Assembly (NCBI RefSeq): GCF_963082495.1
Contig: NZ_CAUJAN010000002.1
Coordinates: forward strand, 62,001-126,000
DNA: 64,000 bases
Direction: 5' to 3'
Source of the DNA: Methanobrevibacter sp. V74
Lineage (GTDB): Archaea; Methanobacteriota; Methanobacteria; Methanobacteriales; Methanobacteriaceae
A model generated the notes under the pieces. The model did not search any database, was not told the DNA's origin, and saw only the letters and a program-made list of their open reading frames with translations. Below, in pieces: positions 1-64,000 of this stretch. How positions within the stretch are numbered: the stretch's first letter is position 1; each line of letters starts with the position of its first letter. The position numbers and the translations under genes were made by a program.

Positions 1-456
1 CGGATTATCCTTAAAATCATCATTTTTACTAATCAAATAAATTAAAAAGAAAATTAAAAAGGGGAATGAAACTAAAATGCTGTTTAAGATTACACTAAAA
101 GCAAATGGATATATTGACAATTTAGGAAAAATATTCAAAAAGTCAATGTTTAATCCTATCGGTATTACTGTGGCAATGGCTGTGAATAACTTAACATCAC
201 CACCTCCCCAAATTTTCAATATCCAAAACATATAAGTTATACAATATGTTACAAACATTGAAATAAATGAAGCTAAAATGAATTTAATATTGTTTGAAAT
301 TATTGATAAAATCAGATTTGAAATTAAACCAAAAAACAGCAAAGAATATGTCAATTTATCAGGAACAATATTGCTTTTAACATCAAAAATTACAGCCAAA
401 ATTGAAAATAAAATTGTTATTATTATCTGAATTAGAAATATAGAGCTGAAAAACAT
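1..456 (-). CDS. Type IV prepilin/preflagellin peptidase (A24 family), 3'-truncated by the window edge
   Basis: The frame is open from an ATG at 456 to the window edge (152 codons), and an in-frame TGA lies just upstream of that ATG. The product is strongly hydrophobic. It carries the A24 hallmarks: an N-terminal D-x-K-x-x-x-x-P-D segment (DVKSNIVPDKLTY, about residues 25-37) and the second catalytic aspartate in GGGDVKL, about residues 84-90. Known family members are membrane aspartyl peptidases that cut class III signal peptides of archaeal pilins and archaellins. No pilin gene is visible here. No clear ribosome binding site precedes the start. Family assignment is firm; the exact substrate is unknown. 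Confidence 0.85.
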   Translation of the reverse strand, partial: MFFSSIFLIQIIITILFSILAVIFDVKSNIVPDKLTYSLLFFGLISNLILSIISNNIKFILASFISMFVTYCITYMFWILKIWGGGDVKLFTAIATVIPIGLNIDFLNIFPKLSIYPFAFSVILNSILVSFPFLIFFLIYLISKNDDFKDNP

Positions 457-721
457 GATTGTAATATTAAACTTTCAGATATATTAATTAGATAGAATCA
501 AAGCTAGTAAAATTGATTTCAACTTAAAAAATTGTAAAGTGTCTGGAAAAACTAATTCATTTTTGGGCCTTAAGACATTAAATATTTTTAATCTAAATTC
601 CAGCAAACATCTATAACAAACAAAAAACCAACAACAAGCAATGCCTAGCTTAATAAATGTCTTTTGAAAAAATATAGGACAAATGCTGTAAAAAATACAG
701 GATAAAATTAAAAAAATAAAA
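457..721. other. Intergenic region with a possible degraded membrane-peptide remnant
   Basis: About 265 bases between pyrG and the prepilin peptidase, with no intact gene. On the minus strand (about 600-700) one frame reads a hydrophobic stretch, ALLVVGFLFVIDVCWNLD, preceded by FFKRHLLS and an in-frame stop. This could be the remains of a small membrane protein or chance in AT-rich DNA. T-runs just downstream of the pyrG stop could serve as its terminator. Confidence 0.3.
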
Positions 722-2326
722 TTAATTTTTAGAATACTCTTTAATAGCTTCTAAAAATGATTTAAATAATGGATGTGGTCTATTAGGTCTTGATTTAAAT
801 TCCGGATGGAATTGGCAACCGATAGCCCAAGAATGATTTGGCAATTCAATAATCTCTACTAAAAAGTCATCATGACTAGTTCCGGAAATTATTAAACCTT
901 TTTCTTGCAACTCTTCTCTGAAATCATTGTTGAACTCATATCTATGTCTGTGACGTTCCTCAATATCACTTTCACCATAAGCTTCATAAGTTTTAGTGCC
1001 TTTCCTGATTTTACAATCATAAGAACCCAAACGCATAGTTCCACCCATATCTTTGATTTTCTTTTGCTCTTCCATCATATCAATAACCGGAAACTCCAAA
1101 TTATCATCAAATTCAGAACTGTTTGCATCAGGATATCCATTTCTTCTTGCAAACTGGGTTACCATAGACTGCATTCCAAGACAAATTCCAAATAGTGGAA
1201 CATTATTCTCAATAGCATAGTCTATTGCATCTAATTTGCCTTCAAAACCACGTTCTCCAAAACCTCCAGGAACCAATATGCCGTCAAAACTTTTTAAAGC
1301 ATTTTTGTCCAATTTTTCAACATCAGAGCTTAAATATTTAATATTAGCTTTAACACCGACACTTGCAGCTGCATGCAGCAGAGATTCACGAATGCTAATA
1401 TATGAATCTTCAAGTTCAACATATTTCCCAACAATACCAATAGTAACTTGAGGATCCTGAATTCTTAAAGAATCAACAATTTTAGCCCAATCATCTAATT
1501 TAGAAGAATCCGGTTCAATATCAAGACCAATTCTATTAACAATTAACTCGCCAATATTGCGTTCTTCTAAAACTAAAGGAACCTCGTAAATTGTAACTGC
1601 ATCAGGAGTATTCACTACAGCATTTACATCCACATCACAAAAGTGAGCCACTTTAGCTAAAAGTGCATCATCAATGTGTTCTTGTGATCTACATACAATA
1701 ACATCAGGATTGATACCTACACTTCTTAATTCTTTTGTAGAATGTTGAGTCGGTTTGGTTTTAAATTCTCCAGCTGCATTTAGGTAGGGAATAAATGTAA
1801 CATGGACAAACATAACGTTTTCTCGACCTTCCTCATTTCTAAGTTGTCTTAATGCTTCAAGGAAAGGCTGACTTTCAATATCGCCAACAGTACCTCCAAG
1901 CTCGATTAAAACTACATCGTAATTATCATCACTTTCAGAAGTTATCCTAATCATTTCTTTGATGCGATTGGTAATATGCGGAATTACTTGTACACATTCG
2001 CCAAGATATCCTCCTTCACGTTCTTTAGCAATTACAGATTCATAAACTTTGCCCGTTGTAATATTTGCTAGTCCTTTAAGTTCAACATCTAAAAATCTTT
2101 CATAATGTCCAAGATCCAAGTCAGTTTCCATACCATCTGAAGTAACATATACTTCACCATGCTGATATGGATTGAGTGTTCCGGAATCCCAGTTTAAATA
2201 AGGGTCTATCTTAATAGCTGAAACTTTCAAACCATAAGACCTTAAAATTCTACCCATAGATGCAGAGGTTATGCCTTTTCCGATTGAACTAACAACCCCA
2301 CCAGTTATAATTATATACTTTGTCAG
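722..2326 (-). CDS. pyrG: CTP synthase (glutamine hydrolysing)
   Basis: Makes CTP from UTP, ATP and glutamine, the last step of pyrimidine nucleotide synthesis. The N-terminal amidoligase domain is followed by a class I glutamine amidotransferase with nucleophile Cys382 (GICLGMQ) and the His507/Glu509 pair (FHPEF). The conserved start of the family (TKYIIITGGVVSSIGKG) lies upstream of the first ATG at 2257. In that frame there is no ATG, GTG or TTG before a TAA. A CTG codon at 2324-2326 sits six bases after GGAGAG and gives 534 residues, the normal family length, so I use it as the start. A TATA-like element lies about 45 bases upstream. Function is certain; the start codon is inferred. Confidence 0.95.
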   Translation of the reverse strand: MTKYIIITGGVVSSIGKGITSASMGRILRSYGLKVSAIKIDPYLNWDSGTLNPYQHGEVYVTSDGMETDLDLGHYERFLDVELKGLANITTGKVYESVIAKEREGGYLGECVQVIPHITNRIKEMIRITSESDDNYDVVLIELGGTVGDIESQPFLEALRQLRNEEGRENVMFVHVTFIPYLNAAGEFKTKPTQHSTKELRSVGINPDVIVCRSQEHIDDALLAKVAHFCDVDVNAVVNTPDAVTIYEVPLVLEERNIGELIVNRIGLDIEPDSSKLDDWAKIVDSLRIQDPQVTIGIVGKYVELEDSYISIRESLLHAAASVGVKANIKYLSSDVEKLDKNALKSFDGILVPGGFGERGFEGKLDAIDYAIENNVPLFGICLGMQSMVTQFARRNGYPDANSSEFDDNLEFPVIDMMEEQKKIKDMGGTMRLGSYDCKIRKGTKTYEAYGESDIEERHRHRYEFNNDFREELQEKGLIISGTSHDDFLVEIIELPNHSWAIGCQFHPEFKSRPNRPHPLFKSFLEAIKEYSKN

Positions 2327-2370
2327 AAAAATCTCTCCAATTAATTATATTACAATTTTAGTATTTCATC

Positions 2371-2380
2371 GTATATAAAA
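2371..2380 (-). promoter_or_regulatory. TATA-box-like promoter of pyrG
   Basis: On the minus strand this reads TTTTATATAC, about 45 bases upstream of the inferred pyrG CTG start. The GGAGAG ribosome binding site lies between them. Confidence 0.5.
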
Positions 2381-2454
2381 ATTTTAATTTATCTAAAAAA
2401 TTATCTTTCAAAAACATGTGGTATAATCTTATTAACATTTTCGAGGATATTTTA

Positions 2455-2820
2455 TCATCTGCTATTTTTCCAATAATATAACTTATTTGCAATAGATCTT
2501 GAAGTTTCATCAAACTGATACTGGCCATCACCACCATAATTTGCAAAATAATGGGATTTTACAAATTCAAAACAGGTATCATCAGGGTCTGTTTGGCCAT
2601 TGCCTCTGCGACAAATCATTCCATAGGATGCACCATAAGGACTTACACTCCAATATGTACAATTTAAACAGATTTCCTCTCCATTATTTATCATTGAATC
2701 GTAATCTGGTTCATCTTGCCAAATATCCATTTCCTCATCATCTGAAGTGTCTATAAATTCTCTGCAGCAATCACAATAATCATCTTCATCAAGTTCATTA
2801 CCACAATTAGGACAGTACAT
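2455..2820 (-). CDS. Small zinc-ribbon protein of unknown function
   Basis: 121 residues. It begins MYCPNCGNEL and has a second pair CDCC at about residues 16-19, together a plausible four-cysteine zinc ribbon. An acidic linker follows, then a C-terminal part with three more cysteines (CLNCTYW, CRRGNG, CFEF). I chose the ATG at 2820 because GTGAT lies four bases upstream. An in-frame GTG at 2829 overlaps the stop of the esterase gene. It is the last gene of the long minus-strand run starting near 9000. I do not recognise a function. Confidence 0.7.
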   Translation of the reverse strand: MYCPNCGNELDEDDYCDCCREFIDTSDDEEMDIWQDEPDYDSMINNGEEICLNCTYWSVSPYGASYGMICRRGNGQTDPDDTCFEFVKSHYFANYGGDGQYQFDETSRSIANKLYYWKNSR

Positions 2821-2828
2821 AATTATCA

Positions 2829-3605
2829 CTAAATTAATGTTTTAATAAATTCTTTGATGTATTTGTCAAAAAATTCCCAAGTATGTTCCCCTTCATCACC
2901 AACAAAAGTAGCATCAATTTCTTTTTCTCTTAAAAACAAATAAAAATCAGCACATTTACTAAATAAAAAGTCATCAATACCGCAAGCGAGATAAATATCC
3001 GGAATATCCTCAGCATGCTCAATTAAATATCTTGGATTAATATCGGAGCCTTCAATTTTATCCAAATCACCAAAAATTGATTCATAAAACTCTTTTGAGT
3101 ATAAAACATTGTTATCATCAGTATAGTTAACCAGATCATCAGTAATCAGTGCTGGTGAAATCATTCCAATTTTTGAGAAGTTTTTAGAATACTTTAACCC
3201 ATTTCTAACAGCCCCATAACCGCCCATTGAAAATCCGGCAATGAATGTGTCTTCCCTTTTGTGAGAAAGTGGAAATATGTTTCTTGTAATGTCCAATAAT
3301 TCCTGACCAACATATCTGCCATAATGAGCATGTGCTTTTTTATTGTCTACATAAAAACTATTGTCTCCACAAGGAATTACAATAGCTATTCCACTATCTT
3401 CAGCAAATTTTTGAACAGAAGTGTTTGCAAGGATTATATCATCACTACCATATAATCCATGAAGTAAATACAATGTTTTGTAAGGTTGCGGTACAATTTC
3501 TTCCCTATCTTCTAAAAAATGAATATTATCAGATGGCAATATTACACTAATTGATGTGCGTCTTTGTAAGCTTTTACACTTTATATCTCCTCTAAATAAA
3601 ACCAT
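2829..3605 (-). CDS. Alpha/beta-hydrolase esterase (esterase D / tributyrin-esterase type)
   Basis: 258 residues with no signal peptide. YLLHGLYGS at about residues 46-54 forms the oxyanion region, GFSMGGYGA (about 123-131) is the GxSxG nucleophile elbow, and HTWEFFD near the C-terminus supplies the histidine. The pattern matches the COG0627-like esterases, which hydrolyse short acyl esters; the physiological substrate cannot be told. GGTGAT three bases before the ATG supports the start. It follows the GNAT gene with a four-base gap and touches the zinc-ribbon gene downstream. Related esterases in gut methanogens are often thought to be of bacterial origin; that is inference here. Confidence 0.85.
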   Translation of the reverse strand: MVLFRGDIKCKSLQRRTSISVILPSDNIHFLEDREEIVPQPYKTLYLLHGLYGSDDIILANTSVQKFAEDSGIAIVIPCGDNSFYVDNKKAHAHYGRYVGQELLDITRNIFPLSHKREDTFIAGFSMGGYGAVRNGLKYSKNFSKIGMISPALITDDLVNYTDDNNVLYSKEFYESIFGDLDKIEGSDINPRYLIEHAEDIPDIYLACGIDDFLFSKCADFYLFLREKEIDATFVGDEGEHTWEFFDKYIKEFIKTLI

Positions 3606-3609
3606 TTAA

Positions 3610-4014
3610 TCACCTATTTATTACATGCATTGGAGTTGAGTTTTGTAATTTTTCAAATCCGCAGTATTCATAAAACCTAAGTTCGCTATCATTAGCAATA
3701 ATAACTATATGTAAATAATCTTTATAATGATTTTTGACTCGTTCAGCCAATTGTTTTCCAATTCCCTTTAATCGATATTCCGGCTTTACAAGCAAATAAT
3801 GGACATAAGCATTAATTAGCCCATCATCCATAACGCAAACCACACCAACAAGATCTTCACCGTCCCAAGCCGAAAAGATTGAATCATAATTTTTCATAGT
3901 TATTGCAAGTTTTTCTGGAAATTTCCCTTCATCTGACTCGAATGAATTAAACAGCTCTTCCAGTTGTCTTTTAGAAAAATTATGTGTATTTTTATAAGTA
4001 ATTTGTACTCTAAT
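3610..4014 (-). CDS. GNAT-family N-acetyltransferase with a non-canonical ATT start
   Basis: The first ATG (3897) would cut off the conserved N-terminus. The frame continues upstream as RVQITYKNTHNFSKRQLEEL, then FNSFESDEGKFPEKLAIT, which fits the usual start of this small GNAT subfamily. It reaches an ATT at 4012-4014, directly after the TAA of the MATE gene and five bases after GGTGG. No ATG, GTG or TTG is available. From ATT the product has 134 residues. The acetyl-CoA loop is seen in the segment YRLKGIGKQLAERV (R/Q-x-x-G-x-G/A). The acceptor substrate is unknown. Confidence 0.8.
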   Translation of the reverse strand: MRVQITYKNTHNFSKRQLEELFNSFESDEGKFPEKLAITMKNYDSIFSAWDGEDLVGVVCVMDDGLINAYVHYLLVKPEYRLKGIGKQLAERVKNHYKDYLHIVIIANDSELRFYEYCGFEKLQNSTPMHVINR

Positions 4015-5370
4015 TTAAACCACCCTATATTCTGTCCATTTATTTGAAAAATATCTGTAAATATAAATTCCTGCTCTTACATACCAATCGATAAACATGG
4101 CAATCCATGTTCCAAACACTCCAATACCCATCCAGTCTGCAATAACATATGAAAATCCAATTCTGCATATGAACATTACTGCCAAACTTATATACATTAC
4201 GGATTTTGAATCTCCTGCACCTCTAAATGTTGAGGGAAGAGTAAATGACAATGGCCAAATTACAATTGCAAAAATACAATGCCATATTACCATTTCAGTA
4301 GTCATTTGAGCAGTCTGAGCAGATAAATTGTAAATTCCCAATACTGCAGGCAATAGGGCAAATATAATTAAATTAATAACAACATGAGATATTAACACCA
4401 TCACCAAACATTTTTTATTATAATATCTTGCTTGTTCATAGTCATTTGCTCCAACACAGTTAGATATCACTGCAGTCAAACCTAAATTGATTGCAAAACC
4501 GGGCAATACTGAAAAGATTCCAATAGCATAACCAACAGAGTTAGCAGCTATCGCCATTGTTCCAAATGTTGAAACTAAACTTAAAACTAAAACACGACCT
4601 AATTGGAATAGTCCATTTTCAACACCATATGGAATGCCGACTTGCAATACTTTTTTAAGTATGTTAAAGTCGAACTTATGCTTAAAAGTTCTTTTAATAT
4701 GCAGTTTATAGTTTTCATTCACTACAAAGTGCAATATCAATAATGCTGATAAAACCCTTGAGATTAATGTTGGAATAGCTACACCCCTCACATCCCAACC
4801 AAGATAATAAATACAAATTGCATTTCCAACAACATTTAATACATCGCAAATAACCAATACTTTCATAGGCAATGTGGCATTATTAGTGGTTCTAAAAATA
4901 GCCGCTCCCGCATTGTATATTGCAATAAACGGAATTGATAATGCTACAATATATAAATACATATCTGCATTATGCCACACCTCAGCTTCAATTTGTCCAA
5001 ATAAAGCACCTATTAAGATTTGTCTTAAAAGGATTACCAATATCATTAAAACAGTGGATAGGATTGTTGAAAACCAAACAAGTTGAGTGGCGGAATCTTG
5101 AGCTTTGTCTATTTGTTTATCACCTAAATACTGACCTGCTACAACCGCACCACCTGTTGCAAGTGCTGAGAAAGAAAAAATAAGTAGTTGAACTAAAAAA
5201 TCAACTAGCGAAACTCCCGATATTGCCGCTTCGCCAAGAGATGCCACCATTATAGAATCAGCCAGACCTACAAAAAACTCTAAAGCATATTCTATTAGAA
5301 GTGGAATGAATAAGTATAGCAATGCTTTATTTGTATATAAATAATTTTCAGGAGTTTTAAATAAATTCAT
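4015..5370 (-). CDS. MATE-family multidrug/toxin efflux transporter
   Basis: 451 residues with about 12 predicted membrane segments in two halves. It has the MATE N-terminal pattern (FIPLLIEYALEFFVGLADSIMVASLG) and conserved GQYLGDKQ in the first cytoplasmic loop. The family exports cationic drugs or metabolites using a sodium or proton gradient. It lies three bases after the flavoprotein gene and its stop abuts the GNAT start, so it belongs to the same operon. A second MATE gene at 39099-40469 is a more distant homologue. The substrate is unknown. Confidence 0.9.
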   Translation of the reverse strand: MNLFKTPENYLYTNKALLYLFIPLLIEYALEFFVGLADSIMVASLGEAAISGVSLVDFLVQLLIFSFSALATGGAVVAGQYLGDKQIDKAQDSATQLVWFSTILSTVLMILVILLRQILIGALFGQIEAEVWHNADMYLYIVALSIPFIAIYNAGAAIFRTTNNATLPMKVLVICDVLNVVGNAICIYYLGWDVRGVAIPTLISRVLSALLILHFVVNENYKLHIKRTFKHKFDFNILKKVLQVGIPYGVENGLFQLGRVLVLSLVSTFGTMAIAANSVGYAIGIFSVLPGFAINLGLTAVISNCVGANDYEQARYYNKKCLVMVLISHVVINLIIFALLPAVLGIYNLSAQTAQMTTEMVIWHCIFAIVIWPLSFTLPSTFRGAGDSKSVMYISLAVMFICRIGFSYVIADWMGIGVFGTWIAMFIDWYVRAGIYIYRYFSNKWTEYRVV

Positions 5371-5373
5371 AAA

Positions 5374-6009
5374 TTATCTTATAAAGTTTGTACGAGGTTT
5401 AGATATTTCAGTTGGAGTTATGCCTTCACTGGCACCTGCTTTTATGCATTTTAAGAAAAACGCCATATTATAAGCTAACTGTCTCATAGTTCCTAAACCT
5501 TCTTCATCTTGCATGACCTCTTCAGGAGCATTTCCATGAACCATATTCCAATAAAATGATGAAATAATCGGCATCTGAGAAATTCCCAAATATTTGATTA
5601 GTTGATCATAAGTTGCAGTGGTTCCAGCTCTCCTTGCAGAACATACTACCGCTCCAGGTTTATGTTTAAACGCTTTTGCTCCAGCACCGTGTGAGTTTGA
5701 ATAAAATGCACGGTCTAAAAATGAAGTCATAGAGCCGTTTGCTCCTGCATAATAAACCGGTGAACCAAATACAAATGCATCTGCATCGTACGCTTTTTTT
5801 ACAAATTCATTTACAACATCATTATCAAATATGCATTTTCCCAAATCACCACATTTACCGCAAGCAATGCATCCAGTTATTGGTTTCGTTTCAATCCAAA
5901 AGATTTCAGTTTCAAATCCTTCATCATTTAAGGTATTTGCAACCTCATTTAATGCAGTGTAAGTGCAACCCTTTTTATTAGGACTTCCATTAACTAACAA
6001 TACTTTCAT
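5374..6009 (-). CDS. Flavodoxin-fold NAD(P)H-dependent FMN reductase, iron-sulfur flavoprotein type
   Basis: 211 residues. The N-terminal phosphate-binding loop VNGSPNKKGCTYTAL is typical of the FMN reductase family. A cysteine cluster, GCIACGKCGDLGKC at about residues 46-59, resembles the Cys motif of archaeal iron-sulfur flavoproteins, which bind a 4Fe-4S cluster. FGSPVYYAGANGSMTSFLDR is the conserved FMN-contacting segment. GGGGAG precedes the start. Likely role: electron transfer or detoxification of O2 or quinone-like compounds. The electron partner is unknown. Confidence 0.85.
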   Translation of the reverse strand: MKVLLVNGSPNKKGCTYTALNEVANTLNDEGFETEIFWIETKPITGCIACGKCGDLGKCIFDNDVVNEFVKKAYDADAFVFGSPVYYAGANGSMTSFLDRAFYSNSHGAGAKAFKHKPGAVVCSARRAGTTATYDQLIKYLGISQMPIISSFYWNMVHGNAPEEVMQDEEGLGTMRQLAYNMAFFLKCIKAGASEGITPTEISKPRTNFIR

Positions 6010-6026
6010 ATAACTACTCCCCTAAT

Positions 6027-7238
6027 CTAAAAGTCTCCATTAATTAATCTCTGAACTAAGAAATGTCCCTGTCTAAATTCAAGGGAACCTTTTTTAACAC
6101 CTTCCTCATCAAATGATTCACATTCATCCCCATCACGTTGGGAATCGAATATGACAATAGGCACATTATCACGAGTATGAGTTCCAAGGCTAATCGGTGT
6201 AGGATGGTCAGGCAATATTGCTCCCCTATATGATTTACCTTCTAAACTTTCAATAATGGGTCCAACAATGAATTCATCGATTCTTTCAAGAGCTTTAATT
6301 TTTTCCTCAATATTTTGAGCATGTCCTGCTTCATCAGGCGATTCAATATGGATCAGCAACAAATCAGTTTCTTTTAAAGCTTCAATACCATATTGGCCCT
6401 TTGCTTTATAGTCGGTGTCAAAATATCCAGTAGCACCTGGCACATCAACAATATTCATTCCTGCAAAGTTCCCAATACCTTTAAGTAAATCAACACCAGT
6501 GATAACAGAAGCAGTGATACCGTAAGTTTCTTCAAAGTTAGGTAAACTTGGAGTTACTCCTTGTCCCCAAAACCATATCATATTTGCAGGCACTTCTCTT
6601 TTTTTGTTGACTTCATGGTCTTTAAGGTATTCACCTGCTTCAAACATTATACTTTGAATTTCTTCAGCTAATTCACACTCCCCAAATAAGTTATCTACTA
6701 ATTTTTTACCGGAAATATCATGAGGAGGCATTGTTTTAATACCAGATAATACCTCAGCATCTTTTATACTGTCACAGGAATATATGAATAAATGTCTGTA
6801 ACTTACACCAGTGTAAAATTTACCTTTAAAATCAGCATATTTTTGAGTGAAATATTCATTTAATCCATTCATTAACTCATCTGCTTCCTCAGTTGAAATA
6901 TGGCCTGCGTTAAAGTCATCCATAGATCCATTTTCACTATATATTGTGTTACATCTAAAAATTACATCAGCAGGTGTTGTTGGAATACCTTCACTGCCTG
7001 CTTCTAATGGTCCGCGACCAGTATAGTAATCAGCAGGATTGTATCCAAAAATGCTCATATTAGCAACATCAGAACCTGGAGTGTATTGTTCAGGAACATT
7101 GTTTGTAAATCCTCCAAATCCTTTTTTAGCTAATTTATCAATATTTGGAGTATTAGCTGCTTTTAGTGGGGTTTTTCCATCTAATTCATCTATTGGATAA
7201 TCACTAGATCCATCTGGAATAAATATTACGTATTTCAT
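6027..7238 (-). CDS. ApgM-like alkaline-phosphatase-superfamily enzyme, probable homoserine kinase
   Basis: 403 residues. It begins KYVIFIPDGSSDYPIDELDGKTPL, like archaeal cofactor-independent phosphoglycerate mutase (ApgM) and its relatives. Metal and catalytic motifs are present: PDGSSD, TPGSDVANMSIFGY (phosphorylated Ser), HIESPDEAGH, LPDHPTP and GTHTRDNVP. It lies directly downstream of homoserine dehydrogenase and an ACT protein. An ApgM subfamily described as a homoserine kinase (a proposed type III enzyme, shown genetically in Desulfovibrio) is found in this same context. I therefore favour homoserine phosphorylation for threonine synthesis over glycolysis. The alternative, phosphoglycerate mutase, cannot be excluded from sequence alone. 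Confidence 0.75.
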   Translation of the reverse strand: MKYVIFIPDGSSDYPIDELDGKTPLKAANTPNIDKLAKKGFGGFTNNVPEQYTPGSDVANMSIFGYNPADYYTGRGPLEAGSEGIPTTPADVIFRCNTIYSENGSMDDFNAGHISTEEADELMNGLNEYFTQKYADFKGKFYTGVSYRHLFIYSCDSIKDAEVLSGIKTMPPHDISGKKLVDNLFGECELAEEIQSIMFEAGEYLKDHEVNKKREVPANMIWFWGQGVTPSLPNFEETYGITASVITGVDLLKGIGNFAGMNIVDVPGATGYFDTDYKAKGQYGIEALKETDLLLIHIESPDEAGHAQNIEEKIKALERIDEFIVGPIIESLEGKSYRGAILPDHPTPISLGTHTRDNVPIVIFDSQRDGDECESFDEEGVKKGSLEFRQGHFLVQRLINGDF

Positions 7239-7260
7239 GTTATCAAAAAAAGTATGAAAA

Positions 7261-8280
7261 TTAGTATTTATTTTTTAAAATACCAATTAAATCAGTTAAC
7301 ATCGCAGAAGCAGTTTCAAGAGAACCTGCTCCAAGACCAATCACAGATACTTCATCAGCCAAATCTGTTTTGATTGTAGCCATATTTAAAGTACCGCTTA
7401 CATCATAAGAACTTCCTCTTTTAACCAGACGAGGAGATACTTGTAAGTTTTCAGGAGATATTTCAGCTATTAATTTAATTAAATAATCATCTTTTTTAGC
7501 CAATTCAATAGCTTGTGCATTAATATTTGAAATACCTTCAACCTTAACATCATCATATGTTGCATCAATTCCTAAAAGTGAATTTGCTAAAATCACTGTT
7601 TTACAAGCCGCATCAATACCTTCAACATCTTGAGTTGGGTCAGTTTCTGCAATACCCAATTCCTGTGATTCTTTTAAAATAACTTCATAATCAGAACCTT
7701 CAGAAGTCATCCTTGATAAAATATAATTTGTAGTGCCATTTAGAATACCTTTAATTGATCTAATATCACAAGAGGATAAAGTTTCTTTTGTAAAATTAAT
7801 AATAGGCATAGATCCGCCAACACTAGCTTCATATTTAAATTCCACACCAGCCATTTCAGCCGCTTCAACTACCTCTTTGAATTTAAGTGCTAAATGTCCT
7901 TTATTTGATGTTACTACATCTTTTCCTTGTTCAAACGCTTTAAATGTTAGTGAAAGTGCAGGTTCTGCATCAACGATATTTGTAGGAGTTGCTTCGATAA
8001 GACAATCATATTCAACAGTATCTAAAACATCCGCACCATGTTTATTAGACCCGAATTCTGGGTAAGCTGATAAATTTCCTTTTTCTTTTTTGGTTTGTAG
8101 GAGCAATTCTTCATCTAAGCCATCTTGTGATATTGCAGACGAAGATGAATCAGCTGCCGCAACAACTTTCACTGCAAAACCAGTTTTATCTTTAATTAAA
8201 TCTTTTTTCATGGAAAGTGCATTAGCAACACCTTGTCCTACAGAACCAAATCCCATGATAATGACTTTACATTCATCCAT
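7261..8280 (-). CDS. hom: Homoserine dehydrogenase
   Basis: Reduces aspartate semialdehyde to homoserine, the branch point for threonine and methionine. 339 residues from the ATG at 8280, which has AGGGAT five bases upstream; an earlier in-frame ATG at 8298 lies inside the ACT gene. The Rossmann motif [14 protein letters not shown] is at about residues 9-22, NKGHLA and [12 protein letters not shown] are in the catalytic part, and [14 protein letters not shown] is the family signature. There is no C-terminal ACT domain; the separate ACT protein encoded just upstream may supply the regulatory function. MetX (12827-14293) uses its product. Confidence 0.95.
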
Positions 8281-8287
8281 AATATCC

Positions 8288-8773
8288 CTATACTTCATTA
8301 ATAACTAGCAAATCTTTTTCTCCTGCAATTTCTTCAATTCTATTAAATATGATTTGTTTTTTACCCACATCCGATTCAATATTAATTAAAGCTGTGGATT
8401 TCTCTTCACCATTTAATATAATATCAAAAGCTACAATTTCAACACCTGCAAGTTCATTGATTCTATCCATAGTGTCTCTTAAGTCTTGATCTACGATGTG
8501 GCCAAAGAAGATAGTGGTGATTTTTTCTTTTTTAACAACCCCATCCATTTCAATAATGGTAAATCCTAAATCTTCAAATCTATTAACAACATTTTTTAAA
8601 TCTTCATGTTCCCCTTCAAGAGTTAATTGAACTGGAACCATTCCATTATCATTTTTATAATCCCTTTTGTGGACAACAGTTACAAGATTAGCACCTAAAC
8701 TACTTATTGGTTCTAATGCTTTAACTAATTGCCCCGGAACATCCATAAGTTCTAGAACTAAGTCCATTCTCAT
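8288..8773 (-). CDS. ACT-domain regulatory protein
   Basis: 161 residues from the ATG at 8773, chosen because AGAGGG lies at the right distance; the upstream ATG at 8797 overlaps gatC. The N-terminal region ([30 protein letters not shown]) is an ACT fold. A second ACT-like unit may occupy the C-terminal half ([19 protein letters not shown]). ACT domains bind amino acids and control biosynthetic enzymes. Its overlap-scale spacing with hom suggests that it senses threonine or methionine for this stand-alone homoserine dehydrogenase. That role is inferred from context. Confidence 0.85.
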
Positions 8774-8784
8774 ATAAAACCCTC

Positions 8785-9000
8785 TTAATTTGTCCAATCA
8801 GCTCTTTTTACAATGAGGTTTCCCTCTTTATCAATATTTGCATTTCTTAATATCTTCTCAGGATTTTTTTCACTAGATTTATCTTCACGAGTTAAGTTTA
8901 AATTATCAGTAATATACCAAGTTTCATCTGAATCGGGAATGTTTTCTAATGTTTTTGAAAATTTTTCTATAATCTCTTCAGCATCTTTTTCGATTGTCAT
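8785..9000 (-). CDS. gatC: Aspartyl/glutamyl-tRNA amidotransferase subunit C, archaeal type
   Basis: 71 residues. It begins MTIEKDAEEIIEKFSKTLE and continues with TWYITDNLNLTRED and NPEKILRNANIDKEGNLIV, the layout of GatC-like proteins in Methanobacteriales. GatC stabilises the GatA/GatB complex that turns Asp-tRNA(Asn) into Asn-tRNA(Asn). A good AAAGGAG site precedes the ATG. A TATA-like CTTATATTA about 30-40 bases upstream makes it the likely first gene of the minus-strand operon down to 2455. Assignment rests on recall of the family, not on a catalytic motif. Confidence 0.7.
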   Translation of the reverse strand: MTIEKDAEEIIEKFSKTLENIPDSDETWYITDNLNLTREDKSSEKNPEKILRNANIDKEGNLIVKRADWTN

Positions 9001-9074
9001 ATATTAAAACTCCTTTAATATTAATCAATAATATAAGTATTATGTTTTTTAATATTAATAAATTGGCACTTTTA

Positions 9075-9090
9075 GGCTCTTTCAAAAACT
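9075..9090. repeat. Relic terminal repeat of an insertion sequence
   Basis: The sequence GGCTCTTTCAAAAACT is shared with the ends of the insertion sequence at 25942-27281. It lies upstream of a decayed transposase gene of a different type, so it marks an older insertion or a solo end left by deletion. Confidence 0.6.
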
Positions 9091-9279
9091 TGTGTGATTT
9101 TTAGATATTCACATTGTGTATGTTCCAAAATCATGATTTCAGGTTGAATCTCTTTAAAATTTCATTATATATTTTAAATAATTTCGTAATATGTTTTTAG
9201 GAGTTTTATAATAAGCTATTTCTAATTTATTGTTTGTATTATATTAATTTTATGCATCCATCAAAATGTAAAATTAGTT

Positions 9280-9825
9280 GCCATTGGATGGAACAGGACA
9301 CACAAGCGACTATGCTGATAAATATTATGCACAAATAAGAGGTAAATCACGAAAAAGCTATATTAAAAACCATATTGCAATCAATGTTGACACATGAATG
9401 ATCTAAATTACGCAGCAAATAAAGGTCCAAAACATGATACACAATTTGCATTACATTCAATTAGACAATTAATACCATGCAAACCCCCATTACATACTAG
9501 CAGACAAAGCATATGATTCAGAAAAAATAAGAAAATGCATAAACAAAGAAGCAGGGCATTCGAGCAAATACCATTAAAGGTGCGACAACCAGACATTATA
9601 GATTAAATAGTGCTACAATCCTTCTGGCATGATGTCTATGCGCGAAGAATGAATGTTAAAAGCGTGATTTCTGTAATAAAAAGAAGGATTTAATGGCGTT
9701 AATTTTAGTAGAAATACAAGACTGCAGAATAAAGAAACAAAACTCAAAGAGGTATTACATAACATTTACAGAACCATACAAGTTTTTTATAGGAGGATTT
9801 CTAAAAGGTTATTAAATAAATGGAT
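9280..9825 (+). pseudogene. Decayed IS5/IS4-superfamily transposase
   Basis: Translation in alternating frames gives a recognisable DDE transposase core: DGTGHTSDYADKYYAQIRGK, YIKNHIAIN, AANKGPKHDTQFAL, YILADKAYDSEKIRKCIN, AFEQIPLKVRQ, VYARRMNVKSVISVIKRR and VNFSRNTRLQNKETKLK. At least four frameshifts or stops separate these pieces and no start remains, so it cannot be expressed as a transposase. The N-terminal part is missing. I place it in the IS5/IS4 superfamily from the D-G-T-G and L-A-D-K-A-Y-D motifs; the exact family is uncertain. Confidence 0.8.
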
Positions 9826-10222
9826 TTACGATCAAGTTTATTAAAATTGAATGGTTTTAATAATAGTAAAAAACCTAGCTTGACAGCATTGTTTTTGTTC
9901 ACAACATATAATAACGCTTACGAAATTCAAATTCCATCTAAAAGTGATATAACAATAAAAAATTCCATCAGGAAAAATCTTAAGTTTCAAGGAACTGTAA
10001 TGGGACAAAATACCAAAATTAACAAAAACCAACGGAATACTTTACAGCAACTTAAAATTCACCGAAATTGAATTTCAACTGTAAAAAGAGAAAAATAAGA
10101 AAAAATCATCCATTAAAAATTAAAAAATCAGTACCAAATCGGACACAACCTTACCACCATACAATCATGACAATGAAATAATAAAAATAGAAATATAATT
10201 AAACCTTTACAAATAATAGAGA
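9826..10222. other. Non-coding region after the transposase relic
   Basis: About 400 AT-rich bases between the transposase relic and the end of asnB. A 83-codon frame on the plus strand (9820-10071) overlaps the relic, has no ribosome binding site and resembles no family I know. I see no gene, RNA or clear hairpin here. It probably holds the rest of the degraded element. Confidence 0.4.
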
Positions 10223-11665
10223 TTATTTTAAAAATTCTGAAATATCTGTATCTTTTACAATTTTCTTTCTTAAAATTTTATCAATACCCGTCCCATATTG
10301 AGCTGCTTTTTTAGGTCTATAGGCTATTTCATAATCAAGACCTTCTTCAAAAGCAAGTTTTCTTAAAATACTTTTACGCATGTCATCATGCATTGAAACA
10401 ATTTTTTTATTATCTGGAATGTTTAAAGCTAGTTCCACTAGGTTTTCGTCTAAAAAAGGTAGTCTTAATTCAACTCCATTAAGCATTGAACATGCATCAT
10501 CACGTTCTAGATTAACATGATACATATTTGCAATATCGTCTCTTAAATCAGAATTTAGAGTTCCATTTATAAAACTTTTCAAATAACGTTTATATCCGCC
10601 AAATAGCTCATCTGCACCTTGACCTGAAATTGCTACTTTAATTCCATCTTCAGCAATCATTTTTGTTGCAAGATAAGTAGTCATTCCCACACCCACTTTC
10701 ATAAGATTATCATCACCAATTGCTCTTACAACACTAGGTAGACTTTCACGCAGCATCTCTTCGGTTACTTCACAGATTTTTAAATTTAGGTTTAAGAATT
10801 TTGATGCATAAATTGCTGATTCAATATCTTTTGAATTTTTAACACCAACTGCATAAAGAGTTATTTTTAATGGAACATTATCTGCAATTTGACCTAAAAG
10901 TAATGCTAAATACGAACTGTCAACACCGCCTGAAAATATTACTCCAATCTCATCTAATCCAGCGATTCTTTTAACAACACTTAATTTTAATAGCTTCTCT
11001 ATTTTAGCCACATCCCCTTCAAAGATTTTTTCATGAATGGGTTGTGCCGGAGATATATCCCTCCAGTTATACAGTATGTGTTCTGGTTTTAAGGTGTTAA
11101 TGTCAGTTAGACTAATTTCTTTTAAGGATCTTTTTGTAGATGCAAAACCTTTTAGATCATCTCTTTCAGCATAGAATAATGGTTTTACACCTAATGGATC
11201 ACGTGCAATAGCTAGGTTTTCACCATCAAAAACTGCAAATGCATAATCTCCATCGATTAGGCGTATTGCAGATTCTACAGCTTTAAGTAAACCTATTTTT
11301 TTTGAATAAAAATCAATTAGATTAATTAAAATTTGTGCATCAGATACAATTGTCTCTTCAACACCGACTTTTGATAAAAAGTTTCTCATAGTATTGAAAT
11401 TATATAACTCCCCATCAAAGACTAAAACAAGTTTATCCTTTTTAATAGGTTGAGGGTAAGAAATCCTATTGTTAGAATCATAAACTTTAAGTAAATTATG
11501 TCCTAAAACTAAATCATAGTCATTTTTACAATCAAAATCCTCTAAATTATAAACTTTATCTAAAAAAACTCTTGATAAATCAGGCCCTCTATTTTTAGAA
11601 GTCTCCAACATTGAAATAATGTCGTTTCTTTTAAAATTGCCTTGTAACCCTACTATTGAACTCAT
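10223..11665 (-). CDS. asnB: Asparagine synthetase B homologue lacking the glutaminase nucleophile
   Basis: 480 residues with the two-domain AsnB layout. The N-terminal Ntn-type glutaminase domain is complete in outline (RGPDLSRV, DGELYNF, GDYAFAVFDG, ARDPLGVKPLF). The C-terminal synthetase domain has the PP-loop IFSGGVDSSYLA near residue 245 and GQGADELFGGYKRY. Normal AsnB starts Met-Cys-Gly, and Cys is the nucleophile; here the start reads Met-Ser-Ser (ATG AGT TCA). In studied AsnB enzymes, loss of this Cys abolishes glutamine use but leaves ammonia-dependent activity. An ammonia-dependent enzyme is therefore likely, which would suit an ammonia-rich gut habitat. No strong ribosome binding site is visible. 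Confidence 0.88.
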   Translation of the reverse strand: MSSIVGLQGNFKRNDIISMLETSKNRGPDLSRVFLDKVYNLEDFDCKNDYDLVLGHNLLKVYDSNNRISYPQPIKKDKLVLVFDGELYNFNTMRNFLSKVGVEETIVSDAQILINLIDFYSKKIGLLKAVESAIRLIDGDYAFAVFDGENLAIARDPLGVKPLFYAERDDLKGFASTKRSLKEISLTDINTLKPEHILYNWRDISPAQPIHEKIFEGDVAKIEKLLKLSVVKRIAGLDEIGVIFSGGVDSSYLALLLGQIADNVPLKITLYAVGVKNSKDIESAIYASKFLNLNLKICEVTEEMLRESLPSVVRAIGDDNLMKVGVGMTTYLATKMIAEDGIKVAISGQGADELFGGYKRYLKSFINGTLNSDLRDDIANMYHVNLERDDACSMLNGVELRLPFLDENLVELALNIPDNKKIVSMHDDMRKSILRKLAFEEGLDYEIAYRPKKAAQYGTGIDKILRKKIVKDTDISEFLK

Positions 11666-11783
11666 AGTATTATATTACATTTTAATAATACTTAAAATTT
11701 CATCTATACTGGTATTGAAAATCCCTTAATCAAACTTCCAACTGACAATGGATTATTTTCATATATCAATAAAATAAATCGAC

Positions 11784-12098
11784 TTAAAAAAATGGTATAA
11801 TCGAATAAACTGTAATTAAAATCATTACTGTTAAAATTACAATAGCTCCAATTGGAACTTTCTTCCAGGCCAGACCTGCCGCTACAACAGCTCCTATTAA
11901 ACCAATATACCATAACTGATTATCAACAGTCAATACACCAGGACATATTAAAGCTGATAAGGCAGTATAGGGTATTAGATTTAAGAATTTTTCTACTTTT
12001 GGTGAGAAATTTAACTTATCAATAAATAATGCTGGAATTAAACGGGGTATAAATGTTACCAAAGCACATCCAATTACAACTAACGCCATGAAATCCAT
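11784..12098 (-). CDS. azlD: AzlD-family branched-chain amino acid exporter subunit
   Basis: 104 residues, four hydrophobic segments, with the family pattern VTFIPRLIPALF near the start and FLNLIPYTALSALICPGVL. AzlD partners AzlC in a two-component exporter of branched-chain amino acids and analogues. I chose the ATG at 12098, which overlaps the azlC stop (TAATG) and has GGTGA six bases upstream. An in-frame TTG at 12104 is less likely. The overlap implies translational coupling with azlC. Confidence 0.85.
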   Translation of the reverse strand: MDFMALVVIGCALVTFIPRLIPALFIDKLNFSPKVEKFLNLIPYTALSALICPGVLTVDNQLWYIGLIGAVVAAGLAWKKVPIGAIVILTVMILITVYSIIPFF

Positions 12099-12790
12099 TA
12101 GCAATCACCTGAGAGCAAATATCCGTCATCAACTATATTCATTCCAATTAAAGCACCTAAAAGTGTTGATACGATTAATGACCAATTTCCCAAAAATTGA
12201 CTTAACACAATATTTAAAACAGCAGTTATCAAAACTAAAAGGGCAATTTGTCTAGATTCCTTAATTGAAGGAATTAAAATTGCAACAAATAAAGCATATA
12301 ATGAGATATTGAAACTGTTTGTAACAATTATTGGGAGCAAATCTAGAACGACTACACCAATTCCGGCTCCTAAACACCAGCTTAACCAGGAAGTAAGACC
12401 AATTCCTAAAAATATCCAAATACTTGAATTTTCACTTAAAGAAAACATTGCGAATGATTCATCGACAGTTAAATGTGCAGCTAAGATATTTAAAGGCAAA
12501 TTAGATTTCTCAATTTTGTTTAAGACACATGTTGACATAACAAGATATCTTAAATTAACAACGAAATTAGTTAAAATAATTGTCATGAGTGTTGCACCAC
12601 TTAAAACCATTGAGGCGGCAATGATTTGGCCGGCACCTGCATAAACTAAAAAAGACATTGAAACTGTTTCAACAGGAGTCATGCCCGCTTTTATGGCGAT
12701 TGCAGCATAACCTATTCCCATCGGAATATATCCAAAAGTAATTGGAATAGCCTTTTTAGCACCCTCAATGAATTTAGCAGCTCTTGAAAT
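12098..12790 (-). CDS. azlC: AzlC-family branched-chain amino acid exporter, with probable ATT start
   Basis: About 230 residues, five to six membrane segments, and the family motifs GYIPMGIGYAA and FLVYAGAGQIIAASM. The first ATG (12721) would remove the conserved N-terminal amphipathic part and start of helix 1 (SRAAKFIEGAKKAIPITFGY). The same frame is open back to the metX stop with no ATG, GTG or TTG. GGAGA lies six bases before an ATT at 12788-12790 (another ATT is adjacent at 12791-12793), so I take ATT as the probable start. Partner: AzlD, overlapping downstream. Confidence 0.85.
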   Translation of the reverse strand: MSRAAKFIEGAKKAIPITFGYIPMGIGYAAIAIKAGMTPVETVSMSFLVYAGAGQIIAASMVLSGATLMTIILTNFVVNLRYLVMSTCVLNKIEKSNLPLNILAAHLTVDESFAMFSLSENSSIWIFLGIGLTSWLSWCLGAGIGVVVLDLLPIIVTNSFNISLYALFVAILIPSIKESRQIALLVLITAVLNIVLSQFLGNWSLIVSTLLGALIGMNIVDDGYLLSGDC

Positions 12791-12826
12791 AATATCTCTC
12801 CGGGAAAAATTAAAAAAAAGTGTAAT

Positions 12827-14293
12827 TTAACTGAGTAAATTACTGATTTGGTCTGTTGTAATTAAACCTAAAACCTTCATGTCCTCATCAACGACCGGAA
12901 GACATGATATGTCAAATTTACGCATCTGACGAGCTACATCCTCAATGCTTTCATGAGCATGACAATATTTTACAGTTGTTGTCATGATATCTTTTAGCTG
13001 GTTGGCACCTGTGGCGATTGACTTAGATAAATCCCAACTTGTAACGATTCCAATTAACTTATACTCATCAGTTACAACAGGAATATGAGTTACATGCTTG
13101 TCCAACATTAATTTAGCAGCATATTGAATACTGACATTACCACGAATTGTTGCTATTTGTTCTATCATAATATCTTCAACGATATTATCAGATAAGAATT
13201 TTGAAATCATGTGGTTTAGCTGTCCTTTTTCAAGTAAAAAAGCATCATGACCAAAATTAGATTTTATTTCTGAAAATGATGCCTCAACATTATTGGCTTT
13301 TAATGCATTTAACAATTCTGTACTTTGTTCTGTTGGATATAGCCAATCTGAATCCACAGAAACAAGTTCAGTTTTAGCTTCAACATTTTTCAAACCGTCA
13401 ATTAATGATCCCTTAATAGATAAATCAAAATAATCGACCGCTTTTGTAATAATCAGATAACTGTTAGCATCAAAACGTTTGACAAATACCTCACCCTGAT
13501 GTTTTAAGTAACTTTCAACTTGAAAATCGACTGAAAGATCGTAAGTTATTTCATCTTTGTCTTGAAGTCCACGCCCAAATTTAATATCCATGGACTCATC
13601 ACTTAAATAAGTAATATGTGCAATCATACGAGCAAGAGATAGACCATTAACAGGTAATTTATCAGTTTCATAGTAATTGCCTTTATTCCAATCGGGATCT
13701 GCAATTATTGCCTGTCTACCTACATCATTAAAAGCAATCTGTTGAGGAGATGAACTTCCGGTTGTTGCTATGGGCATTGCCTTTTTCATCATTTTAGGAT
13801 AATATACCATCCATTGAAGAACCTGCATTCCCCCCATAGATCCGCCAATAACTGCAAACAATTGGTTTATTCCCAATGAATCGATAAGTTTCTTTTGAAC
13901 ATTAACCATATCCCCTATAGTGACTACAGGAAAATTTAAACCGTAAGGATTGCCTGTTTTTGGATTGATTGAACTCGGACCCGTTGTTCCTTTACAACCC
14001 CCCAAAACATTTGAACAGATAATGAAGTATTTTTCACTATCCAATGCTTTTCCAGGCCCTATTACAATATCCCACCAGCCAGGTTTTTTATCTCCTTCAT
14101 GCCAGCCAGCGGCATGTGCATCTCCAGTTAGTGCGTGACAAATTAAAATAGCATTAGATTTTTCTTTGTTAAGCTCTCCATAAGTTTCATAAGCTACACT
14201 GACCTCTTCTAAAGTTTTGCCACTTTCCAGCACGATTGGTTCAGATATATGTAGATATTTTGTCTCTACAATACCGACAGATTCTTCATTCAT
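12827..14293 (-). CDS. metX: Homoserine O-acetyltransferase fused to a CBS-domain pair
   Basis: 488 residues. The N-terminal alpha/beta-hydrolase domain (about 1-370) matches Met[29 protein letters not shown], nucleophile Ser in [13 protein letters not shown] near residue 150, then [10 protein letters not shown] and FGHDAFLLE for the Asp and His. Residues about 375-488 form two CBS repeats ([25 protein letters not shown] and [21 protein letters not shown]), known in methanogen MetX and likely to bind an adenine nucleotide for regulation. It acetylates homoserine; MetY (55364-56650) would use the product. Its start is one base from the rnc stop, so the two are cotranscribed. Confidence 0.95.
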
Positions 14294-14980
14294 TCATTTT
14301 CTCCAAATTCTTAATTTACGCATAGCACTTTTTGCAGCAGATTGTTCCGCTTCTTTTTTACTTTTACCTCTTCCAACACCCTTTTCTTTACCATCAATTA
14401 AACATGACATGATGAATGTCTTATCATGAGGAACTCCATATTCTTTTAATATTTCGTATCCGATAGGTAATTCTTTAGCATCCCCATATTCCTTAATTGC
14501 AGATTTGTAATCTTCAAAAAATACACGGTCCTGATCAATGTATTTGAAAATCCAAGTAGCTAAGAATTCTTTTGCAAATTCCATACCCTGATCCATAAAT
14601 ATAGCACCTAAAAATGATTCAAAGATATCAGCAGTTACAGATATTACTTCATTTTTAGTCAAATTAGATTCCTCAACTGAAATATTGAGATAATCTTTTA
14701 ATTTTAACTTTTCAGAGTAATATACTAATGCATTTTGACATACGAAGTTAGATCTTTTCTTTGTTAGTTTTCCCTCTCCATAATTAGGATATTTTTTATA
14801 CAAATATTCAGATACAATTAAACTAAGAACTGAATCACCTAAAAACTCTAATCTTTCATAATTGTAATCTAAATTATGCAATGTTGAATATGAAGCATGT
14901 GTAAATGCCATTTCATATAAATATTCATTTTCAGTTTTTATATTAAATTTCTCGAATAAATTCATTTCAAAGCCCAGCAT
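14294..14980 (-). CDS. rnc: Ribonuclease III
   Basis: 228 residues. RNase III domain with signature ERLEFLGDSVLSL (about 43-55) and the second acidic site in TADIFESFLGAIFMDQG. A C-terminal double-stranded RNA-binding domain (about 150-228) ends GVGRGKSKKEAEQSAAKSAM. It cuts double-stranded RNA. RNase III is normal in bacteria but sparse in archaea; gut Methanobacteriales are among the archaea that have it, presumably by transfer. Start could be the ATG at 14980 or at 14965; neither has a good ribosome binding site. It heads an operon with metX, azlC and azlD. Confidence 0.92.
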   Translation of the reverse strand: MLGFEMNLFEKFNIKTENEYLYEMAFTHASYSTLHNLDYNYERLEFLGDSVLSLIVSEYLYKKYPNYGEGKLTKKRSNFVCQNALVYYSEKLKLKDYLNISVEESNLTKNEVISVTADIFESFLGAIFMDQGMEFAKEFLATWIFKYIDQDRVFFEDYKSAIKEYGDAKELPIGYEILKEYGVPHDKTFIMSCLIDGKEKGVGRGKSKKEAEQSAAKSAMRKLRIWRK

Positions 14981-15015
14981 TATTAATTACTAATATTATC
15001 AATTATGTTTTTAAA

Positions 15016-15041
15016 CTTATATATAATTAATATATAAAAAC
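15016..15041 (-). promoter_or_regulatory. TATA-box region for the rnc-metX-azlCD operon
   Basis: Two overlapping TATA-like motifs on the minus strand (GTTTTTATATA and TTATATATAAG) lie about 37-60 bases upstream of the rnc ATG. They share the 147-base intergenic space with a divergent TATA box for the gene at 15128. Confidence 0.45.
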
Positions 15042-15082
15042 ATTATAGTTAATACTTTCCAAATGCTCTCTTGCAATTCCAA

Positions 15083-15092
15083 TTTATATATG
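15083..15092 (+). promoter_or_regulatory. TATA-box promoter of the gene at 15128
   Basis: TTTATATATG on the plus strand, 36-45 bases before the ATG at 15128. An AAAGGAT ribosome binding motif lies between them. Confidence 0.5.
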
Positions 15093-15127
15093 ATATGTCA
15101 AATTATAATTAAAAAGGATTTGGTAAC

Positions 15128-15463
15128 ATGATAATAAACTGGCAAAAAGAAATAACAATAATTGACCCAGATATAAAATTCAGAGCACAAGGAGGATGGT
15201 TAAAAACCGTGGAAAGACTAGATAAAAATGTTAAAAACGGTTATTCATTAGTGGGTGAGTTTGTAGAAGCAGGTGATTTTGAACAGGAATATGACGAAGG
15301 AATATATCTTGACTGCAACAAGGAAGGCAGTGGTAAAAAAACACAGCAAGATTATCGATTATTCCGTTTCAGAGATGGTAAAGTAAGATTACTTGATATG
15401 GTAATCGACGGTAAACAAGGTTGGGCAGTTGATTTATGGGATGCATTAGAAGATGAATTTTAA
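15128..15463 (+). CDS. Conserved-looking hypothetical protein
   Basis: 111 residues, soluble and acidic, with no signal peptide or membrane segment. Aromatic and charged residues are regularly spaced (NWQKEI, GGWLKTVERLD, DYRLFRFRDGKVRLLDMV, QGWAVDLWDALEDEF), which suggests a beta-rich fold. It has its own TATA box and ribosome binding motif and is monocistronic: its stop faces the converging gene pair at 15472-16273. Codon use is like that of neighbouring real genes. I do not recognise a family. Confidence 0.7.
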   Translation: MIINWQKEITIIDPDIKFRAQGGWLKTVERLDKNVKNGYSLVGEFVEAGDFEQEYDEGIYLDCNKEGSGKKTQQDYRLFRFRDGKVRLLDMVIDGKQGWAVDLWDALEDEF

Positions 15464-15471
15464 CCAAAATA

Positions 15472-15855
15472 TTAAATTTCATCTTTTAATTTAAATGTAG
15501 AAAATCCTGTAAGTTGAACATTCATTCTTGAATCCAAACAAGTTGGTTCTTGTAAAAGAATAATTTTATGGTCTAAATTTTGAGGGAAATTCTTTTCTTT
15601 CCCTTCAACTAGGCCTCTAAAACTTACAGTAAAATCTCCTGTATCCCCAATATTCATATCTAATTTTTCACTAGCAAGCACATTATCAAAAAATCGCTCC
15701 AACTCCATTGTTTCAAACACTGGTGCAACATAACTTAAAGCCATTAGACCATTTTGATTTTCACGGATATGAGCTCTCCTTTGATCTAGCTCAATGCTCT
15801 CATTTGTTTTTTTTAAAGTTAATTTAATTTTATTAGAAAATTGAGATGGAAACAA
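15472..15855 (-). CDS. Hypothetical protein, paralogue of the gene just upstream
   Basis: 127 residues from a TTG at 15855. The earlier ATG at 15885 overlaps the upstream gene, whereas the TTG lies four bases past that gene's TGA with GTGAT just before it. The product shares order and spacing with its neighbour: a LERFFD / LEEYFSR segment, DTGDFTVSFRGLVEG against QTGYRPAFYRGLSSM, and KIILLQEP against NITLFAQKA. This suggests a tandem duplication. It is soluble with no recognised domain; the start is moderately uncertain. Confidence 0.65.
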   Translation of the reverse strand: MFPSQFSNKIKLTLKKTNESIELDQRRAHIRENQNGLMALSYVAPVFETMELERFFDNVLASEKLDMNIGDTGDFTVSFRGLVEGKEKNFPQNLDHKIILLQEPTCLDSRMNVQLTGFSTFKLKDEI

Positions 15856-15859
15856 TTTA

Positions 15860-16273
15860 TCACAATCCAATATGACAAAAAGCACAACCTACACATGTTG
15901 GTGTGAAGTAGGAATCTTCAGCTTCAACAATAGCTTTTTGAGCAAATAATGTAATATTAAATTTTGTATCCTCTTCTTCACTAATTTCTTTAGTCATTGA
16001 AGATAATCCGCGATAAAAAGCAGGTCTATAACCAGTTTGAGAAATATCATAATAGAATTTTTCACCTGCTGCAAATCTACTAAAGTATTCTTCAAGGTCC
16101 AATGCTTGTTTTGGAGTGATTGAAAAAGTAAAACCCATAGTATCATCACTTCTTTGTTTAATGCCTGCATTAGAAAGATCTACAGACAATATATCATCTT
16201 CACCCCTTACAAAAACAACAGAATTCTCTAAATTTACATCATTTTCTTTTGCAATATCATTTAAATCAGTCAT
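15860..16273 (-). CDS. Hypothetical protein, first of a tandem paralogous pair
   Basis: 137 residues, soluble and acidic. A strong AGGAG site lies eight bases upstream of the ATG. The segment LEEYFSRFAAGEKFYYDISQTGYRPAFYRGL is mirrored in the downstream gene. The C-terminus carries three cysteines and a histidine (TCVGCAFCHIGL), absent from the partner, which could bind a metal. A TATA-like TTTATATATAAC is centred about 29 bases before the ATG. Together the two genes may encode a heteromeric complex. No function recognised. Confidence 0.7.
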   Translation of the reverse strand: MTDLNDIAKENDVNLENSVVFVRGEDDILSVDLSNAGIKQRSDDTMGFTFSITPKQALDLEEYFSRFAAGEKFYYDISQTGYRPAFYRGLSSMTKEISEEEDTKFNITLFAQKAIVEAEDSYFTPTCVGCAFCHIGL

Positions 16274-16436
16274 TTTATTGCTCCTAAATAACTTAGTTAT
16301 ATATAAATTAATTTAAACTAACAATAGTTAATAAAGTTATCTGAAAAATAGCGCATTAAAATAAGCAGCGGTTAAAAGTTATAAAAAAAGTAGTTTAAGG
16401 GAAGATTAATAAATAATCTTCACAATTTTAACCAAC

Positions 16437-16625
16437 CTATACTAATCTTTGTCTAGTAGTTGGTTTTTTATTCTGCCAGCTGTACCTTCTGATTTTTTTA
16501 GATTTACCAAATCCACAAGAAGCACAGACTTTTTTACGTACATGGTAAGTGTTTTTACCACATCTTCTACATCTGATATGGGTTTTTTTATTTTTTTTAC
16601 CCATTGATGGAGTACCCTTTGACAT
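16437..16625 (-). CDS. rpl37e: Large ribosomal subunit protein eL37
   Basis: 62 residues, highly basic, with the zinc-binding [21 protein letters not shown] at about residues 17-37. It starts [14 protein letters not shown] as in archaeal L37e. I chose the ATG at 16625 because GGAGGTG lies five bases upstream; a GTG at 16631 in the same frame lies within that site. It follows the LSm gene with a 50-base gap, the common archaeal pairing. Confidence 0.97.
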
Positions 16626-16675
16626 TGACACACCTCCTTAATTCATCGTGAACAATATAATCTCGAAAAATAATA

Positions 16676-16915
<240 letters not shown>

Positions 16916-16956
16916 TTATATTATTACAAATTTTTAGTTTTTTAATATGAATCGAG

Positions 16957-16968
16957 CATATATTTATA
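16957..16968 (-). promoter_or_regulatory. TATA-box promoter of the LSm-rpl37e operon
   Basis: TATAAATATATG on the minus strand, about 51-62 bases upstream of the LSm ATG. Confidence 0.45.
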
Positions 16969-17421
16969 CTCTTTATTAGACATAATATAATCAAGTTAAG
17001 ATAGGCAAAACCTAATTAAAACTAATACTATTAACTATAACTAACCTAGTATATAAATGTTATCTTAATTTAAGCAAAATTAGGAAAATTAAACATAAAT
17101 AATGATAATAACAAAAAAATACCTTAAAAACAATCCTCCACACTACAAAAATACTTTAACCCCCCATAACTAGGATATTGATGGAATTTAAGTTACCAGA
17201 TATATTGTACAGATATTAAAAATTGCACTTCATAACCCATTTTAATTATCAGAAACCTTACTCTAAACTAAAGAGGTAATTAAAAATCAAACAACAATAA
17301 TGGCGAAAATCCGGATTTTAAATAGGTTTTTTCAAAAAATGACAAATATTTCATATTAAATAAATAGATTTATTTATTTTGAATACAAAATATTATTTAA
17401 AAAAAAATAATACGGGTTAAC
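16969..17421. other. Intergenic region with a DtxR-like palindrome
   Basis: About 450 bases without a clear gene. Features seen: an imperfect palindrome TAGGCAAAACCTA at 17002-17014; a TATA-like GTATATAAATG at about 17050-17060; a short plus-strand frame from 17101 (23 codons, no known match); and a short palindrome AAAATCCGGATTTT near 17308-17321. A small RNA cannot be excluded. Confidence 0.4.
17001..17016. promoter_or_regulatory. Possible DtxR/MntR-type operator
   Basis: The dyad TAGG-CAAAA-CCTA resembles the TTAGG-N-CCTAA boxes of DtxR-family metal-dependent repressors. The only downstream plus-strand gene is about 400 bases away and is not metal-related. This is a weak candidate based on one site. 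Confidence 0.25.
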
Positions 17422-17904
17422 ATGGCAATTAAAGTTAAAAAAAGAAATTTTTTGAAAAAAAAGAAAATTAAAGAAATAAGAGCAGAATTAGGAGAATATG
17501 GGGATTTACTTAAAAGTAAAAAGAATGTTGAAATACTTGAAGCAGAACCCAATTCATTCATTTTAATAGACGGCGAACCATACATCATAATGATTGATGA
17601 CAAACCATTTCCAACGCTTAAAGCGGCACTTGCTAATCAAATTGATGGAAAAACCGTTACTGTAGATATGGGGGCCATTAGATTTGTAAGCAATGGCGCC
17701 GATATTATGAGTCCTGGAATTGTAGATGCTTCAGACGGTATCGAAGCAGGAGATATTGTATTAATCATTGATGAAACACATGGAAAACCCTTAGCTATTG
17801 GCATTAGTTTAATCGATGGTGAAGAAATGGTTGAAAATGATTCTGGAAAAGCTATTGAAACTAAGCATTATGTTGGTGACGAAATTTGGAACTTTGAATT
17901 ATGA
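17422..17904 (+). CDS. PUA-domain RNA-binding protein (archaeal Tma20/MCT-1 type)
   Basis: 160 residues. A basic N-terminus (KVKKRNFLKKKKIKEIRAEL) precedes the pre-PUA region ILIDGEPYIIMIDDKPFPTL. The C-terminal PUA domain runs from about residue 80 to 155, with SPGIVDASDGIEAGDIVLI and GKPLAIGIS. Eukaryotic relatives (Tma20/MCT-1) act in translation initiation and ribosome recycling; a ribosome-associated role is likely here. It is followed nine bases later by arfB, probably in one transcript. Confidence 0.9.
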   Translation: MAIKVKKRNFLKKKKIKEIRAELGEYGDLLKSKKNVEILEAEPNSFILIDGEPYIIMIDDKPFPTLKAALANQIDGKTVTVDMGAIRFVSNGADIMSPGIVDASDGIEAGDIVLIIDETHGKPLAIGISLIDGEEMVENDSGKAIETKHYVGDEIWNFEL

Positions 17905-17913
17905 GATGATACT

Positions 17914-18606
17914 ATGGCAGAATTAAGATATAGGGCAGGAAATATTACAAACCCCAGAGTCCATAAAATTGGAATAATAGCACTTGGATCACATCTAGAA
18001 AATCATGGTCCCGCCCTCCCAATTGATACCGATGCTAAAATAGGAGCGCATATTGCTTTTCAATCTTCACTTTTAACCGGTGCTAAATTTTTAGGAATAA
18101 TCTTTCCTGCTTATGAACTGGACAGCATTGACCATGGAGTGCATGTTTCCCTTGACGTATTAAAAAAAAATGTTACTGCTACATTAAATCAGGCAAAAGA
18201 ATTCTTAGATATTGAAAAGGTTGTTATCGTAAATGCACATGGGGGAAACATCCCATTAATAGGTGAATTATGGGATATTGAGGATAAAACCGGTTTAACA
18301 ATTACATTTAACAATAAAGTAATATCTTCCGAAGGCCCTCATGGAGGAAGCGGTGAATTATCAATGGCAAAAGTTTTAGGCATTGTCAATGAGGAGGAAG
18401 TTATAAATCAGGCAAACGTCAATGAATATGAAGAAATTGGCCTATACGGATTTAAAAAAGCCCGTCATGATGATCCAAACATTGATAAAGGTGCAAGAGA
18501 CATCGAAGAAAATGGCGTTTATGTTGATGAAGAATATGGAAATAGATTATTTAGCTTAGCTATTAATTCTGTACTATTAGATGTTGAAAAATTATTAGAT
18601 TTTTAG
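17914..18606 (+). CDS. arfB: FAPy deformylase of the archaeal riboflavin/F420 pathway (creatininase family)
   Basis: 230 residues. Metal-binding motifs of the creatininase family are intact: GSHLENHGPALPIDTD (about 26-41), DSIDHGVHVS, NAHGGN (about 108-113) and the Glu/His-rich SSEGPHGGSGELSMA. The enzyme removes formate from 2-amino-5-formylamino-6-ribosylaminopyrimidinone phosphate, the step after archaeal GTP cyclohydrolase III, feeding riboflavin and the methanogenic cofactor F420. The start ATG lies 9 bases after the PUA gene stop. Confidence 0.92.
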   Translation: MAELRYRAGNITNPRVHKIGIIALGSHLENHGPALPIDTDAKIGAHIAFQSSLLTGAKFLGIIFPAYELDSIDHGVHVSLDVLKKNVTATLNQAKEFLDIEKVVIVNAHGGNIPLIGELWDIEDKTGLTITFNNKVISSEGPHGGSGELSMAKVLGIVNEEEVINQANVNEYEEIGLYGFKKARHDDPNIDKGARDIEENGVYVDEEYGNRLFSLAINSVLLDVEKLLDF

Positions 18607-18624
18607 AAAAAATAAAAAAAAAGA

Positions 18625-19026
18625 TCAATCATCGTTTTTATCATCATCATCTGTATAATCATCATTTGATGAAGGCTTTTGGTCTGAAGAATCCTTATTT
18701 TGAGTCTTATCTTTAGTTGTTTTAACATCCGATGATGGATTATTGCTGGAACTATCATCCTTAGTTGTTTCAACATTAAAGTTATCATTATCAGAAGAGG
18801 AATAACCATTACTTGAATAATCCTTATATTCCTGATAACCGTAACTTTCACTACTATCAGTTGTATCATTTGTAATAGCTGAAAGATTATCTAGAATTCC
18901 TCCAGATTCGGTTTTATTAGGCAATATTGAAATTTGTCCAGTCATAGATGCGAAAACACTTGCAAAACAAAATGCAAGAATTGCAACTATAAATATTACC
19001 AAAACTGTAGCAGATCTGCTTGTCAT
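18625..19026 (-). CDS. Membrane-anchored low-complexity protein
   Basis: 133 residues. An N-terminal hydrophobic helix (ATVLVIFIVAILAFCFASVFASM) is followed by a long Ser/Asp/Asn/Thr/Lys-rich tail without secondary-structure signals (SSDNDNFNVETTKDDSSSNN and similar), ending in an acidic patch. It is most likely anchored in the membrane with the tail outside, as in other Methanobrevibacter surface proteins. It is convergent with arfB and divergent from the YigZ gene. No family recognised. Confidence 0.65.
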   Translation of the reverse strand: MTSRSATVLVIFIVAILAFCFASVFASMTGQISILPNKTESGGILDNLSAITNDTTDSSESYGYQEYKDYSSNGYSSSDNDNFNVETTKDDSSSNNPSSDVKTTKDKTQNKDSSDQKPSSNDDYTDDDDKNDD

Positions 19027-19093
19027 AATTATCCTTAGTTAAAAATTAATTAAGTTTAATATGTTTAATAAAATATATAAATATATTGATATA

Positions 19094-19693
19094 ATGAAAA
19101 CTATTAAAAAACCTGTGCAAAGTGAAATAAACATTAAAAAATCACAGTTCATATGTTCTGTTTATCCAACGAAAAATAAAAAAGAGTCAAAAGAAATTAT
19201 TCGGAAATTAAACCAGAAATATAATGATGCTACCCATAATTGTACTGCTTATATTGTTGAAGATGGAGAAGGATTTGATGATGATGGGGAACCTGGTGGA
19301 ACTGCAGGCAAACCAATGATTAATGTTTTAAGAAAAAATGAACTGCACAATATCACCATAATTGTTACAAGATATTTTGGTGGAATCAAACTGGGTGCTG
19401 GCGGACTTGTAAGAGCATATTCAAAATCAGTTTTAGAAGCAATTAAGGAAGTTGAAATTGTTGAAATTGAGCAATATGATGTTTATGAACTTATTTTTGA
19501 ATATTCAGATATTAAATTAGTTGATATGGAAGTTAGAAATAATTCCCTTGAAAATATTGATAAAGATTACTCAGATACTGTAAGATATGATGTCATATCA
19601 AAAGATAATAGAGACATTAGGAAAATATTTGAGAAATATTCTGGTAAAATAAGAGTTGATTTTAAAAATAAACAATTTTTAGAAAAAATTTAA
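19094..19693 (+). CDS. YigZ/IMPACT-family protein
   Basis: 199 residues from the ATG at 19094; an earlier in-frame ATG at 19061 adds 11 residues not seen in the family. The IMPACT domain is clear: KKSQFICSVYPTKNKKES, NDATHNCTAYIV, DDGEPGGTAGKPM (about 68-80), VTRYFGGIKLGAGGLVRAYS (about 96-115). A C-terminal alpha/beta domain (DUF1949-like) follows. Eukaryotic relatives modulate the Gcn1/Gcn2 translation control; the archaeal role is unknown. A hairpin follows the stop. Confidence 0.9.
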   Translation: MKTIKKPVQSEINIKKSQFICSVYPTKNKKESKEIIRKLNQKYNDATHNCTAYIVEDGEGFDDDGEPGGTAGKPMINVLRKNELHNITIIVTRYFGGIKLGAGGLVRAYSKSVLEAIKEVEIVEIEQYDVYELIFEYSDIKLVDMEVRNNSLENIDKDYSDTVRYDVISKDNRDIRKIFEKYSGKIRVDFKNKQFLEKI

Positions 19694-19698
19694 AAAAT

Positions 19699-19717
19699 GA
19701 AGAACTTACGGTTCTTC
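19699..19717 (+). terminator. Hairpin after the YigZ-family gene
   Basis: GAAGAAC-TTACG-GTTCTTC, a perfect 7-bp stem with a 5-base loop starting five bases after the stop codon, followed by AT-rich sequence. Confidence 0.5.
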
Positions 19718-19826
19718 TAAATTTGTTATGGATATCCCACAAACGAACATACACAATTTTTAGGCAATCCGTCTTAATCTAAAACGAAACACAAACTTTG
19801 CAAAAATAAGTCATGTGAAATTATAT

Positions 19827-19946
19827 TTATTCGATTTTTTCAAACATGTCAGCAGTTGCACCGCACATAGGGCATTTGTAATCTGCTGGAAGTTCATCAA
19901 ACTCATCAGTTACAAAACCGCATAATTTACATCTAAATTTTGCCAT
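19827..19946 (-). CDS. Short rubredoxin-like protein
   Basis: 39 residues: MAKFRCKLCGFVTDEF, then CPMCGATADMFEKIE. Two Cys-x-x-Cys pairs at about residues 6/9 and 25/28 form a rubredoxin iron site. The spacing between them is shorter than in classical rubredoxin (about 52 residues), like the desulforedoxin-like minimal forms. Role: electron transfer, commonly to oxidative-stress enzymes in anaerobes. GGAG precedes the ATG and a separate TATA box lies about 50 bases upstream, so it can be expressed apart from the upstream rubredoxin. Confidence 0.9.
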   Translation of the reverse strand: MAKFRCKLCGFVTDEFDELPADYKCPMCGATADMFEKIE

Positions 19947-19993
19947 AATAACAATCTCCTTAAAATTTTTCAATACTAGTAAATATATAATTA

Positions 19994-20006
19994 GTTATAT
20001 ATAAAA
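19994..20006 (-). promoter_or_regulatory. TATA-box promoter of the short rubredoxin gene
   Basis: TTTTATATATAAC on the minus strand between the two rubredoxin genes, about 48-60 bases before the ATG at 19946. Confidence 0.5.
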
Positions 20007-20168
20007 CTAATCAATTTTTTCAAACATCGCCTTAGGCATTTTACATTTTGGACATTTAAAAGAAGAGGGCAAATCATCAAATTTAGTTCCGGCAGGAATA
20101 TTCAATCCTTCTTCAATATCGTCTTCATCAAAAACATAACCGCAAATTTTACATTTATATTTAGCCAT
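20007..20168 (-). CDS. Rubredoxin
   Basis: 53 residues with CKICGYVFDEDD at about 6-17 and CPKCKMP at about 39-45. The classical spacing and the intermediate hydrophobic/acidic segment (GLNIPAGTKFDDLP) define a true rubredoxin carrying one iron on four cysteines. In the second pair the usual Gly after CxxC is replaced by Lys. GGAG lies upstream of the ATG. The acyltransferase gene ends 18 bases downstream of... its neighbour on the same strand, so readthrough from it is possible. Confidence 0.93.
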   Translation of the reverse strand: MAKYKCKICGYVFDEDDIEEGLNIPAGTKFDDLPSSFKCPKCKMPKAMFEKID

Positions 20169-20186
20169 AGTATAATCTCCAAACCT

Positions 20187-20996
20187 TTAGAATCTATTAG
20201 GAACTTTTAAGTGATCTGGAAGTGGTTTAATACGAGCAGGTGTTCCAATAGCTAAATAAAATGGTGGAACAGAATGAATTACAATAGCTCCAGCAGCAAC
20301 AATAGAACCTTCTCCAACTTCAACATTAGATAAAAATGTAGTGTTGCCCCCTATTGAAGCTCCTCGTCTGACTTTAGGTCCTTGAAGTTCATAATTAATC
20401 CTTACAGGATATTTATCATTAGTAAAACAAGCACAAGGTCCAATAAACACATTATCTTCAATTATAGAGTTAGTTGGAATATATACATTAGATTGAATGC
20501 TGACATCATTTCCAATAATCACATCTCCTTCAATAACAGTATTAGTTCCAATTAAAACATCATCCCCAATATTGGTGTTTTCACGGATAACAACATTATG
20601 TCCTGTTCTGAAATTATCTCCAATAATTACATCATTATAAATAATGGAATTTGACCTAATTGTGTAGTTTTTACCAATCACTGGCGGTTTTGAGTTTGGA
20701 GAATATTCAACACCAAACTGAATATTTTGATTTTTTGGAAAATCTAACTCTGGTTTTGAGTAATCCCGTTGAATAGATTCTCTTTCTATTTGAGGCCTTT
20801 CATAAATAATTTCAGTTGGCTCTTCTCTTGGAGGATGAGTATAGAAATTATCTTGTTCTGGTGTAACCTCACGTTGACGGTAAACTGTTCTAGGTGCTGG
20901 CTGAGGTTCTTGAGAGTGCATACGATACTTATCATCATATGGATTTTCTCTATTTTTGGATTGTTTATCATCAAGAGTTTGTGAAAATCTAACCAT
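20187..20996 (-). CDS. Left-handed beta-helix (hexapeptide) acyltransferase with a disordered N-terminus
   Basis: 269 residues. Residues 1 to about 90 are charged, Gln/Pro/Arg-rich and probably disordered. From about 95 onward there are many hexapeptide repeats ([30 protein letters not shown] in successive turns), [14 protein letters not shown] with an aromatic loop, then [24 protein letters not shown] and [13 protein letters not shown] at the end. This resembles WbpD-type sugar N-acetyltransferases that act in surface polysaccharide or glycan synthesis. The N-terminal extension is unusual. Upstream TATA box at about 21059-21068. Confidence 0.85.
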
Positions 20997-21058
20997 ATTA
21001 TCAAACCTTCATTTAATCAAATTTAATTTGTTAATGAGATCATATATGTTGTTAATTA

Positions 21059-21068
21059 GTATATATAT
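21059..21068 (-). promoter_or_regulatory. TATA-box promoter of the hexapeptide acyltransferase gene
   Basis: TAATATATAT-type motif on the minus strand, about 63 bases before the ATG at 20996; a GAAGGTTTGAT segment lies nearer the start. Confidence 0.4.
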
Positions 21069-21086
21069 TAACTGGTTTGAAGATTC

Positions 21087-22006
21087 CTATTTTTTTATTG
21101 TTATTTTGTTGGTTGTTTTTTGTTTTTGGTATGTTGTTGTTATTTTGTGTTTTCCTGTTTTTAGGTTTGTTATTTTTACTGTTGCATATCCTTTTTTGTT
21201 TGTTTTTGCTGTGTATGTTTTTCTTTTGATTTTGAATTTGATTTTTTTGTTTGTTTGTGGTTTTCCTTTTGTGTTTATGAGTTTTGCTGTGTAAAATTTT
21301 ATTGTTTTTGTTTTCTTTTTTATTATGTTTTTTGTTATTAGGGTTGGTTTTATTTTTATTTGGTTTATTGTTTTATAATTTTTGTATATTGTTGTTATTG
21401 TGTATTTTCCAGGTTTTAGAGTTAGTTTTATTGTTGCATATCCGTTTTTGTTTGTTTTTGTTTTTATTGTTTTTTTGTTAATTTTGAATATTATTCTCTC
21501 GTCGGCTTTAATTGGTTTGTTATTTTTTCCTATTATCTGGATTTTATAGTTTATTTTCTCTTGGTAGTACATGCTCATGTTTATGTTTTTTGTAAATGGG
21601 TTTATGATTTGAATTTTATTGGTTGTTGTGCTTTTGTTGTGTTTTATTGTTCCTTCATATTTTGCTATGATTTCATGTGTTCCTATCTTTTTTAGCTCTA
21701 TATTAATTACCACAACCCCATTTTCGTTTGTCTGCAAGGTTGTTGTTTTTCCGTTGAATTTTATTTTAATTGTTTCGTTTGGTAATGGCTTGTTGTTGGA
21801 ATCTGTTAATTTTACTTGATACTGTTGTATGTCATTGTAGTACATTCCTATGTTTGTTCCGGTTAATGTGGTATTAAGTACAATTAAACTATTATTTCCA
21901 ATCGGATAATTATGGGTTACAATATTTGAATTATCAGAAAAGCTAACTGATGCATCTGAATTACTATTAACACTAATTAATAAATTATCCCTAATTATAT
22001 TATTTT
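21087..22006 (-). repeat. Long direct repeat, copy in ALP1
   Basis: About 920 bases encoding the last beta-helix turns and all Ig-like repeats are nearly identical to 23504-24448 in ALP2. The length difference of 25 bases is explained by a 19-base tandem duplication, a 6-base insertion and two 3-base indels. Confidence 0.85.
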
Positions 22007-23485
22007 GGGCTGTATCAGATAATATAATTGTATATTTTTCTGTGGAATTAATAAAATTGTTTATTATTCTAATATTAAAAGCATCATAGTTTAATGTTAT
22101 TTTTCCAGTAATATTGTTGTTTGTTATATTAATTTCCCAGATATTGAAATGTTTATTTTCTAGATTGCCTGAAATATTATTAAATTTTAGATTATGAAAA
22201 CCACCATTTCCAAAGCTTATATTACCTAGTATGGTAGAATTTTTTAATGAACAATGAAAACTATTAATTTTAACTCCTTTTTTTATAAAACAATTGTAAG
22301 CTGTTGCATTATACTCATTCCCATTTAATTCTAACATGTTAATTGTTGTATTATAAACTATGCTTTCACTAACAAATAAATCATTTAATGTATTATTATA
22401 AGCTTCTGATTTATTAAGAATTATTAGATTTTCTATTGTATTATTATATATAATGGAAGATATTGCAGTTATTTCTCCATTATTTAATATATTGTTGCGT
22501 ATAATACTATTAATACAACATATTTTAGGGTTATGAAAATCAATAGCAGTATTGTTTTCAACTAAAGTATTATGCCCATTTACCATTATAATTGTTTTTC
22601 CTAATTGAGATTCATCAGCAAAAAATTTGTTATTTGTAATATTATTATTAAAATTGTAATTTGATGAATCATAAACTTCAGAATCATAATATAAATATAT
22701 TGGACTGTCTGCATTGTCATCCAGTTCAAATGTATTATTATGTATAATGCAATTGTTTGTCATATTAAGAAACAATGTATATGTTCCATAAAAATTTTTT
22801 TTGTAAAAAAATAATTGTCTTTAATTGTGATGTGTGTCGAATTATCAAAAATTGATATGACACTATAACCTATTCTTTGATTTTCAACAATTACACTGAT
22901 ATTGTTTAATGTAATATAACTGGTATTGTTTAGATATATTTGGGAGTTATGGAATGTGATTCCAGTGATATTTGTTGAAAATCCTTCTCTGCAGATGGTA
23001 ATATGATTTCCGGGGATTTCAGCATTTTTACCTTGGGCAGTTGTGTTCATATCAATGTATGCATCATGGGTTGTTGAAATTATATTTATTGGTTTTGTTA
23101 TATTCATTATAAATGATTCATTTTCATTTGCTATGAATTTTCCCTGGAAGTCTAAGGTTGCTCCAGATGCTACATCCTCTTTTAATAACCCATTCTCATC
23201 AAAGTAATCATGAAAAGTTTGGTTTGTTACAATATAATCTAAATTATTTCTTTGTGTTTCATTTAAATTTAATATGGTGTTTTGATCTATATTATCTTTT
23301 CTTGCATTATTCTTATTTTCTAATATTTTAATTTCATCAATATTTTCCATTTGATTAATTTCTATTTGAGATTTAATTAAATTATTATTGTTAGTTGCAT
23401 TATCATCATTTGCATAAACAACACTTGTTAACGTTATTAATATTATTAAAGAAATAAGTATAAAACATATATTTTTAAATTTCAT
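21087..23485 (-). CDS. Adhesin-like surface protein (ALP1), interrupted by one frameshift
   Basis: Two frames make one gene. 22760-23485 encodes a signal peptide (ICFILISLIILITLTSVVYA), the conserved TFHDYFDENGLLKEDV block and the start of a parallel beta-helix. 21087-22775 continues the beta-helix, then three Ig-like (invasin/Big_1) repeats, ending in a very Lys-rich tail. The frames join at an A8 run on the minus strand (plus 22795-22802); one extra A would restore TKKNFYGTYTLFLNM. No LPXTG motif; the basic tail may hold the protein to the pseudomurein wall or membrane. Only 18 bases separate its start from the end of ALP2, with GGTG as ribosome binding site. It may be phase-variable or decayed. 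Confidence 0.8.
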
Positions 23486-23503
23486 TTTAGCACCATTTTT
23501 CTT

Positions 23504-24448
23504 CTATTTTTTTATTGTTATTTTGTTGGTTGTTTTTTGTTTTTGGTATGTTGTTGTTATTTTGTGTTTTCCTGTTTTTAGGTTTGTTATTTTTACTGTT
23601 GCATATCCTTTTTTGTTTGTTTTTGCTGTGTATGTTTTTCTTTTGATTTTGAATTTGATTTTTTTGTTTGTTTGTGGTTTTCCTTTTGTGTTTATGAGTT
23701 TTGCTGTGAATTTTATTGTTTTTGTTTTCTTTTTTATTATGTTTTTTGTTATTAGGGTTGGTTTTATTTTTATTTGGTTTATTGTTTTATAATTTTTGTA
23801 TATTGTTGTTATTGGAATTGTGTATTTTCCAGGTTTTAGAGTATTTTCCAGGTTTTAGAGTTAGTTTTATTGTTGCATATCCGTTTTTGTTTGTTTTTGT
23901 TTTTATTGTTTTTTTGTTAATTTTGAATATTATTGTTTCGTCGGCTTTTATTGGTTTGTTGTTTTTTCCTATTATCTGGATTTTATAGTTTATTTTCTCT
24001 TGGTAGTACATGCTCATGTTTATGTTTTTTGTAAATGGGTTTATGATTTGAATTTTGTTGGTTGTTGTGCTTTTGTTGTGTTTTATTGTTCCTTCATATT
24101 TTGCTATGATTTCATGTGTTCCTATCTTTTTTAGTTCTATATTAATTATCGCGACTCCATTTTTGTCTGTCTGCAAGGTTGTTGTTTTTCCGTTGAATTT
24201 TATTTTAATTGTTTCGTTTGGTAATGGCTTGTTGTTGGAATCTGTTAATTTTACTTGATACTGTTGTATGTCATTGTAGTACATTCCTATGTTTGTTCCG
24301 GTTAATGTGGTATTAAGTACAATTAAACTATTATTGGGTCCAATCGGATAATTATGGGTTACAATATTTGAATTATCAGAAAAGCTAACTGATGCATCTG
24401 AATTACTATTAGCACTAATTAATAAATTATCCCTAATTATATTATTTT
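23504..24448 (-). repeat. Long direct repeat, copy in ALP2
   Basis: Second copy of the repeat described for 21087-22006, in the same orientation and about 2.4 kb away. Another shared block, about 190 bases, encodes the N-terminal TFHDYFDE region (around 23035-23225 and 25475-25665). Confidence 0.85.
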
Positions 24449-25871
24449 TAGAATTTCTTAACAAAATTATTGTATAATTTTGTGTTGTAGTGATATTATT
24501 ATTAATAATGCTATTTTTTGAAGATGAATATAATGTAATAGAACCGAAAATAATATTAGAAATTAAATTATTATTTCCCAGTTCTTCGTTTATTGTAATA
24601 TTGCCTTTAATTGTTGAATTTTTAACGAGATTCATAGACCCAAGTAAAAGATTATTCTTTATTATACATTTATTAAGTGTTCCATTACTTAATGTTGCAT
24701 TTTTATTAATAGTATTGTTATATGCAATACCCTCATAAACATATAATTCATTTACAATATTGTTATATGCGATACCTTGAAGTATTAATTTGTTTGCAGT
24801 ATTGTTATGTGCAGTTCCAGTTTTATCAACAATAAGATTTCCACCAATTATTTTATTATTATATCCAGTTGAATTTTCATCAATGCATATGGAAGCGGAT
24901 CTTGTTAAAATATTATTTCTAACAATTCCAGATATTCCTGAATTAATTCCACTATCCCCAATATAATCAACTGTATTATTTTCAATTAAATTATACCATC
25001 CAAATACTTTTAAAGGTATGCAAATACCAGATGGTGGATCAGTACCATAAATTCTATTATTTGTAATGTTATTGTAAATGTTAAATTTTATCCCCTCTGG
25101 AATAAATACATTATAATGATTTAAATATAGTATATTACCTGCAAATCCAATTCCCCTTATTGTATTATTGTCTATTGTACAATAATTTGCCCATGAAAGA
25201 ACTAACGAACTAGAACCTCCGTTATTTTGTGTTGAAAAATAACTATTTCTCACTGTGATATAGGTTGAATTTTCACGAATTGCTATAACACCAACACCAG
25301 ATCCCACTCTTTGATTTTCGACAATGACACTAATATTATTTAGAGTCACATAATTTGTGTTTGCTAACCATAATTGCGTATTATGAAATTTGATTCCAGA
25401 TACGTTTGTTCCAGAACCCCCATTATGAATAGCAAAACTATTCCCCACATATTCTCCAAAATAATTTCCAGCAGTCGTGTTCATATCAATGTATGCATCA
25501 TGGGTTGTTGAAATTATATTTATTGGTTTTGTTATATTTATTATAAATGATTCATTTTCATTTGCTATGAATTTTCCCTGAAAGTCTAAGGTTGCTCCAG
25601 ATGCTACATCCTCTTTTAATAACCCCTTCTCATCAAAGTAATCATGAAAAGTTTGGTTCGTTACGATATTATCTAAATTCTTATTTTTTATATTTTCTTG
25701 ATTTTTTTCTATTAGTGTTATTTCATTATAATATTCATTTATTTCAATTTTAGGATTTATACAAACACAATTGTTAGTTGTATGGTTATCAGTTGCATAA
25801 ACAACACTTGTTAATGAAATAATTATTATTAAAAATATACTAATAAAAAAATATATATTTTTTAATTTCAT
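23504..25871 (-). CDS. Adhesin-like surface protein (ALP2), C-terminus lost by a 19-bp tandem duplication
   Basis: The open frame 23787-25871 (694 residues) has a signal peptide (IYFFISIFLIIIISLTSVVYA), the TFHDYFDEKGLLKEDV block, a long right-handed beta-helix rich in Asn and Thr, and one and a half Ig-like repeats. It then runs out of frame after KPGKY because of a 19-base tandem duplication at 23822-23859. The lost tail (Ig repeat 3 and Lys-rich end) still exists in another frame down to a stop at 23504-23506, nearly identical to ALP1. A TATA box lies 37 bases upstream and AGGGG is the ribosome binding site. The truncated product could be secreted but not retained. Confidence 0.8.
23822..23859. 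repeat. 19-bp tandem duplication disrupting ALP2
   Basis: GTATTTTCCAGGTTTTAGA occurs twice without spacer. ALP1 has a single copy at the matching place. Removing one unit restores the ALP2 reading frame into its Lys-rich C-terminus. Confidence 0.9.
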
Positions 25872-25907
25872 TATTAAAACCCCTATAATCTAAACTTATA
25901 GTAAATG

Positions 25908-25919
25908 TTTTATATAAAT
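25908..25919 (-). promoter_or_regulatory. TATA-box promoter of the ALP2-ALP1 unit
   Basis: TTTATATAAAAC on the minus strand, 37-48 bases upstream of the ALP2 ATG. ALP1 follows with no room for its own promoter, so both probably share it. Confidence 0.5.
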
Positions 25920-25941
25920 TTGTCTTTAATAATATTCATGA

Positions 25942-27281
25942 CTCTTTCAAAAACTTTGTTGATTTTCAAAATCCTTTTTGCGATTGTCATTCCAAATTAA
26001 ATCTCTGCGATAGATTCGTTTTAAAACACCTCGTTTGGTCTTGAATGTTCTTTTTCTAGATTTTGGCATTGTTTTTTGGAAGGCATTTTCAATTTTGTTA
26101 CTTGTTTTTTCAATTCGTTTATCTTTTAAGTGATGAATAAAGCTTTTATATCGAGGAGTGATTGATTTTCTGATTATTTTGTAAATAACTGGATGAAAAT
26201 CATCTTTGCGATAAATTAAAGATTGTACTTCATTTTTGAATTCATCGTAATCATTTAAATCGAATAAATCTTTGATTATTTTCAGTTGTTTGCGGCATTC
26301 TTGATATTCTTCGTCAGAAATGAGATTTTTATCTTTAAAAGTTTTTAATTGTTTATTTTAAACTTTTTTTAGTATGGAAAATACATAATTGGTGTTTAAA
26401 ACCTAGTTTTGGTATAATTGAGGCATATTTTTTATCTAAATCTGTTGTGATTGCAATTTTATTTTTATTTACTGTAGATTCTCTTAAAAACTTCTCAACA
26501 GTGTTTTCATCTTCAGTATCGTAAATTGCATCGGCTACGATGCAATTTGAAATTGAATCAAGTAAGGTGTGTCGATATTTCCATTCTCCATTGATTTTTA
26601 TCCATTCTACATCAAAGACATAATATCCCGAGCAACGACCTAAATCAAATTCTAAAATGTTTTCATCAACAAAAAGCCAATTTTCAATCGTTTGATGTGA
26701 AACTGTTATTCCAAAGAATTTTTTAAAAGATTTACAAACATTTTTCAAGCTTCCCAGATAATCTGAAATTAAATGCTCTGATTTACTTTTCAATTCATTC
26801 GTAAAATTACTGTTTTTATCAACAAGACTTGTTAAATCAGTTTGAAAGGTTTTACCACAACGTTTACAAATATAACGCTGAACTTTCACCTTAGTTTTGC
26901 CTATTTCTTTAAATACTAATGTTCTTTTTGTAAAACCATATTTAACTACATGACGAGTTCCACAATGAGGGCATCGAGCTAAACTCATTTTAAAATACGG
27001 AACATCCTTCTTAAAACTCAAATCAAAAGATTTCAGAGCCTTTTGACAGGATTTAAAAATTTTCACAAAACGAGGATCTGAAAGGACAAATCCATCATTA
27101 AAATCACAAAATATATATTGTTTAACATCTAAAATACTATTTGGAGTATTTATTTTTTTATTAGGCATAATAAAAACTTTTACTCCACCTATTTATTAAA
27201 TTTAACTATTTTTAGACAAAATTAAAAATTCCAAACTAATTTTCATCAAAAAATTTCAAATCAACAAAGTTTTTGAAAGAG
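25942..27281. mobile_element. Insertion sequence with perfect 24-bp terminal inverted repeats
   Basis: The ends (25942-25965 and 27258-27281) are perfect 24-bp inverted repeats starting CTCTTTCAAAAACTTTGTTG. Length about 1.34 kb; it holds one transposase gene on the minus strand. Just outside the right end, 16 bases of the terminus (AGTTTTTGAAAGAGCC) are repeated in tandem. The element sits between the promoter of ALP2 and that of ALP3. The same terminal motif appears at 9075-9090. Related to elements of Methanobrevibacter, but I cannot name the family reliably. Confidence 0.88.
25947..27168 (-). pseudogene. Transposase of the 25942-27281 element, split by one frameshift
   Basis: Frame one (26353-27168, 271 residues) has an N-terminal CPHCGTRHVVKYG and CKRCGKTF zinc ribbon, a helix-turn-helix-like region (GITVSHQTIENWL), the first catalytic Asp in YYVFDVEWIKINGEWKYRH and the second in ITTDLDKKYASII. 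Frame two continues with NKQLKTFKDKNL and carries NKIENAFQK with the catalytic Glu, ending inside the left terminal repeat. One extra A in an A-run near 26353 separates them. The rest is intact, so the inactivation is recent, or the shift is programmed. RNase H-fold DDE enzyme of the MULE/ISL3-like kind. Confidence 0.82.
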
Positions 27282-27400
27282 CCAGTTTTTGAAAGAGCCT
27301 TAAATATTTATATAATATCAGGTTAAATATTATAGTGTACAATCCAAAAGTAATAAATAATTTTTTTTTATAGTATACTTTTAAAATCATTTTCTACAAA

Positions 27401-27409
27401 AAATATATG
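27401..27409 (+). promoter_or_regulatory. TATA-box candidate for ALP3
   Basis: AAATATATG on the plus strand, about 50 bases before the ATG at 27460. A GGAG site lies ten bases before the ATG. The inserted element ends about 120 bases upstream. Confidence 0.4.
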
Positions 27410-27459
27410 TTTAAAATAAAAATTGGAGAATTATTAAAATTAAATGGAGACGAAATGAT

Positions 27460-30400
27460 ATGAAATATTATAAGTATATAGTTCTAATTTTCATTCTATT
27501 TTTAACAATAGGTATCGTATCAGCTAGTGGTAGTATAACTGATAATGATGATTCAACTCCTGTTAGTGATGCTACACACATATATGAAACTTCAGATATG
27601 GATGAAAATATTGGTGTAACAACTGGAAATACTACGGACAACATTCTAACAACAAATGATGATACATCAAGTAATATTCTAAAAGAGGATGAAGATGGGT
27701 CTTATAATGATTTACAAACCCAAATCAATGATAATAGTGTTGTAAGTTTAGATAAAAATTACAAATATAAAAATAATACAGACAGTGCTAATGTTTTATT
27801 TATTGAAAAAAAAGATGAATTTGAAATTAATGGAAATAACTATCAAATTAGTGGAAGTGATTTTCAGCAGGTATTTTTTCAATTAAAAATTCAGCTAAAG
27901 TCACTATTAAAAACCTTATTTTAACTCACGGGGTAGGAGCTATTAAAATAGAAAACTCTAATATAACTTTAATAAATGTTAGATTTACAAATAATAATGC
28001 ATCAAATCAAGGTGGAGCCATACATGCTGAAAATTCTAATGTGGATATAATAGATTCTTCATTTAATAAAAATACGGCATTAAATTTTGGTGGAGATATT
28101 TACTCTAGAAACAGCACAATTATAAGTTTAAATTCTAATTATACTAATTCTTCCTCTTCATATGGAGGATCTGCTGTAATTGTATATGGAAATTATGCAT
28201 CAACTAATGATAGATATATTGATACTTCATCAGAACAAGGTGCTGCAATCTACACTTATTCTTCTAAGTTATATGTTAATAATGGAACATTTAACTCAAA
28301 TAATCCTATTAATTGGGCTTTTATATATTCAATGGGAACAGAACCTATAACCATTATAAACAGTAATTTCTATAATACTACATCTAATTATTCTACTGCA
28401 ATTCACAGTAAAACTAAAACAACCATTGTAAATACAAATTTCACTAATCTTAGAGCATTATTTACAGCAGGTGTAATTGGTCTTAAGGAAAGCGATTATG
28501 CAATTATAGAAAATTGTACATTTACAAATACCTCCTCAACAAATGATGGTGGAGCAATATATGCAGATGCTATAGGGTGGACTAAATTACAGGGAGGTCA
28601 TGTTTTTTTAAATAATTCTAAATTCAATAATTGTAGTGCAGGATTTGGTGCTGCTATAATGGTACTTGGTGGAAATTTAACTGTTGAAAATTCTGAATTT
28701 ATAAATAATAATGCAATATATGATGGTGGTGCAATATATTTATCCACGCTAAAAAATATTACAATTTCTAATTCTAATTTTACAAATAATAAACTATATT
28801 GTTCAGACTATATTCCGGCATATGGTAGTGTAATATATGTTGCATTTTCAAATATTACTCTTGATAATCTAAATTTAACCGGAAATGGTAATGAAGAGGT
28901 TTATGGTGCAATATATTCTTATGGAAATAATTTAACCATTAAAAATTCCTATTTCAATGAAAACAAAGAAGCATTATATGAAGTATTTGGAAATATACTA
29001 AATATTTCAGAAAACAATAATTTCACAACAGATAATTGTACATTAAATCAAACAAATTATATTTCACTAATTGAGGAAGAGGGACTTCAAATTACACTTT
29101 TAAATAATACTATTAGTATTACAAACCTTCCAAGTAAATTTGATTTACGTGATTTTGGATGGGTAAGTCCAGTTAAAAATCAAGGTGATATGGCTTCATG
29201 TTGGACATTTGGTGCTACAGGTGCACTTGAATCTGCAATACTTAAGGCTACAGGTTTAAGATATGTTCTATCAGAAAATAATATACAAAACAGTGCTTTA
29301 GCATATTCTATTTTAGGATCTGCTAATTTATTTGAAGGAGGAATGTCTGAAAACGCAGCACTATATGTACTTAGTTGGTTAGGTGTGGTTTCAAATGAAG
29401 ATGATGCATATGATGAGCTTGGTAAAATTTCATTAATGATGACTACAGATGCTAAAATCCACATTAAAGATGTTAAATTCATAGCTCCACGAAAAAGCGT
29501 GAATGATGAAAATTGGTTAAAGGATATTAAACAAACATTGTTAAATTATGGTTCTGTAACTATTAATTATAATGCTATTCACGATTCACCAGAGTACAAT
29601 CCAAAGACTTTTGCACAATATTATAATGGTACGGCACCTTCAAATCATGCTGTATCAATTGTTGGATGGGATGATAATTTCAAAAAGGAAAATTTCAATA
29701 TTAAACCACCTAGTGATGGTGCATTTATTGTAAAAAATAGTTGGGGTAAATCTTGGGGTGATGGAGGTTATTTTTATCTTTCATATTATGATACATCTTT
29801 AGGTTTTACTAATTCCCTTGCATATATTTTAGAAAACACTGCTAATTATACTAAAAATTATCAATATGATGTTGGAGGAACTCTCATTTTACTTAATTCC
29901 AAAGTGTTAGAATCTCCAAATGTATTATATAAAAATATATTTAAAGCAATTGATGATGATTTAATTGCTGCAGTTGGAACTTACTTTGAAGACATTCAAA
30001 ACTACACTATGAATATTTCAGTGAATGGTCAGTTAAAATTAACTCAAAAAGGCATAAGCCCTTATAGAGGTTATCATACAATTCCATTAAATGAATATGT
30101 TCCAATAAAAAAAGAGGATGTTTTTGAAGTAGTTTTTGAAAGTTCAACATTACCTATTTTATTACATTCAAGAGAAGTTTATAAAGATAATACTTCATTT
30201 CTCTATATAAATGGAGAATGGAACAATTTAAAAAATGAAACCCCTTTTGGCCCATCAACAGCATGTATAAAAGTATACACTTTAACTGATAAGTCTAGTA
30301 TAAAATCTAATGATTTTAACACTTACTACGGTAATAATAATTCATTTAATGCAACATTTTATGATGTAGATGGACAATTACTTAAAAATGCAAAGGTTAA

Positions 30401-31064
30401 CTTTATTGTTGATGGTAAAAATTATACAACATCCACTAATGAATTAGGCATAGCAATGCTTTCTAATTTGGCTGTTGGAGTATATAAGGTAACTATTGTA
30501 AATCCAATAAATAAAGAAACCATTACAAAAACTGCAACCGTTAAATCAAGATTATCTGCATCAAACATTCAAATGTATTATACAGATGGATCTAAATTTA
30601 AAGTTCGTGCATTAGATACTAATGGTAAAGCAGTTTCAGGCCAAAGTATTAGAGTAACTATTGGAAACACCGTATATAATGTTAAAACTGATAAAAATGG
30701 TTATTCATACATTAAAGTTACACTTGCACCTAAAACTTATAAAGTAACAAGCGAGTATGCAGGCTGTAAAATATCTAATACCCTAAAAATCAAACAAGTT
30801 TTAAAAGTAAGTAATGTTAATGTTAAAAAGATTGCTAAATCCTTTAAAATTAAGATCACCTTAAAAGGTAAAAAAGCACTTAAATCTAAAAAAGTAACTA
30901 TTATACTTAATAATAATATTTATCATGTTAAAACCAATTCAAAAGGGATAACTACTTTAAAACTTAGTAAATCAGTTATTAAAACCCTTAAAAAGGGTAA
31001 AAAGTATACTGTAAAATCAACTTATGGTTTAACTACAGTTTCAAGTTATGTGAAAGTTAAATAA
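27460..31064 (+). CDS. Adhesin-like surface protein with papain-like (C1A) protease domain (ALP3), interrupted by one frameshift
   Basis: 27460-27924 encodes the signal peptide (YIVLIFILFLTIGIVSA) and a Thr/Asp-rich linker. The frame then shifts near 27861, where one more T in the run after GA would restore SDFSAGIFSIKN, and continues to 31064. Numbered from the ATG at 28041: right-handed beta-helix repeats up to about 360; papain-like domain with Gln381, Cys387 (NQGDMASCWTFG), His536 (SNHAVSIVGW) and Asn566 (VKNSWGKSWGDGGYF), all catalytic residues intact; then two or three Ig-like repeats with a Lys-rich end. A surface cysteine protease in a gut archaeon could process neighbouring cell proteins or its own adhesins. 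Confidence 0.85.
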
Positions 31065-31077
31065 GGATTAAATCCTT
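31063..31077 (+). terminator. Hairpin at the end of ALP3
   Basis: AAGGAT-TAA-ATCCTT, a 6-bp perfect stem overlapping the stop codon and followed by a T-rich stretch. Confidence 0.5.
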
Positions 31078-31180
31078 GTTTATTAAATTTGTTTATTAAG
31101 GGTGTCCGCCAAAATTAATTTTTTGATTTTTTTTTGAAAAATTTTTTCATATTTAAATTTTTTATTTATTTTCTTGTTTA

Positions 31181-32263
31181 TAGTTTTGGACAAAAAATTT
31201 TTTAGTTAAGGTTGATGAATTTTTTAATCCAATTTTTATAATATCAATCATTATTTATAATCCTATGTTTGTGTGCTTTTCAGAATTTAATTTATTTGCT
31301 TTATTTTTTATTTTTACTAAAAATTATTTCTTCAGAACTATTATTGTTTGCTATAAATTCTTTAAATTCATTTTTTGATGAGTTAAATTGTGTTTTCAGA
31401 TTTTAGTTGATTATATATTTCAGTTTCATCTAATTTCGTATCTGCTAAAATATTTTTAAGTTCTAATATTAAATTTTTATTTTCACAATTGACAATTTTA
31501 AGCTGTATTAATGATTTTATTTCCTCAAATGTGCGTGTATTTGGTTGAAATAAGATTAATGAATTGCCATTTACTGCTTGGTATCCATTTGCGTTTAATT
31601 TTATTCTCGTAGTTATTTTTGTCTGTCTATTTTTTTTTGTTCCTAATAAATAGTATAATCGGCTTGTATTATCTTTATTTTGCACTGCTGTTTGATCTGC
31701 GAATACTAATATATCTTTTTTCAAATCTATTTTCTTTTGTGTTTTTTTTTAGTTGTTCTGAAGCATCTTCTGGTGCTTCAGCAGGAATAATATAGGGTTT
31801 TCCATTATCCGAAGCCTAAATTTTTCATTATCCGCCTAATTTGTCTATCACTATAAGTAACGCCAAATTCTTCGATTATTTCGTGTTTTACTTCTCTAAC
31901 GCTTGTTAATTGTTTTTTTATAATGTTCTCTTTTAGTTCTTCAAATTGTTTTTCTGATAATTTTGTTTTTCGTCCAGATCCTTCTTTTCTAAGTAATCCA
32001 TCAAATCCTTCTTCATTCCAAGCTTTTAACCATGCATGGCCTGTTGGAATTGTTTTCCCACGTTTTTCTATTGCATATTTTACTGTTTCACCAGCATAAA
32101 TGTCTTCAATGAATGTAATTTTTTCATAAAATTCTATATAATGTTTTAAATCAGCTTTAACTTCATGAATTTTAGAAAGTGGGATTTTTTTGTTAATATA
32201 AGCATTCCTACTCATATTAATCTTTTAGTCACATTTAATATAAATATTTTTTGTCCAAAACTA
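31181..32263. mobile_element. Degraded IS630-family insertion sequence
   Basis: Ends carry matching inverted repeats, TATAGTTTTGGACAAAAAAT at 31179-31198 and its complement at 32246-32265, both flanked by TA, the IS630 target. Length about 1.08 kb. It contains one broken transposase gene on the minus strand. It lies just after ALP3, so a second element borders the ALP cluster. Confidence 0.8.
31383..32215 (-). pseudogene. IS630-family transposase with two frameshifts
   Basis: The first frame (31805-32215) has the N-terminal helix-turn-helix typical of IS630, with GHAWLKAWNEEGFDGLLRKE and SGRKTKLSEKQFEELKENI. The second (31383-31724) contains DILVFADQTAVQNKDNTSRL with the first catalytic Asp and NGNSLILFQPNTRTFEEIKS. 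A linking stretch PYIIPAEAPEDASEQLKK lies in the third frame, so at least two frameshifts exist. The second half of the DDE core appears shortened. Non-functional. Confidence 0.8.
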
Positions 32264-32325
32264 TAATATAAAAATATTTATCAATAGTCAATCTGAAAAT
32301 GAATAAAAAAAAGAAAATATTAATA

Positions 32326-32955
32326 TTACAGATTTTCTTTTAATATATATCCTAAATAAACACCAAGATAAGCAGCAACAGGAATTAATAAAATAAATAA
32401 TATTATTTTAAATACACCACTTAAATCTATAGATGGTGCGTATGTTGGAGTAGTAGATTGATATGTACTGCCATATAAATTACTGCCACCAGATGAGAAA
32501 ACATGACTTAAAAGAGAAAAAATTCCCATTAAAAATGTAAATATTAAACCAATTCCGCATGAGACCACTGCAAAAATACTTCCCAGATACACAGAAAAGT
32601 TGGGAACAACATAAGATTTATCCCTGCATCCATAATATCCCACAAAAATAGCACCAAAGAATACTGAAAACACAATTGTCAATAGAAGATAAGTAATAAA
32701 ATCTATTGACCCCTTTTCCATAAATGATGACCAAACAAATGATCCTGCAAATAGAAATACCCCAAATATTACAAATGAAAATACGATTATTGAAAAGTTT
32801 GTTCTTTCATTTAAATTATCAAAAAAAGATTTATCTTCTTTAATATGTTCATGACTAGGTATTTTGTTATTTAAATCAAAACCACATTCAGAACAGAACT
32901 CAGTATCCTCATCCACTTCAAATCCACAATTAGGACAATGTCTTATAATATCCAT
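32326..32955 (-). CDS. Zinc-ribbon membrane protein
   Basis: 209 residues. It begins with a zinc ribbon (CPNCGFEVDEDTEFCSECGF at about 7-26), then a short linker and four predicted membrane segments (FSIIVFSFVIFGVFLFAGSFVW, LLLTIVFSVFFGAIFVGYY, AVVSCGIGLIFTFLMGIF and a C-terminal VFKIILFILLIPVAAYLGVY). A Ser/Tyr/Thr-rich loop precedes the last segment. Such proteins are widespread in Methanobrevibacter, with no known function. Single gene with a GGTGAT-type start context. Confidence 0.75.
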   Translation of the reverse strand: MDIIRHCPNCGFEVDEDTEFCSECGFDLNNKIPSHEHIKEDKSFFDNLNERTNFSIIVFSFVIFGVFLFAGSFVWSSFMEKGSIDFITYLLLTIVFSVFFGAIFVGYYGCRDKSYVVPNFSVYLGSIFAVVSCGIGLIFTFLMGIFSLLSHVFSSGGSNLYGSTYQSTTPTYAPSIDLSGVFKIILFILLIPVAAYLGVYLGYILKENL

Positions 32956-33046
32956 ATAATCACCTTATTAATATATTGGGAATAAGATATTAAAAAACTT
33001 TTCAAAAAAAAATAGAATTGTAATTCTCTAAAAGAAAATTACAATC

Positions 33047-33235
33047 CTAAAGTATTATAAATAAACCAATTACAAATAGTGCGATTAGCAGTAAAATATC
33101 TACATCCCCTGATTCAGGGGCTTCTTCAATTGTTTGATTATCTGTTGATGTTTTATTAACATCGGTTGAATTGTTTAATTGGCTTATAATTGGATTTGAA
33201 TTTGAACCAAGTTCCTTTAGATAGTCATGAATCAT
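33047..33235 (-). CDS. Possible small membrane-anchored protein, 5' end unclear
   Basis: 62 residues ending in a hydrophobic anchor (VDILLLIALFVIGLFIIL) after an Asn/Ser/Thr-rich stretch. The same frame stays open upstream for about 44 more codons (CDDFDDNESDFNYSDFDYL, HKQGHSKTSSC) to a TAA without any ATG, GTG or TTG. A TATA-like ATATATATAA sits near 33373-33382. It is either a longer protein with an unusual start, or the 3' part of a truncated surface-protein gene. Confidence 0.4.
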   Translation of the reverse strand: MIHDYLKELGSNSNPIISQLNNSTDVNKTSTDNQTIEEAPESGDVDILLLIALFVIGLFIIL

Positions 33236-33427
33236 AGTTGGAGCTGAAGATGATGTTGTTTTAACACAAGATGATGTTTTAGAATGCCCTTGTTTATGTT
33301 TTAGATAATCAAAGTCTGAGTAGTTAAAATCAGATTCATTATCATCAAAATCGTCACAGTAAGTTTTTTATTATATATATTCACCAAATATGTAAAAATA
33401 ACATTACAAAAAAAAGAAAAAATTGAT

Positions 33428-34285
33428 TTAAATTCCATTAACAAAGGATTTAAACCAATTCAATAAACCATCAAGTGAAAATCCACTATCAGAAGTACTG
33501 TTTAATAAACTACCCAATTGACTTTTGTAGTGATTAACATCACCTTGTACATTTTGTACTTGCTCAATACTGTCTGCCAAGTTCTCTATATCAGTATTAG
33601 TAATGTTAATGTTATTGTTTTGAACATGATTATTAATAATATTGACAATAGAATCATGATCCGTTACATTATCATTAGCTACCTCTTCTTTTACCTGGTC
33701 AACCAAGGCAGATAATTCATTAGCATCTACTCCTGAGTTTTCAACAATTTCTCCTTGTGTGTATATTTCATCGCTTGCGGCTTTTTTTACATTATCCGGA
33801 ATTTCAAGATTTGTTGCTTCTTCATAAGCATTCATGATTCCTGCAAGAGCGGATTCCCCAGTAGCTGAAACCGGACTTGTTACATAAACATGTCCCCTTG
33901 TAATTCCAGCAGATTTTAAAGCTGAAATATACATATCTCCAGTTATTGTTGTGATTTTTGATTTATCCACAGTTACCTCTAAATTATCGTTGTCATTTAA
34001 ATCTAGAAATGCAGATGAAAGGATTTGATTTGAAGAGTAAGACTTCCCTGTAATACCGCTTGAAACTTGATTTACCTGATTAGCAGTAATTACTTTTGTT
34101 ACCACATTATTCAAATCCACATTTGATTGTTTAACGAAAAACGAATCCACATCAGATTTATAATTGCTATTTGCATTAGTGGTTTCACCATAAGTTATTA
34201 CAAGATTAGAATCTGTTGAAAATCCGGCTGGCATTAACATACCTAATATAATCAAAGCCAATATTGCTATAGTAATCTTTTTCAT
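33428..34285 (-). CDS. Secreted DUF1002-family protein, copy 2
   Basis: 285 residues from the ATG at 34285, which follows GAGGTGAT; a GTG at 34294 lies inside that site. Signal peptide KKITIAILALIILGMLMPAGFS. The body matches DUF1002 proteins, secreted proteins common in gut Firmicutes: VITYGETT near the start, MYISALKSAGITRGHVYVTSPVSATGESALAGIMNAYE in the middle, and EIYTQGEIVENSG. Function unknown. It overlaps the stop of its paralogue upstream, giving a two-gene operon. A bacterial origin is likely but inferred. Confidence 0.85.
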   Translation of the reverse strand: MKKITIAILALIILGMLMPAGFSTDSNLVITYGETTNANSNYKSDVDSFFVKQSNVDLNNVVTKVITANQVNQVSSGITGKSYSSNQILSSAFLDLNDNDNLEVTVDKSKITTITGDMYISALKSAGITRGHVYVTSPVSATGESALAGIMNAYEEATNLEIPDNVKKAASDEIYTQGEIVENSGVDANELSALVDQVKEEVANDNVTDHDSIVNIINNHVQNNNINITNTDIENLADSIEQVQNVQGDVNHYKSQLGSLLNSTSDSGFSLDGLLNWFKSFVNGI

Positions 34286-34290
34286 AATTA

Positions 34291-35148
34291 TCACCTCTTA
34301 AATAGATTAACCTTATTTATTATGTCATTTATTGAGCATTCGCCATTACGTTTACTTCCAGAAAAAAATTTTGAAAGTTCGAATTCATAATCTTTTGCAT
34401 CTTTCTGTGCTGAATGTACATCTTCTATTGTACTTGCAAGGCTTTCAACATCATTATCTGAAATATTGAAATTATTTATTTCACAATTCTTATTAATTAT
34501 TTTCACTATTTCAGCGTGATCAGTTATGTTTTCTGCGCTTACTTCATATTTAACTGCACTTACCAATTGAGTTAAATTTTCAGCTGAGATATCTGAATTT
34601 TCAACAATTTTAGATTGTGTATATATTTCACGATTAGCTGCTGTTTTAACATTCATAGGCATTTCAATATTTGTTACAGATTCATAAGAGTTTAAAACTT
34701 CAGAAATTGAATTTTCTCCAGTTATATTTGCCGGACTGGTTATGTAAACAACCCCTTTAGTTATACCTGCTGATCTAAGAGCCAATTCATACATATCACT
34801 TGTAACTACTGTAACTTTAGATGAATCAACTATGACTTTAAGTTCGTTGCATTCACTTAAATCAACAAGACAGGCAGAGCATATTTGATCTATTGAGTAA
34901 CTTTGATTTGTAAAAGAATTATACAGATCATTGACATTTTTTGCCGTGAAGACTTTATTATTAGTATCTACAACATCAACATTCGCATTTTCTTTAAAAT
35001 AATTATTAACCGCTTCCTTATATTCTGGATTTAATCGAGTAGCTTCACCATAAGTAATTACGACTGAATCGGAATCGCTTGAAAATCCTATAGGAATTAA
35101 AATGCCAATAATAATCAAAGCAACAAGTGCAACAAATATCATACGCAA
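34291..35148 (-). CDS. Secreted DUF1002-family protein, copy 1
   Basis: 285 residues. The TTG at 35148 aligns exactly with the ATG of the paralogue, lies four bases after GAGGTGAT and gives an identical length, so I prefer it to GTG at 35157 or ATG at 35142. Signal peptide MIFVALVALIIIGILIPIGFS, then VITYGEATRLNPEY, MYELALRSAGITKGVVYITSPANITGENS and EIYTQSKIVENSD. It differs from copy 2 across its whole length, so the duplication is old. Function unknown. Confidence 0.85.
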   Translation of the reverse strand: MRMIFVALVALIIIGILIPIGFSSDSDSVVITYGEATRLNPEYKEAVNNYFKENANVDVVDTNNKVFTAKNVNDLYNSFTNQSYSIDQICSACLVDLSECNELKVIVDSSKVTVVTSDMYELALRSAGITKGVVYITSPANITGENSISEVLNSYESVTNIEMPMNVKTAANREIYTQSKIVENSDISAENLTQLVSAVKYEVSAENITDHAEIVKIINKNCEINNFNISDNDVESLASTIEDVHSAQKDAKDYEFELSKFFSGSKRNGECSINDIINKVNLFKR

Positions 35149-35401
35149 TTTTATCACCTCTTACAAATTCTTATTTAAGGTTAGTCAGTGTAGTATTTAA
35201 ATGTTTCATTTTTTAGACAATAATTAATAAAATTTTAGATATGGATGAAAATTATAAAATATAATATATTAGTTTAAAAATTATTCATATTATTTAAGTT
35301 TTGAAATTAAAAAAAATAAACAAATCCCATAGGCAATAATAAATCTTAATATATGAAAAAAGTAATATTTACTTATAAAATAATCATTTCAAGAGGATTA
35401 C

Positions 35402-37108
35402 ATGAGAAAATTATTAAAACCAATGAAAAGTAGAATTCCGCAAATCCTTATTATTTTTGGACTTTTGCTGATTCAGGTGTATTGTGATTTAACATTACCT
35501 CAGTATACTGCAAATATAGTAAATATTGGAATTCAAAATACAGATATTCAATATATCCTTGATATTGGAAAAATAATGCTTTTAATGGTTGCAGTTTCAG
35601 CCTTAGCGACAGTTGGAGTATCATATTTTTCAAGTAGAGTATCATCTGGATATGCAAAAGATTTAAGGAAAATAGTATATTCAACAGTTTTAAAATTCTC
35701 AAATCATGAATTAAACAAAATATCAAGGTCTTCTTTAATAACCCGATCAACAAATGACATCAACCAACTGCAAAATGTTTTAGGAATGATTTTTACCACA
35801 CTTTTATTTGCTCCCCTATTGGGAGTTGGAGGCATAATAAAAGCATTTGAACTTGAAACTGACTTATCATGGATTATTTTAGTAACATTCATAGCAATTG
35901 TTCTTCTTTTATTAATCATTGTTGTAAGAGTACTGCCTTACTTTAAAATAACTCAGGAGATTATTGATAAAATTAACAGAGTATCTAGAGAAATCCTTAT
36001 TGGAATGCCTGTTATTAAAGCATATGTTAGACAAGACTATGAACAAAATAAATTTGAAAAAGTAAACAGCGACTTTTTAAATGTTAACCTTTATGTTTAC
36101 CGAAATATCATGATAATGACTCCATTAATGACCTTGATCTTGAATCTAATGACTGTTTTAATATTATACTTTGGAGCATATGATGCCATAAGTGGAGGAA
36201 TCCTCACAGGAGACATAATAGCATTTATCCAGTATTCAACCCAAATCGTATCTTCATTCTTAATGATTGGAGGATTTATAATAATGCTTCCAAGAATACT
36301 TGTTTCTGGAAGGCGTGTAAGTGAAGTGCTCAATACCAAAATAACAATAACTGATGGAGATAAAACAGATATTGATGACAATTCAATTATTGAATTTAAA
36401 AATGTTTCATATAAATATCCTGGAAGTGAAAAGGAAACATTGAAAGACATTAATTTTAGCTTAAAACCCGGCAAAACAACTGCAATTATCGGCGGAACCG
36501 GTAGCGGAAAATCAACAATTCTTAATTTAATACCTCGCCTGCAAGATCCAAGCTCTGGTGAAATTTTAATTAATGGAGAGAATATTAAAAATTTTAATCT
36601 AAAAACATTAAGGAATAAAATCAGTTTTACACCCCAAAAGGCAATATTATTCCAGGGAACTATCAAATCCAATATGCAGACTGGCAGGAGCAATGCAACC
36701 GACAGCGAAATTGAAAATGCACTGCATCTAGCACAAGTGGATTTTGTTAAAAGTCTCGATGAGGAAGTCTCCCAAGGAGGATCCAACTTCTCAGGCGGAC
36801 AAAAACAACGCTTATCAATAGCTAGATCCATCATCGGCAAACATGACTTTTATCTGTTTGATGATTGTTTTTCTGCACTTGATATGAATACCGAACGTAA
36901 AGTAAAAGATAATCTGTCTAAATTAAAAGATTCTTCAGTTTTAATTGTTTCACAAAGAATATCAACAATTATGGATGCTGATGAGATAATTGTACTTGAC
37001 AATGGCGAGATAGCAGATAGGGGAACACATAATAAATTAGCTGAAAGCTGTGACATCTATCGTGAAATTGTAAACACTCAAATTGACAGTATGGAGGTGC
37101 AACTATGA
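35402..37108 (+). CDS. ABC exporter half-transporter, degenerate-site subunit
   Basis: 568 residues: six membrane helices (about 1-300) and a nucleotide-binding domain (about 325-568). Walker A GGTGSGKST, signature NFSGGQKQRLSIAR. In Walker B (FYLFDDCFSALD) the catalytic Glu is replaced by Asp, as in TM287-type subunits. It pairs with the next gene, with which it overlaps by four bases (ATGA), so the heterodimer has one weak and one full ATP site. GAGGAT precedes the ATG. Likely a drug, lipid or peptide exporter; substrate unknown. Confidence 0.92.
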   Translation: MRKLLKPMKSRIPQILIIFGLLLIQVYCDLTLPQYTANIVNIGIQNTDIQYILDIGKIMLLMVAVSALATVGVSYFSSRVSSGYAKDLRKIVYSTVLKFSNHELNKISRSSLITRSTNDINQLQNVLGMIFTTLLFAPLLGVGGIIKAFELETDLSWIILVTFIAIVLLLLIIVVRVLPYFKITQEIIDKINRVSREILIGMPVIKAYVRQDYEQNKFEKVNSDFLNVNLYVYRNIMIMTPLMTLILNLMTVLILYFGAYDAISGGILTGDIIAFIQYSTQIVSSFLMIGGFIIMLPRILVSGRRVSEVLNTKITITDGDKTDIDDNSIIEFKNVSYKYPGSEKETLKDINFSLKPGKTTAIIGGTGSGKSTILNLIPRLQDPSSGEILINGENIKNFNLKTLRNKISFTPQKAILFQGTIKSNMQTGRSNATDSEIENALHLAQVDFVKSLDEEVSQGGSNFSGGQKQRLSIARSIIGKHDFYLFDDCFSALDMNTERKVKDNLSKLKDSSVLIVSQRISTIMDADEIIVLDNGEIADRGTHNKLAESCDIYREIVNTQIDSMEVQL

Positions 37109-38910
37109 GCCCGCCTCCAATTAAAAGAAGACCTCCTGAAAAGGCGGTTGATAATAAAAAGGCAATTAAAAACATTATTGGATTGTTGGCCAATTATAAA
37201 TTAAAATTAATCATAACAGTGGTTTGCGCAGTTATTTCAACATTATTCAGCATAATTGCTCCATTATTAATAGGTAAAGCAACAACAATAATATATAACG
37301 GAATTAACAATTTAATGCACCATACGGGCACTATTGATTTTTCAAGCTTGATTAACCTTTTAACCATTGCAGTAATCTTATATATTGTCAGTTCTCTATT
37401 TAGTTACATGCAAAGTTATTTTATTGTTGAAATTTCAACCAACATTAGTTATAACTTAAGAAAAAGATTAATGGAAAAAATAACTCACCTACCAATGGAT
37501 AGTCTCGATGAAAACAAAAGAGGAGACATATTGTCAAGAATAACAAATGATGTAGACTCTTTACAAAATGGCATTACTCAAGCTTTCCTTCAGATGTTAA
37601 CTGCAATAATTACTATTGTTGGTGTGTTTTTAATGATGTTATCCATAAATATTTGGATGACATTAGCAACAATAATACTCGTTCCAATATCATTTTTAGT
37701 AATCAGACTCATTACAAAACATTCACAAAGTTATTTTTTAAAGCAATTGGTCTTTAAAGGATCACTTAATGCTCAAATTGAAGAAACATTCACAGGCCAT
37801 GATATTATACGTGCATTTAACCAGGAAGAAGAGTCAATTGAAAAATTCAACCAGGACAATGACATGTGGTTTGACCAGGAATGGAAATCTCAGTTTTATT
37901 CCAGTCTCAATGGACCTTTAATGAACTTTATCTCCAATTTTGCCTATGTCATAATAGCTATTTTAGGTGCAGTACTTGTACTTCAAAAGGCCATCGCAGT
38001 CGGAGATATTTTAGCATTCTTCCAATATGTTCAAAATTTCACAAGACCTATCCAACAAATCACAAGAGTCATGAATCTTATACAAACTGCAATGGCTGCA
38101 ATTGAGCGTATTTTTGAATTTTTAGAATTTGGAGATGAGGAAAACCCATCATCAAAACAGATTAAAGAAATTAAAGAAGAAATTACCTTTGAAAACGTTA
38201 GCTTTGGATATAATCCAAATGAAACTATCATTAAAAATTTATCATTTAATGTTAAAAAAGGAGATAAAATAGCTATTGTTGGTGAAACCGGTGCCGGTAA
38301 AACAACCATTGTCAAATTATTAATGAGATTCTATGATATTGGCAAAGGCGAGATTAAAATTGATGGAGTCAATATTGAAGAATATGATAAAAATAGCTTA
38401 AGATCACTTATTGGAATGGTTCTGCAGGACTCATGGCTATTTTCAGACACTATTGAAAAAAATATCCAATATGGCAAATTAGATGCAAGTAAAGAAGAAA
38501 TCATCGATGCATCCAAACAGGTCTATGCTGATAATTTTATTAAGCAGCTTCCGGATGGCTATAAAACAGAGCTAAATGAAGATTCGGACAATATATCCCA
38601 TGGACAAAAACAATTGCTTACAATAGCAAGAACAATTCTCTCTAAAAAGCAAGTTTTAATTTTAGATGAAGCAACATCCAGTGTTGATACAAGAACTGAA
38701 GAATTAATTCAAAAAGCCATGGACAAGTTAATGGAAAATCGTACAAGTTTTATTATTGCTCACAGACTATCAACAATTAAAAATGCAGACAAGATAATTG
38801 TTATTGAAAATGGTGAAATTATAGAACAAGGCAGGCATGAGGAATTACTGGCTAAAAAAGGATACTACTACAATACATTAAATACTCAATCAGATGAAAA
38901 TCTAATTTGA
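37105..38910 (+). CDS. ABC exporter half-transporter, catalytic-site subunit
   Basis: 601 residues: a Pro-rich N-terminus (SPPPIKRRPPEKA), six membrane helices (about 30-340), then the nucleotide-binding domain. Walker A GETGAGKTT and Walker B VLILDEATSSVD with the catalytic Glu are normal, but the signature reads NISHGQKQ instead of LSGGQ. This is the complementary degeneracy to the partner subunit and fits a TM287/288-type heterodimer. GGAGGTG precedes the start within the partner gene, so translation is coupled. Confidence 0.92.
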   Translation: MSPPPIKRRPPEKAVDNKKAIKNIIGLLANYKLKLIITVVCAVISTLFSIIAPLLIGKATTIIYNGINNLMHHTGTIDFSSLINLLTIAVILYIVSSLFSYMQSYFIVEISTNISYNLRKRLMEKITHLPMDSLDENKRGDILSRITNDVDSLQNGITQAFLQMLTAIITIVGVFLMMLSINIWMTLATIILVPISFLVIRLITKHSQSYFLKQLVFKGSLNAQIEETFTGHDIIRAFNQEEESIEKFNQDNDMWFDQEWKSQFYSSLNGPLMNFISNFAYVIIAILGAVLVLQKAIAVGDILAFFQYVQNFTRPIQQITRVMNLIQTAMAAIERIFEFLEFGDEENPSSKQIKEIKEEITFENVSFGYNPNETIIKNLSFNVKKGDKIAIVGETGAGKTTIVKLLMRFYDIGKGEIKIDGVNIEEYDKNSLRSLIGMVLQDSWLFSDTIEKNIQYGKLDASKEEIIDASKQVYADNFIKQLPDGYKTELNEDSDNISHGQKQLLTIARTILSKKQVLILDEATSSVDTRTEELIQKAMDKLMENRTSFIIAHRLSTIKNADKIIVIENGEIIEQGRHEELLAKKGYYYNTLNTQSDENLI

Positions 38911-38956
38911 AAAAAGAAAATTAATGGTTTAAAATAATTTAAACCATATTTAGAAT

Positions 38957-39063
38957 CTATTGTAAAACAAATCCGCCGTTTGGTGAAATAACTTGACCTG
39001 TAAGATAATCTGCTTCTAAAATATATCCTAAAGCTCCAGAATATCCTCACATCCTTTAGTCAT
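38957..39063 (-). pseudogene. Remnant of a short-chain dehydrogenase (FabG-like) gene
   Basis: An ATG at 39063 with a strong GAGGTG site opens MTKGCEDI, but the frame stops at once. In the next frame GALGYILEADYLTGQVISPNGGFVLQ ends at TAG, which is the usual C-terminus of an SDR reductase (tGQ-x-I-x-x-x-GG). Most of the gene has been deleted, leaving its start region and its last about 30 codons. It lies between two transporter genes. Confidence 0.65.
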
Positions 39064-39098
39064 ATTAACACCTCATTTTAAGCATATTTTATTATTAA

Positions 39099-40469
39099 TT
39101 AAGCTTTAACTATTCTTTTAAATTTAATATTGAAAATCCAAATGAAAACAAAACCGATTACAGAACCTATATTCATTCCAATGATTGCTCCTAAATAAAC
39201 TCCAAATATTCCCATGTCCAAGGTTATTCCCAGAATATAAGCAAAGGCCATGCTTAAAATTAGCTCTCTTAAAATTGTCAAAGCTAATGACTTAAATCCA
39301 GAACCAACACCCTGATAAGTATAAGCCGCTGTTGCTCCCAAAGGTATTAAAAAATTATAGAACACAAGCAATTGGAGAATCTGAGCAGATCTGTCAACCA
39401 ATGCAGGATTACTTGCCTGAAAGTTAAATACGTCACAAATCGGATAAGCAAAAATAAAAAAGAATGCTGAAATTATCAGTGTTATCGCTAAACTTAGCAA
39501 TGTTGAGTATTTAACCGTTTCATTGAAATTTCTCCAGTTTCGAGCTCCATAAGCGATTCCTGAAACAGTGATTGTTGCAATTCCTATTGCCATGCATGGC
39601 AAAAAGGCAACTGAGATAAATCTCCAAGCTATTGTAAATGATGCAACTTCATTCACTCCAGAGGTCATGATAATCAAATAATTTAGAATTATTGCAACCA
39701 ATGCAAATATAATCTCTTCTGTAGCTGCAGGAAGCGATACAACAAGTATTTCCTTATATATTTCAAGCTTGCGTTTGTAATATCTGAGCTTGAATTTGAA
39801 AAAGGTGTCTTTTTTAATATAAATCCAATAAAGCATCCAAAGATATCCTGTAAATGAAGCTAATACCGTTGCAAGTCCTGCTCCAAAAATGCCTAAGTTT
39901 AAAGCATATATTAAAATCGGATCCAGAATCATATTTAAAACAGCCGTTAAAATTAATGGGTTTGTTGCACGGCTAACATCACCTTCCCCCCTAAATATAC
40001 TTGCAGTTACATTAGGTGCTAAAAATGCAATGTTCATCAAAAATATGATTTGGCCATAACTTAGACAATATGACTTAACACTTTCTGCACCTAATAACAC
40101 CACCATATCCTCTAGAAAGAATATGCCTATAATTAAAACAATGACTGAAATAATAACTGTCAAAATTATTGAGTGGATGACTGCATTATTTGCATCTTCT
40201 AATTTGTCCCCACCAACATATCTTGAAATCAAAGAATTTGCACCGGCACCAATACCTGTGCCGAGACCTATAATAACCAAATATAATGGAGAAATAAAAC
40301 CTAATGCAGCTAAAGCATCAGAATTAATACCTGCAACCCAAAAACTATCAATTAAATTATTGAAAAACATCAAAAGCATTGAAACTATAGTTGGAAAAGC
40401 TAATTTGTTAATTGCCCTTCTAGGATTGCCGGTTATTAAATTGATATTCTCATTTTTTTGCATAGACAT
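39099..40469 (-). CDS. MATE-family efflux transporter
   Basis: 456 residues, about 12 membrane segments. N-terminal signature RAINKLAFPTIVSMLLMFFNNLIDSFWVAGI, loop ANSLISRYVGGDKLEDAN, and FRGEGDVSRATNPLI after helix 5. Closer to the NorM/DinF-like MATE proteins of gut clostridia and methanogens than to the MATE at 4015-5370. Start could be the first Met or the Met two codons later. Substrate unknown. Confidence 0.9.
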   Translation of the reverse strand: MSMQKNENINLITGNPRRAINKLAFPTIVSMLLMFFNNLIDSFWVAGINSDALAALGFISPLYLVIIGLGTGIGAGANSLISRYVGGDKLEDANNAVIHSIILTVIISVIVLIIGIFFLEDMVVLLGAESVKSYCLSYGQIIFLMNIAFLAPNVTASIFRGEGDVSRATNPLILTAVLNMILDPILIYALNLGIFGAGLATVLASFTGYLWMLYWIYIKKDTFFKFKLRYYKRKLEIYKEILVVSLPAATEEIIFALVAIILNYLIIMTSGVNEVASFTIAWRFISVAFLPCMAIGIATITVSGIAYGARNWRNFNETVKYSTLLSLAITLIISAFFFIFAYPICDVFNFQASNPALVDRSAQILQLLVFYNFLIPLGATAAYTYQGVGSGFKSLALTILRELILSMAFAYILGITLDMGIFGVYLGAIIGMNIGSVIGFVFIWIFNIKFKRIVKA

Positions 40470-40737
40470 ATATTGGAAAACAAAATATTTAAAATATTTA
40501 AAAATTAATGAAAGTTCTTGTAGACAATACTAATGAATATGAATATGAATATGAGTCATTACCTTAAGGCATAAATATGAAAAATATACATAATATGTTG
40601 ATGTGAATCTTTTGGCTCAGGCAATGCTGAATTTACAATCCTGTGGTCAAATGCATTCAAAGATGAGAAAACCTCTTAATTGGGGAAGAGAATGAAACTT
40701 TTCCATTACCATATTTATTTTCCACGGATAACCCTAA
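40470..40737. other. Intergenic region with a short tandem repeat
   Basis: No intact gene. A GAATAT hexamer is repeated three times near 40533-40551. A fragment that would read GSGNAEFTILWSNAFKDEKTS on the plus strand near 40615-40680 ends in a stop and lacks a start; it may be a gene relic. Confidence 0.35.
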
Positions 40738-41541
40738 TTAAAATGAACAGTAGATAACTGCTCCACCATTGCCTTTGGATAATTTTAAAAAGGAGTTTGA
40801 ATTTAATTTAGTTGGAATTCCCTTTGGAACTTCCTTATCTGAGATGAATGTGCCATTAGAACTCCCTTCATCGAGAATATACCATCCGTCAGTTTTATAA
40901 AATAATTTTAAATGTGGTTTAGATACATTTGAAACAGCAGAATAGCTATTGTCTAAAAGAATTGTAAATGAAGATAATTCATTATGTCCAAAATTACCTT
41001 TTCTTCCGATTAAGATAGTTTCATCTTTATGAACTTTAAATGTTTTACCCTTATCTATTCCATTGAATATTGTTAAAACACAATGTTCGCCGTCATTATA
41101 TTTCTGATTAACTTTATATAAATCAAAAAATGACAATAATTCATCTGATAAAAAGGTTATTTCCAAAAATAAATCTTTAAATGCATCTTCTTTTAAAGAA
41201 TAAACTTTAACATTCCTTAAACCGATTTTATTTGGAACCTCTTTTTTAATATAAGACTCTTCAATTAAATCAGCGGCAAGAAGCTGTTTTAAATGTTGAC
41301 CCAGCATTTGAGGAGTAATGTCAATATTATAATTGTTTAAAAGTATGTTATTTATTTCTCGTGAATACAATAGGTCTTTTTTAAATGAATGGTCTTCCTT
41401 AATATTTACTTTCTTGAAATCCCTTAAGATTTCCAATATTGAAAATCGAACTTCGTTATTAACTGCCGCTAATTTTACGGATATTAAATTTGAGTCCGAT
41501 AAATCAACTATCATTGTTTTGATGGTTTTGATGTCTGCCAT
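40738..41541 (-). CDS. Winged-helix DNA-binding protein with C-terminal FHA domain
   Basis: 267 residues. Residues about 25-120 form a helix-turn-helix region typical of a winged helix (VRFSILEILRDFKKV, ITPQMLGQHLKQLLAADLI, VKVYSLKED). Residues about 155-265 form an FHA domain with the phosphothreonine-binding set: GR at 179-180, Ser207/His210 (SKPH) and Asn229 (GSSNGT). FHA domains read phosphothreonine, so it probably links a Ser/Thr kinase to transcription. The only Ser/Thr kinase gene in the window is in the operon starting 2 kb away. Related archaeal wHTH-FHA proteins are known, but their function is not. Confidence 0.85.
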   Translation of the reverse strand: MADIKTIKTMIVDLSDSNLISVKLAAVNNEVRFSILEILRDFKKVNIKEDHSFKKDLLYSREINNILLNNYNIDITPQMLGQHLKQLLAADLIEESYIKKEVPNKIGLRNVKVYSLKEDAFKDLFLEITFLSDELLSFFDLYKVNQKYNDGEHCVLTIFNGIDKGKTFKVHKDETILIGRKGNFGHNELSSFTILLDNSYSAVSNVSKPHLKLFYKTDGWYILDEGSSNGTFISDKEVPKGIPTKLNSNSFLKLSKGNGGAVIYCSF

Positions 41542-42081
41542 AAATAATTCCCCTTATGTATTTAATAATATTTTTTAATTAATATTTAATAATTTTGGTA
41601 TTGGTTTTTTGCGATAAGTCATTTTAAAATTTATTATTCATTTAATTGCCGTTATAGTTGATTTAAATTGATTTTAAAGGTTAAACTTACAACATTTTGT
41701 TGCGTATTTCCAATATTGAATACTGCCGATTCAAATGCATTTAAAAGAAATTTTAATAATGATCAAATAGATTAGCTATTGCGGCACGGATACTGATTTG
41801 CTGTTGATTTCATATGAATATATTTCTCCATTGAAACATTAAAATAACAATTTCCAATATAAAACGAAATAGACATCAAAATCAATAGATACATCCTCAT
41901 TTAACAGACCATGCCTCAGGAAATCAAAACCCACATGGCAATTGAATTTGATGTTACAAAATACCAATATAAAATCAACATTCCAGTAAAAACCTATTTG
42001 GCAGCCACCGCCCATTCTTGTCGTAAGTGCAAATTGAATATTTAAACATAATAATTAAATAGTATACAACTCAAAAATAAC
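41542..42081. other. Intergenic region without recognised gene
   Basis: About 540 AT-rich bases between the FHA gene and a short frame at 42082. I see no intact gene or RNA. A plus-strand stretch near 41915-41990 is briefly open but has no start and matches nothing I know. Confidence 0.35.
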
Positions 42082-42216
42082 ATGTGTCTAGTAAATAAGA
42101 ATTTACTAATTGAGATATTTAATGAAAACTACCGTAATGTAATTATATCAGACATAGAAAGTGTGTGGGACATCCATAATTCAAATAATGCATTTATTTA
42201 TGACGCATTTTCTTGA
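42082..42216 (+). CDS. Possible small protein of 44 residues
   Basis: The frame MCLVNKNLLIEIFNENYRNV continues to ...NAFIYDAFS and a TGA. Composition is protein-like and there is a TATA-like AGTATACAAC about 20 bases upstream, which would fit a leaderless transcript; no ribosome binding site is seen. It lies just upstream of the TPR gene. Chance cannot be excluded. Confidence 0.35.
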   Translation: MCLVNKNLLIEIFNENYRNVIISDIESVWDIHNSNNAFIYDAFS

Positions 42217-42292
42217 TGAAATATTTTACTTTACAATAGAATAGTTTATATGACTTAATACAACTCGATTATAAAAGAAGTATTAGATTAAT

Positions 42293-43252
42293 ATGTCAAA
42301 GAGATACATAAAAAAAGAAATCGATGAAGCTCTAGAGTTAATATCGAATGATGCCCTTAAAGCTTTGAAGATATTTGATGATATATTAAAAATTGAACCT
42401 GAAAATATTAATGTGATTAATGGTAAAGGATTTGCATTAATCAAGTTAAACAAACTTGAAGAAGCTGAAAAATACTTTAATAAATCATTAGACATTGAAA
42501 AAAACTCCTCTGCATTAATTAATAAAGGCATAATAGCTAAAAATAAAAAAGAATACGATCAGTCCCTAATATATTATGATTTAGCTATTGAAATTGATCC
42601 CAATATGCAAAATATCGTAAATATCCTTAAAAATGAGATTTACGAATTGATGCCTAATAAATCATTAGCAAACATGACTAACTTTTCGGCTGAATCCAAC
42701 AGTTATATTAAAAGAGGATTGCATTATAAAAATAACCACGAGATTTGGAAAGCTCTGGAATGTTTTAATCAAGCAATTATCGTTGATTCAACTTGTGAAA
42801 ATTTCGTGAATGCATTAACTGACGAAATCGACACAATCATATTTAATGACTTCCTATTCAAGACCCCAATGTTTAAAGACTGTGAAGTCGACCATTTGAA
42901 AATACAAGCTTTAAAAGAATTATTGGTTAAAGAAAACATCAATAAAGCTTTGAAAATAATGAACCAAATCTTAAACATGAATAAAAATGATATAGATACT
43001 TTAAACTATAAAGGTTGCACATTATTCTTAATGGGCAAATATGACAATGCAATTGATTGCTTTGACAAATGCTTATCCTTAGATAATGACTATTATTATC
43101 CATTATTCAATAAAGGATTGGTTTTAAGAAGGAAAAACGAATTAATCAAGTCATTAACTTGTTTTACTGAACTTTTAAAATTTAACAAAGAACATGATAA
43201 AATAAAAGAATATCAGTTAGAAATCCTAAGTGTTCTTCAAAAAATGAAATGA
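42293..43252 (+). CDS. Tetratricopeptide-repeat protein
   Basis: 319 residues, all helical, soluble. TPR units are visible at about 30-65 (INGKGFALIKLNKLEEAEKYF, NKSLDIEK), 66-100 (INKGIIAKNKKEYDQSLIYY), 140-165 and 240-310 (YKGCTLFLMGKYDNAIDCFDKCL, FNKGLVLRRKNELIKSLTCF). TPRs mediate protein-protein binding, often with Hsp70 or kinases. It is convergent with the TPR/HExxH gene, eight bases apart, and shares its repeat style. TATA-like TTTATATG lies about 45 bases upstream. Likely part of the chaperone/kinase locus. Confidence 0.85.
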   Translation: MSKRYIKKEIDEALELISNDALKALKIFDDILKIEPENINVINGKGFALIKLNKLEEAEKYFNKSLDIEKNSSALINKGIIAKNKKEYDQSLIYYDLAIEIDPNMQNIVNILKNEIYELMPNKSLANMTNFSAESNSYIKRGLHYKNNHEIWKALECFNQAIIVDSTCENFVNALTDEIDTIIFNDFLFKTPMFKDCEVDHLKIQALKELLVKENINKALKIMNQILNMNKNDIDTLNYKGCTLFLMGKYDNAIDCFDKCLSLDNDYYYPLFNKGLVLRRKNELIKSLTCFTELLKFNKEHDKIKEYQLEILSVLQKMK

Positions 43253-43260
43253 ATCAAATA

Positions 43261-44610
43261 TCACTTTTCATATTCCTTTTTATATTGTCTAATCATGTTC
43301 ATATCCCCATTGTCAACAATACTGACAATGCCATTTGAAATAATTCTATTAATATTATTAACCCTATCCTCTACAGGTAGAGTTTTCTTAGTTTCTAGCA
43401 AAATGCCGTCATAATTTGGAGGATGATTAAAATCTTTTTTAAATTGTTCCTTTATCTCGTCTCTCCAATTTTTAGTTATTAAATCTTCAAATATCAGAAG
43501 TATGTCCTCAGCAAAACTATTTCCTAACATTAGATAATACTTAAGTCTTTTTTTATCTCTTTTAGTATCAAATCTTTTAAGTAACATATTGAAAGACCCG
43601 TAATTTTGATATCCAAATGGTAAAAATCTTCCTTGAACAGTATGAGCACAATACTCATTCATAAGAGTATAAGATTTATTATTAGTAATGCAATAAATAG
43701 AAATTGCTTCAATTGCATTTGTTTTATCACTATTCCAGATATACATCAGGGATTGTGTAAATATTTCATTGAGAATATGATGACTTAATTCATGGATAAT
43801 CGTGGAAATTTGATTTGATTCATCCAGCCTATCATCAACATGGATTATATTGAATGCATAACTACCTAATTCAGCCCCTTTGGTTTTATATTCAATGTCA
43901 GCATAGGACAGCGCCAATATACTAATTTTTTTAAAAATACTTATCTCAGATAAATTTATATCGTGTTCTTTTATTATCTTATTAAAATTAGTTGAACCGG
44001 CTTGTTTAATTCTGTTTAATATTTCCCCATATTCTTCAACAGTTAATTGATTATCTTTTAGCATATTAACTCTTTTTTTAGTGAATATATTTCCAAAATC
44101 GTTTAAATCTGAAAAGGTAGTGAATCCTTCTTTTTTATCCAAATCTATTAAAGTATCATTTTCTTCAATGGAATAATTTTCATTATTGAATGAATTTAAA
44201 ATATTATCTATGTCGAATTTATTTTTGTTTATCGAAAGCATTTTATCATCACCATTAGAAAGAATTTCCTTTAAATTTTTCTTAAGAATTAATGCTTCTT
44301 CATTTTCACCATAATATTTTAAAGCCAAATTACAATAAATTAAAGCTTTATCATACTTTTTAGCTAAAAATAATAAATATGCTTTTCCACTCCATGCATA
44401 AGACTGTTTATCATTAATCTTTAAAGCTTTATTAAATGACATATATGCATTTTCAAACTCTTTTGCTTTTATCTGACATATTCCCAATAAAACTAGAACT
44501 CCATCATTATTTTTATCCTGTGAAAGAATAAGATTTAAATAGTCAATGGCCTCAGTATAATTTTTAGAGACAATATGTTTAATAGCAATTCTAAATAATT
44601 TTCTGTCCAT
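43261..44610 (-). CDS. TPR protein with a metallopeptidase-like HExxH domain
   Basis: 449 residues. TPR units occupy about 5-115 (AIDYLNLILSQDKNNDGVLV, NKALKINDKQSYAWSGKAYL). After a linker, the C-terminal half has STIIHELSHHILNE with His273, Glu274 and His277 (HExxH), and about 45 residues later NEYCAH, a possible third metal ligand, as in gluzincins. No signal peptide, so it would act in the cytoplasm. It is the last gene of the minus-strand chaperone operon. The TPR part probably selects targets for cleavage; proteolytic activity is inferred. Confidence 0.8.
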   Translation of the reverse strand: MDRKLFRIAIKHIVSKNYTEAIDYLNLILSQDKNNDGVLVLLGICQIKAKEFENAYMSFNKALKINDKQSYAWSGKAYLLFLAKKYDKALIYCNLALKYYGENEEALILKKNLKEILSNGDDKMLSINKNKFDIDNILNSFNNENYSIEENDTLIDLDKKEGFTTFSDLNDFGNIFTKKRVNMLKDNQLTVEEYGEILNRIKQAGSTNFNKIIKEHDINLSEISIFKKISILALSYADIEYKTKGAELGSYAFNIIHVDDRLDESNQISTIIHELSHHILNEIFTQSLMYIWNSDKTNAIEAISIYCITNNKSYTLMNEYCAHTVQGRFLPFGYQNYGSFNMLLKRFDTKRDKKRLKYYLMLGNSFAEDILLIFEDLITKNWRDEIKEQFKKDFNHPPNYDGILLETKKTLPVEDRVNNINRIISNGIVSIVDNGDMNMIRQYKKEYEK

Positions 44611-44647
44611 TTATCCACCCTATAAAAAAATAAAGGAAATAATTAAG

Positions 44648-44992
44648 TTATCTTACTGCTTCAATTTTTAAAATACTTTGAAATTGAATTAGAGTATCCA
44701 TTGGAATATTGAGTATAACCAAATAAAAAATGATTACTCCCAGCACCATTCCAGTCAAATATAATGTTATAAGACCAAAAGGCCTTTCATATGCTCCATT
44801 ATGATAATAATCAAAAGCAACAATTAATTCCAATCCTCCAAGAATAGAAGCAATTAAAGAGTAATATAATGCATCAATCCCAAAAAAGGATATATCATAA
44901 CTTATACAATAAATACTAAATATAAATAGTATTATAGCATATATACTGGATTGTATAGCCATATTCCTATTAAAATTATCATTGAAATTCAT
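44648..44992 (-). CDS. Small membrane protein of the chaperone operon
   Basis: 114 residues with three to four predicted membrane segments (SSIYAIILFIFSIYCISY, ALYYSLIASILGGLELIVAF, FGLITLYLTGMVLGVIIFYLVIL). No recognised domain. It begins nine bases after the phosphatase gene and is followed 37 bases later by the TPR/HExxH gene, so it belongs to the same transcript. It could anchor the system to the membrane. Confidence 0.75.
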   Translation of the reverse strand: MNFNDNFNRNMAIQSSIYAIILFIFSIYCISYDISFFGIDALYYSLIASILGGLELIVAFDYYHNGAYERPFGLITLYLTGMVLGVIIFYLVILNIPMDTLIQFQSILKIEAVR

Positions 44993-45001
44993 ATTTTCAC
45001 C

Positions 45002-45766
45002 TCATTCTCCTTGTATAAATTTAATATTATTTATCAAATAATCCACATTACGCACAGGCAGTGATAAATCAACATCCAAATAAGCCTTATTATCCGAACC
45101 AAAACTAGATGATACAATTAATTGATTTCCATAAGTAAAATAACCATCAACAACCGTATGACCAACAACCATACAGTTAGAGCCAATGATTTCAAGAAAA
45201 CCCTCAACATCAGCTACTGAATAATCATTATCATAACGATTCCATAAGAAATCATGAAGAAGGTCATAATTATAATCATTGTCAAAAATCATGTTAAAAT
45301 CATTCATAGAATGAATAAATCTAGAGGGCCCGGTATGAGATATAAACAACCCATTTTCTGTTTGGACAAAAAGAGGCATTGACTTGAAAAATTCAACATA
45401 ATCAGTCAAATAAGGTTCAAGAGATCCCTTTTTCTTTTTTATCAAATCTTCAAATTCCTGAGTTTGATTATTAAATCCTTTAAATACCGGACTTCGAACA
45501 ATATGACTCCATTCATGATTGCCTAAAAGGGGATGGAAATTGGGATATTTTTCGTATTTTTCAATAACATCATCAATTATTTCAATTGAACCATCATCTT
45601 CACAGGTAGCATGAATAAAATCACCTACAAAGACCAAATGATGATCTGGATTATTACAGTCCCACAGGTCAATATATTTTTCATAATCCTCTAAATCACC
45701 ATGCAAATCAGTGACAACTAATAAACGACCCTTTGCAGGCAATTGAATAAATTTATCTTTTAACAT
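45002..45766 (-). CDS. PPP-type (calcineurin-like) protein phosphatase
   Basis: 254 residues from the ATG at 45766, next to a GATGAT motif; an upstream ATG at 45826 would add a hydrophobic stretch not expected in the family. All PPP metal motifs are present: TDLHGD (Asp20, His22), FVGDFIHA, LLGNHEW and VVGHTVVDG. These bind two metals for phosphoester cleavage. A Ser/Thr protein phosphatase role opposing the kinase at 50673-52307 is the simplest reading. Related enzymes that cleave dinucleoside polyphosphates are an alternative. Confidence 0.85.
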   Translation of the reverse strand: MLKDKFIQLPAKGRLLVVTDLHGDLEDYEKYIDLWDCNNPDHHLVFVGDFIHATCEDDGSIEIIDDVIEKYEKYPNFHPLLGNHEWSHIVRSPVFKGFNNQTQEFEDLIKKKKGSLEPYLTDYVEFFKSMPLFVQTENGLFISHTGPSRFIHSMNDFNMIFDNDYNYDLLHDFLWNRYDNDYSVADVEGFLEIIGSNCMVVGHTVVDGYFTYGNQLIVSSSFGSDNKAYLDVDLSLPVRNVDYLINNIKFIQGE

Positions 45767-45834
45767 AATATCATCAAAATGAAAAAAAATAAGAAGAAAA
45801 GCTCTTCTTAATAAAATCTTTAACAATAATCATT

Positions 45835-48342
45835 TTAAGTCCTATCCACTCCAGCAGACATGCCTCCAGGATTATTCGGATCAATAATTGCAAGATTCAT
45901 AAGCTTCTGTCCGATATTAGCCATTGCCATTGCATCATCATTTTCTAAAGCTTCAGTAGCTTTTTGTTTTAAATCGTTGACCAAAGATTCATCTTCATCT
46001 TTATATTCAGCGAACATTACCAAATACAGTAATGCATTTTTAATATCTTCAAGAACCTGAGTTTCAGGTGTGCATCTAACTTGAAGGGCAATTAACGAAT
46101 CTATTATTTGATTAACTTTAAGTGAATCTTCATTTTCAATAGCTTCATCTAATTGTCTTGAAAGGGTGTCAAATTCTTCCCTGTCCTCAAAAGATCCGTT
46201 TTCATTGACTAACTTTTCAACATTATCCCTTATATTCTTAACTTCTTCAAACTGATTTTTTTCATCAAAAAATTTATTAATATTGCTTAGAATTTCATTT
46301 AATTTATTGATAAGTTTATTTGCTTGATTAAGTGCACCGTCATCGTTTTCTGCACCATCCATGAAATCTTCAATATTTTCAATGATGTTTTCCTCATCAA
46401 TTTGATTTAAATAGTCTTTTATTTCATCGGTTGCATCATTTGCACTGCATTTTGATTTTACTTCTTCATAATTACTTTTTGCTTTGATGAATTTATTATT
46501 TACCTCATTAAAATTGAGAATTTCAAGATTCGGGTCAATTTTAAATGGAAATTTCTGACCTATATCTAAAACATTTACATCAAATTTCATTACACGTGAT
46601 TCGTCAATATCAACAGTGACTGTAATTTCACTACCTTTTACCATGGTTTTTTCAACATCAACACCGGAAATTATTAATTCTCCGACTTTTTGATTATTGG
46701 ATGCAATTTTAGCAGTGCCATTATACAAAGGCATTGAAATAAAACTTGTTTCATCACCTTTTGTAACCTCAGATGTTGTTTTGAATGGTTCCATATTATG
46801 ATATGGTAAAGGTGAACCTTCCTTAGCTAAAACAAATAATGTATCATCATATAATCCCAATCCTAATGTGTGCGGTAAAATAATAGTTGGCTCAAAACCG
46901 GCAGTATATTCAATTGCATTAGCCGAATTTTCATCAAGTTCAACTAAAATTCCATTTGGATCATATAAATTAATTGAATATTTATTTGATTCATCTTCAG
47001 GCATTAACTCAAATTCAAAAAAGCCATCATCCTCAACAGAAATCTTTCCTGTGCTTCTTTTTGTTTTAATATTTATTGCTTCAATAGTAAAACCTTCAAA
47101 GTCATCAACTTGATCGGATAAAACTTCACCTGAAACAAAAAATTCCTCATCGATTGGACCGGTAGCATCATAATCTAGCTTTAATGCAAAACTGCCTGAT
47201 GAAAGTTCCACATAAGGATCAGGTATGGTTCCTGCAAATAATGCTGATCCCTTAGCAACAACAGTTGTTGGGTCAATATCATATTTTAAAGGTATATCAA
47301 ATGATTTTTCTAAATTTTCACGTATAACCGGACTAAGAGTTGAACCCCCAACAAGAATAATGTAATCAATATCATCGACATTTAATTTAGCTTTTTTTAA
47401 TGCATCATTACAATGGTTAATTGTTCTTTTAATATAGGATTCCATAACTCCTTCAAGCTCATCCTTAGTTAGATTATATTTAAAATCGTAAATTTCATTT
47501 TCATGAACTAATAAGCTATCAACAAATATTCTTGATTTATCCAATCTTGATAAATCTTTTTTAGCTTCTTCTGCAGCACCTTTAAGTTTTGCAAATGCCT
47601 TTCTGTATTTTTCCTCATTCTTTTTATTGAAATCCATTAGACCCAAATCGGCACTGATTTTTTTGGCGAAAATTTTGAATACAATGTCCCAATCTATTAG
47701 ATTTCCGCCAAGATGCTCATCTCCCGAATGGGCTAAATTTTCAAATTCATCATCTTCCAATTTCACAATAGAAACATCGAAAGTGCCGCCGCCTAAATCA
47801 TAAATTAACCAAGTTCCATCTTCATTTGATAAGTTATAATAGGCATAAGCTGCTGCAACAGGTTCCATTACATTCCAAGTATTTTTAAAGCCAGCAAGTT
47901 CTGCAGCTTTTTTAGTAGCTTCATTTTGTATAGGTCCAAAATCTGCAGGAACTGTAATTACTACAGAATGAACTTTTAAATCCAATTGTTTATAAACAGA
48001 ATTTTTTAAGTCCTTTAAGACTTCAGCAGATAATTCTTCAGGCAATAATGTTTTATCTGAATCTTTAAAATGGAATCCTTTGTTCATCCCCATGTTAAGT
48101 TTAAATTCAGCGGTTGCATTATCTGGATCAAGTAAAACCTGTCTTTTTGCCGAATCCCCAACAAGAACATTGCCTTCCTCATCCATAGCAACAGCAGAAG
48201 GCGTGAAATTTCTGTTACTAATTAAATTCGGAACAATAGGAGTGTCATTACCTTCACAATGGGCAATGATTGAAGTTGTTGTTCCCAAATCAATACCGAA
48301 ATCAACCGTTTTTGTTCTCAATTCATCAGAGTTGTTTGACAT
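45835..48342 (-). CDS. Hsp70-family chaperone with an extended helical C-terminus
   Basis: 835 residues from the ATG at 48342, chosen for GGTGA five bases upstream. The ATPase domain is complete: GIDLGTTTSIIA, VVITVPADFGPIQNEA, EPVAAAYAYY, DLGGGTFDVSIV and ILVGGSTLSPVI. A beta-rich substrate-binding region follows (about 390-610), then about 200 residues of acidic helices, longer than in DnaK (about 610-640 residues in all). The segment between about 400 and 480 is an insertion not seen in DnaK. No standard DnaK C-terminal tail. It is encoded with GrpE-like and J-like proteins, a kinase and a Clp ATPase, so it is likely a specialised Hsp70. Confidence 0.9.
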   Translation of the reverse strand: MSNNSDELRTKTVDFGIDLGTTTSIIAHCEGNDTPIVPNLISNRNFTPSAVAMDEEGNVLVGDSAKRQVLLDPDNATAEFKLNMGMNKGFHFKDSDKTLLPEELSAEVLKDLKNSVYKQLDLKVHSVVITVPADFGPIQNEATKKAAELAGFKNTWNVMEPVAAAYAYYNLSNEDGTWLIYDLGGGTFDVSIVKLEDDEFENLAHSGDEHLGGNLIDWDIVFKIFAKKISADLGLMDFNKKNEEKYRKAFAKLKGAAEEAKKDLSRLDKSRIFVDSLLVHENEIYDFKYNLTKDELEGVMESYIKRTINHCNDALKKAKLNVDDIDYIILVGGSTLSPVIRENLEKSFDIPLKYDIDPTTVVAKGSALFAGTIPDPYVELSSGSFALKLDYDATGPIDEEFFVSGEVLSDQVDDFEGFTIEAINIKTKRSTGKISVEDDGFFEFELMPEDESNKYSINLYDPNGILVELDENSANAIEYTAGFEPTIILPHTLGLGLYDDTLFVLAKEGSPLPYHNMEPFKTTSEVTKGDETSFISMPLYNGTAKIASNNQKVGELIISGVDVEKTMVKGSEITVTVDIDESRVMKFDVNVLDIGQKFPFKIDPNLEILNFNEVNNKFIKAKSNYEEVKSKCSANDATDEIKDYLNQIDEENIIENIEDFMDGAENDDGALNQANKLINKLNEILSNINKFFDEKNQFEEVKNIRDNVEKLVNENGSFEDREEFDTLSRQLDEAIENEDSLKVNQIIDSLIALQVRCTPETQVLEDIKNALLYLVMFAEYKDEDESLVNDLKQKATEALENDDAMAMANIGQKLMNLAIIDPNNPGGMSAGVDRT

Positions 48343-48364
48343 GTTATTCACCATTATTATATTA

Positions 48365-49120
48365 TTATTTAGTCCCTGCTTTTGTAACAACGACTTGTGC
48401 TTTTAAAATTTTGTTACCTTTAAAATAAATTTCCGGTTTTTTAGTTTCCGTAATTGTAGGTTCTTTTAAATTAGGATCAGGATTTTCAAAAGAAATTAAA
48501 TCAATATCCATATTCACGTCATATTTTTGACCGATAGGATCTTTCACTTCAAAACCCCACTTTGACAGTTTTGACATTAAAAGATTATAGTATTCCACAG
48601 TAGAGTTAATAGGGCGAATCGAATCATTAATTATCTTTTGACACATTTGAACTTCACTTAAATCCTTGCCGAGTTTTGCAGCATCAGCTTTTGGATTTTC
48701 CATGATTTTCAATAATTCTTGTTCTTGATTTGACAATAAATTACATACAACACCTAATTGATTGTTTTCTTGATAATCAGTTACAATCCCTCCGATTTTC
48801 CAAATATTTATTATCATTTCAACCAATATTCTATTCATCTTAGAGGAAATGGCGGGATTTTTGGAATCTAAAACCTGAATGTCTTTGACAAGTTTTGCAA
48901 CTACCTTTTCTATTTCCTGCATACGATTGATAAAAATCATGTCAAGTTCGGATGATTCTTTTTTATTTGGATTAGGTATTGCCTGTTTTGGATTTTTCAA
49001 CATGTTTTGATTTATTTGATTCATATCTATTTTAGCCCTAGGAGGAATATTTTTTGTATTATTTCCTTTTTGATTTCTATTAAATATTCCTTTAACAGAA
49101 TTTAACGGATTTTCACTCAT
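48365..49120 (-). CDS. GrpE-like candidate nucleotide-exchange factor
   Basis: 251 residues. The N-terminal about 60 are polar and Asn/Lys/Pro-rich. The middle (about 60-175) is helical and probably a coiled coil (FINRMQEIEKVVAKLVKDI, LSNQEQELLKIMENPKADAA). The C-terminal region (about 180-251) is beta-rich and ends PEIYFKGNKILKAQVVVTKAG, which resembles the end of GrpE (G-Y-x-L-x-x-R-V-L-R-P-A-x-V-x-V). It lies directly upstream of the Hsp70 gene, 22 bases apart. GrpE similarity is weak and inferred from this pattern plus position. Confidence 0.6.
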   Translation of the reverse strand: MSENPLNSVKGIFNRNQKGNNTKNIPPRAKIDMNQINQNMLKNPKQAIPNPNKKESSELDMIFINRMQEIEKVVAKLVKDIQVLDSKNPAISSKMNRILVEMIINIWKIGGIVTDYQENNQLGVVCNLLSNQEQELLKIMENPKADAAKLGKDLSEVQMCQKIINDSIRPINSTVEYYNLLMSKLSKWGFEVKDPIGQKYDVNMDIDLISFENPDPNLKEPTITETKKPEIYFKGNKILKAQVVVTKAGTK

Positions 49121-49132
49121 ATTATCACTACC

Positions 49133-50662
49133 CTATAGCATATTAATAACCACATTAAATGCAATGGATGCTAAAATCACTGCAGCAACGAAAATGAAAA
49201 ATCGTTTATTGTAAGAGAAAGTATTATGAACTATAGGCATTATCTCATCAAGTCTTATATCTAATGAATTTTGACCGGTGCCAATATTTATTTTACCTTC
49301 ACGTATTTCATATCCTAAAGCTATTACTTTATATTCATAGTTACCTTTAGGTAAGTCATATATAGTAGTTGATCCCGAAGTGGTCATGACTTCCTCAAAC
49401 TTCTGACCAGTTTCAGAATTAGACAACATCACAACAGCGATTAAATTATTGCCCTTCTGGTCTTTAACAGATACATTAAGATTAGCTGAGTTAACATCAG
49501 AACTTGTTTCGTCAAATTTAATTTCATCAATAGACAAATCCGCACGTATATTCTCTTTTAATGCCTTATCAGTGACATTTTCATATAACATATTTAATAA
49601 ATCTATAAATTTCTTATAACTTGCATCATCCACTAATTTCATGAAAATCAATATTTCAGCGGTTGGAATTTTATTTAGCAAAAATCTACAAGTATTATTC
49701 AATAAATTATTTGCAAAAGTGTCATTGCTTAATGAATCGTGTAATATTGATAAATAAGGCATTATCTCATCACTATAATCAAATAATAAATTAAATTTAT
49801 CCTTTTCATCTGCACTTTCAAAAGACCTTACAAAAGAATCCTTATTTCGATTTATTGAATTTTCAATGAGATTAGTAATTTTAGAAGAGACTCTTGAAAT
49901 AACTGATTTATCGAAAGGAGAATTTTGAATACAGTCAATGAAATTAGATACACAATCCAATTGTGTTTTTGTGATATTTGAGGAGTCCAAATATTTTTTA
50001 ATAAAAATATAATTAATATTTAACAAATCATAAGGCAATTCTTCAAATATTTCATCAACAAACTTTTCAGTCAAACGAGGATGATTCAAAGTATTGACTC
50101 TTTCTTTAACAAAGTTTTTAAAGTTATTTGAATCAATAATTCGTGACCAATAATTTAATGAAAGCTCTAAATCATCAAATAACATTATATCCCCATCACC
50201 ATCGATAAATCCATCTAATGCTCTAACATGATATAAAACAGCCAAATTATGGATGGAAGTCATATTCATAGTGTTTGATATAGATGTGTCATTCCAATAA
50301 GAAATAGCTTCATAATATTCACCGTCTTTTAAATATCCTACAATTTCATCATCTAAATCACTGTCAAATGATTTTGGCCAAAACCAAAAAATTTCATCTA
50401 TCAATCTTGTTTCAACATCTTTTAATCTATTTTTTGCATCCTGATACTCATTATATGATGGCTCTGGTGAAACTGGCAATAAAAAATCCATTTTAGAATT
50501 TTTAAAAACATCAACTAAAGGTTCAGTATCATTAAAATCTTTTCTTTCTCTGTATCTATTAATTTTAGAAATACGATTATCAATTTTTCTATTTTTACTT
50601 GTTATATCCAAACCGAGAATTCTAAAACCATTTGTCCTGTAAATATTTTCATGTATATCCAT
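49133..50662 (-). CDS. Membrane-anchored J-like protein with a C-terminal beta-sandwich
   Basis: 509 residues. The N-terminus NIYRTNGFRILGLDITSKNR recalls the start of J-domain proteins (N-x-F-R-x-L-G-L), followed by RLKDVETRLIDEIFWFWP, but the HPD tripeptide is absent. A long helical central part follows (about 100-400). About 405-475 is a small beta-sandwich resembling PEGA or carboxypeptidase-regulatory domains (ANLNVSVKDQKGNNLIAVVM, STTIYDLPKGNYEYKVIALG). One membrane helix (FFIFVAAVILASIAFNVVI) ends the protein. It may bring Hsp70 to the membrane. J-domain nature is tentative. Confidence 0.65.
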   Translation of the reverse strand: MDIHENIYRTNGFRILGLDITSKNRKIDNRISKINRYRERKDFNDTEPLVDVFKNSKMDFLLPVSPEPSYNEYQDAKNRLKDVETRLIDEIFWFWPKSFDSDLDDEIVGYLKDGEYYEAISYWNDTSISNTMNMTSIHNLAVLYHVRALDGFIDGDGDIMLFDDLELSLNYWSRIIDSNNFKNFVKERVNTLNHPRLTEKFVDEIFEELPYDLLNINYIFIKKYLDSSNITKTQLDCVSNFIDCIQNSPFDKSVISRVSSKITNLIENSINRNKDSFVRSFESADEKDKFNLLFDYSDEIMPYLSILHDSLSNDTFANNLLNNTCRFLLNKIPTAEILIFMKLVDDASYKKFIDLLNMLYENVTDKALKENIRADLSIDEIKFDETSSDVNSANLNVSVKDQKGNNLIAVVMLSNSETGQKFEEVMTTSGSTTIYDLPKGNYEYKVIALGYEIREGKINIGTGQNSLDIRLDEIMPIVHNTFSYNKRFFIFVAAVILASIAFNVVINML

Positions 50663-50672
50663 CGATTACACC

Positions 50673-52307
50673 TCACATAGATAAACCACGCTTCCATAAA
50701 GATAATTTAACAGAATATTTATCTTTTATAACATTATCTGTAAGAATAGCAAATTCCATTAACCTAGCAACTTCAACTTTTTTAGAATCGTCCCATCTAT
50801 ATTTCTTAATTAATTTAACTGATTCATTTACAATTTTATCAACATCACATGTTTTTAAAGTATTAATAACCGGTTCATACATTTTCTTAATATATGGATA
50901 ATCCTCCATTAATTCATTAAGGTAATCAACCGCCTCATTAATATTTTTGTTTTCAGACAAATCTGACAATAATGACCATAAACACACATAACCTTCATAT
51001 TTTCCATTTAAGTTAGGATTATATGCAATTGCTTCCTCTAAAAGGTCGCATGCAAGTGAATAACTAGGGTTATTTTGACTGTATACATTAAACGCCTCTT
51101 TTTTTAATTTTTCATCAGGCATTTCATCTTTCCATAATCTAAGGCGATAAGTATATTTTTCACGAACATCAATATTGTTAATAATTGCTTTTTCAAGAAT
51201 TTCAATAGCTTCCTCAAGTTTATTTTCCTGTTTAGCTAATTTGAAAGCTTTTGACAACATGTCTTCCATACTTTCGCTGAATTCTGGATCATTAATGTTT
51301 CCTTCATCATCCTCATCAATCGAACCTGAAGAAGATATTTCAGAAGTATAAATCATAGTTGTTTCATCTACTCCCAAATCATCCTCCATAAAGTCATTGA
51401 TAACTTTTAAAAGTTCTCCTGAATTACTATATCTTTCCCTTGGATTAACTGCCAAGCATTTCATTACGATTTCATTTAATTTTGGAAATATTTCTGAATT
51501 ATACATACTAGGAGGTTTTAATTGCCTTTCCCACGGTTTTCCAAAAAACATGTCCCCCATATCAAAATGTAAGATGTCATAAGGGAATTTATTTGTTAAT
51601 AACTGATAAAATATAACTCCCAATGCATAAATATCGCTCATTGCAGAATAACTCTTTTTAAAACATTCAGGAGCCATGTAAAGTGGCGTTCCTGCAACAG
51701 ATAATTTATCAAATGATTTATCACTATCTTTTGCATTTGCTAAACCAAAATCAGTAATCTTAATAAGTGGCTTACCATCTTCTATTTTCATTAAAAGATT
51801 TTGAGGTTTGATATCCCTGTGAATAATTTTAGGATTGTTATTATGCAAAACATCCAATCCCATGGCAATTTGTTTCATTATGTCTAAAACCTCAATTATA
51901 GGCATTATTTTATCCTGATTTTCAAAAGATTTCCAATATTCCCATAAATCACCACCTACAACATATTCCATAACAAAATAGGCATAATTTTTATCACGCC
52001 TATCCTTTAAGCCGAAATTAAAAAGTCCATTTTTATCCTGTCCCGAAACTGATATAATCCCTGCATCATGCATACTAATAACATTTTTATGCCTAATCAA
52101 GGTAGCAATTCTTGCTTCTTTAAAAATATTATCAATATTTTTAGCAGGCAAAGGTTCCTTGTTAATTTTCATTGCACGGCGATCATTTAAGTAAATATGT
52201 TTTGCAAGATAAACATCTGCAAAACCTCCAGCGCCCAAAAATTTTTCAATTTCATACTGGCCTCTAAAAAATTCCTCAACCATTTGTTTTACTTCATCAT
52301 GATTCAT
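50673..52307 (-). CDS. Eukaryote-like serine/threonine protein kinase with helical repeat C-terminus
   Basis: 544 residues. Complete kinase core: Gly-rich loop LGAGGFADVYLA (about 24-35), Lys47 in AMKI, Glu64 in helix C, HRDIKPQN with Asp165, DFG at 186-188, and APE (YMAPECF). An RD-type, probably active kinase. Residues about 345-540 are acidic and helical, with TPR/SEL1-like repeats (AIEILEKAIINN, ACDLLEEAIAYNPN), a likely substrate or partner surface. No membrane helix, unlike bacterial PknB. Gaps of 10 bases on both sides show cotranscription with the J-like and Clp genes. Confidence 0.92.
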   Translation of the reverse strand: MNHDEVKQMVEEFFRGQYEIEKFLGAGGFADVYLAKHIYLNDRRAMKINKEPLPAKNIDNIFKEARIATLIRHKNVISMHDAGIISVSGQDKNGLFNFGLKDRRDKNYAYFVMEYVVGGDLWEYWKSFENQDKIMPIIEVLDIMKQIAMGLDVLHNNNPKIIHRDIKPQNLLMKIEDGKPLIKITDFGLANAKDSDKSFDKLSVAGTPLYMAPECFKKSYSAMSDIYALGVIFYQLLTNKFPYDILHFDMGDMFFGKPWERQLKPPSMYNSEIFPKLNEIVMKCLAVNPRERYSNSGELLKVINDFMEDDLGVDETTMIYTSEISSSGSIDEDDEGNINDPEFSESMEDMLSKAFKLAKQENKLEEAIEILEKAIINNIDVREKYTYRLRLWKDEMPDEKLKKEAFNVYSQNNPSYSLACDLLEEAIAYNPNLNGKYEGYVCLWSLLSDLSENKNINEAVDYLNELMEDYPYIKKMYEPVINTLKTCDVDKIVNESVKLIKKYRWDDSKKVEVARLMEFAILTDNVIKDKYSVKLSLWKRGLSM

Positions 52308-52317
52308 AATAACACCC

Positions 52318-54612
52318 TTAGTTAACCTTAAATTTTAAATCATTACGTACTGCTGAAATAACAATTGTATTTCCCTCTTTAACTTCTCTATTGACAATCA
52401 TGTCAGAAATTGGATATTCTACAAGCTTTTCTACAGTTCTTTTAAGATATCTAGCTCCAAAGTTTGCATTATACCCTTTACTTACAAGATATTTATAAAC
52501 TGAACCCTTGATTGTAAGTCCAATAGCTTTTTCAGACAAAAGGCGATTTGCAAATTCATCAACATACAATTTTACTAAAGATTCGTGGTCAGATTTCGTT
52601 AATGAATTAAAAATTATGACATCGTCAATTCTATTTACTAATTCTGGTCTCATTACTTGTGCTAAATTATCCAATATATTTAATGTATTCATATCTTCCT
52701 GAGTCCCTCCAAATGCAACATTATAATCTTGTCTTGTTTCAAGTTGAATGTTTGAAGTCATTATAAAAATACAATTTTTAGCATTTATGGTATTCCCTTT
52801 TCCATCGGTTAGACGTCCTTCATCAAATGCCTGCAGAAACACGTCGAATATTTTAGGATGTGATTTTTCAATTTCATCTAATAACACGATTGAATAAGGA
52901 TTATTCTTAATTGCATTAGTCAAAAATCCTCCTTCATCATTGCCTTTATAACCTGGAGGAGCACCTATTAATTTTGAAATTGAATGTTCTTCTTTATATT
53001 CTGACATGTCCACCCTGATTAAAGATTTTTCATTATCAAATAAAAAATTAGCTAATGTTTTCGAGAAAAATGTTTTTCCAACACCGGTTGGCCCTAAAAA
53101 TAAAAAAACCGCCAGAGGTTTATCCGGATTATTAATGCCTGCATAAGAATTTTTAATTCTTCTTGAAACTTTTTCAATAACATGATCCTGACCAATGATT
53201 TTTGATTTCAGAAATCCTTCAATTTTTTGAGCTTTATCCAATTGTGATGATTCATCAGAAATAGGAACTCCAACCCATTCAGAAACAACTGTTCTAACAT
53301 CTTCTTCACTAACAATAGATTCTATACTTAAAGAATTAGTTATATCTAATTTTGGAATAATTTTACGAGAACATGCTTCATCAATTACATCTAATGCCTT
53401 ATCTGGAAGGTTTCTATCAGGAATATATCTCACCGATAAATTCACAGCAGCATTAATTGCTTCATCTGAAATTGTAACATTATGATATTCCTCATAATTC
53501 TCTTTTAAACCTTTAAGAATGAATAATGTATCTTCAGGAGTAGGTTCTTCCAATACAACCGGTTGGAATCTCCTTTCAAATGCAGGATCTGTTTCAAAAT
53601 ATTTTCGATATTCTTGTAATGTAGTTGCACCTATCATTACCAAATCACCATTAGCTAATGCAGGTTTTATAATATTGGAAGCATCTAAACTGCCGCCACC
53701 AGAACCTGCCCCCAGCATCGTATGAATTTCATCTACAAATAAAATAACATTAGGATTATCCTTAGATTCATTGACAAGTTTAGTTATTTTTTCTTCAAAG
53801 TCTCCGCGATATTTAGTTCCTGCAACTAAAGAAGCCATGTTTATTTCAATTATTTGTTTATCATTTAGGAAGTTTTTCATACTTCCATCAAGAAGTTTTA
53901 TAGCCAAACCATTAACCAAAGCAGTTTTACCAACCCCAGGTTCGCCTATAATTAAAGGATTATTCTTTTTGTGTTTGTTTAAAGTTCTAATAACCTGCAA
54001 TAATTCATCGTCCCGTCCAATTACAGGAGTTAACTTTCCTTCTTTAGCTAATTCAGTTAAATTAGTACCATATTTAACCAATATACTATTAGAAGATAAT
54101 TTTAATCTTTTTGATTCATTAATATTTAAATTAGTTTTCAATTCCTCAAATTCCACATTATTATCTTCAAAAAAAGTCTTGATAATATCTGAAGGATTAT
54201 TTAAAATGGCTTTTAAAACGTGAATACAGCGAACCTCTTCACTGTTTGTATTTTCAGCAATATTATTTGCATCATTAAAAATAGCTTTACAAGACTCAGA
54301 CCTTGAAATCATTTGGTTTTCAGATTCAAAATTCCCATTTCCCTTTAATTTACGAATTTCATGTCTTATGAATGAAGTTTCAATATTAAATTTTTTAAAA
54401 AAATCGATTATTTCATCATTTTCAATATTGATATTTCCCGCATAATCATCATTAAAATTAATCTTATTCTCATTAATCAAAAATACTATTTTTTCCATAC
54501 TGCAAATACCGATTAATAGTTCATCTTCAGAAAAAAATTCTTGTTTGAGATTGGCGGCTTCAGCGGCACCTAATTCCCATGCCAAATATACACTTTTAGA
54601 TAATCTAACCAT
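52318..54612 (-). CDS. Clp-type AAA+ disaggregase/unfoldase with almost no middle domain
   Basis: 764 residues. A Clp N-domain (about 1-150) of two repeats is followed by AAA1 with GEPGVGKTAL and FVDEIHTMLGAG, and AAA2 with GPTGVGKTFF and LLDEIEKSHPKIFDVFLQ, Arg-finger regions and a C-terminal small domain (NFGARYLKRTVEKLV). Between DEACSRKI and the SEWVGVP motif only about 30 residues remain, so the ClpB coiled-coil propeller is absent and even the short ClpC one is reduced. I see no clear ClpP-binding tripeptide loop. It probably acts with the Hsp70 set or threads proteins for another partner. Confidence 0.9.
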   Translation of the reverse strand: MVRLSKSVYLAWELGAAEAANLKQEFFSEDELLIGICSMEKIVFLINENKINFNDDYAGNINIENDEIIDFFKKFNIETSFIRHEIRKLKGNGNFESENQMISRSESCKAIFNDANNIAENTNSEEVRCIHVLKAILNNPSDIIKTFFEDNNVEFEELKTNLNINESKRLKLSSNSILVKYGTNLTELAKEGKLTPVIGRDDELLQVIRTLNKHKKNNPLIIGEPGVGKTALVNGLAIKLLDGSMKNFLNDKQIIEINMASLVAGTKYRGDFEEKITKLVNESKDNPNVILFVDEIHTMLGAGSGGGSLDASNIIKPALANGDLVMIGATTLQEYRKYFETDPAFERRFQPVVLEEPTPEDTLFILKGLKENYEEYHNVTISDEAINAAVNLSVRYIPDRNLPDKALDVIDEACSRKIIPKLDITNSLSIESIVSEEDVRTVVSEWVGVPISDESSQLDKAQKIEGFLKSKIIGQDHVIEKVSRRIKNSYAGINNPDKPLAVFLFLGPTGVGKTFFSKTLANFLFDNEKSLIRVDMSEYKEEHSISKLIGAPPGYKGNDEGGFLTNAIKNNPYSIVLLDEIEKSHPKIFDVFLQAFDEGRLTDGKGNTINAKNCIFIMTSNIQLETRQDYNVAFGGTQEDMNTLNILDNLAQVMRPELVNRIDDVIIFNSLTKSDHESLVKLYVDEFANRLLSEKAIGLTIKGSVYKYLVSKGYNANFGARYLKRTVEKLVEYPISDMIVNREVKEGNTIVISAVRNDLKFKVN

Positions 54613-54692
54613 GTCTTAACCTCATAATAATATTTGAAATTAATATAATGTATGTAAACTCCATTAATCATGTGAAACTAGTTTTATAGTCA

Positions 54693-55061
54693 TTAATTTC
54701 TACGGAAAACAAAAATTAAACCAACAAATAATGAAATAATTAATCCAGTATATATTGAACCTAAATTTAACATTGAATATGGAAAACTGATATCTGGACC
54801 AAATATCCTTGTAAAACCAAAATTCAACATTGAAAAAGCAATAATTATTGTCAGTATAACTCCAACTATTGCCGTTGATTTTGTTGTAGCTGCAGAACTT
54901 AATATCGCACCTGCCATAATTGCCATGAGAATATACAAGATAAATACTAATAAAATATTATCTCCTAAAACAAAGTGTACTACTGCAGATAGAATAATTA
55001 AAACTATGAATAAACTTATAAGTGCCCCTAATGTGGCGCCAAGTATTTCGGATACATCCAT
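54693..55061 (-). CDS. Small four-helix membrane protein at the head of the chaperone operon
   Basis: 122 residues, four predicted membrane segments (LGALISLFIVLIILSAVVHFVLG, ILLVFILYILMAIMAGAIL, AIVGVILTIIIAFSML, SIYTGLIISLFVGLIFVF) and a basic end. Resembles TIGR04086/DUF-type small membrane proteins only in composition. It is 80 bases upstream of the clp gene on the same strand; AGGTAATATTATG is the start context. It may be the first gene of the operon. Function unknown. Confidence 0.7.
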   Translation of the reverse strand: MDVSEILGATLGALISLFIVLIILSAVVHFVLGDNILLVFILYILMAIMAGAILSSAATTKSTAIVGVILTIIIAFSMLNFGFTRIFGPDISFPYSMLNLGSIYTGLIISLFVGLIFVFRRN

Positions 55062-55363
55062 AATATTACCTCCAATTAATATATATTATTAAAAAAATAT
55101 TTAAGTAAAATAAAGTATTTACTTTATAGAAGGATATCCAACAGAATTATTGTCAGAAAAAATTAGTTTTAGCAGATTTGTTGATTTATTTGTTAAACTA
55201 TTAATAAATTGAGTTTTAAATGGTGTGCTGTGGATTTTTTTAGCAGAAACTGGTGTTTATCTATTTTTTGAGTTAATGGCATGTGAGCTGATTAAAATTT
55301 GATTTAGCTAGAGTTTAAATTTAAAACACTTAATATTTAAAAAAATAAGAAGATAAAATTTAA
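55062..55363. other. Intergenic region without recognised gene
   Basis: About 300 bases between metY and the chaperone operon, AT-rich. It should hold the terminator of metY and the promoter of the operon (AAATATTTAAG- and ATATATATTAAT-like stretches close to 55075-55100), but no single motif is convincing. Confidence 0.35.
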
Positions 55364-56650
55364 TTAAATTTTATCTAAAGCTTGGTCGACATCAGCTAAA
55401 ATATCTTCAATATCTTCAATACCAACAGAGAATCTTATCAAATCAGGAGTTACACCAGTGGATAATTGCTGTTCTTCAGATAATTGGGAATGTGTTGTTG
55501 ATGCAGGGTGAGTGACTAATGACTTTGCATCACCAATATTTGCTAAAAATGAGATCAATTCAACATTTTCAATGAACTTCAAAGCTCCATCATAACCTGC
55601 TTTAAGACCGAATGAAACAATTCCCCCATAACCTTTCTCAGCATATTTTTTAGCTATTTCATGATTAGGAGAAGATTTCAAGCCAGAATAGGTTACCCAT
55701 GCAACTTTTGGATGAGCTTCTAAATGTTCAGCTACCGCCATTGCATTTTCCGCATGTCTTTCAATTCTCAAACCCAATGTTTCAAGACCTTGCAATAGTA
55801 AAAACGATCCAAATGGAGAAGGAATTGCTCCTGTATCCCTTCCAACTACTGTTCTTAATCTTGTTGTAAAAGCAGATCCTTTAAAAGTTTCAGCAAAAAT
55901 CAAACCATTGTATGTTTCATCAGGCTCGGATAGTGTTGGAAATTTACCGCACATCCAATCAAAATCCCCTTTTTCAATTACAATTCCGCCAAGAGTTGTA
56001 CCATGCCCGCCGATGTATTTAGTTGCAGAAGATGTAATGATGTCTGCTCCATGGTCAAATGGCCTTACAGAACCAATACCGACAGTATTGTCTGCAATTA
56101 ATGGAATTTGATGTGAATGTGCGATTTCAGATAATCTATCAAAGTCAGGAATATCTAATTTCGGATTTCCAATGGATTCAACATAAATTGCACGGGTTTT
56201 ATCATCAACAGCTTTCTTAAATAATTCTGGAGATTGTGAGTCAACAAACTTTACATTACGTCCCAATTCTTCTAGAGTATTTTCAAATAATTCATAGGTT
56301 CCACCATATAAGTTATCTGCCGATACAATGTTGTCCCCTACTTGGGTCAGGTTAATTATTGCATAAAAAATCGCCGCCATTCCGGAAGCAGTTGCATAAG
56401 CAGCGGTTCCACCTTCAATAGCAACCATTCTTTTTTCAAAAGCTTCTGTTGTTGGGTTATTTAACCTAGTGTAAATATTTCCTCCTTCTTTGAGTGCAAA
56501 TCGATTTGCAGCTTGTTTGGGTGAATCAAATACATAAGAGGTTGTTTGATAAATTGGTGTCACTCTCGAACCTGTTTCATCAACTTCTTCTTGACCTGCA
56601 TGAACACCAATTGTTGAAATATTTTTTTTATTTTTAAATTCGTATGGCAT
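55364..56650 (-). CDS. metY: O-acetylhomoserine sulfhydrylase (PLP enzyme)
   Basis: 428 residues from the ATG at 56650 (MPYEFKNKKN); an earlier in-frame ATG at 56680 adds a non-conserved leader. PLP-binding motifs of the Cys/Met metabolism family are clear: TGSRVTPIYQTTSYVF, YTRLNNPTTEAFEKRM, ATASGMAAIFYAI, ADNTVGIGSVRPFDHGADI and SSATKYIGGHGTTLGG with the PLP lysine. It condenses O-acetylhomoserine with sulfide to homocysteine (or methanethiol to methionine), using the product of MetX at 12827-14293. Alone in its transcription unit. Confidence 0.93.
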   Translation of the reverse strand: MPYEFKNKKNISTIGVHAGQEEVDETGSRVTPIYQTTSYVFDSPKQAANRFALKEGGNIYTRLNNPTTEAFEKRMVAIEGGTAAYATASGMAAIFYAIINLTQVGDNIVSADNLYGGTYELFENTLEELGRNVKFVDSQSPELFKKAVDDKTRAIYVESIGNPKLDIPDFDRLSEIAHSHQIPLIADNTVGIGSVRPFDHGADIITSSATKYIGGHGTTLGGIVIEKGDFDWMCGKFPTLSEPDETYNGLIFAETFKGSAFTTRLRTVVGRDTGAIPSPFGSFLLLQGLETLGLRIERHAENAMAVAEHLEAHPKVAWVTYSGLKSSPNHEIAKKYAEKGYGGIVSFGLKAGYDGALKFIENVELISFLANIGDAKSLVTHPASTTHSQLSEEQQLSTGVTPDLIRFSVGIEDIEDILADVDQALDKI

Positions 56651-56830
56651 AATAATCATGTGAATATTTGTTAGATGCATTATATTAAATTATTTGAAAT
56701 ACATGTCACCATCAATTTTGTTCTTTTAGTTTGTAAGATATTCTGATTAGCTATTTAATATACATCAGAAAACAGATTTTGATGAAAAATTTGTTTAAAA
56801 TGAACTCCAAAGTTTGAAATTACCATATTA

Positions 56831-57046
56831 ATGTATCCAAGTCTTTTTTGGTACCATACAAAAGTAAAACACGATAGCTATTTTTCATTATGGAAAATCA
56901 CTACTTTAGAAAAAGAAGTTAAAGAAAAAGAAGCTCAAGCAGAGAACATGGAAGAAAGACTATCAAAAATTGAAAGTTTATTTAATGATGTTGACAAATT
57001 AAGTGATGATGATATCTTTAATTTATTTGCAAGAAAAAATGATTAA
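56831..57046 (+). pseudogene. Fragment of a coiled-coil protein next to a 37-bp repeat
   Basis: The last about 50 codons (TLEKEVKEKEAQAENMEERL, SKIESLFNDVDKLSDDD, IFNLFARKND) look like the C-terminus of a real coiled-coil protein. The first about 20 codons read through the 37-bp repeat at 56856-56892, a copy of the end of the aldo/keto reductase gene read in antisense, and are not protein-like. No promoter or ribosome binding site fits. A truncated gene brought in by the rearrangement is the best reading. Confidence 0.45.
56856..56892. repeat. 37-bp direct repeat, left copy
   Basis: Identical to 57723-57759 in the same orientation, including AGTAAAACACGATAGCTA. It is a displaced copy of the 3' end of the aldo/keto reductase gene. 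Confidence 0.85.
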
Positions 57047-57182
57047 CTCAGTTATAAAATGAAAATTTTAATCAAAGAATAAATAAAAACAATACTTAAA
57101 TCAGAATAGGATAAAATGAATGACATTTATGGAAAGATTATTCAAACTTGAAGAGTTAAATAATTATTGAAAAAAATTAGTT

Positions 57183-57513
57183 TTAAATGAAATGGTAGTA
57201 TTCTACTTCCACTTCATTTTCATATTCAAATCTGAGGAAAGCACCTTGATTATCTTTAAATAATACAGTTACGGTTTCGTTTCCTTGGTTCCATGTTGTA
57301 CCATTGGTGCTTTGTTTTAGTTCTGTCCATGTTATTGGTGTTTCACTACATAAATAATGGTTGTTCTTGGATTACTTCCATGTTTTCGTTTACTGTTTTT
57401 TCCAGTGTTTTTTCTAATAGTTCATTAATGCTTTTGTAATTGTTTTGTTTTTTTATTAATTGCATTCTTTCGTTTAATTTTTTACTTATTTTTATGCTTG
57501 TGTATTCACTCAT
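57183..57513 (-). pseudogene. Ribbon-helix-helix-like small protein, frameshifted
   Basis: Frame one (57346-57513, 55 residues) begins MSEYTSIKISKKLNERMQLI and KSINELLEKTLEK, a ribbon-helix-helix (CopG/VapB-like) DNA-binding pattern. A frameshift near 57350 leads to a second frame with SETPITWTELKQSTNGTTWN, TVTVLFKDNQGAFLRFEYEN and an end at 57183. If joined, the protein has about 110 residues. The C-terminal half is unlike known antitoxins to me. Possible antitoxin or regulator, now probably inactive, although the N-terminal half could still fold alone. Confidence 0.55.
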
Positions 57514-57592
57514 TTTTGTTCACTCTCTTTTGTAAAAAATTTAAAATAATAGAGTTTTATTTTAGATTAACTCTATATTATGAAGTTTATTA

Positions 57593-57700
57593 TTAGACAT
57601 ATTGCAAGTAATATGAATAATATTTTTGTATCTTTGTTTTTTTGGTACAGTATAGTATTCCTATTGCTAAGATTAACGCTATTAATGATACATATATCAT
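57593..57700 (-). CDS. Possible 35-residue membrane peptide
   Basis: MIYVSLIALILAIGILYC is followed by a basic segment (TKKTKIQKYY). GAGGTGG lies nine bases before the ATG, a good ribosome binding site. It lies upstream of the RHH pseudogene within the repeat-bounded region. Too short to be sure. Confidence 0.3.
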   Translation of the reverse strand: MIYVSLIALILAIGILYCTKKTKIQKYYSYYLQYV

Positions 57701-57722
57701 ATTTTTTTTCCACCTCTATTTT

Positions 57723-57759
57723 ATACAAAAGTAAAACACGATAGCTATTTTTCATTATG
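57723..57759. repeat. 37-bp direct repeat, right copy
   Basis: Covers the last codons and stop of the aldo/keto reductase gene (stop at 57745-57747). The identical left copy is 867 bases away at 56856-56892. Confidence 0.85.
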
Positions 57760-58620
57760 CATTTGTTTTTTTATAGCTCCAACTAGGTCATTGAACAATT
57801 CAACAACTTCCGGGTCTTGATGATTGAAAAATAAGCTTTCAGATTTATCAAGATTCATTATTTCCAACATGTCCTCTTCATCTAAAACGAAATCAAATAC
57901 ATCAATATTTTCTTCCATTCTTTCTTTATGAGTTGACTTTGATAAAACGACTATGCTTCTTTGTAACAACCATCTCAATATCACCTGGGCAACCGTCTTA
58001 TTGTGTTTTTCACCAATTCCAACAAGAGTGTCATTAGTAAAAATATTATCTTTTCCTTCCCCAAATGGAGCCCATGCAGAAATTTGAACACCATTTTTCT
58101 CCATATTGGCTTGAGCTGGATATTGAGCATTAAATGGATTAATTTCAACTTGATTAATTGCAGGAATTATCTTACGTCCAAATAAACAGATATCAGTTAA
58201 TCTATCTGGATAAAAATTTGATACTCCTATAGCTTTGATGATTCCATCTTCATATAACTCTTCTAGTGCCTTATATGCACCATAGTAATCTGCAAACGGT
58301 TGGTGCAGCAATACTAAATCAATATAATCTAAGCCTAATTTTTCTAAGGATTCTAAAACAGATGATTTGCATTTGTCATATCCATAGTTTTCAATCCATA
58401 CTTTTGTTGTGATGAATAATTCCTCACGTGGAACTCCACATTTTCCAATAGCTTCACCCACTTCCTTTTCATTGAAATAGCTTTGTGCTGTATCAATTAA
58501 TCTATAACCTGCACTAATTGCATCTAGTACTGCTTGTTCTGTATCTTCTGGAGGTATTTGATATACTCCAAATCCAAGTATTGGCATTTTAATACCGTTG
58601 TTTAATGTTAAATATTGCAT
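57745..58620 (-). CDS. Aldo/keto reductase
   Basis: 291 residues, (beta/alpha)8 fold. The family signature is intact: GYRLIDTAQSYFNEKEVG (catalytic Asp and Tyr), LFITTKVW (Lys), LVLLHQPF (His), AIGVSNF, NQVEINPF, and VVLSKSTHKERMEENI for NADP binding. Reduces aldehydes or 2,5-diketogluconate-like ketones with NADPH; the substrate is unknown. It follows the iron-sulfur aldo/keto reductase gene by nine bases, so they form an operon. Similar enzymes are common in gut bacteria; transfer is possible. Confidence 0.92.
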   Translation of the reverse strand: MQYLTLNNGIKMPILGFGVYQIPPEDTEQAVLDAISAGYRLIDTAQSYFNEKEVGEAIGKCGVPREELFITTKVWIENYGYDKCKSSVLESLEKLGLDYIDLVLLHQPFADYYGAYKALEELYEDGIIKAIGVSNFYPDRLTDICLFGRKIIPAINQVEINPFNAQYPAQANMEKNGVQISAWAPFGEGKDNIFTNDTLVGIGEKHNKTVAQVILRWLLQRSIVVLSKSTHKERMEENIDVFDFVLDEEDMLEIMNLDKSESLFFNHQDPEVVELFNDLVGAIKKQMHNEK

Positions 58621-58629
58621 TTTATCACC

Positions 58630-59778
58630 TTAAAATCCAAATAAATCTTGCACATCCAACATTACATCAACAATGTGCACATTAAATGGGCATCTTGGTT
58701 GGCAGTCCCCACAGGATATGCATTCAGATGCATTGAACTTTAAATTGTTGTAGTGTTCCTGGACACTCGCAGGTACTTCATCATGATTTTTTGCAAGACC
58801 AAATAACTTATTCACCATAGCTATATCAATTTCAGAAGCACATGGAACGCAATGGCCACAATATGTACATTGCCCTTCAAATGAATGTTTAGGTGCATTT
58901 TTTAAAACTTCACTATAATCTTTTTCCGACTGTGTTGCATCGCAGTATTTAAGAGACTCCATTAATTCCTCTGGAGTTTTAACACCTACAAAAATACTGT
59001 TTACTCCTTTTTGTTCTAAGCAATAATGTATACACTGAATTGGGCTTAAAGCTACGCCAAATGGAGACGTTTCATCTGAAAGTAAGTTTCCACCAGCAAA
59101 TCCTTTCATTACTGTCAGTGCAGTTCCATTATTTTGACATAATTCATAAAGTTCCGCCCTTTGAGGATTTGAACTTGATAGTTCATTATCATATGCATCT
59201 TCCTTTCTATATTCTTCAATATCATCCATTGCACCAAACATATCATATGCCGGGTTAATTGAAAACATTAATAATTCGATTTCTGGATTTTCAGCAGCCA
59301 ATAATCCAATGTCGGGATTATGTGTACTTAATCCAATGTGAGCTATTGTTCCTTCTCCTTTAAGTTTTTTAGCATACTCCATAAATGGACCGTTCATTAT
59401 CTCTTCATAATCTTCAATTTGGTCCACATAATGAATCATGCCGAAATCTAATGTGTCAATTTGAAATCTTTGCATAAAATCTTCAAATGCAGGAATTACT
59501 TTATCCATTTCACGGGTCCTAACATATTGATTGTTTTGCCAGGTAGCCCCTAGATGGCCTTGTATTACCCAATTTTCACGATTATCCTTAATAGCCCTTC
59601 CCAAATGGGAACGTACATCATGTTCACTCATCCAACAGTCAACAAAATTAATCCCATTAGCTTCACATACTTTAATTAATTCTTCAGTGTCTTCATATGA
59701 CCTTTCTACCAAAAATTCAGCACCAAAAGCAATTTCAGATACTTTAATGCCTGTATTGCCTAGTTCACGATATTGCAT
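58630..59778 (-). CDS. Aldo/keto reductase with C-terminal ferredoxin domain
   Basis: 382 residues. An aldo/keto reductase barrel occupies about 1-285 (LGNTGIKVSEIAFGAEFL, INFVDCWMSEHDVRSHLGRA, LDFGMIHYVD, HIGLSTHNPD). Residues about 300-382 contain two 4Fe-4S motifs: CTYCGHCVPCASEID and CISCGDCQPRCPFNVHIV. In the barrel the usual D-T-A-x-x-Y is replaced by D-C-W-M-S, so the standard catalytic Tyr may be missing. Redox function through ferredoxin is likely; substrate unknown. First gene of a two-gene operon. Confidence 0.9.
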   Translation of the reverse strand: MQYRELGNTGIKVSEIAFGAEFLVERSYEDTEELIKVCEANGINFVDCWMSEHDVRSHLGRAIKDNRENWVIQGHLGATWQNNQYVRTREMDKVIPAFEDFMQRFQIDTLDFGMIHYVDQIEDYEEIMNGPFMEYAKKLKGEGTIAHIGLSTHNPDIGLLAAENPEIELLMFSINPAYDMFGAMDDIEEYRKEDAYDNELSSSNPQRAELYELCQNNGTALTVMKGFAGGNLLSDETSPFGVALSPIQCIHYCLEQKGVNSIFVGVKTPEELMESLKYCDATQSEKDYSEVLKNAPKHSFEGQCTYCGHCVPCASEIDIAMVNKLFGLAKNHDEVPASVQEHYNNLKFNASECISCGDCQPRCPFNVHIVDVMLDVQDLFGF

Positions 59779-59858
59779 ATAACTCCTCTATACTACTATT
59801 TAATTTCTATATAATTAAAAGTTTAATATTTAAGGTAGTTTAACATAAATAAAATATA

Positions 59859-60881
59859 ATGTATGAAAAAGAATTCATTTTAAATGAAGTTAATTCCATT
59901 CGAGAAGAAATCGGTCATGATAAAGTTAATATTTTCATTGAAAAAATATATTTTGATGAAAAAACTAATGAATTATGGGTTATAACTGAAGACAGACCAG
60001 ACAAATCATCCATTATTGGAAAAGGCGGTTGGGTAGTAGGTAAACTTAGAGAAAAATTGGGTCTAAATAGCATTCATGTTGAAAGTTATGGCGACTTTTT
60101 AAATAAGGAATATAAATTAAAATTATCTAAAAAAACATTGCATAACTTGAACTTGAATTCAACCGGCTTAAAAAACCTAGAAAAAACAATTGATAATAAA
60201 TTAGATAAGATTTATAGTTTCAACTTCGATGATTATTTCGCTCAAAATGAATTTGAACAATCAGAAAATACAGAAGCCCTTGTTGCACTTTCAGGTGGTG
60301 TTGACAGTAGTTTTTCACTTATATTGGCTAAAAAGTTAGGTTTCAATCCCATTGCAGTTACGGTTGATCCGGGAACTATAATTTTGCCAAAGCAATTTAA
60401 ACAAAATATTGAAAGTCTAACCAATCGTTTAGAAATAGCTCATGAATATATTCCATCTAACTACACGAAAGTAATCCAAGAATCATTTACAGGCAATCTT
60501 CACCCTTGTGGAAAATGTTCTAAAAACACATTGGAATTAGTTAAGGAATATGCAAAAGATAAAGAAATTCCAATAATTATCTTCGGAGATATGCTTGCAA
60601 CTGGCAGCCAATGTATGAATTTGCAAGAAGAATCATTATATCGATTAAACCTTCCAGCTAGTTTGAGTGTTGGAAAACAAGAGATAAAATCCTTAATCCG
60701 GAAATATGATTTACAAGAGTTTAAAGGATTTGGTTGTCCCCTTCTTTATGAAGTTCACAAAAAATTTCCATATATGAGGAAATTTTCAATACAGAGAATA
60801 CTAAGAGAAACTCGTTCAGGTGCACTCGAACCGGGTGAAGCACTTGATTTGATTTGGAGTTTTACAAAAAAAATAAATTAA
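59859..60881 (+). CDS. KH-domain and PP-loop ATPase, tRNA-thiolation-like
   Basis: 340 residues. N-terminal part (about 1-115) has a KH-like RNA-binding motif IIGKGGWVVGKLREKLGL. The PP-loop ATPase domain starts about residue 145 with VALSGGVDSSFSLILAKKLG. Two cysteines in HPCGKCSKN and another in GFGCPL recall TtuA-type tRNA sulfur-transfer enzymes, which bind zinc or an Fe-S cluster. Probable tRNA-modifying enzyme; the exact base is unknown. Divergent from the aldo/keto reductases and followed 13 bases later by a zinc-ribbon gene, likely in one transcript. Confidence 0.85.
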   Translation: MYEKEFILNEVNSIREEIGHDKVNIFIEKIYFDEKTNELWVITEDRPDKSSIIGKGGWVVGKLREKLGLNSIHVESYGDFLNKEYKLKLSKKTLHNLNLNSTGLKNLEKTIDNKLDKIYSFNFDDYFAQNEFEQSENTEALVALSGGVDSSFSLILAKKLGFNPIAVTVDPGTIILPKQFKQNIESLTNRLEIAHEYIPSNYTKVIQESFTGNLHPCGKCSKNTLELVKEYAKDKEIPIIIFGDMLATGSQCMNLQEESLYRLNLPASLSVGKQEIKSLIRKYDLQEFKGFGCPLLYEVHKKFPYMRKFSIQRILRETRSGALEPGEALDLIWSFTKKIN

Positions 60882-60894
60882 AAGAGGTAATAAT

Positions 60895-61077
60895 ATGAAA
60901 AATATTTGTCCGAGATGTGGATCAGATAAGGTGAAATGGATCATTCCGCAAAATTGGTCCCAATGGGTTTGTTATGACTGTGATTATACAGGACCTATCA
61001 TTGAAGGAAACCAAGATTTAGCTGATGAAATACATGAAAATTATTTAAAATCTAAAAAGCATAAAGATTCTGAATAA
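60895..61077 (+). CDS. Small zinc-ribbon protein
   Basis: 60 residues: NICPRCGSDKVKW and WVCYDCDYTGPIIEG give two CxxC pairs 20 residues apart, a zinc ribbon like those of TFIIS or ribosomal S27. An acidic helix follows, then a basic end. GAGGTAA lies upstream of the ATG. Operon with the KH/PP-loop gene; may assist RNA binding. Conserved small protein of unknown function. Confidence 0.8.
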   Translation: MKNICPRCGSDKVKWIIPQNWSQWVCYDCDYTGPIIEGNQDLADEIHENYLKSKKHKDSE

Positions 61078-61438
61078 TTATTTTTTTGAAAAATGAGGAC
61101 GTGACATGACTCAAAATTTTGTATACCTTATATGAATAAAAATTATACAATTATTTTAATAATTCAAAAATAAATCAAATTTGGAAATTATATTTATTTT
61201 GAACACTAATCATGTCCCAGCTTCAAAATAAATGATTATAAAAATAAGATGACTATAATGGAGCTGAGCTTTACTTATTGAATTCATTGAGGAATAATTA
61301 ATAAGTTTCCATCAAAGTCAAATTATTAAATAACCATGCCGCATAACCAAAAATTATATCGACAATATTTTATTGTCTATAAAAGTATATAAAGTTTAGG
61401 AATACCTAAATTATTTTGAATAAAAAAAGTAAAAGGAA
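61078..61438. other. Intergenic region between convergent genes
   Basis: About 360 AT-rich bases with no frame worth calling. A TATA-like GTATATAAAG near 61387-61396 on the plus strand faces the argH 3' end and may be chance or an antisense promoter. Confidence 0.35.
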
Positions 61439-62860
61439 TCATATTCCTTTTTTCTCGAATTCTTCATTTAAAAATTCTTTAATGTTACTTCTAGCCATTT
61501 CAACCATTTCGGGAGCCGGACCTCCAGGAACAGCACGAATTCTAACATTTTCAGCAGGATTTAAGGCTCTTTGAATTAAATCACCATTTAAGTTCAGTTC
61601 ATCAAAACCTAATTCCACTGCAATTTCATCAATGAATTTAGAAGTGATATCCTCTTCAGCCATACTGCTTGCACTAGCTTCATTTACAATTCTTCCAACA
61701 ATCTTATGAGCGGTTCTGAATGGAATCTGTTTTTCACGAACCATAATGTCAGCCAAATCAGTTGCAGTTGCGAAGTTTTTACCAGCAAGCTCTGCACATC
61801 TGTCAACTTTAAATTCAACTGAAAGCAACATCTTGGTTACAATAGACAAAGTATCTTGAGTTACTTTAATCGCATTCCATAAATGAGGAGTTATCTCTTG
61901 TAAATCCCTGTTGTAAGTATAAGGAATAGCCTTAAGAATTGTTAAAATAGTAATTAATTCACCGGTAGCAATACTTGTTTTACCACGGGCAAGTTCAGCT
62001 ACATCAGGATTTTTCTTTTGCGGCATAATAGAAGAAGTTGATGAATATTCATCTGCCATTTCAATAACACCAAATTCATAAGTACTCCATAAAACCAATT
62101 CCTCACAGATTTTTGCAAGTGTTGAAGACAATGCAACAAAATCAAAGATAGATTCTGCAATAAAATCCCTTGCTGAAACGCCATCCATGGAATTTTCCAA
62201 ATAAGCATCAAATCCAAGTAAATCAGTAGTTAATTGTCTGTTAATAGGAAAGCTAGTAGTGGCCATAGCTGCTGAACCTAATGGATTTAAATTGACACGT
62301 TTATATGTATCCGCCAAACGTTCATAATCTCTTTTTAATGCCTGTACATGAGCCATTAAATGATGAGCAATTGTAATTGGCTGAGCATGCTGCAAGTGTG
62401 TAAAACCAATGAAAACATCGTCTAAGTGTTCTCCAGCCATTTCAACCAATCCTTCCATAAATTCTAAAATGCCTATTTGAATTTCAATGATTTTCTCTCT
62501 TAAAACTAATCTAACATCACATGCAACTTGATCGTTACGGGATTTGGCAGTGTGCATAAAACCGGCTTGAGAACCAATTTTATTAGTAACATAATTCTCA
62601 ATTGCCATGTGAACATCTTCAACTGAAGGATCAAAGACTAATACATCATAACCTTCTTCTTTAAGTGAATCGAGTGCACATAAAATATTATCCGCAATTT
62701 CAGCATCAATGATCCCTTCATATTTCAACATAGAAGTATGTGCAAAATTAGTTTTAATATCAGCTTCAAAAATAATTTTATCCGCTTCAAGTGATGAAGT
62801 GTATTCAGCTGCTTCATCAGTCATTCCAGTCTTAAAACGACCATTTCTAATGTTATCCAA
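61439..62860 (-). CDS. argH: Argininosuccinate lyase
   Basis: 473 residues. It splits argininosuccinate into arginine and fumarate. Start: TTG at 62860 (MDNIRNGRFKTGMTDEAAEY), five bases after AAGGGA, agrees with the family; the ATG at 62893 would add an odd leader. Signatures: HTAKSRNDQVACDVRL, GFTHLQHAQPITIAHH, NPLGSAAMATTSFPI and the superfamily loop SSIMPQKKNPDVAELARGK with the catalytic Ser. Downstream of the ribosomal genes on the same strand, about 70 bases from S27ae. Confidence 0.95.
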   Translation of the reverse strand: MDNIRNGRFKTGMTDEAAEYTSSLEADKIIFEADIKTNFAHTSMLKYEGIIDAEIADNILCALDSLKEEGYDVLVFDPSVEDVHMAIENYVTNKIGSQAGFMHTAKSRNDQVACDVRLVLREKIIEIQIGILEFMEGLVEMAGEHLDDVFIGFTHLQHAQPITIAHHLMAHVQALKRDYERLADTYKRVNLNPLGSAAMATTSFPINRQLTTDLLGFDAYLENSMDGVSARDFIAESIFDFVALSSTLAKICEELVLWSTYEFGVIEMADEYSSTSSIMPQKKNPDVAELARGKTSIATGELITILTILKAIPYTYNRDLQEITPHLWNAIKVTQDTLSIVTKMLLSVEFKVDRCAELAGKNFATATDLADIMVREKQIPFRTAHKIVGRIVNEASASSMAEEDITSKFIDEIAVELGFDELNLNGDLIQRALNPAENVRIRAVPGGPAPEMVEMARSNIKEFLNEEFEKKGI

Positions 62861-62931
62861 AAGAATCCCTTCTTTAAAATAAATAAAAATCAAAAATAAA
62901 TAAAAAAAAAGAAATAAAGATTAAAAAAATC

Positions 62932-63084
62932 TTATTTTTTCATTTCAGTGTATCCACATTTACCGCAGGCAACCCTGTCACCATGGTCAGCCATAAATAC
63001 ACCATCACCACAACGAGGACAAATTTGGTTTTTTCTTACAATTTTGTCTCCATCTACTTCATATAAATCAGATTTTTTTACCAT
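62932..63084 (-). CDS. rps27ae: Small ribosomal subunit protein eS31 (S27ae)
   Basis: 50 residues, too short for most gene-callers. [19 protein letters not shown] is followed by [24 protein letters not shown], the four-cysteine zinc ribbon of archaeal S27ae. GGTGAT lies four to five bases before the ATG at 63084. Nine bases after S24e, its standard archaeal partner. Confidence 0.96.
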
Positions 63085-63093
63085 TCAAATCAC

Positions 63094-63411
63094 CTATTCT
63101 TCTGCATCTGCTTCTTCAGCAGGTTCTTCTTCAGGTTCTTCATTTTTAGCAACAACATGTTTAGCTTCGATGTAAGTTAAATCATCTACAGTATCGTAAA
63201 CTTTAGCATAAGCTAATGCTTTAGGTTCACCGTAGTGTGGTTGTATCTTATCAACTACAACTAAATCTTTTTTACTGTTTAATAAAGCAACTAATTTAGA
63301 TTTAACATCCAATATTTTAGGAGTTGCTTCTCCACTGTAATCAACATAAAACTTAATTTCTTTTCTGTTAAATATTTTATTTTCTTTTTCTTCAAAAATT
63401 TCAATTTCCAT
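63094..63411 (-). CDS. rps24e: Small ribosomal subunit protein eS24
   Basis: 105 residues. MEIEIFEEKENKIFNRKEI, then TPKILDVKSKLVALLNS and KDLVVVDKIQPHYGEPKALAYAKVYD are typical of archaeal S24e, ending in a long Glu/Ala tail. Part of the conserved Spt4 - dephospho-CoA kinase - S24e - S27ae cluster; 12-base gap to the upstream gene. Confidence 0.97.
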   Translation of the reverse strand: MEIEIFEEKENKIFNRKEIKFYVDYSGEATPKILDVKSKLVALLNSKKDLVVVDKIQPHYGEPKALAYAKVYDTVDDLTYIEAKHVVAKNEEPEEEPAEEADAEE

Positions 63412-63423
63412 GATAAAACCTCT

Positions 63424-63936
63424 TCATTTTATTTTAATAAATCCGTTAAGAAGTTCTTGAGCTTTATTTTTTAAATCACGAGCTTTTAAAAGCACTAATC
63501 CTTCATTAGGCTGACCATATAAAATGGTAGTTTCCGGATTTGCCAATATTATACAAGGAAGAACCGCAAGATCTTCTTCCCCTGCCACTTCAATTACATA
63601 ACATTCACCATTGTTAGATAATTCAAGAGCCTTACCTATGGTTTCCCATAGATTATCAGTCAAATACCCCGCAGGATTTTCTGCTTTTAAAATATGCTCT
63701 GCACGTATAACTTCATGAGTATGATTTTTTCTCTGAATTAAATTGTCAATTATGCCAATATTCGGATATAATCCATGTTTTGTAAGATTGGCGAAAGTCG
63801 CATCACCAACAGAAATTAAATACTCGGAAGACTTAATATCATCAATTGCATCTTCAAAGTTAGGATATAATTTGCCTAAAGGTCTTTTAAGCTCCAATAT
63901 TATATCTTTATTTAATTCTGCATCTAAATGTAACAC
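63424..63936 (-). CDS. GTP-dependent dephospho-CoA kinase (DUF359)
   Basis: 170 residues from a GTG at 63936 with AGAGGG six bases upstream. Motifs of the archaeal enzyme family: ISVGDATFANL (phosphate/GTP contact), IGIIDNLIQRK, NPAGYLTDNLW and GEEDLAVLPCIILA. It phosphorylates dephospho-CoA with GTP, the last step of archaeal CoA synthesis. The family was long annotated only as DUF359. Its place between Spt4 and S24e is conserved in archaea. Confidence 0.92.
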   Translation of the reverse strand: MLHLDAELNKDIILELKRPLGKLYPNFEDAIDDIKSSEYLISVGDATFANLTKHGLYPNIGIIDNLIQRKNHTHEVIRAEHILKAENPAGYLTDNLWETIGKALELSNNGECYVIEVAGEEDLAVLPCIILANPETTILYGQPNEGLVLLKARDLKNKAQELLNGFIKIK

Positions 63937-63946
63937 AAAAAACCCT

Positions 63947-64000
63947 CTATCTTACTCTTAAACAATATTCGCCTGGAATCTCAATATTCAATTCACGAGC
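63947..64000 (-). CDS. spt4: Transcription elongation factor Spt4, C-terminal end only
   Basis: 17 codons plus stop before the window edge: ARELNIEIPGEYCLRVR. This matches the C-terminus of archaeal Spt4 (formerly RNA polymerase subunit E''), where a PGEYALRVR ending is typical, and the position next to the dephospho-CoA kinase fits. Spt4 pairs with Spt5 to clamp RNA polymerase. Only the tail can be seen. Confidence 0.75.
   Translation of the reverse strand, partial: ARELNIEIPGEYCLRVR

Follow-up and report, generated by a model that had tools for sequence, protein, structure and literature searches.

A patchy, conserved gene set of methanogens, present in the window (the whole stretch of 64,000 nucleotides of Methanobrevibacter sp. 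V74 analysed here), suggests an emergency system that protects protein synthesis and is so far undescribed. The best explanation, to which we give slightly less than an even chance, is a phosphorylation-gated Hsp70/Clp switch that an FHA protein connects to a protective response for translation and RNA, where we infer both the binding of the FHA protein to its sites and the direction of signalling. The window holds the chaperone version of this system: the machine with its FHA gene and a single promoter site. Its genome has no TIR or RyR match.

Gene set, relatives and fusions

The sequence-only reading had described nine minus-strand genes, with neighbouring genes for a TPR and an FHA protein; all nine minus-strand ORFs were verified, and they span 43261-55061. 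The intergenic gaps, from the low end upward, are 37, 9, 8, 12, 10, 10 and 80 bases, and a 26-base overlap between the Hsp70 and GrpE-like genes arises only if Hsp70 begins at a TTG, while relatives favour the ATG at 48342. The features are as follows.

55102..55127, minus strand: promoter palindrome ATAAAGTAAATACTTTATTTTACTTA, the shared cis-element, 41-66 bases upstream of the first start codon
54693..55061, minus strand: mem122, first gene, a 122-aa membrane-type protein; homologues at equal position in L046, L047 and L048 (50-53%)
52318..54612, minus strand: Clp-type double AAA+ ATPase without the ClpB M-domain (Pfam/NCBIfam, alignment)
50673..52307, minus strand: Ser/Thr kinase with intact catalytic motifs and a weak TPR-like tail (Pkinase 4e-48)
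51357..51362, minus strand: codons of kinase T316-T317 in the conserved linker DETTxIYTS, a candidate FHA ligand (kinase comparison)
49133..50662, minus strand: JL, co-chaperone-like, with an FWFWP motif, an Ig-like domain (~390-475) and a C-terminal hydrophobic helix
48365..49120, minus strand: GrpE-like protein (weak GrpE match, profile comparison)
45835..48390, minus strand: Hsp70 with an inserted Ig-like domain (~405-500), SBD-beta and a long helical C-terminus; likely start 48342
45002..45826, minus strand: PPP-type metallophosphatase (Metallophos 2e-12)
44648..44992, minus strand: mem114, a 114-aa membrane-type protein (no Pfam match)
43261..44610, minus strand: TPR and HExxH (M78/IrrE-like) protein (TPR, plus an M78 match at 7.5e-4, below cut-off)
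42293..43252, plus strand: TPR protein; several sister loci have the cis-element upstream of its homologue
40738..41541, minus strand: FHA protein with a probable winged-helix N-terminus, candidate reader of the cis-element (FHA 3e-9)
39099..40469, minus strand: flanking gene, probably outside the system, whose product we take from its sequence to be MATE-like; its homologue closes the fusion locus in several relatives

Among about 149 Methanobacteriales, type A Clp and JL occur in the identical 14 genomes. Gene order is kept in 6 type A1 loci (Hsp70 identity down to 53%) and 4 type A2 loci, the core order is still found at 39% identity, and a mem122 homologue in L096 is placed divergently (29% identity). 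Because gene order recurs in related loci, the gene set is beyond chance, and chance or mis-annotation was ruled out by this conservation. The neighbourhood survey thus shows the linkage expected of a conserved archaeal set, and the unlinked, scattered homologues named beforehand as the opposing outcome did not occur. Trees indicate inter-genus transfer, and the type A1 locus of the window appears to be one version of a horizontally moving archaeal system.

A sister locus has 16 kinase-Hsp70 fusions, some Bacteroidota have loci in which a kinase-AAA ATPase fusion lies with a related Hsp70, JL and a GrpE-like gene, and a halophile plasmid (Halomicrobium) encodes Hsp70, GrpE and kinase as a single protein. 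Because of the fusions in the sister locus and in Bacteroidota, it is most likely that kinase, AAA ATPase, Hsp70 and GrpE-like protein act jointly. The fusion Hsp70 profile (15 rows, 14 distinct) skips residues 495-601 of the window Hsp70, which are SBD-beta, while G079 has kinase and Hsp70 as unfused neighbours and an Hsp70 with SBD-beta. Since SBD-beta is missing, which points to signalling, the sister-locus Hsp70 is probably an ATP-driven switch for its fused kinase. Four loci (L095, L097, L098 and L099) lack a kinase gene in the position between Clp and JL, so the core can exist without one; the cis-element was not found in these four. Outside these groups, JL had no match in plasmids and one of 299 in Bacillota, a C-terminal match judged spurious; the long Hsp70 had one of 299 in Bacillota (1e-88), whose 16-kb stretch had no kinase-profile match, none in E. 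coli DNA, and 44 records in phages, none with 80% coverage.

The kinase, called active-looking in the sequence-only reading, is predicted to be so from its Hanks-type Lys, HRD, DFG and APE motifs; K47, E64, HRD 163-165, N170, DFG 186-188 and APE 212-214 are invariant in 9/9 homologues. The phosphatase likewise appears to have the full metal-ligand set of a PPP enzyme (D40, H42, D69, N103, H104, H164 and H223, invariant in 8/8 homologues), with the motif variant TDLHG/GDFIH/GNHE against GDxHG/GDxxxx/GNHE. The ETT form of the kinase linker was found in 5/6 type A1 kinases (L100 has DTS) and was absent from the 4 type A2 kinases and from the kinase-Hsp70 fusions compared.

Chaperone parts and the disaggregase question

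The long Hsp70 has a Pfam HSP70 match at 1e-80 and NBD motifs invariant in 9/9, and its earlier assignment stands, given the DnaK-family features of an actin-like ATPase domain plus SBD-beta; profile alignment of type A Hsp70 to archaeal DnaK reaches through SBD-beta. The GrpE-like protein aligned to the GrpE profile over 170 columns (hhalign probability 41%, controls at most 0.3%) and matched PRK14141 at 2.5e-4, below cut-off. GrpE was absent from the fold-search list of its predicted model (pLDDT 63) and a J match from that of JL, helical bundles and an Ig domain filling both lists, and a PDB sequence search with the two profiles gave nothing clear.

Of the J-like membrane protein proposed earlier, the ORF and the C-terminal hydrophobic helix were found, but not a J domain with HPD: this motif is absent from the N-terminal region in 18 aligned JL members. 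The hhalign comparison with the J domain gave 2% with archaeal members and, after bacterial members were added, 13% in the expected register, against 11% for an unrelated control. The best non-member in the pool searched with the JL profile was a true J protein (E 0.02); L102, L114, L115 and L119 entered that profile by iteration only (first-round E 0.001-0.42).

The Clp ATPase scored below cut-off against the ClpB equivalog (738.9 bits, cut-off 1232.1, NCBIfam), the ClpA equivalog (657 bits) and the ClpV model (608 bits, cut-off 884.95), and it matched ClpA in one stretch and ClpB in two. In one alignment, nothing in the window Clp pairs with E. coli ClpB residues 448-525, the M-domain, and nothing in ClpA pairs with residues 443-526. 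The ClpB M-domain has a role in coupling to DnaK. Because JL lacks HPD and Clp lacks this M-domain, classical disaggregation by Hsp70, J, GrpE and Clp is weakened; the joining of a kinase and a phosphatase to Hsp70 and Clp stands.

An extra operon, tuned by phosphorylation, for disaggregating or folding proteins under ordinary stress (heat, oxygen), as a variant of ClpB-DnaK-DnaJ-GrpE, would account for the activities represented, for an Hsp70 retaining NBD and SBD-beta, for a housekeeping DnaK set separate from the operon, and for there being no further full-length Clp in the 14 type A genomes among the candidates scored. However, the missing M-domain of Clp and the missing HPD of JL speak against it, type A Clp is in just 14/149 genomes, and the promoter palindrome is common to RNA repair, tRNA arrays and TIR genes and absent from 22 DnaK-type control loci; we regard this explanation as distinctly unlikely.

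Promoter palindrome and associated genes

One promoter element is common to the kinase-bearing locus types A1, A2 and B. A simple inverted-repeat search missed the palindrome and an EM motif search recovered it, with a log-likelihood of 165 from 80 restarts, compared with 69-85 for 8 simulated controls run with 25 restarts; 7/24 training regions were without it. Its PWM at 19 or more gave 0 matches in 1.19 Mb of untargeted and 89 kb of control DNA, and since the 1.19 Mb holds 24 non-array tRNA genes, a general tRNA promoter element was rejected. Of 37 PWM matches, 24 fall in the 250 bases preceding a system gene on the list, one of them flagged as lying within an ORF, and many came from the training set. 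A single exact-pattern match, on the reverse strand, exists in the window genome, and the site at 55102-55127 fits the pattern; no element lies upstream of the window FHA gene, and a PWM match at 42423-42448, inside the TPR gene, was taken as chance. With one mismatch allowed, the looser pattern TAAAGN6CTTTA occurs more often than expected in the window (18 against 7.9); it was excluded from the evidence.

Exact sites average 4.5 per genome in 36 FHA genomes and 0.55 in 113 others (p 1e-10, by a test that ignores shared ancestry), against 0.31 and 0.27 for a reversed-pattern control, and many FHA genomes carry just 0-1. The proposed link of the FHA protein to transcription is plausible; the winged-helix half of this protein has weak matches (HTH_20 0.022, Csa3 3.7e-4), and the FHA gene is missing in 2/14 type A genomes and on a separate contig in G121.

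In FHA-gene genomes the element precedes RtcB, RlaP, Thg1, divergent tRNA arrays and extra EF-1alpha/EF-2 genes, and it is rare elsewhere; these regulon loci were chosen for containing the pattern. The distance of the element to the first predicted tRNA of an array is 56-471 bases, more than for most protein genes. Array tRNAs share 66% identity with non-array tRNAs of their own genome (7 pairs), and non-array tRNAs are 91% identical between genomes (3 pairs). RtcB adjoins SIS and FHA genes in sister loci and is absent from the window operon, and the window genome has no cluster of more than 5 tRNA genes within the 400 kb plus window examined. G079, a single contig, has 12 exact sites as well as the FHA gene, and its tRNA array starts within one base of the M. 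ruminantium M1 coordinate given in a passage of PMC6333295. Passages of PMC6333295 and PMC12803027 already report tRNA arrays in M. ruminantium M1 and RUG344, and a part of PMC7772410 lists a TPR kinase and two rtcB genes for M. ruminantium, with no such system in that part.

Spare tRNAs, ligases and elongation factors might also be cargo of a virus or large mobile element merely carried by the host, as the inter-genus transfer and a passage of PMC12803027 on arrays in phages and large plasmids, called there a putative antidefense system, would allow. Viral-contig pattern scans, however, gave no relatives of JL, PPP, FHA or RyR proteins, and the sites of G079 are scattered over separate places (0.36, 1.08, 1.34, 1.70-1.75 and 2.86 Mb), which makes this very unlikely.

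In the relatives, a TIR gene lies directly before Clp in 4/4 type A2 loci (L035 and L036 called by Pfam, L051 and L052 by a genome TIR match before Clp), and one protein with two TIR plus RyR stands beside type A in the kinase-less L095. The FHA gene is present in 27/32 RyR genomes, a NACHT-FGE gene precedes JL in L111, BREX genes adjoin L102, and Tn7-type genes adjoin a relative. RyR domains of phage proteins bind or cleave 2'/3'-cADPR according to a passage of PMC13232231; PMC9503650 held no RyR passage. The chaperone machine might thus arm or release such effectors in antiviral defence with NAD-derived signalling. However, TIR is found in just 8/14 type A genomes, neither TIR_2 nor RyR was matched in the window genome, PADLOC matches look generic (kinase/AAA) or weak, and the RtcB, elongation factor and tRNA content suits repair better than killing; a defence role is unproven, and we consider it unlikely as the main explanation.

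Proposed mechanism and known systems

Under the phosphorylation-gated switch, the kinase and the phosphatase would together determine how far a dedicated remodelling machine of Hsp70, GrpE-like protein and Clp is phosphorylated, and JL probably keeps this machine at the membrane. Client load (damaged or stalled proteins, for example after an attack on translation) would occupy Hsp70 and Clp and alter kinase activity, the FHA protein would bind the phosphorylated kinase at its DETT linker or another phosphothreonine partner, and it would then leave or gain the palindrome, so that the chaperone operon is turned on. The same switch would turn on RNA-repair and extra-translation genes where present, and the phosphatase, possibly with the M78-like protein, would reset the system. 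We put forward only tentatively that the Hsp70 switch monitors protein synthesis, that the FHA protein and one palindrome launch a back-up programme for translation (RNA ligases, enzymes that repair tRNA ends, a large divergent set of spare tRNAs and extra EF-1alpha/EF-2 genes), and that the Hsp70 of the fused kinase signals and does not fold.

To our knowledge, few circuits of archaeal Ser/Thr kinases are known, and this one would be bounded: kinase, phosphatase, chaperone, candidate reader and promoter sites. The Hsp70 ATPase cycle would be put to a novel use in a protein that joins a kinase to an Hsp70 lacking SBD-beta. The promoter link, if it holds, would explain the divergent tRNA arrays and duplicate elongation factors of some rumen methanogens and give an archaeal counterpart to tRNA-damage responses; expression tests are feasible, since G079, whose array position agrees with the cultured M. 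ruminantium M1, carries these sites with the FHA gene and the unfused kinase and Hsp70.

Like the ClpB-DnaK-DnaJ-GrpE disaggregase, the window set has a double AAA+ ATPase, an Hsp70, a GrpE-like factor and a possible J-degenerate partner, but it has no M-domain and no HPD, its own kinase and phosphatase, and a patchy distribution. The PpkA/PppA/Fha/ClpV module of type VI secretion also combines kinase, phosphatase, FHA and Clp ATPase, whereas the window set is Hsp70-based with a Clp below the ClpV cut-off; as the sequence-only reading had noted, secretion parts are missing, and no secretion family was above cut-off among the ten proteins scanned. Thoeris and other TIR defence differ in that TIR is present in the A2 relatives and not, as TIR_2, in the window genome. 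Passages of PMC7159879 on GAP1-N2 GTPase-centred conflict systems describe an Hsp70, a GrpE and an FNIII-bearing J-type protein, with a predicted conflict role, and, as another theme, kinase, phosphatase (PP2C) and vWA; the present system differs in combining kinase, PPP and Clp, in the kinase-Hsp70 fusion of the sister locus, and in a promoter element common to RNA repair and tRNA arrays, and no GTPase family was among the matches listed for the 10 window proteins scanned (all except mem122). With the RtcR-controlled rsr-yrlBA-rtcBA, as presented in part of PMC7790460, it shares RtcB under a dedicated regulator and a tRNA-damage theme, but with a candidate FHA regulator instead of the CARF-bearing RtcR, a kinase-Hsp70 partner, and extra tRNAs and elongation factors. 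Archaeal tRNA clusters (PMC6333295) and mycobacterial tRNA array units (PMC12803027) have similar arrays, with no common promoter element and no link to kinase-Hsp70/FHA or elongation factor copies in the passages concerned. As first supposed, no described system with this set was met in the literature searched. The kinase-Hsp70 fusion locus, the bacterial relatives, the TIR and RyR partners in relatives and the shared promoter element go beyond what the sequence-only reading had seen.

Distribution and gene order of the kinase-Hsp70/Clp loci

The sequence-only reading had joined the kinase, phosphatase and Hsp70/Clp genes of the window into one machine; this set is a real conserved system, and judging from gene order, fusions and co-occurrence it very probably acts as one working unit.

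39099..40469, minus strand, MATE-like flank gene
40738..41541, minus strand, FHA gene
42293..43252, plus strand, TPR gene
43261..55061, minus strand, type A1 operon
55102..55127, minus strand, promoter palindrome
55364..56680, gene that we take to be sulfhydrylase-like

A phosphatase-profile scan (two peptide patterns, 84,980 species genomes) returned 30 loci, 18 of them archaeal (17 Methanobrevibacter and one Methanosphaera, 48-80% identity) and 12 bacterial (20-36% identity).

Locus types (L-numbers, fetched loci; equals sign, one place fetched twice; JL, co-chaperone-like protein without HPD; mem, small membrane-type protein)
Type A1: window, L046, L047, L048=L034, L049=L096, L100; mem122-Clp-kinase-JL-GrpE-Hsp70-PPP-mem114-TPR/HExxH
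Type A2: L035, L036=L050, L051, L052; TIR-beta-helix-Clp-kinase-JL-GrpE-Hsp70-TPR-PPP
Kinase-less type A: L095, L097, L098, L099; JL directly after Clp
Type B: FHA-kinase::Hsp70, in most copies preceded by RtcB and SIS and followed by PPP and RyR, often also MATE and a divergent TPR gene

The small membrane genes of type A1 are variable (mem122 divergent and mem114 not seen in L096, no mem122 match beside Clp in L100), for L051 and L052 the fetched locus cuts the TIR gene, which was found in the genome, and among the kinase-less loci L097 has split frames and L099 stops at JL. Type B gene content varies by copy, some copies being incomplete on their contig. Among 149-150 genomes of the order, the same 14 hold both JL and full-length type A Clp, and 50 further genomes gave partial or weak Clp matches only. 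FHA is present in 36 genomes (a 37th candidate, G153, E 7e-4, was left out), including 12 of the 14 type A genomes, and RyR in 32 (31 above cut-off); the two occur together in 27 (p 4e-17, by a test that ignores shared ancestry).

In L098 (G093:C9, 2919-15347) rpoA2-like genes flank the kinase-less core on both sides; the longer (982 aa) bears a large, putatively intein-like insertion, the shorter has 398 aa, and an rpoA1-like gene adjoins.

Kinase-Hsp70 fusions and locus history

We found 16 kinase::Hsp70 fusions (type B; in L037, kinase 18-279 and Hsp70 525-881), besides one copy cut off before the kinase (L056) and one with a broken frame (L034). At L034:2336-6818 the fusion frame is split, the downstream phosphatase is short, and an intact type A1 operon adjoins. 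The 15-row fusion profile retains the ATPase domain, the Ig-like insert and the helical C-terminus, and omits residues 495-601 of the window Hsp70, the region aligning with the substrate-binding beta domain of DnaK; in genome G079 kinase and Hsp70 are adjacent yet unfused, and this domain is recognisable.

In the tree, all of whose groupings carry a long-branch warning, type A and fusion Hsp70s form one group separate from housekeeping DnaK, the fusion Hsp70s form one group, and the Hsp70 of kinase-less L095 (genome G137, with the genus handle of G148, the genome of the Methanosphaera locus) nests within A1, indicating a transfer and a loss of the kinase in the L095 lineage. Three Halomicrobium plasmid records encode Hsp70-GrpE-kinase in a single 1160-aa protein (L101:7596-11078, with two more plasmids at 90% identity), whose Hsp70 clusters with DnaK on a long branch.

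The window and L100 share an identical arrangement of FHA and TPR genes beside the operon, and L096 has its FHA gene upstream of Clp. The window site, between the MATE-like gene and 55364..56680, corresponds to the type B site in L044 (flank genes 81% and 92% identical on the two sides). Therefore, we presume that the type B body was probably lost from the window site while FHA, TPR and MATE were retained, with type A1 now adjoining.

Besides RyR repeats, type B RyR proteins contain the sequence LFHDIGYP, which by eye is an HD-like motif. By spacing comparison only, H550 and W553 of L037 correspond to H75 and W78 of RyDEP, a phage protein that binds cADPR. Large proteins in which RyR repeats and an HD-like region accompany TIR-type domains are encoded at L095:13843-17133 (by Pfam) and L062:13879-17091 (by alignment). 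The window genome has neither a RyR nor a TIR match, so we claim no NAD signalling there.

The promoter element and the genes that carry it

EM on 24 upstream regions recovered the motif aTAAAGtATTTnCTTTATttnAnTTA (log-likelihood 165 with 80 restarts, vs 69-85 in 8 simulated controls with 25 restarts each). The palindrome lies 41-66 bases upstream of the window operon and also occurs in members of types A1, A2 and B. Scores fall below 2 in 7 of the 24 regions, including that of the window FHA gene; among these low-scoring regions, those of L044, L046 and L054 nevertheless have a site nearby. None of the four kinase-less loci has an element match.

The exact pattern TAAAGN6CTTTAN4ANTTA, counted in 149 genomes, has 163 sites in the 36 FHA genomes (mean 4.5, median 2; at least 4 sites in 14 genomes) and 62 in the other 113 (mean 0.55; at least 4 in one genome), an enrichment with p 1.3e-10 (1.4e-9 within the family); the reversed-pattern control gave 0.31 vs 0.27. 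The window genome has a single exact match, on the reverse strand, and since 55102..55127 fits the pattern, it is that match. At PWM score >=19 there were 62 matches in 338 kb of loci selected because they contain sites; neither 1.19 Mb of untargeted DNA from three FHA genomes nor 89 kb of DnaK-type loci gave a match. There is good support for one promoter element common to types A1, A2 and B, and the FHA protein is its likely candidate reader, as we infer.

Element-bearing loci were surveyed in five genomes (G096, G020, G111, G023, G079), where 3 of the 62 matches were flagged within genes and some others had no close gene. The fetched loci contain tRNA clusters of 17-39 predicted tRNAs per genome, the nearest element lying 56-471 bases ahead of the first tRNA, and an RNA_ligase family gene lies downstream of a cluster. 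The tRNA clusters of M. ruminantium M1 and RUG344 had been described earlier (PMC6333295). Other associated genes include RtcB, RlaP, Thg1, EF-1alpha, EF-2, GlmS, vWA, HEAT, DAG kinase, DUF285 and TPR. Between genomes, array tRNAs are 73% identical (212 pairs) and non-array tRNAs 91% (only 3 pairs); within a genome, array and non-array tRNAs are 66% identical (7 pairs). G096 has a second EF-2/EF-1alpha pair (L158) distinct from the pair presumed to be the host's (L223); the two EF-1alpha copies are 82% identical, and EF-2 identity to the G023 copy is 79% for L158 and 67% for L223. Our best guess for the role of the system is translation protection, and the main rival is that it is a defence system.

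Two or three closely spaced palindrome copies stand ahead of tRNA clusters (L163:7951-8059, L170:8521-8883, L161:18318-19627, L160:6291-6396, L166:4782-4890). Among array tRNAs in L156, L163 and L170, some are predicted to have A34 anticodons, which are unusual in archaea (Leu aag, Phe aaa, Arg acg). A 690-aa protein family (L165:7524-9596, with relatives in L157, L169 and L171 at 66-83% identity) has no Pfam match, and the palindrome precedes its genes in L165 and L169.

Bacterial relatives

Among 296 Bacteroidota genomes, 10 hold an Hsp70 with an 830-870-aa frame above the DnaK background (E < 1e-85); G608 is one more likely carrier outside the mapped set, which comprises these ten and plasmid L102 (n=11). 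JL relatives lie beside the long Hsp70 in 6 of the 11 loci (L110, L111 and, by iterated profile, L102, L114, L115 and L119), kinase matches occur in 5 (L111, L114, L115, L119, L102; kinase::AAA by Pfam in L111 and L102), and the other 6 mapped loci (L110, L112, L113, L116, L117, L118) gave no kinase match. Weak GrpE signals were seen in L110, L111, L114, L116, L117 and L102, and the gene ahead of JL differs (RHS repeats in L110, NACHT-FGE in L111). We found no description of this gene set in the open-licence literature. L102 adjoins BREX genes, and on a Shewanella plasmid (L123) a related lone long Hsp70 stands shortly downstream of TnsD/TnsE-like genes and is a probable Tn7-type cargo.
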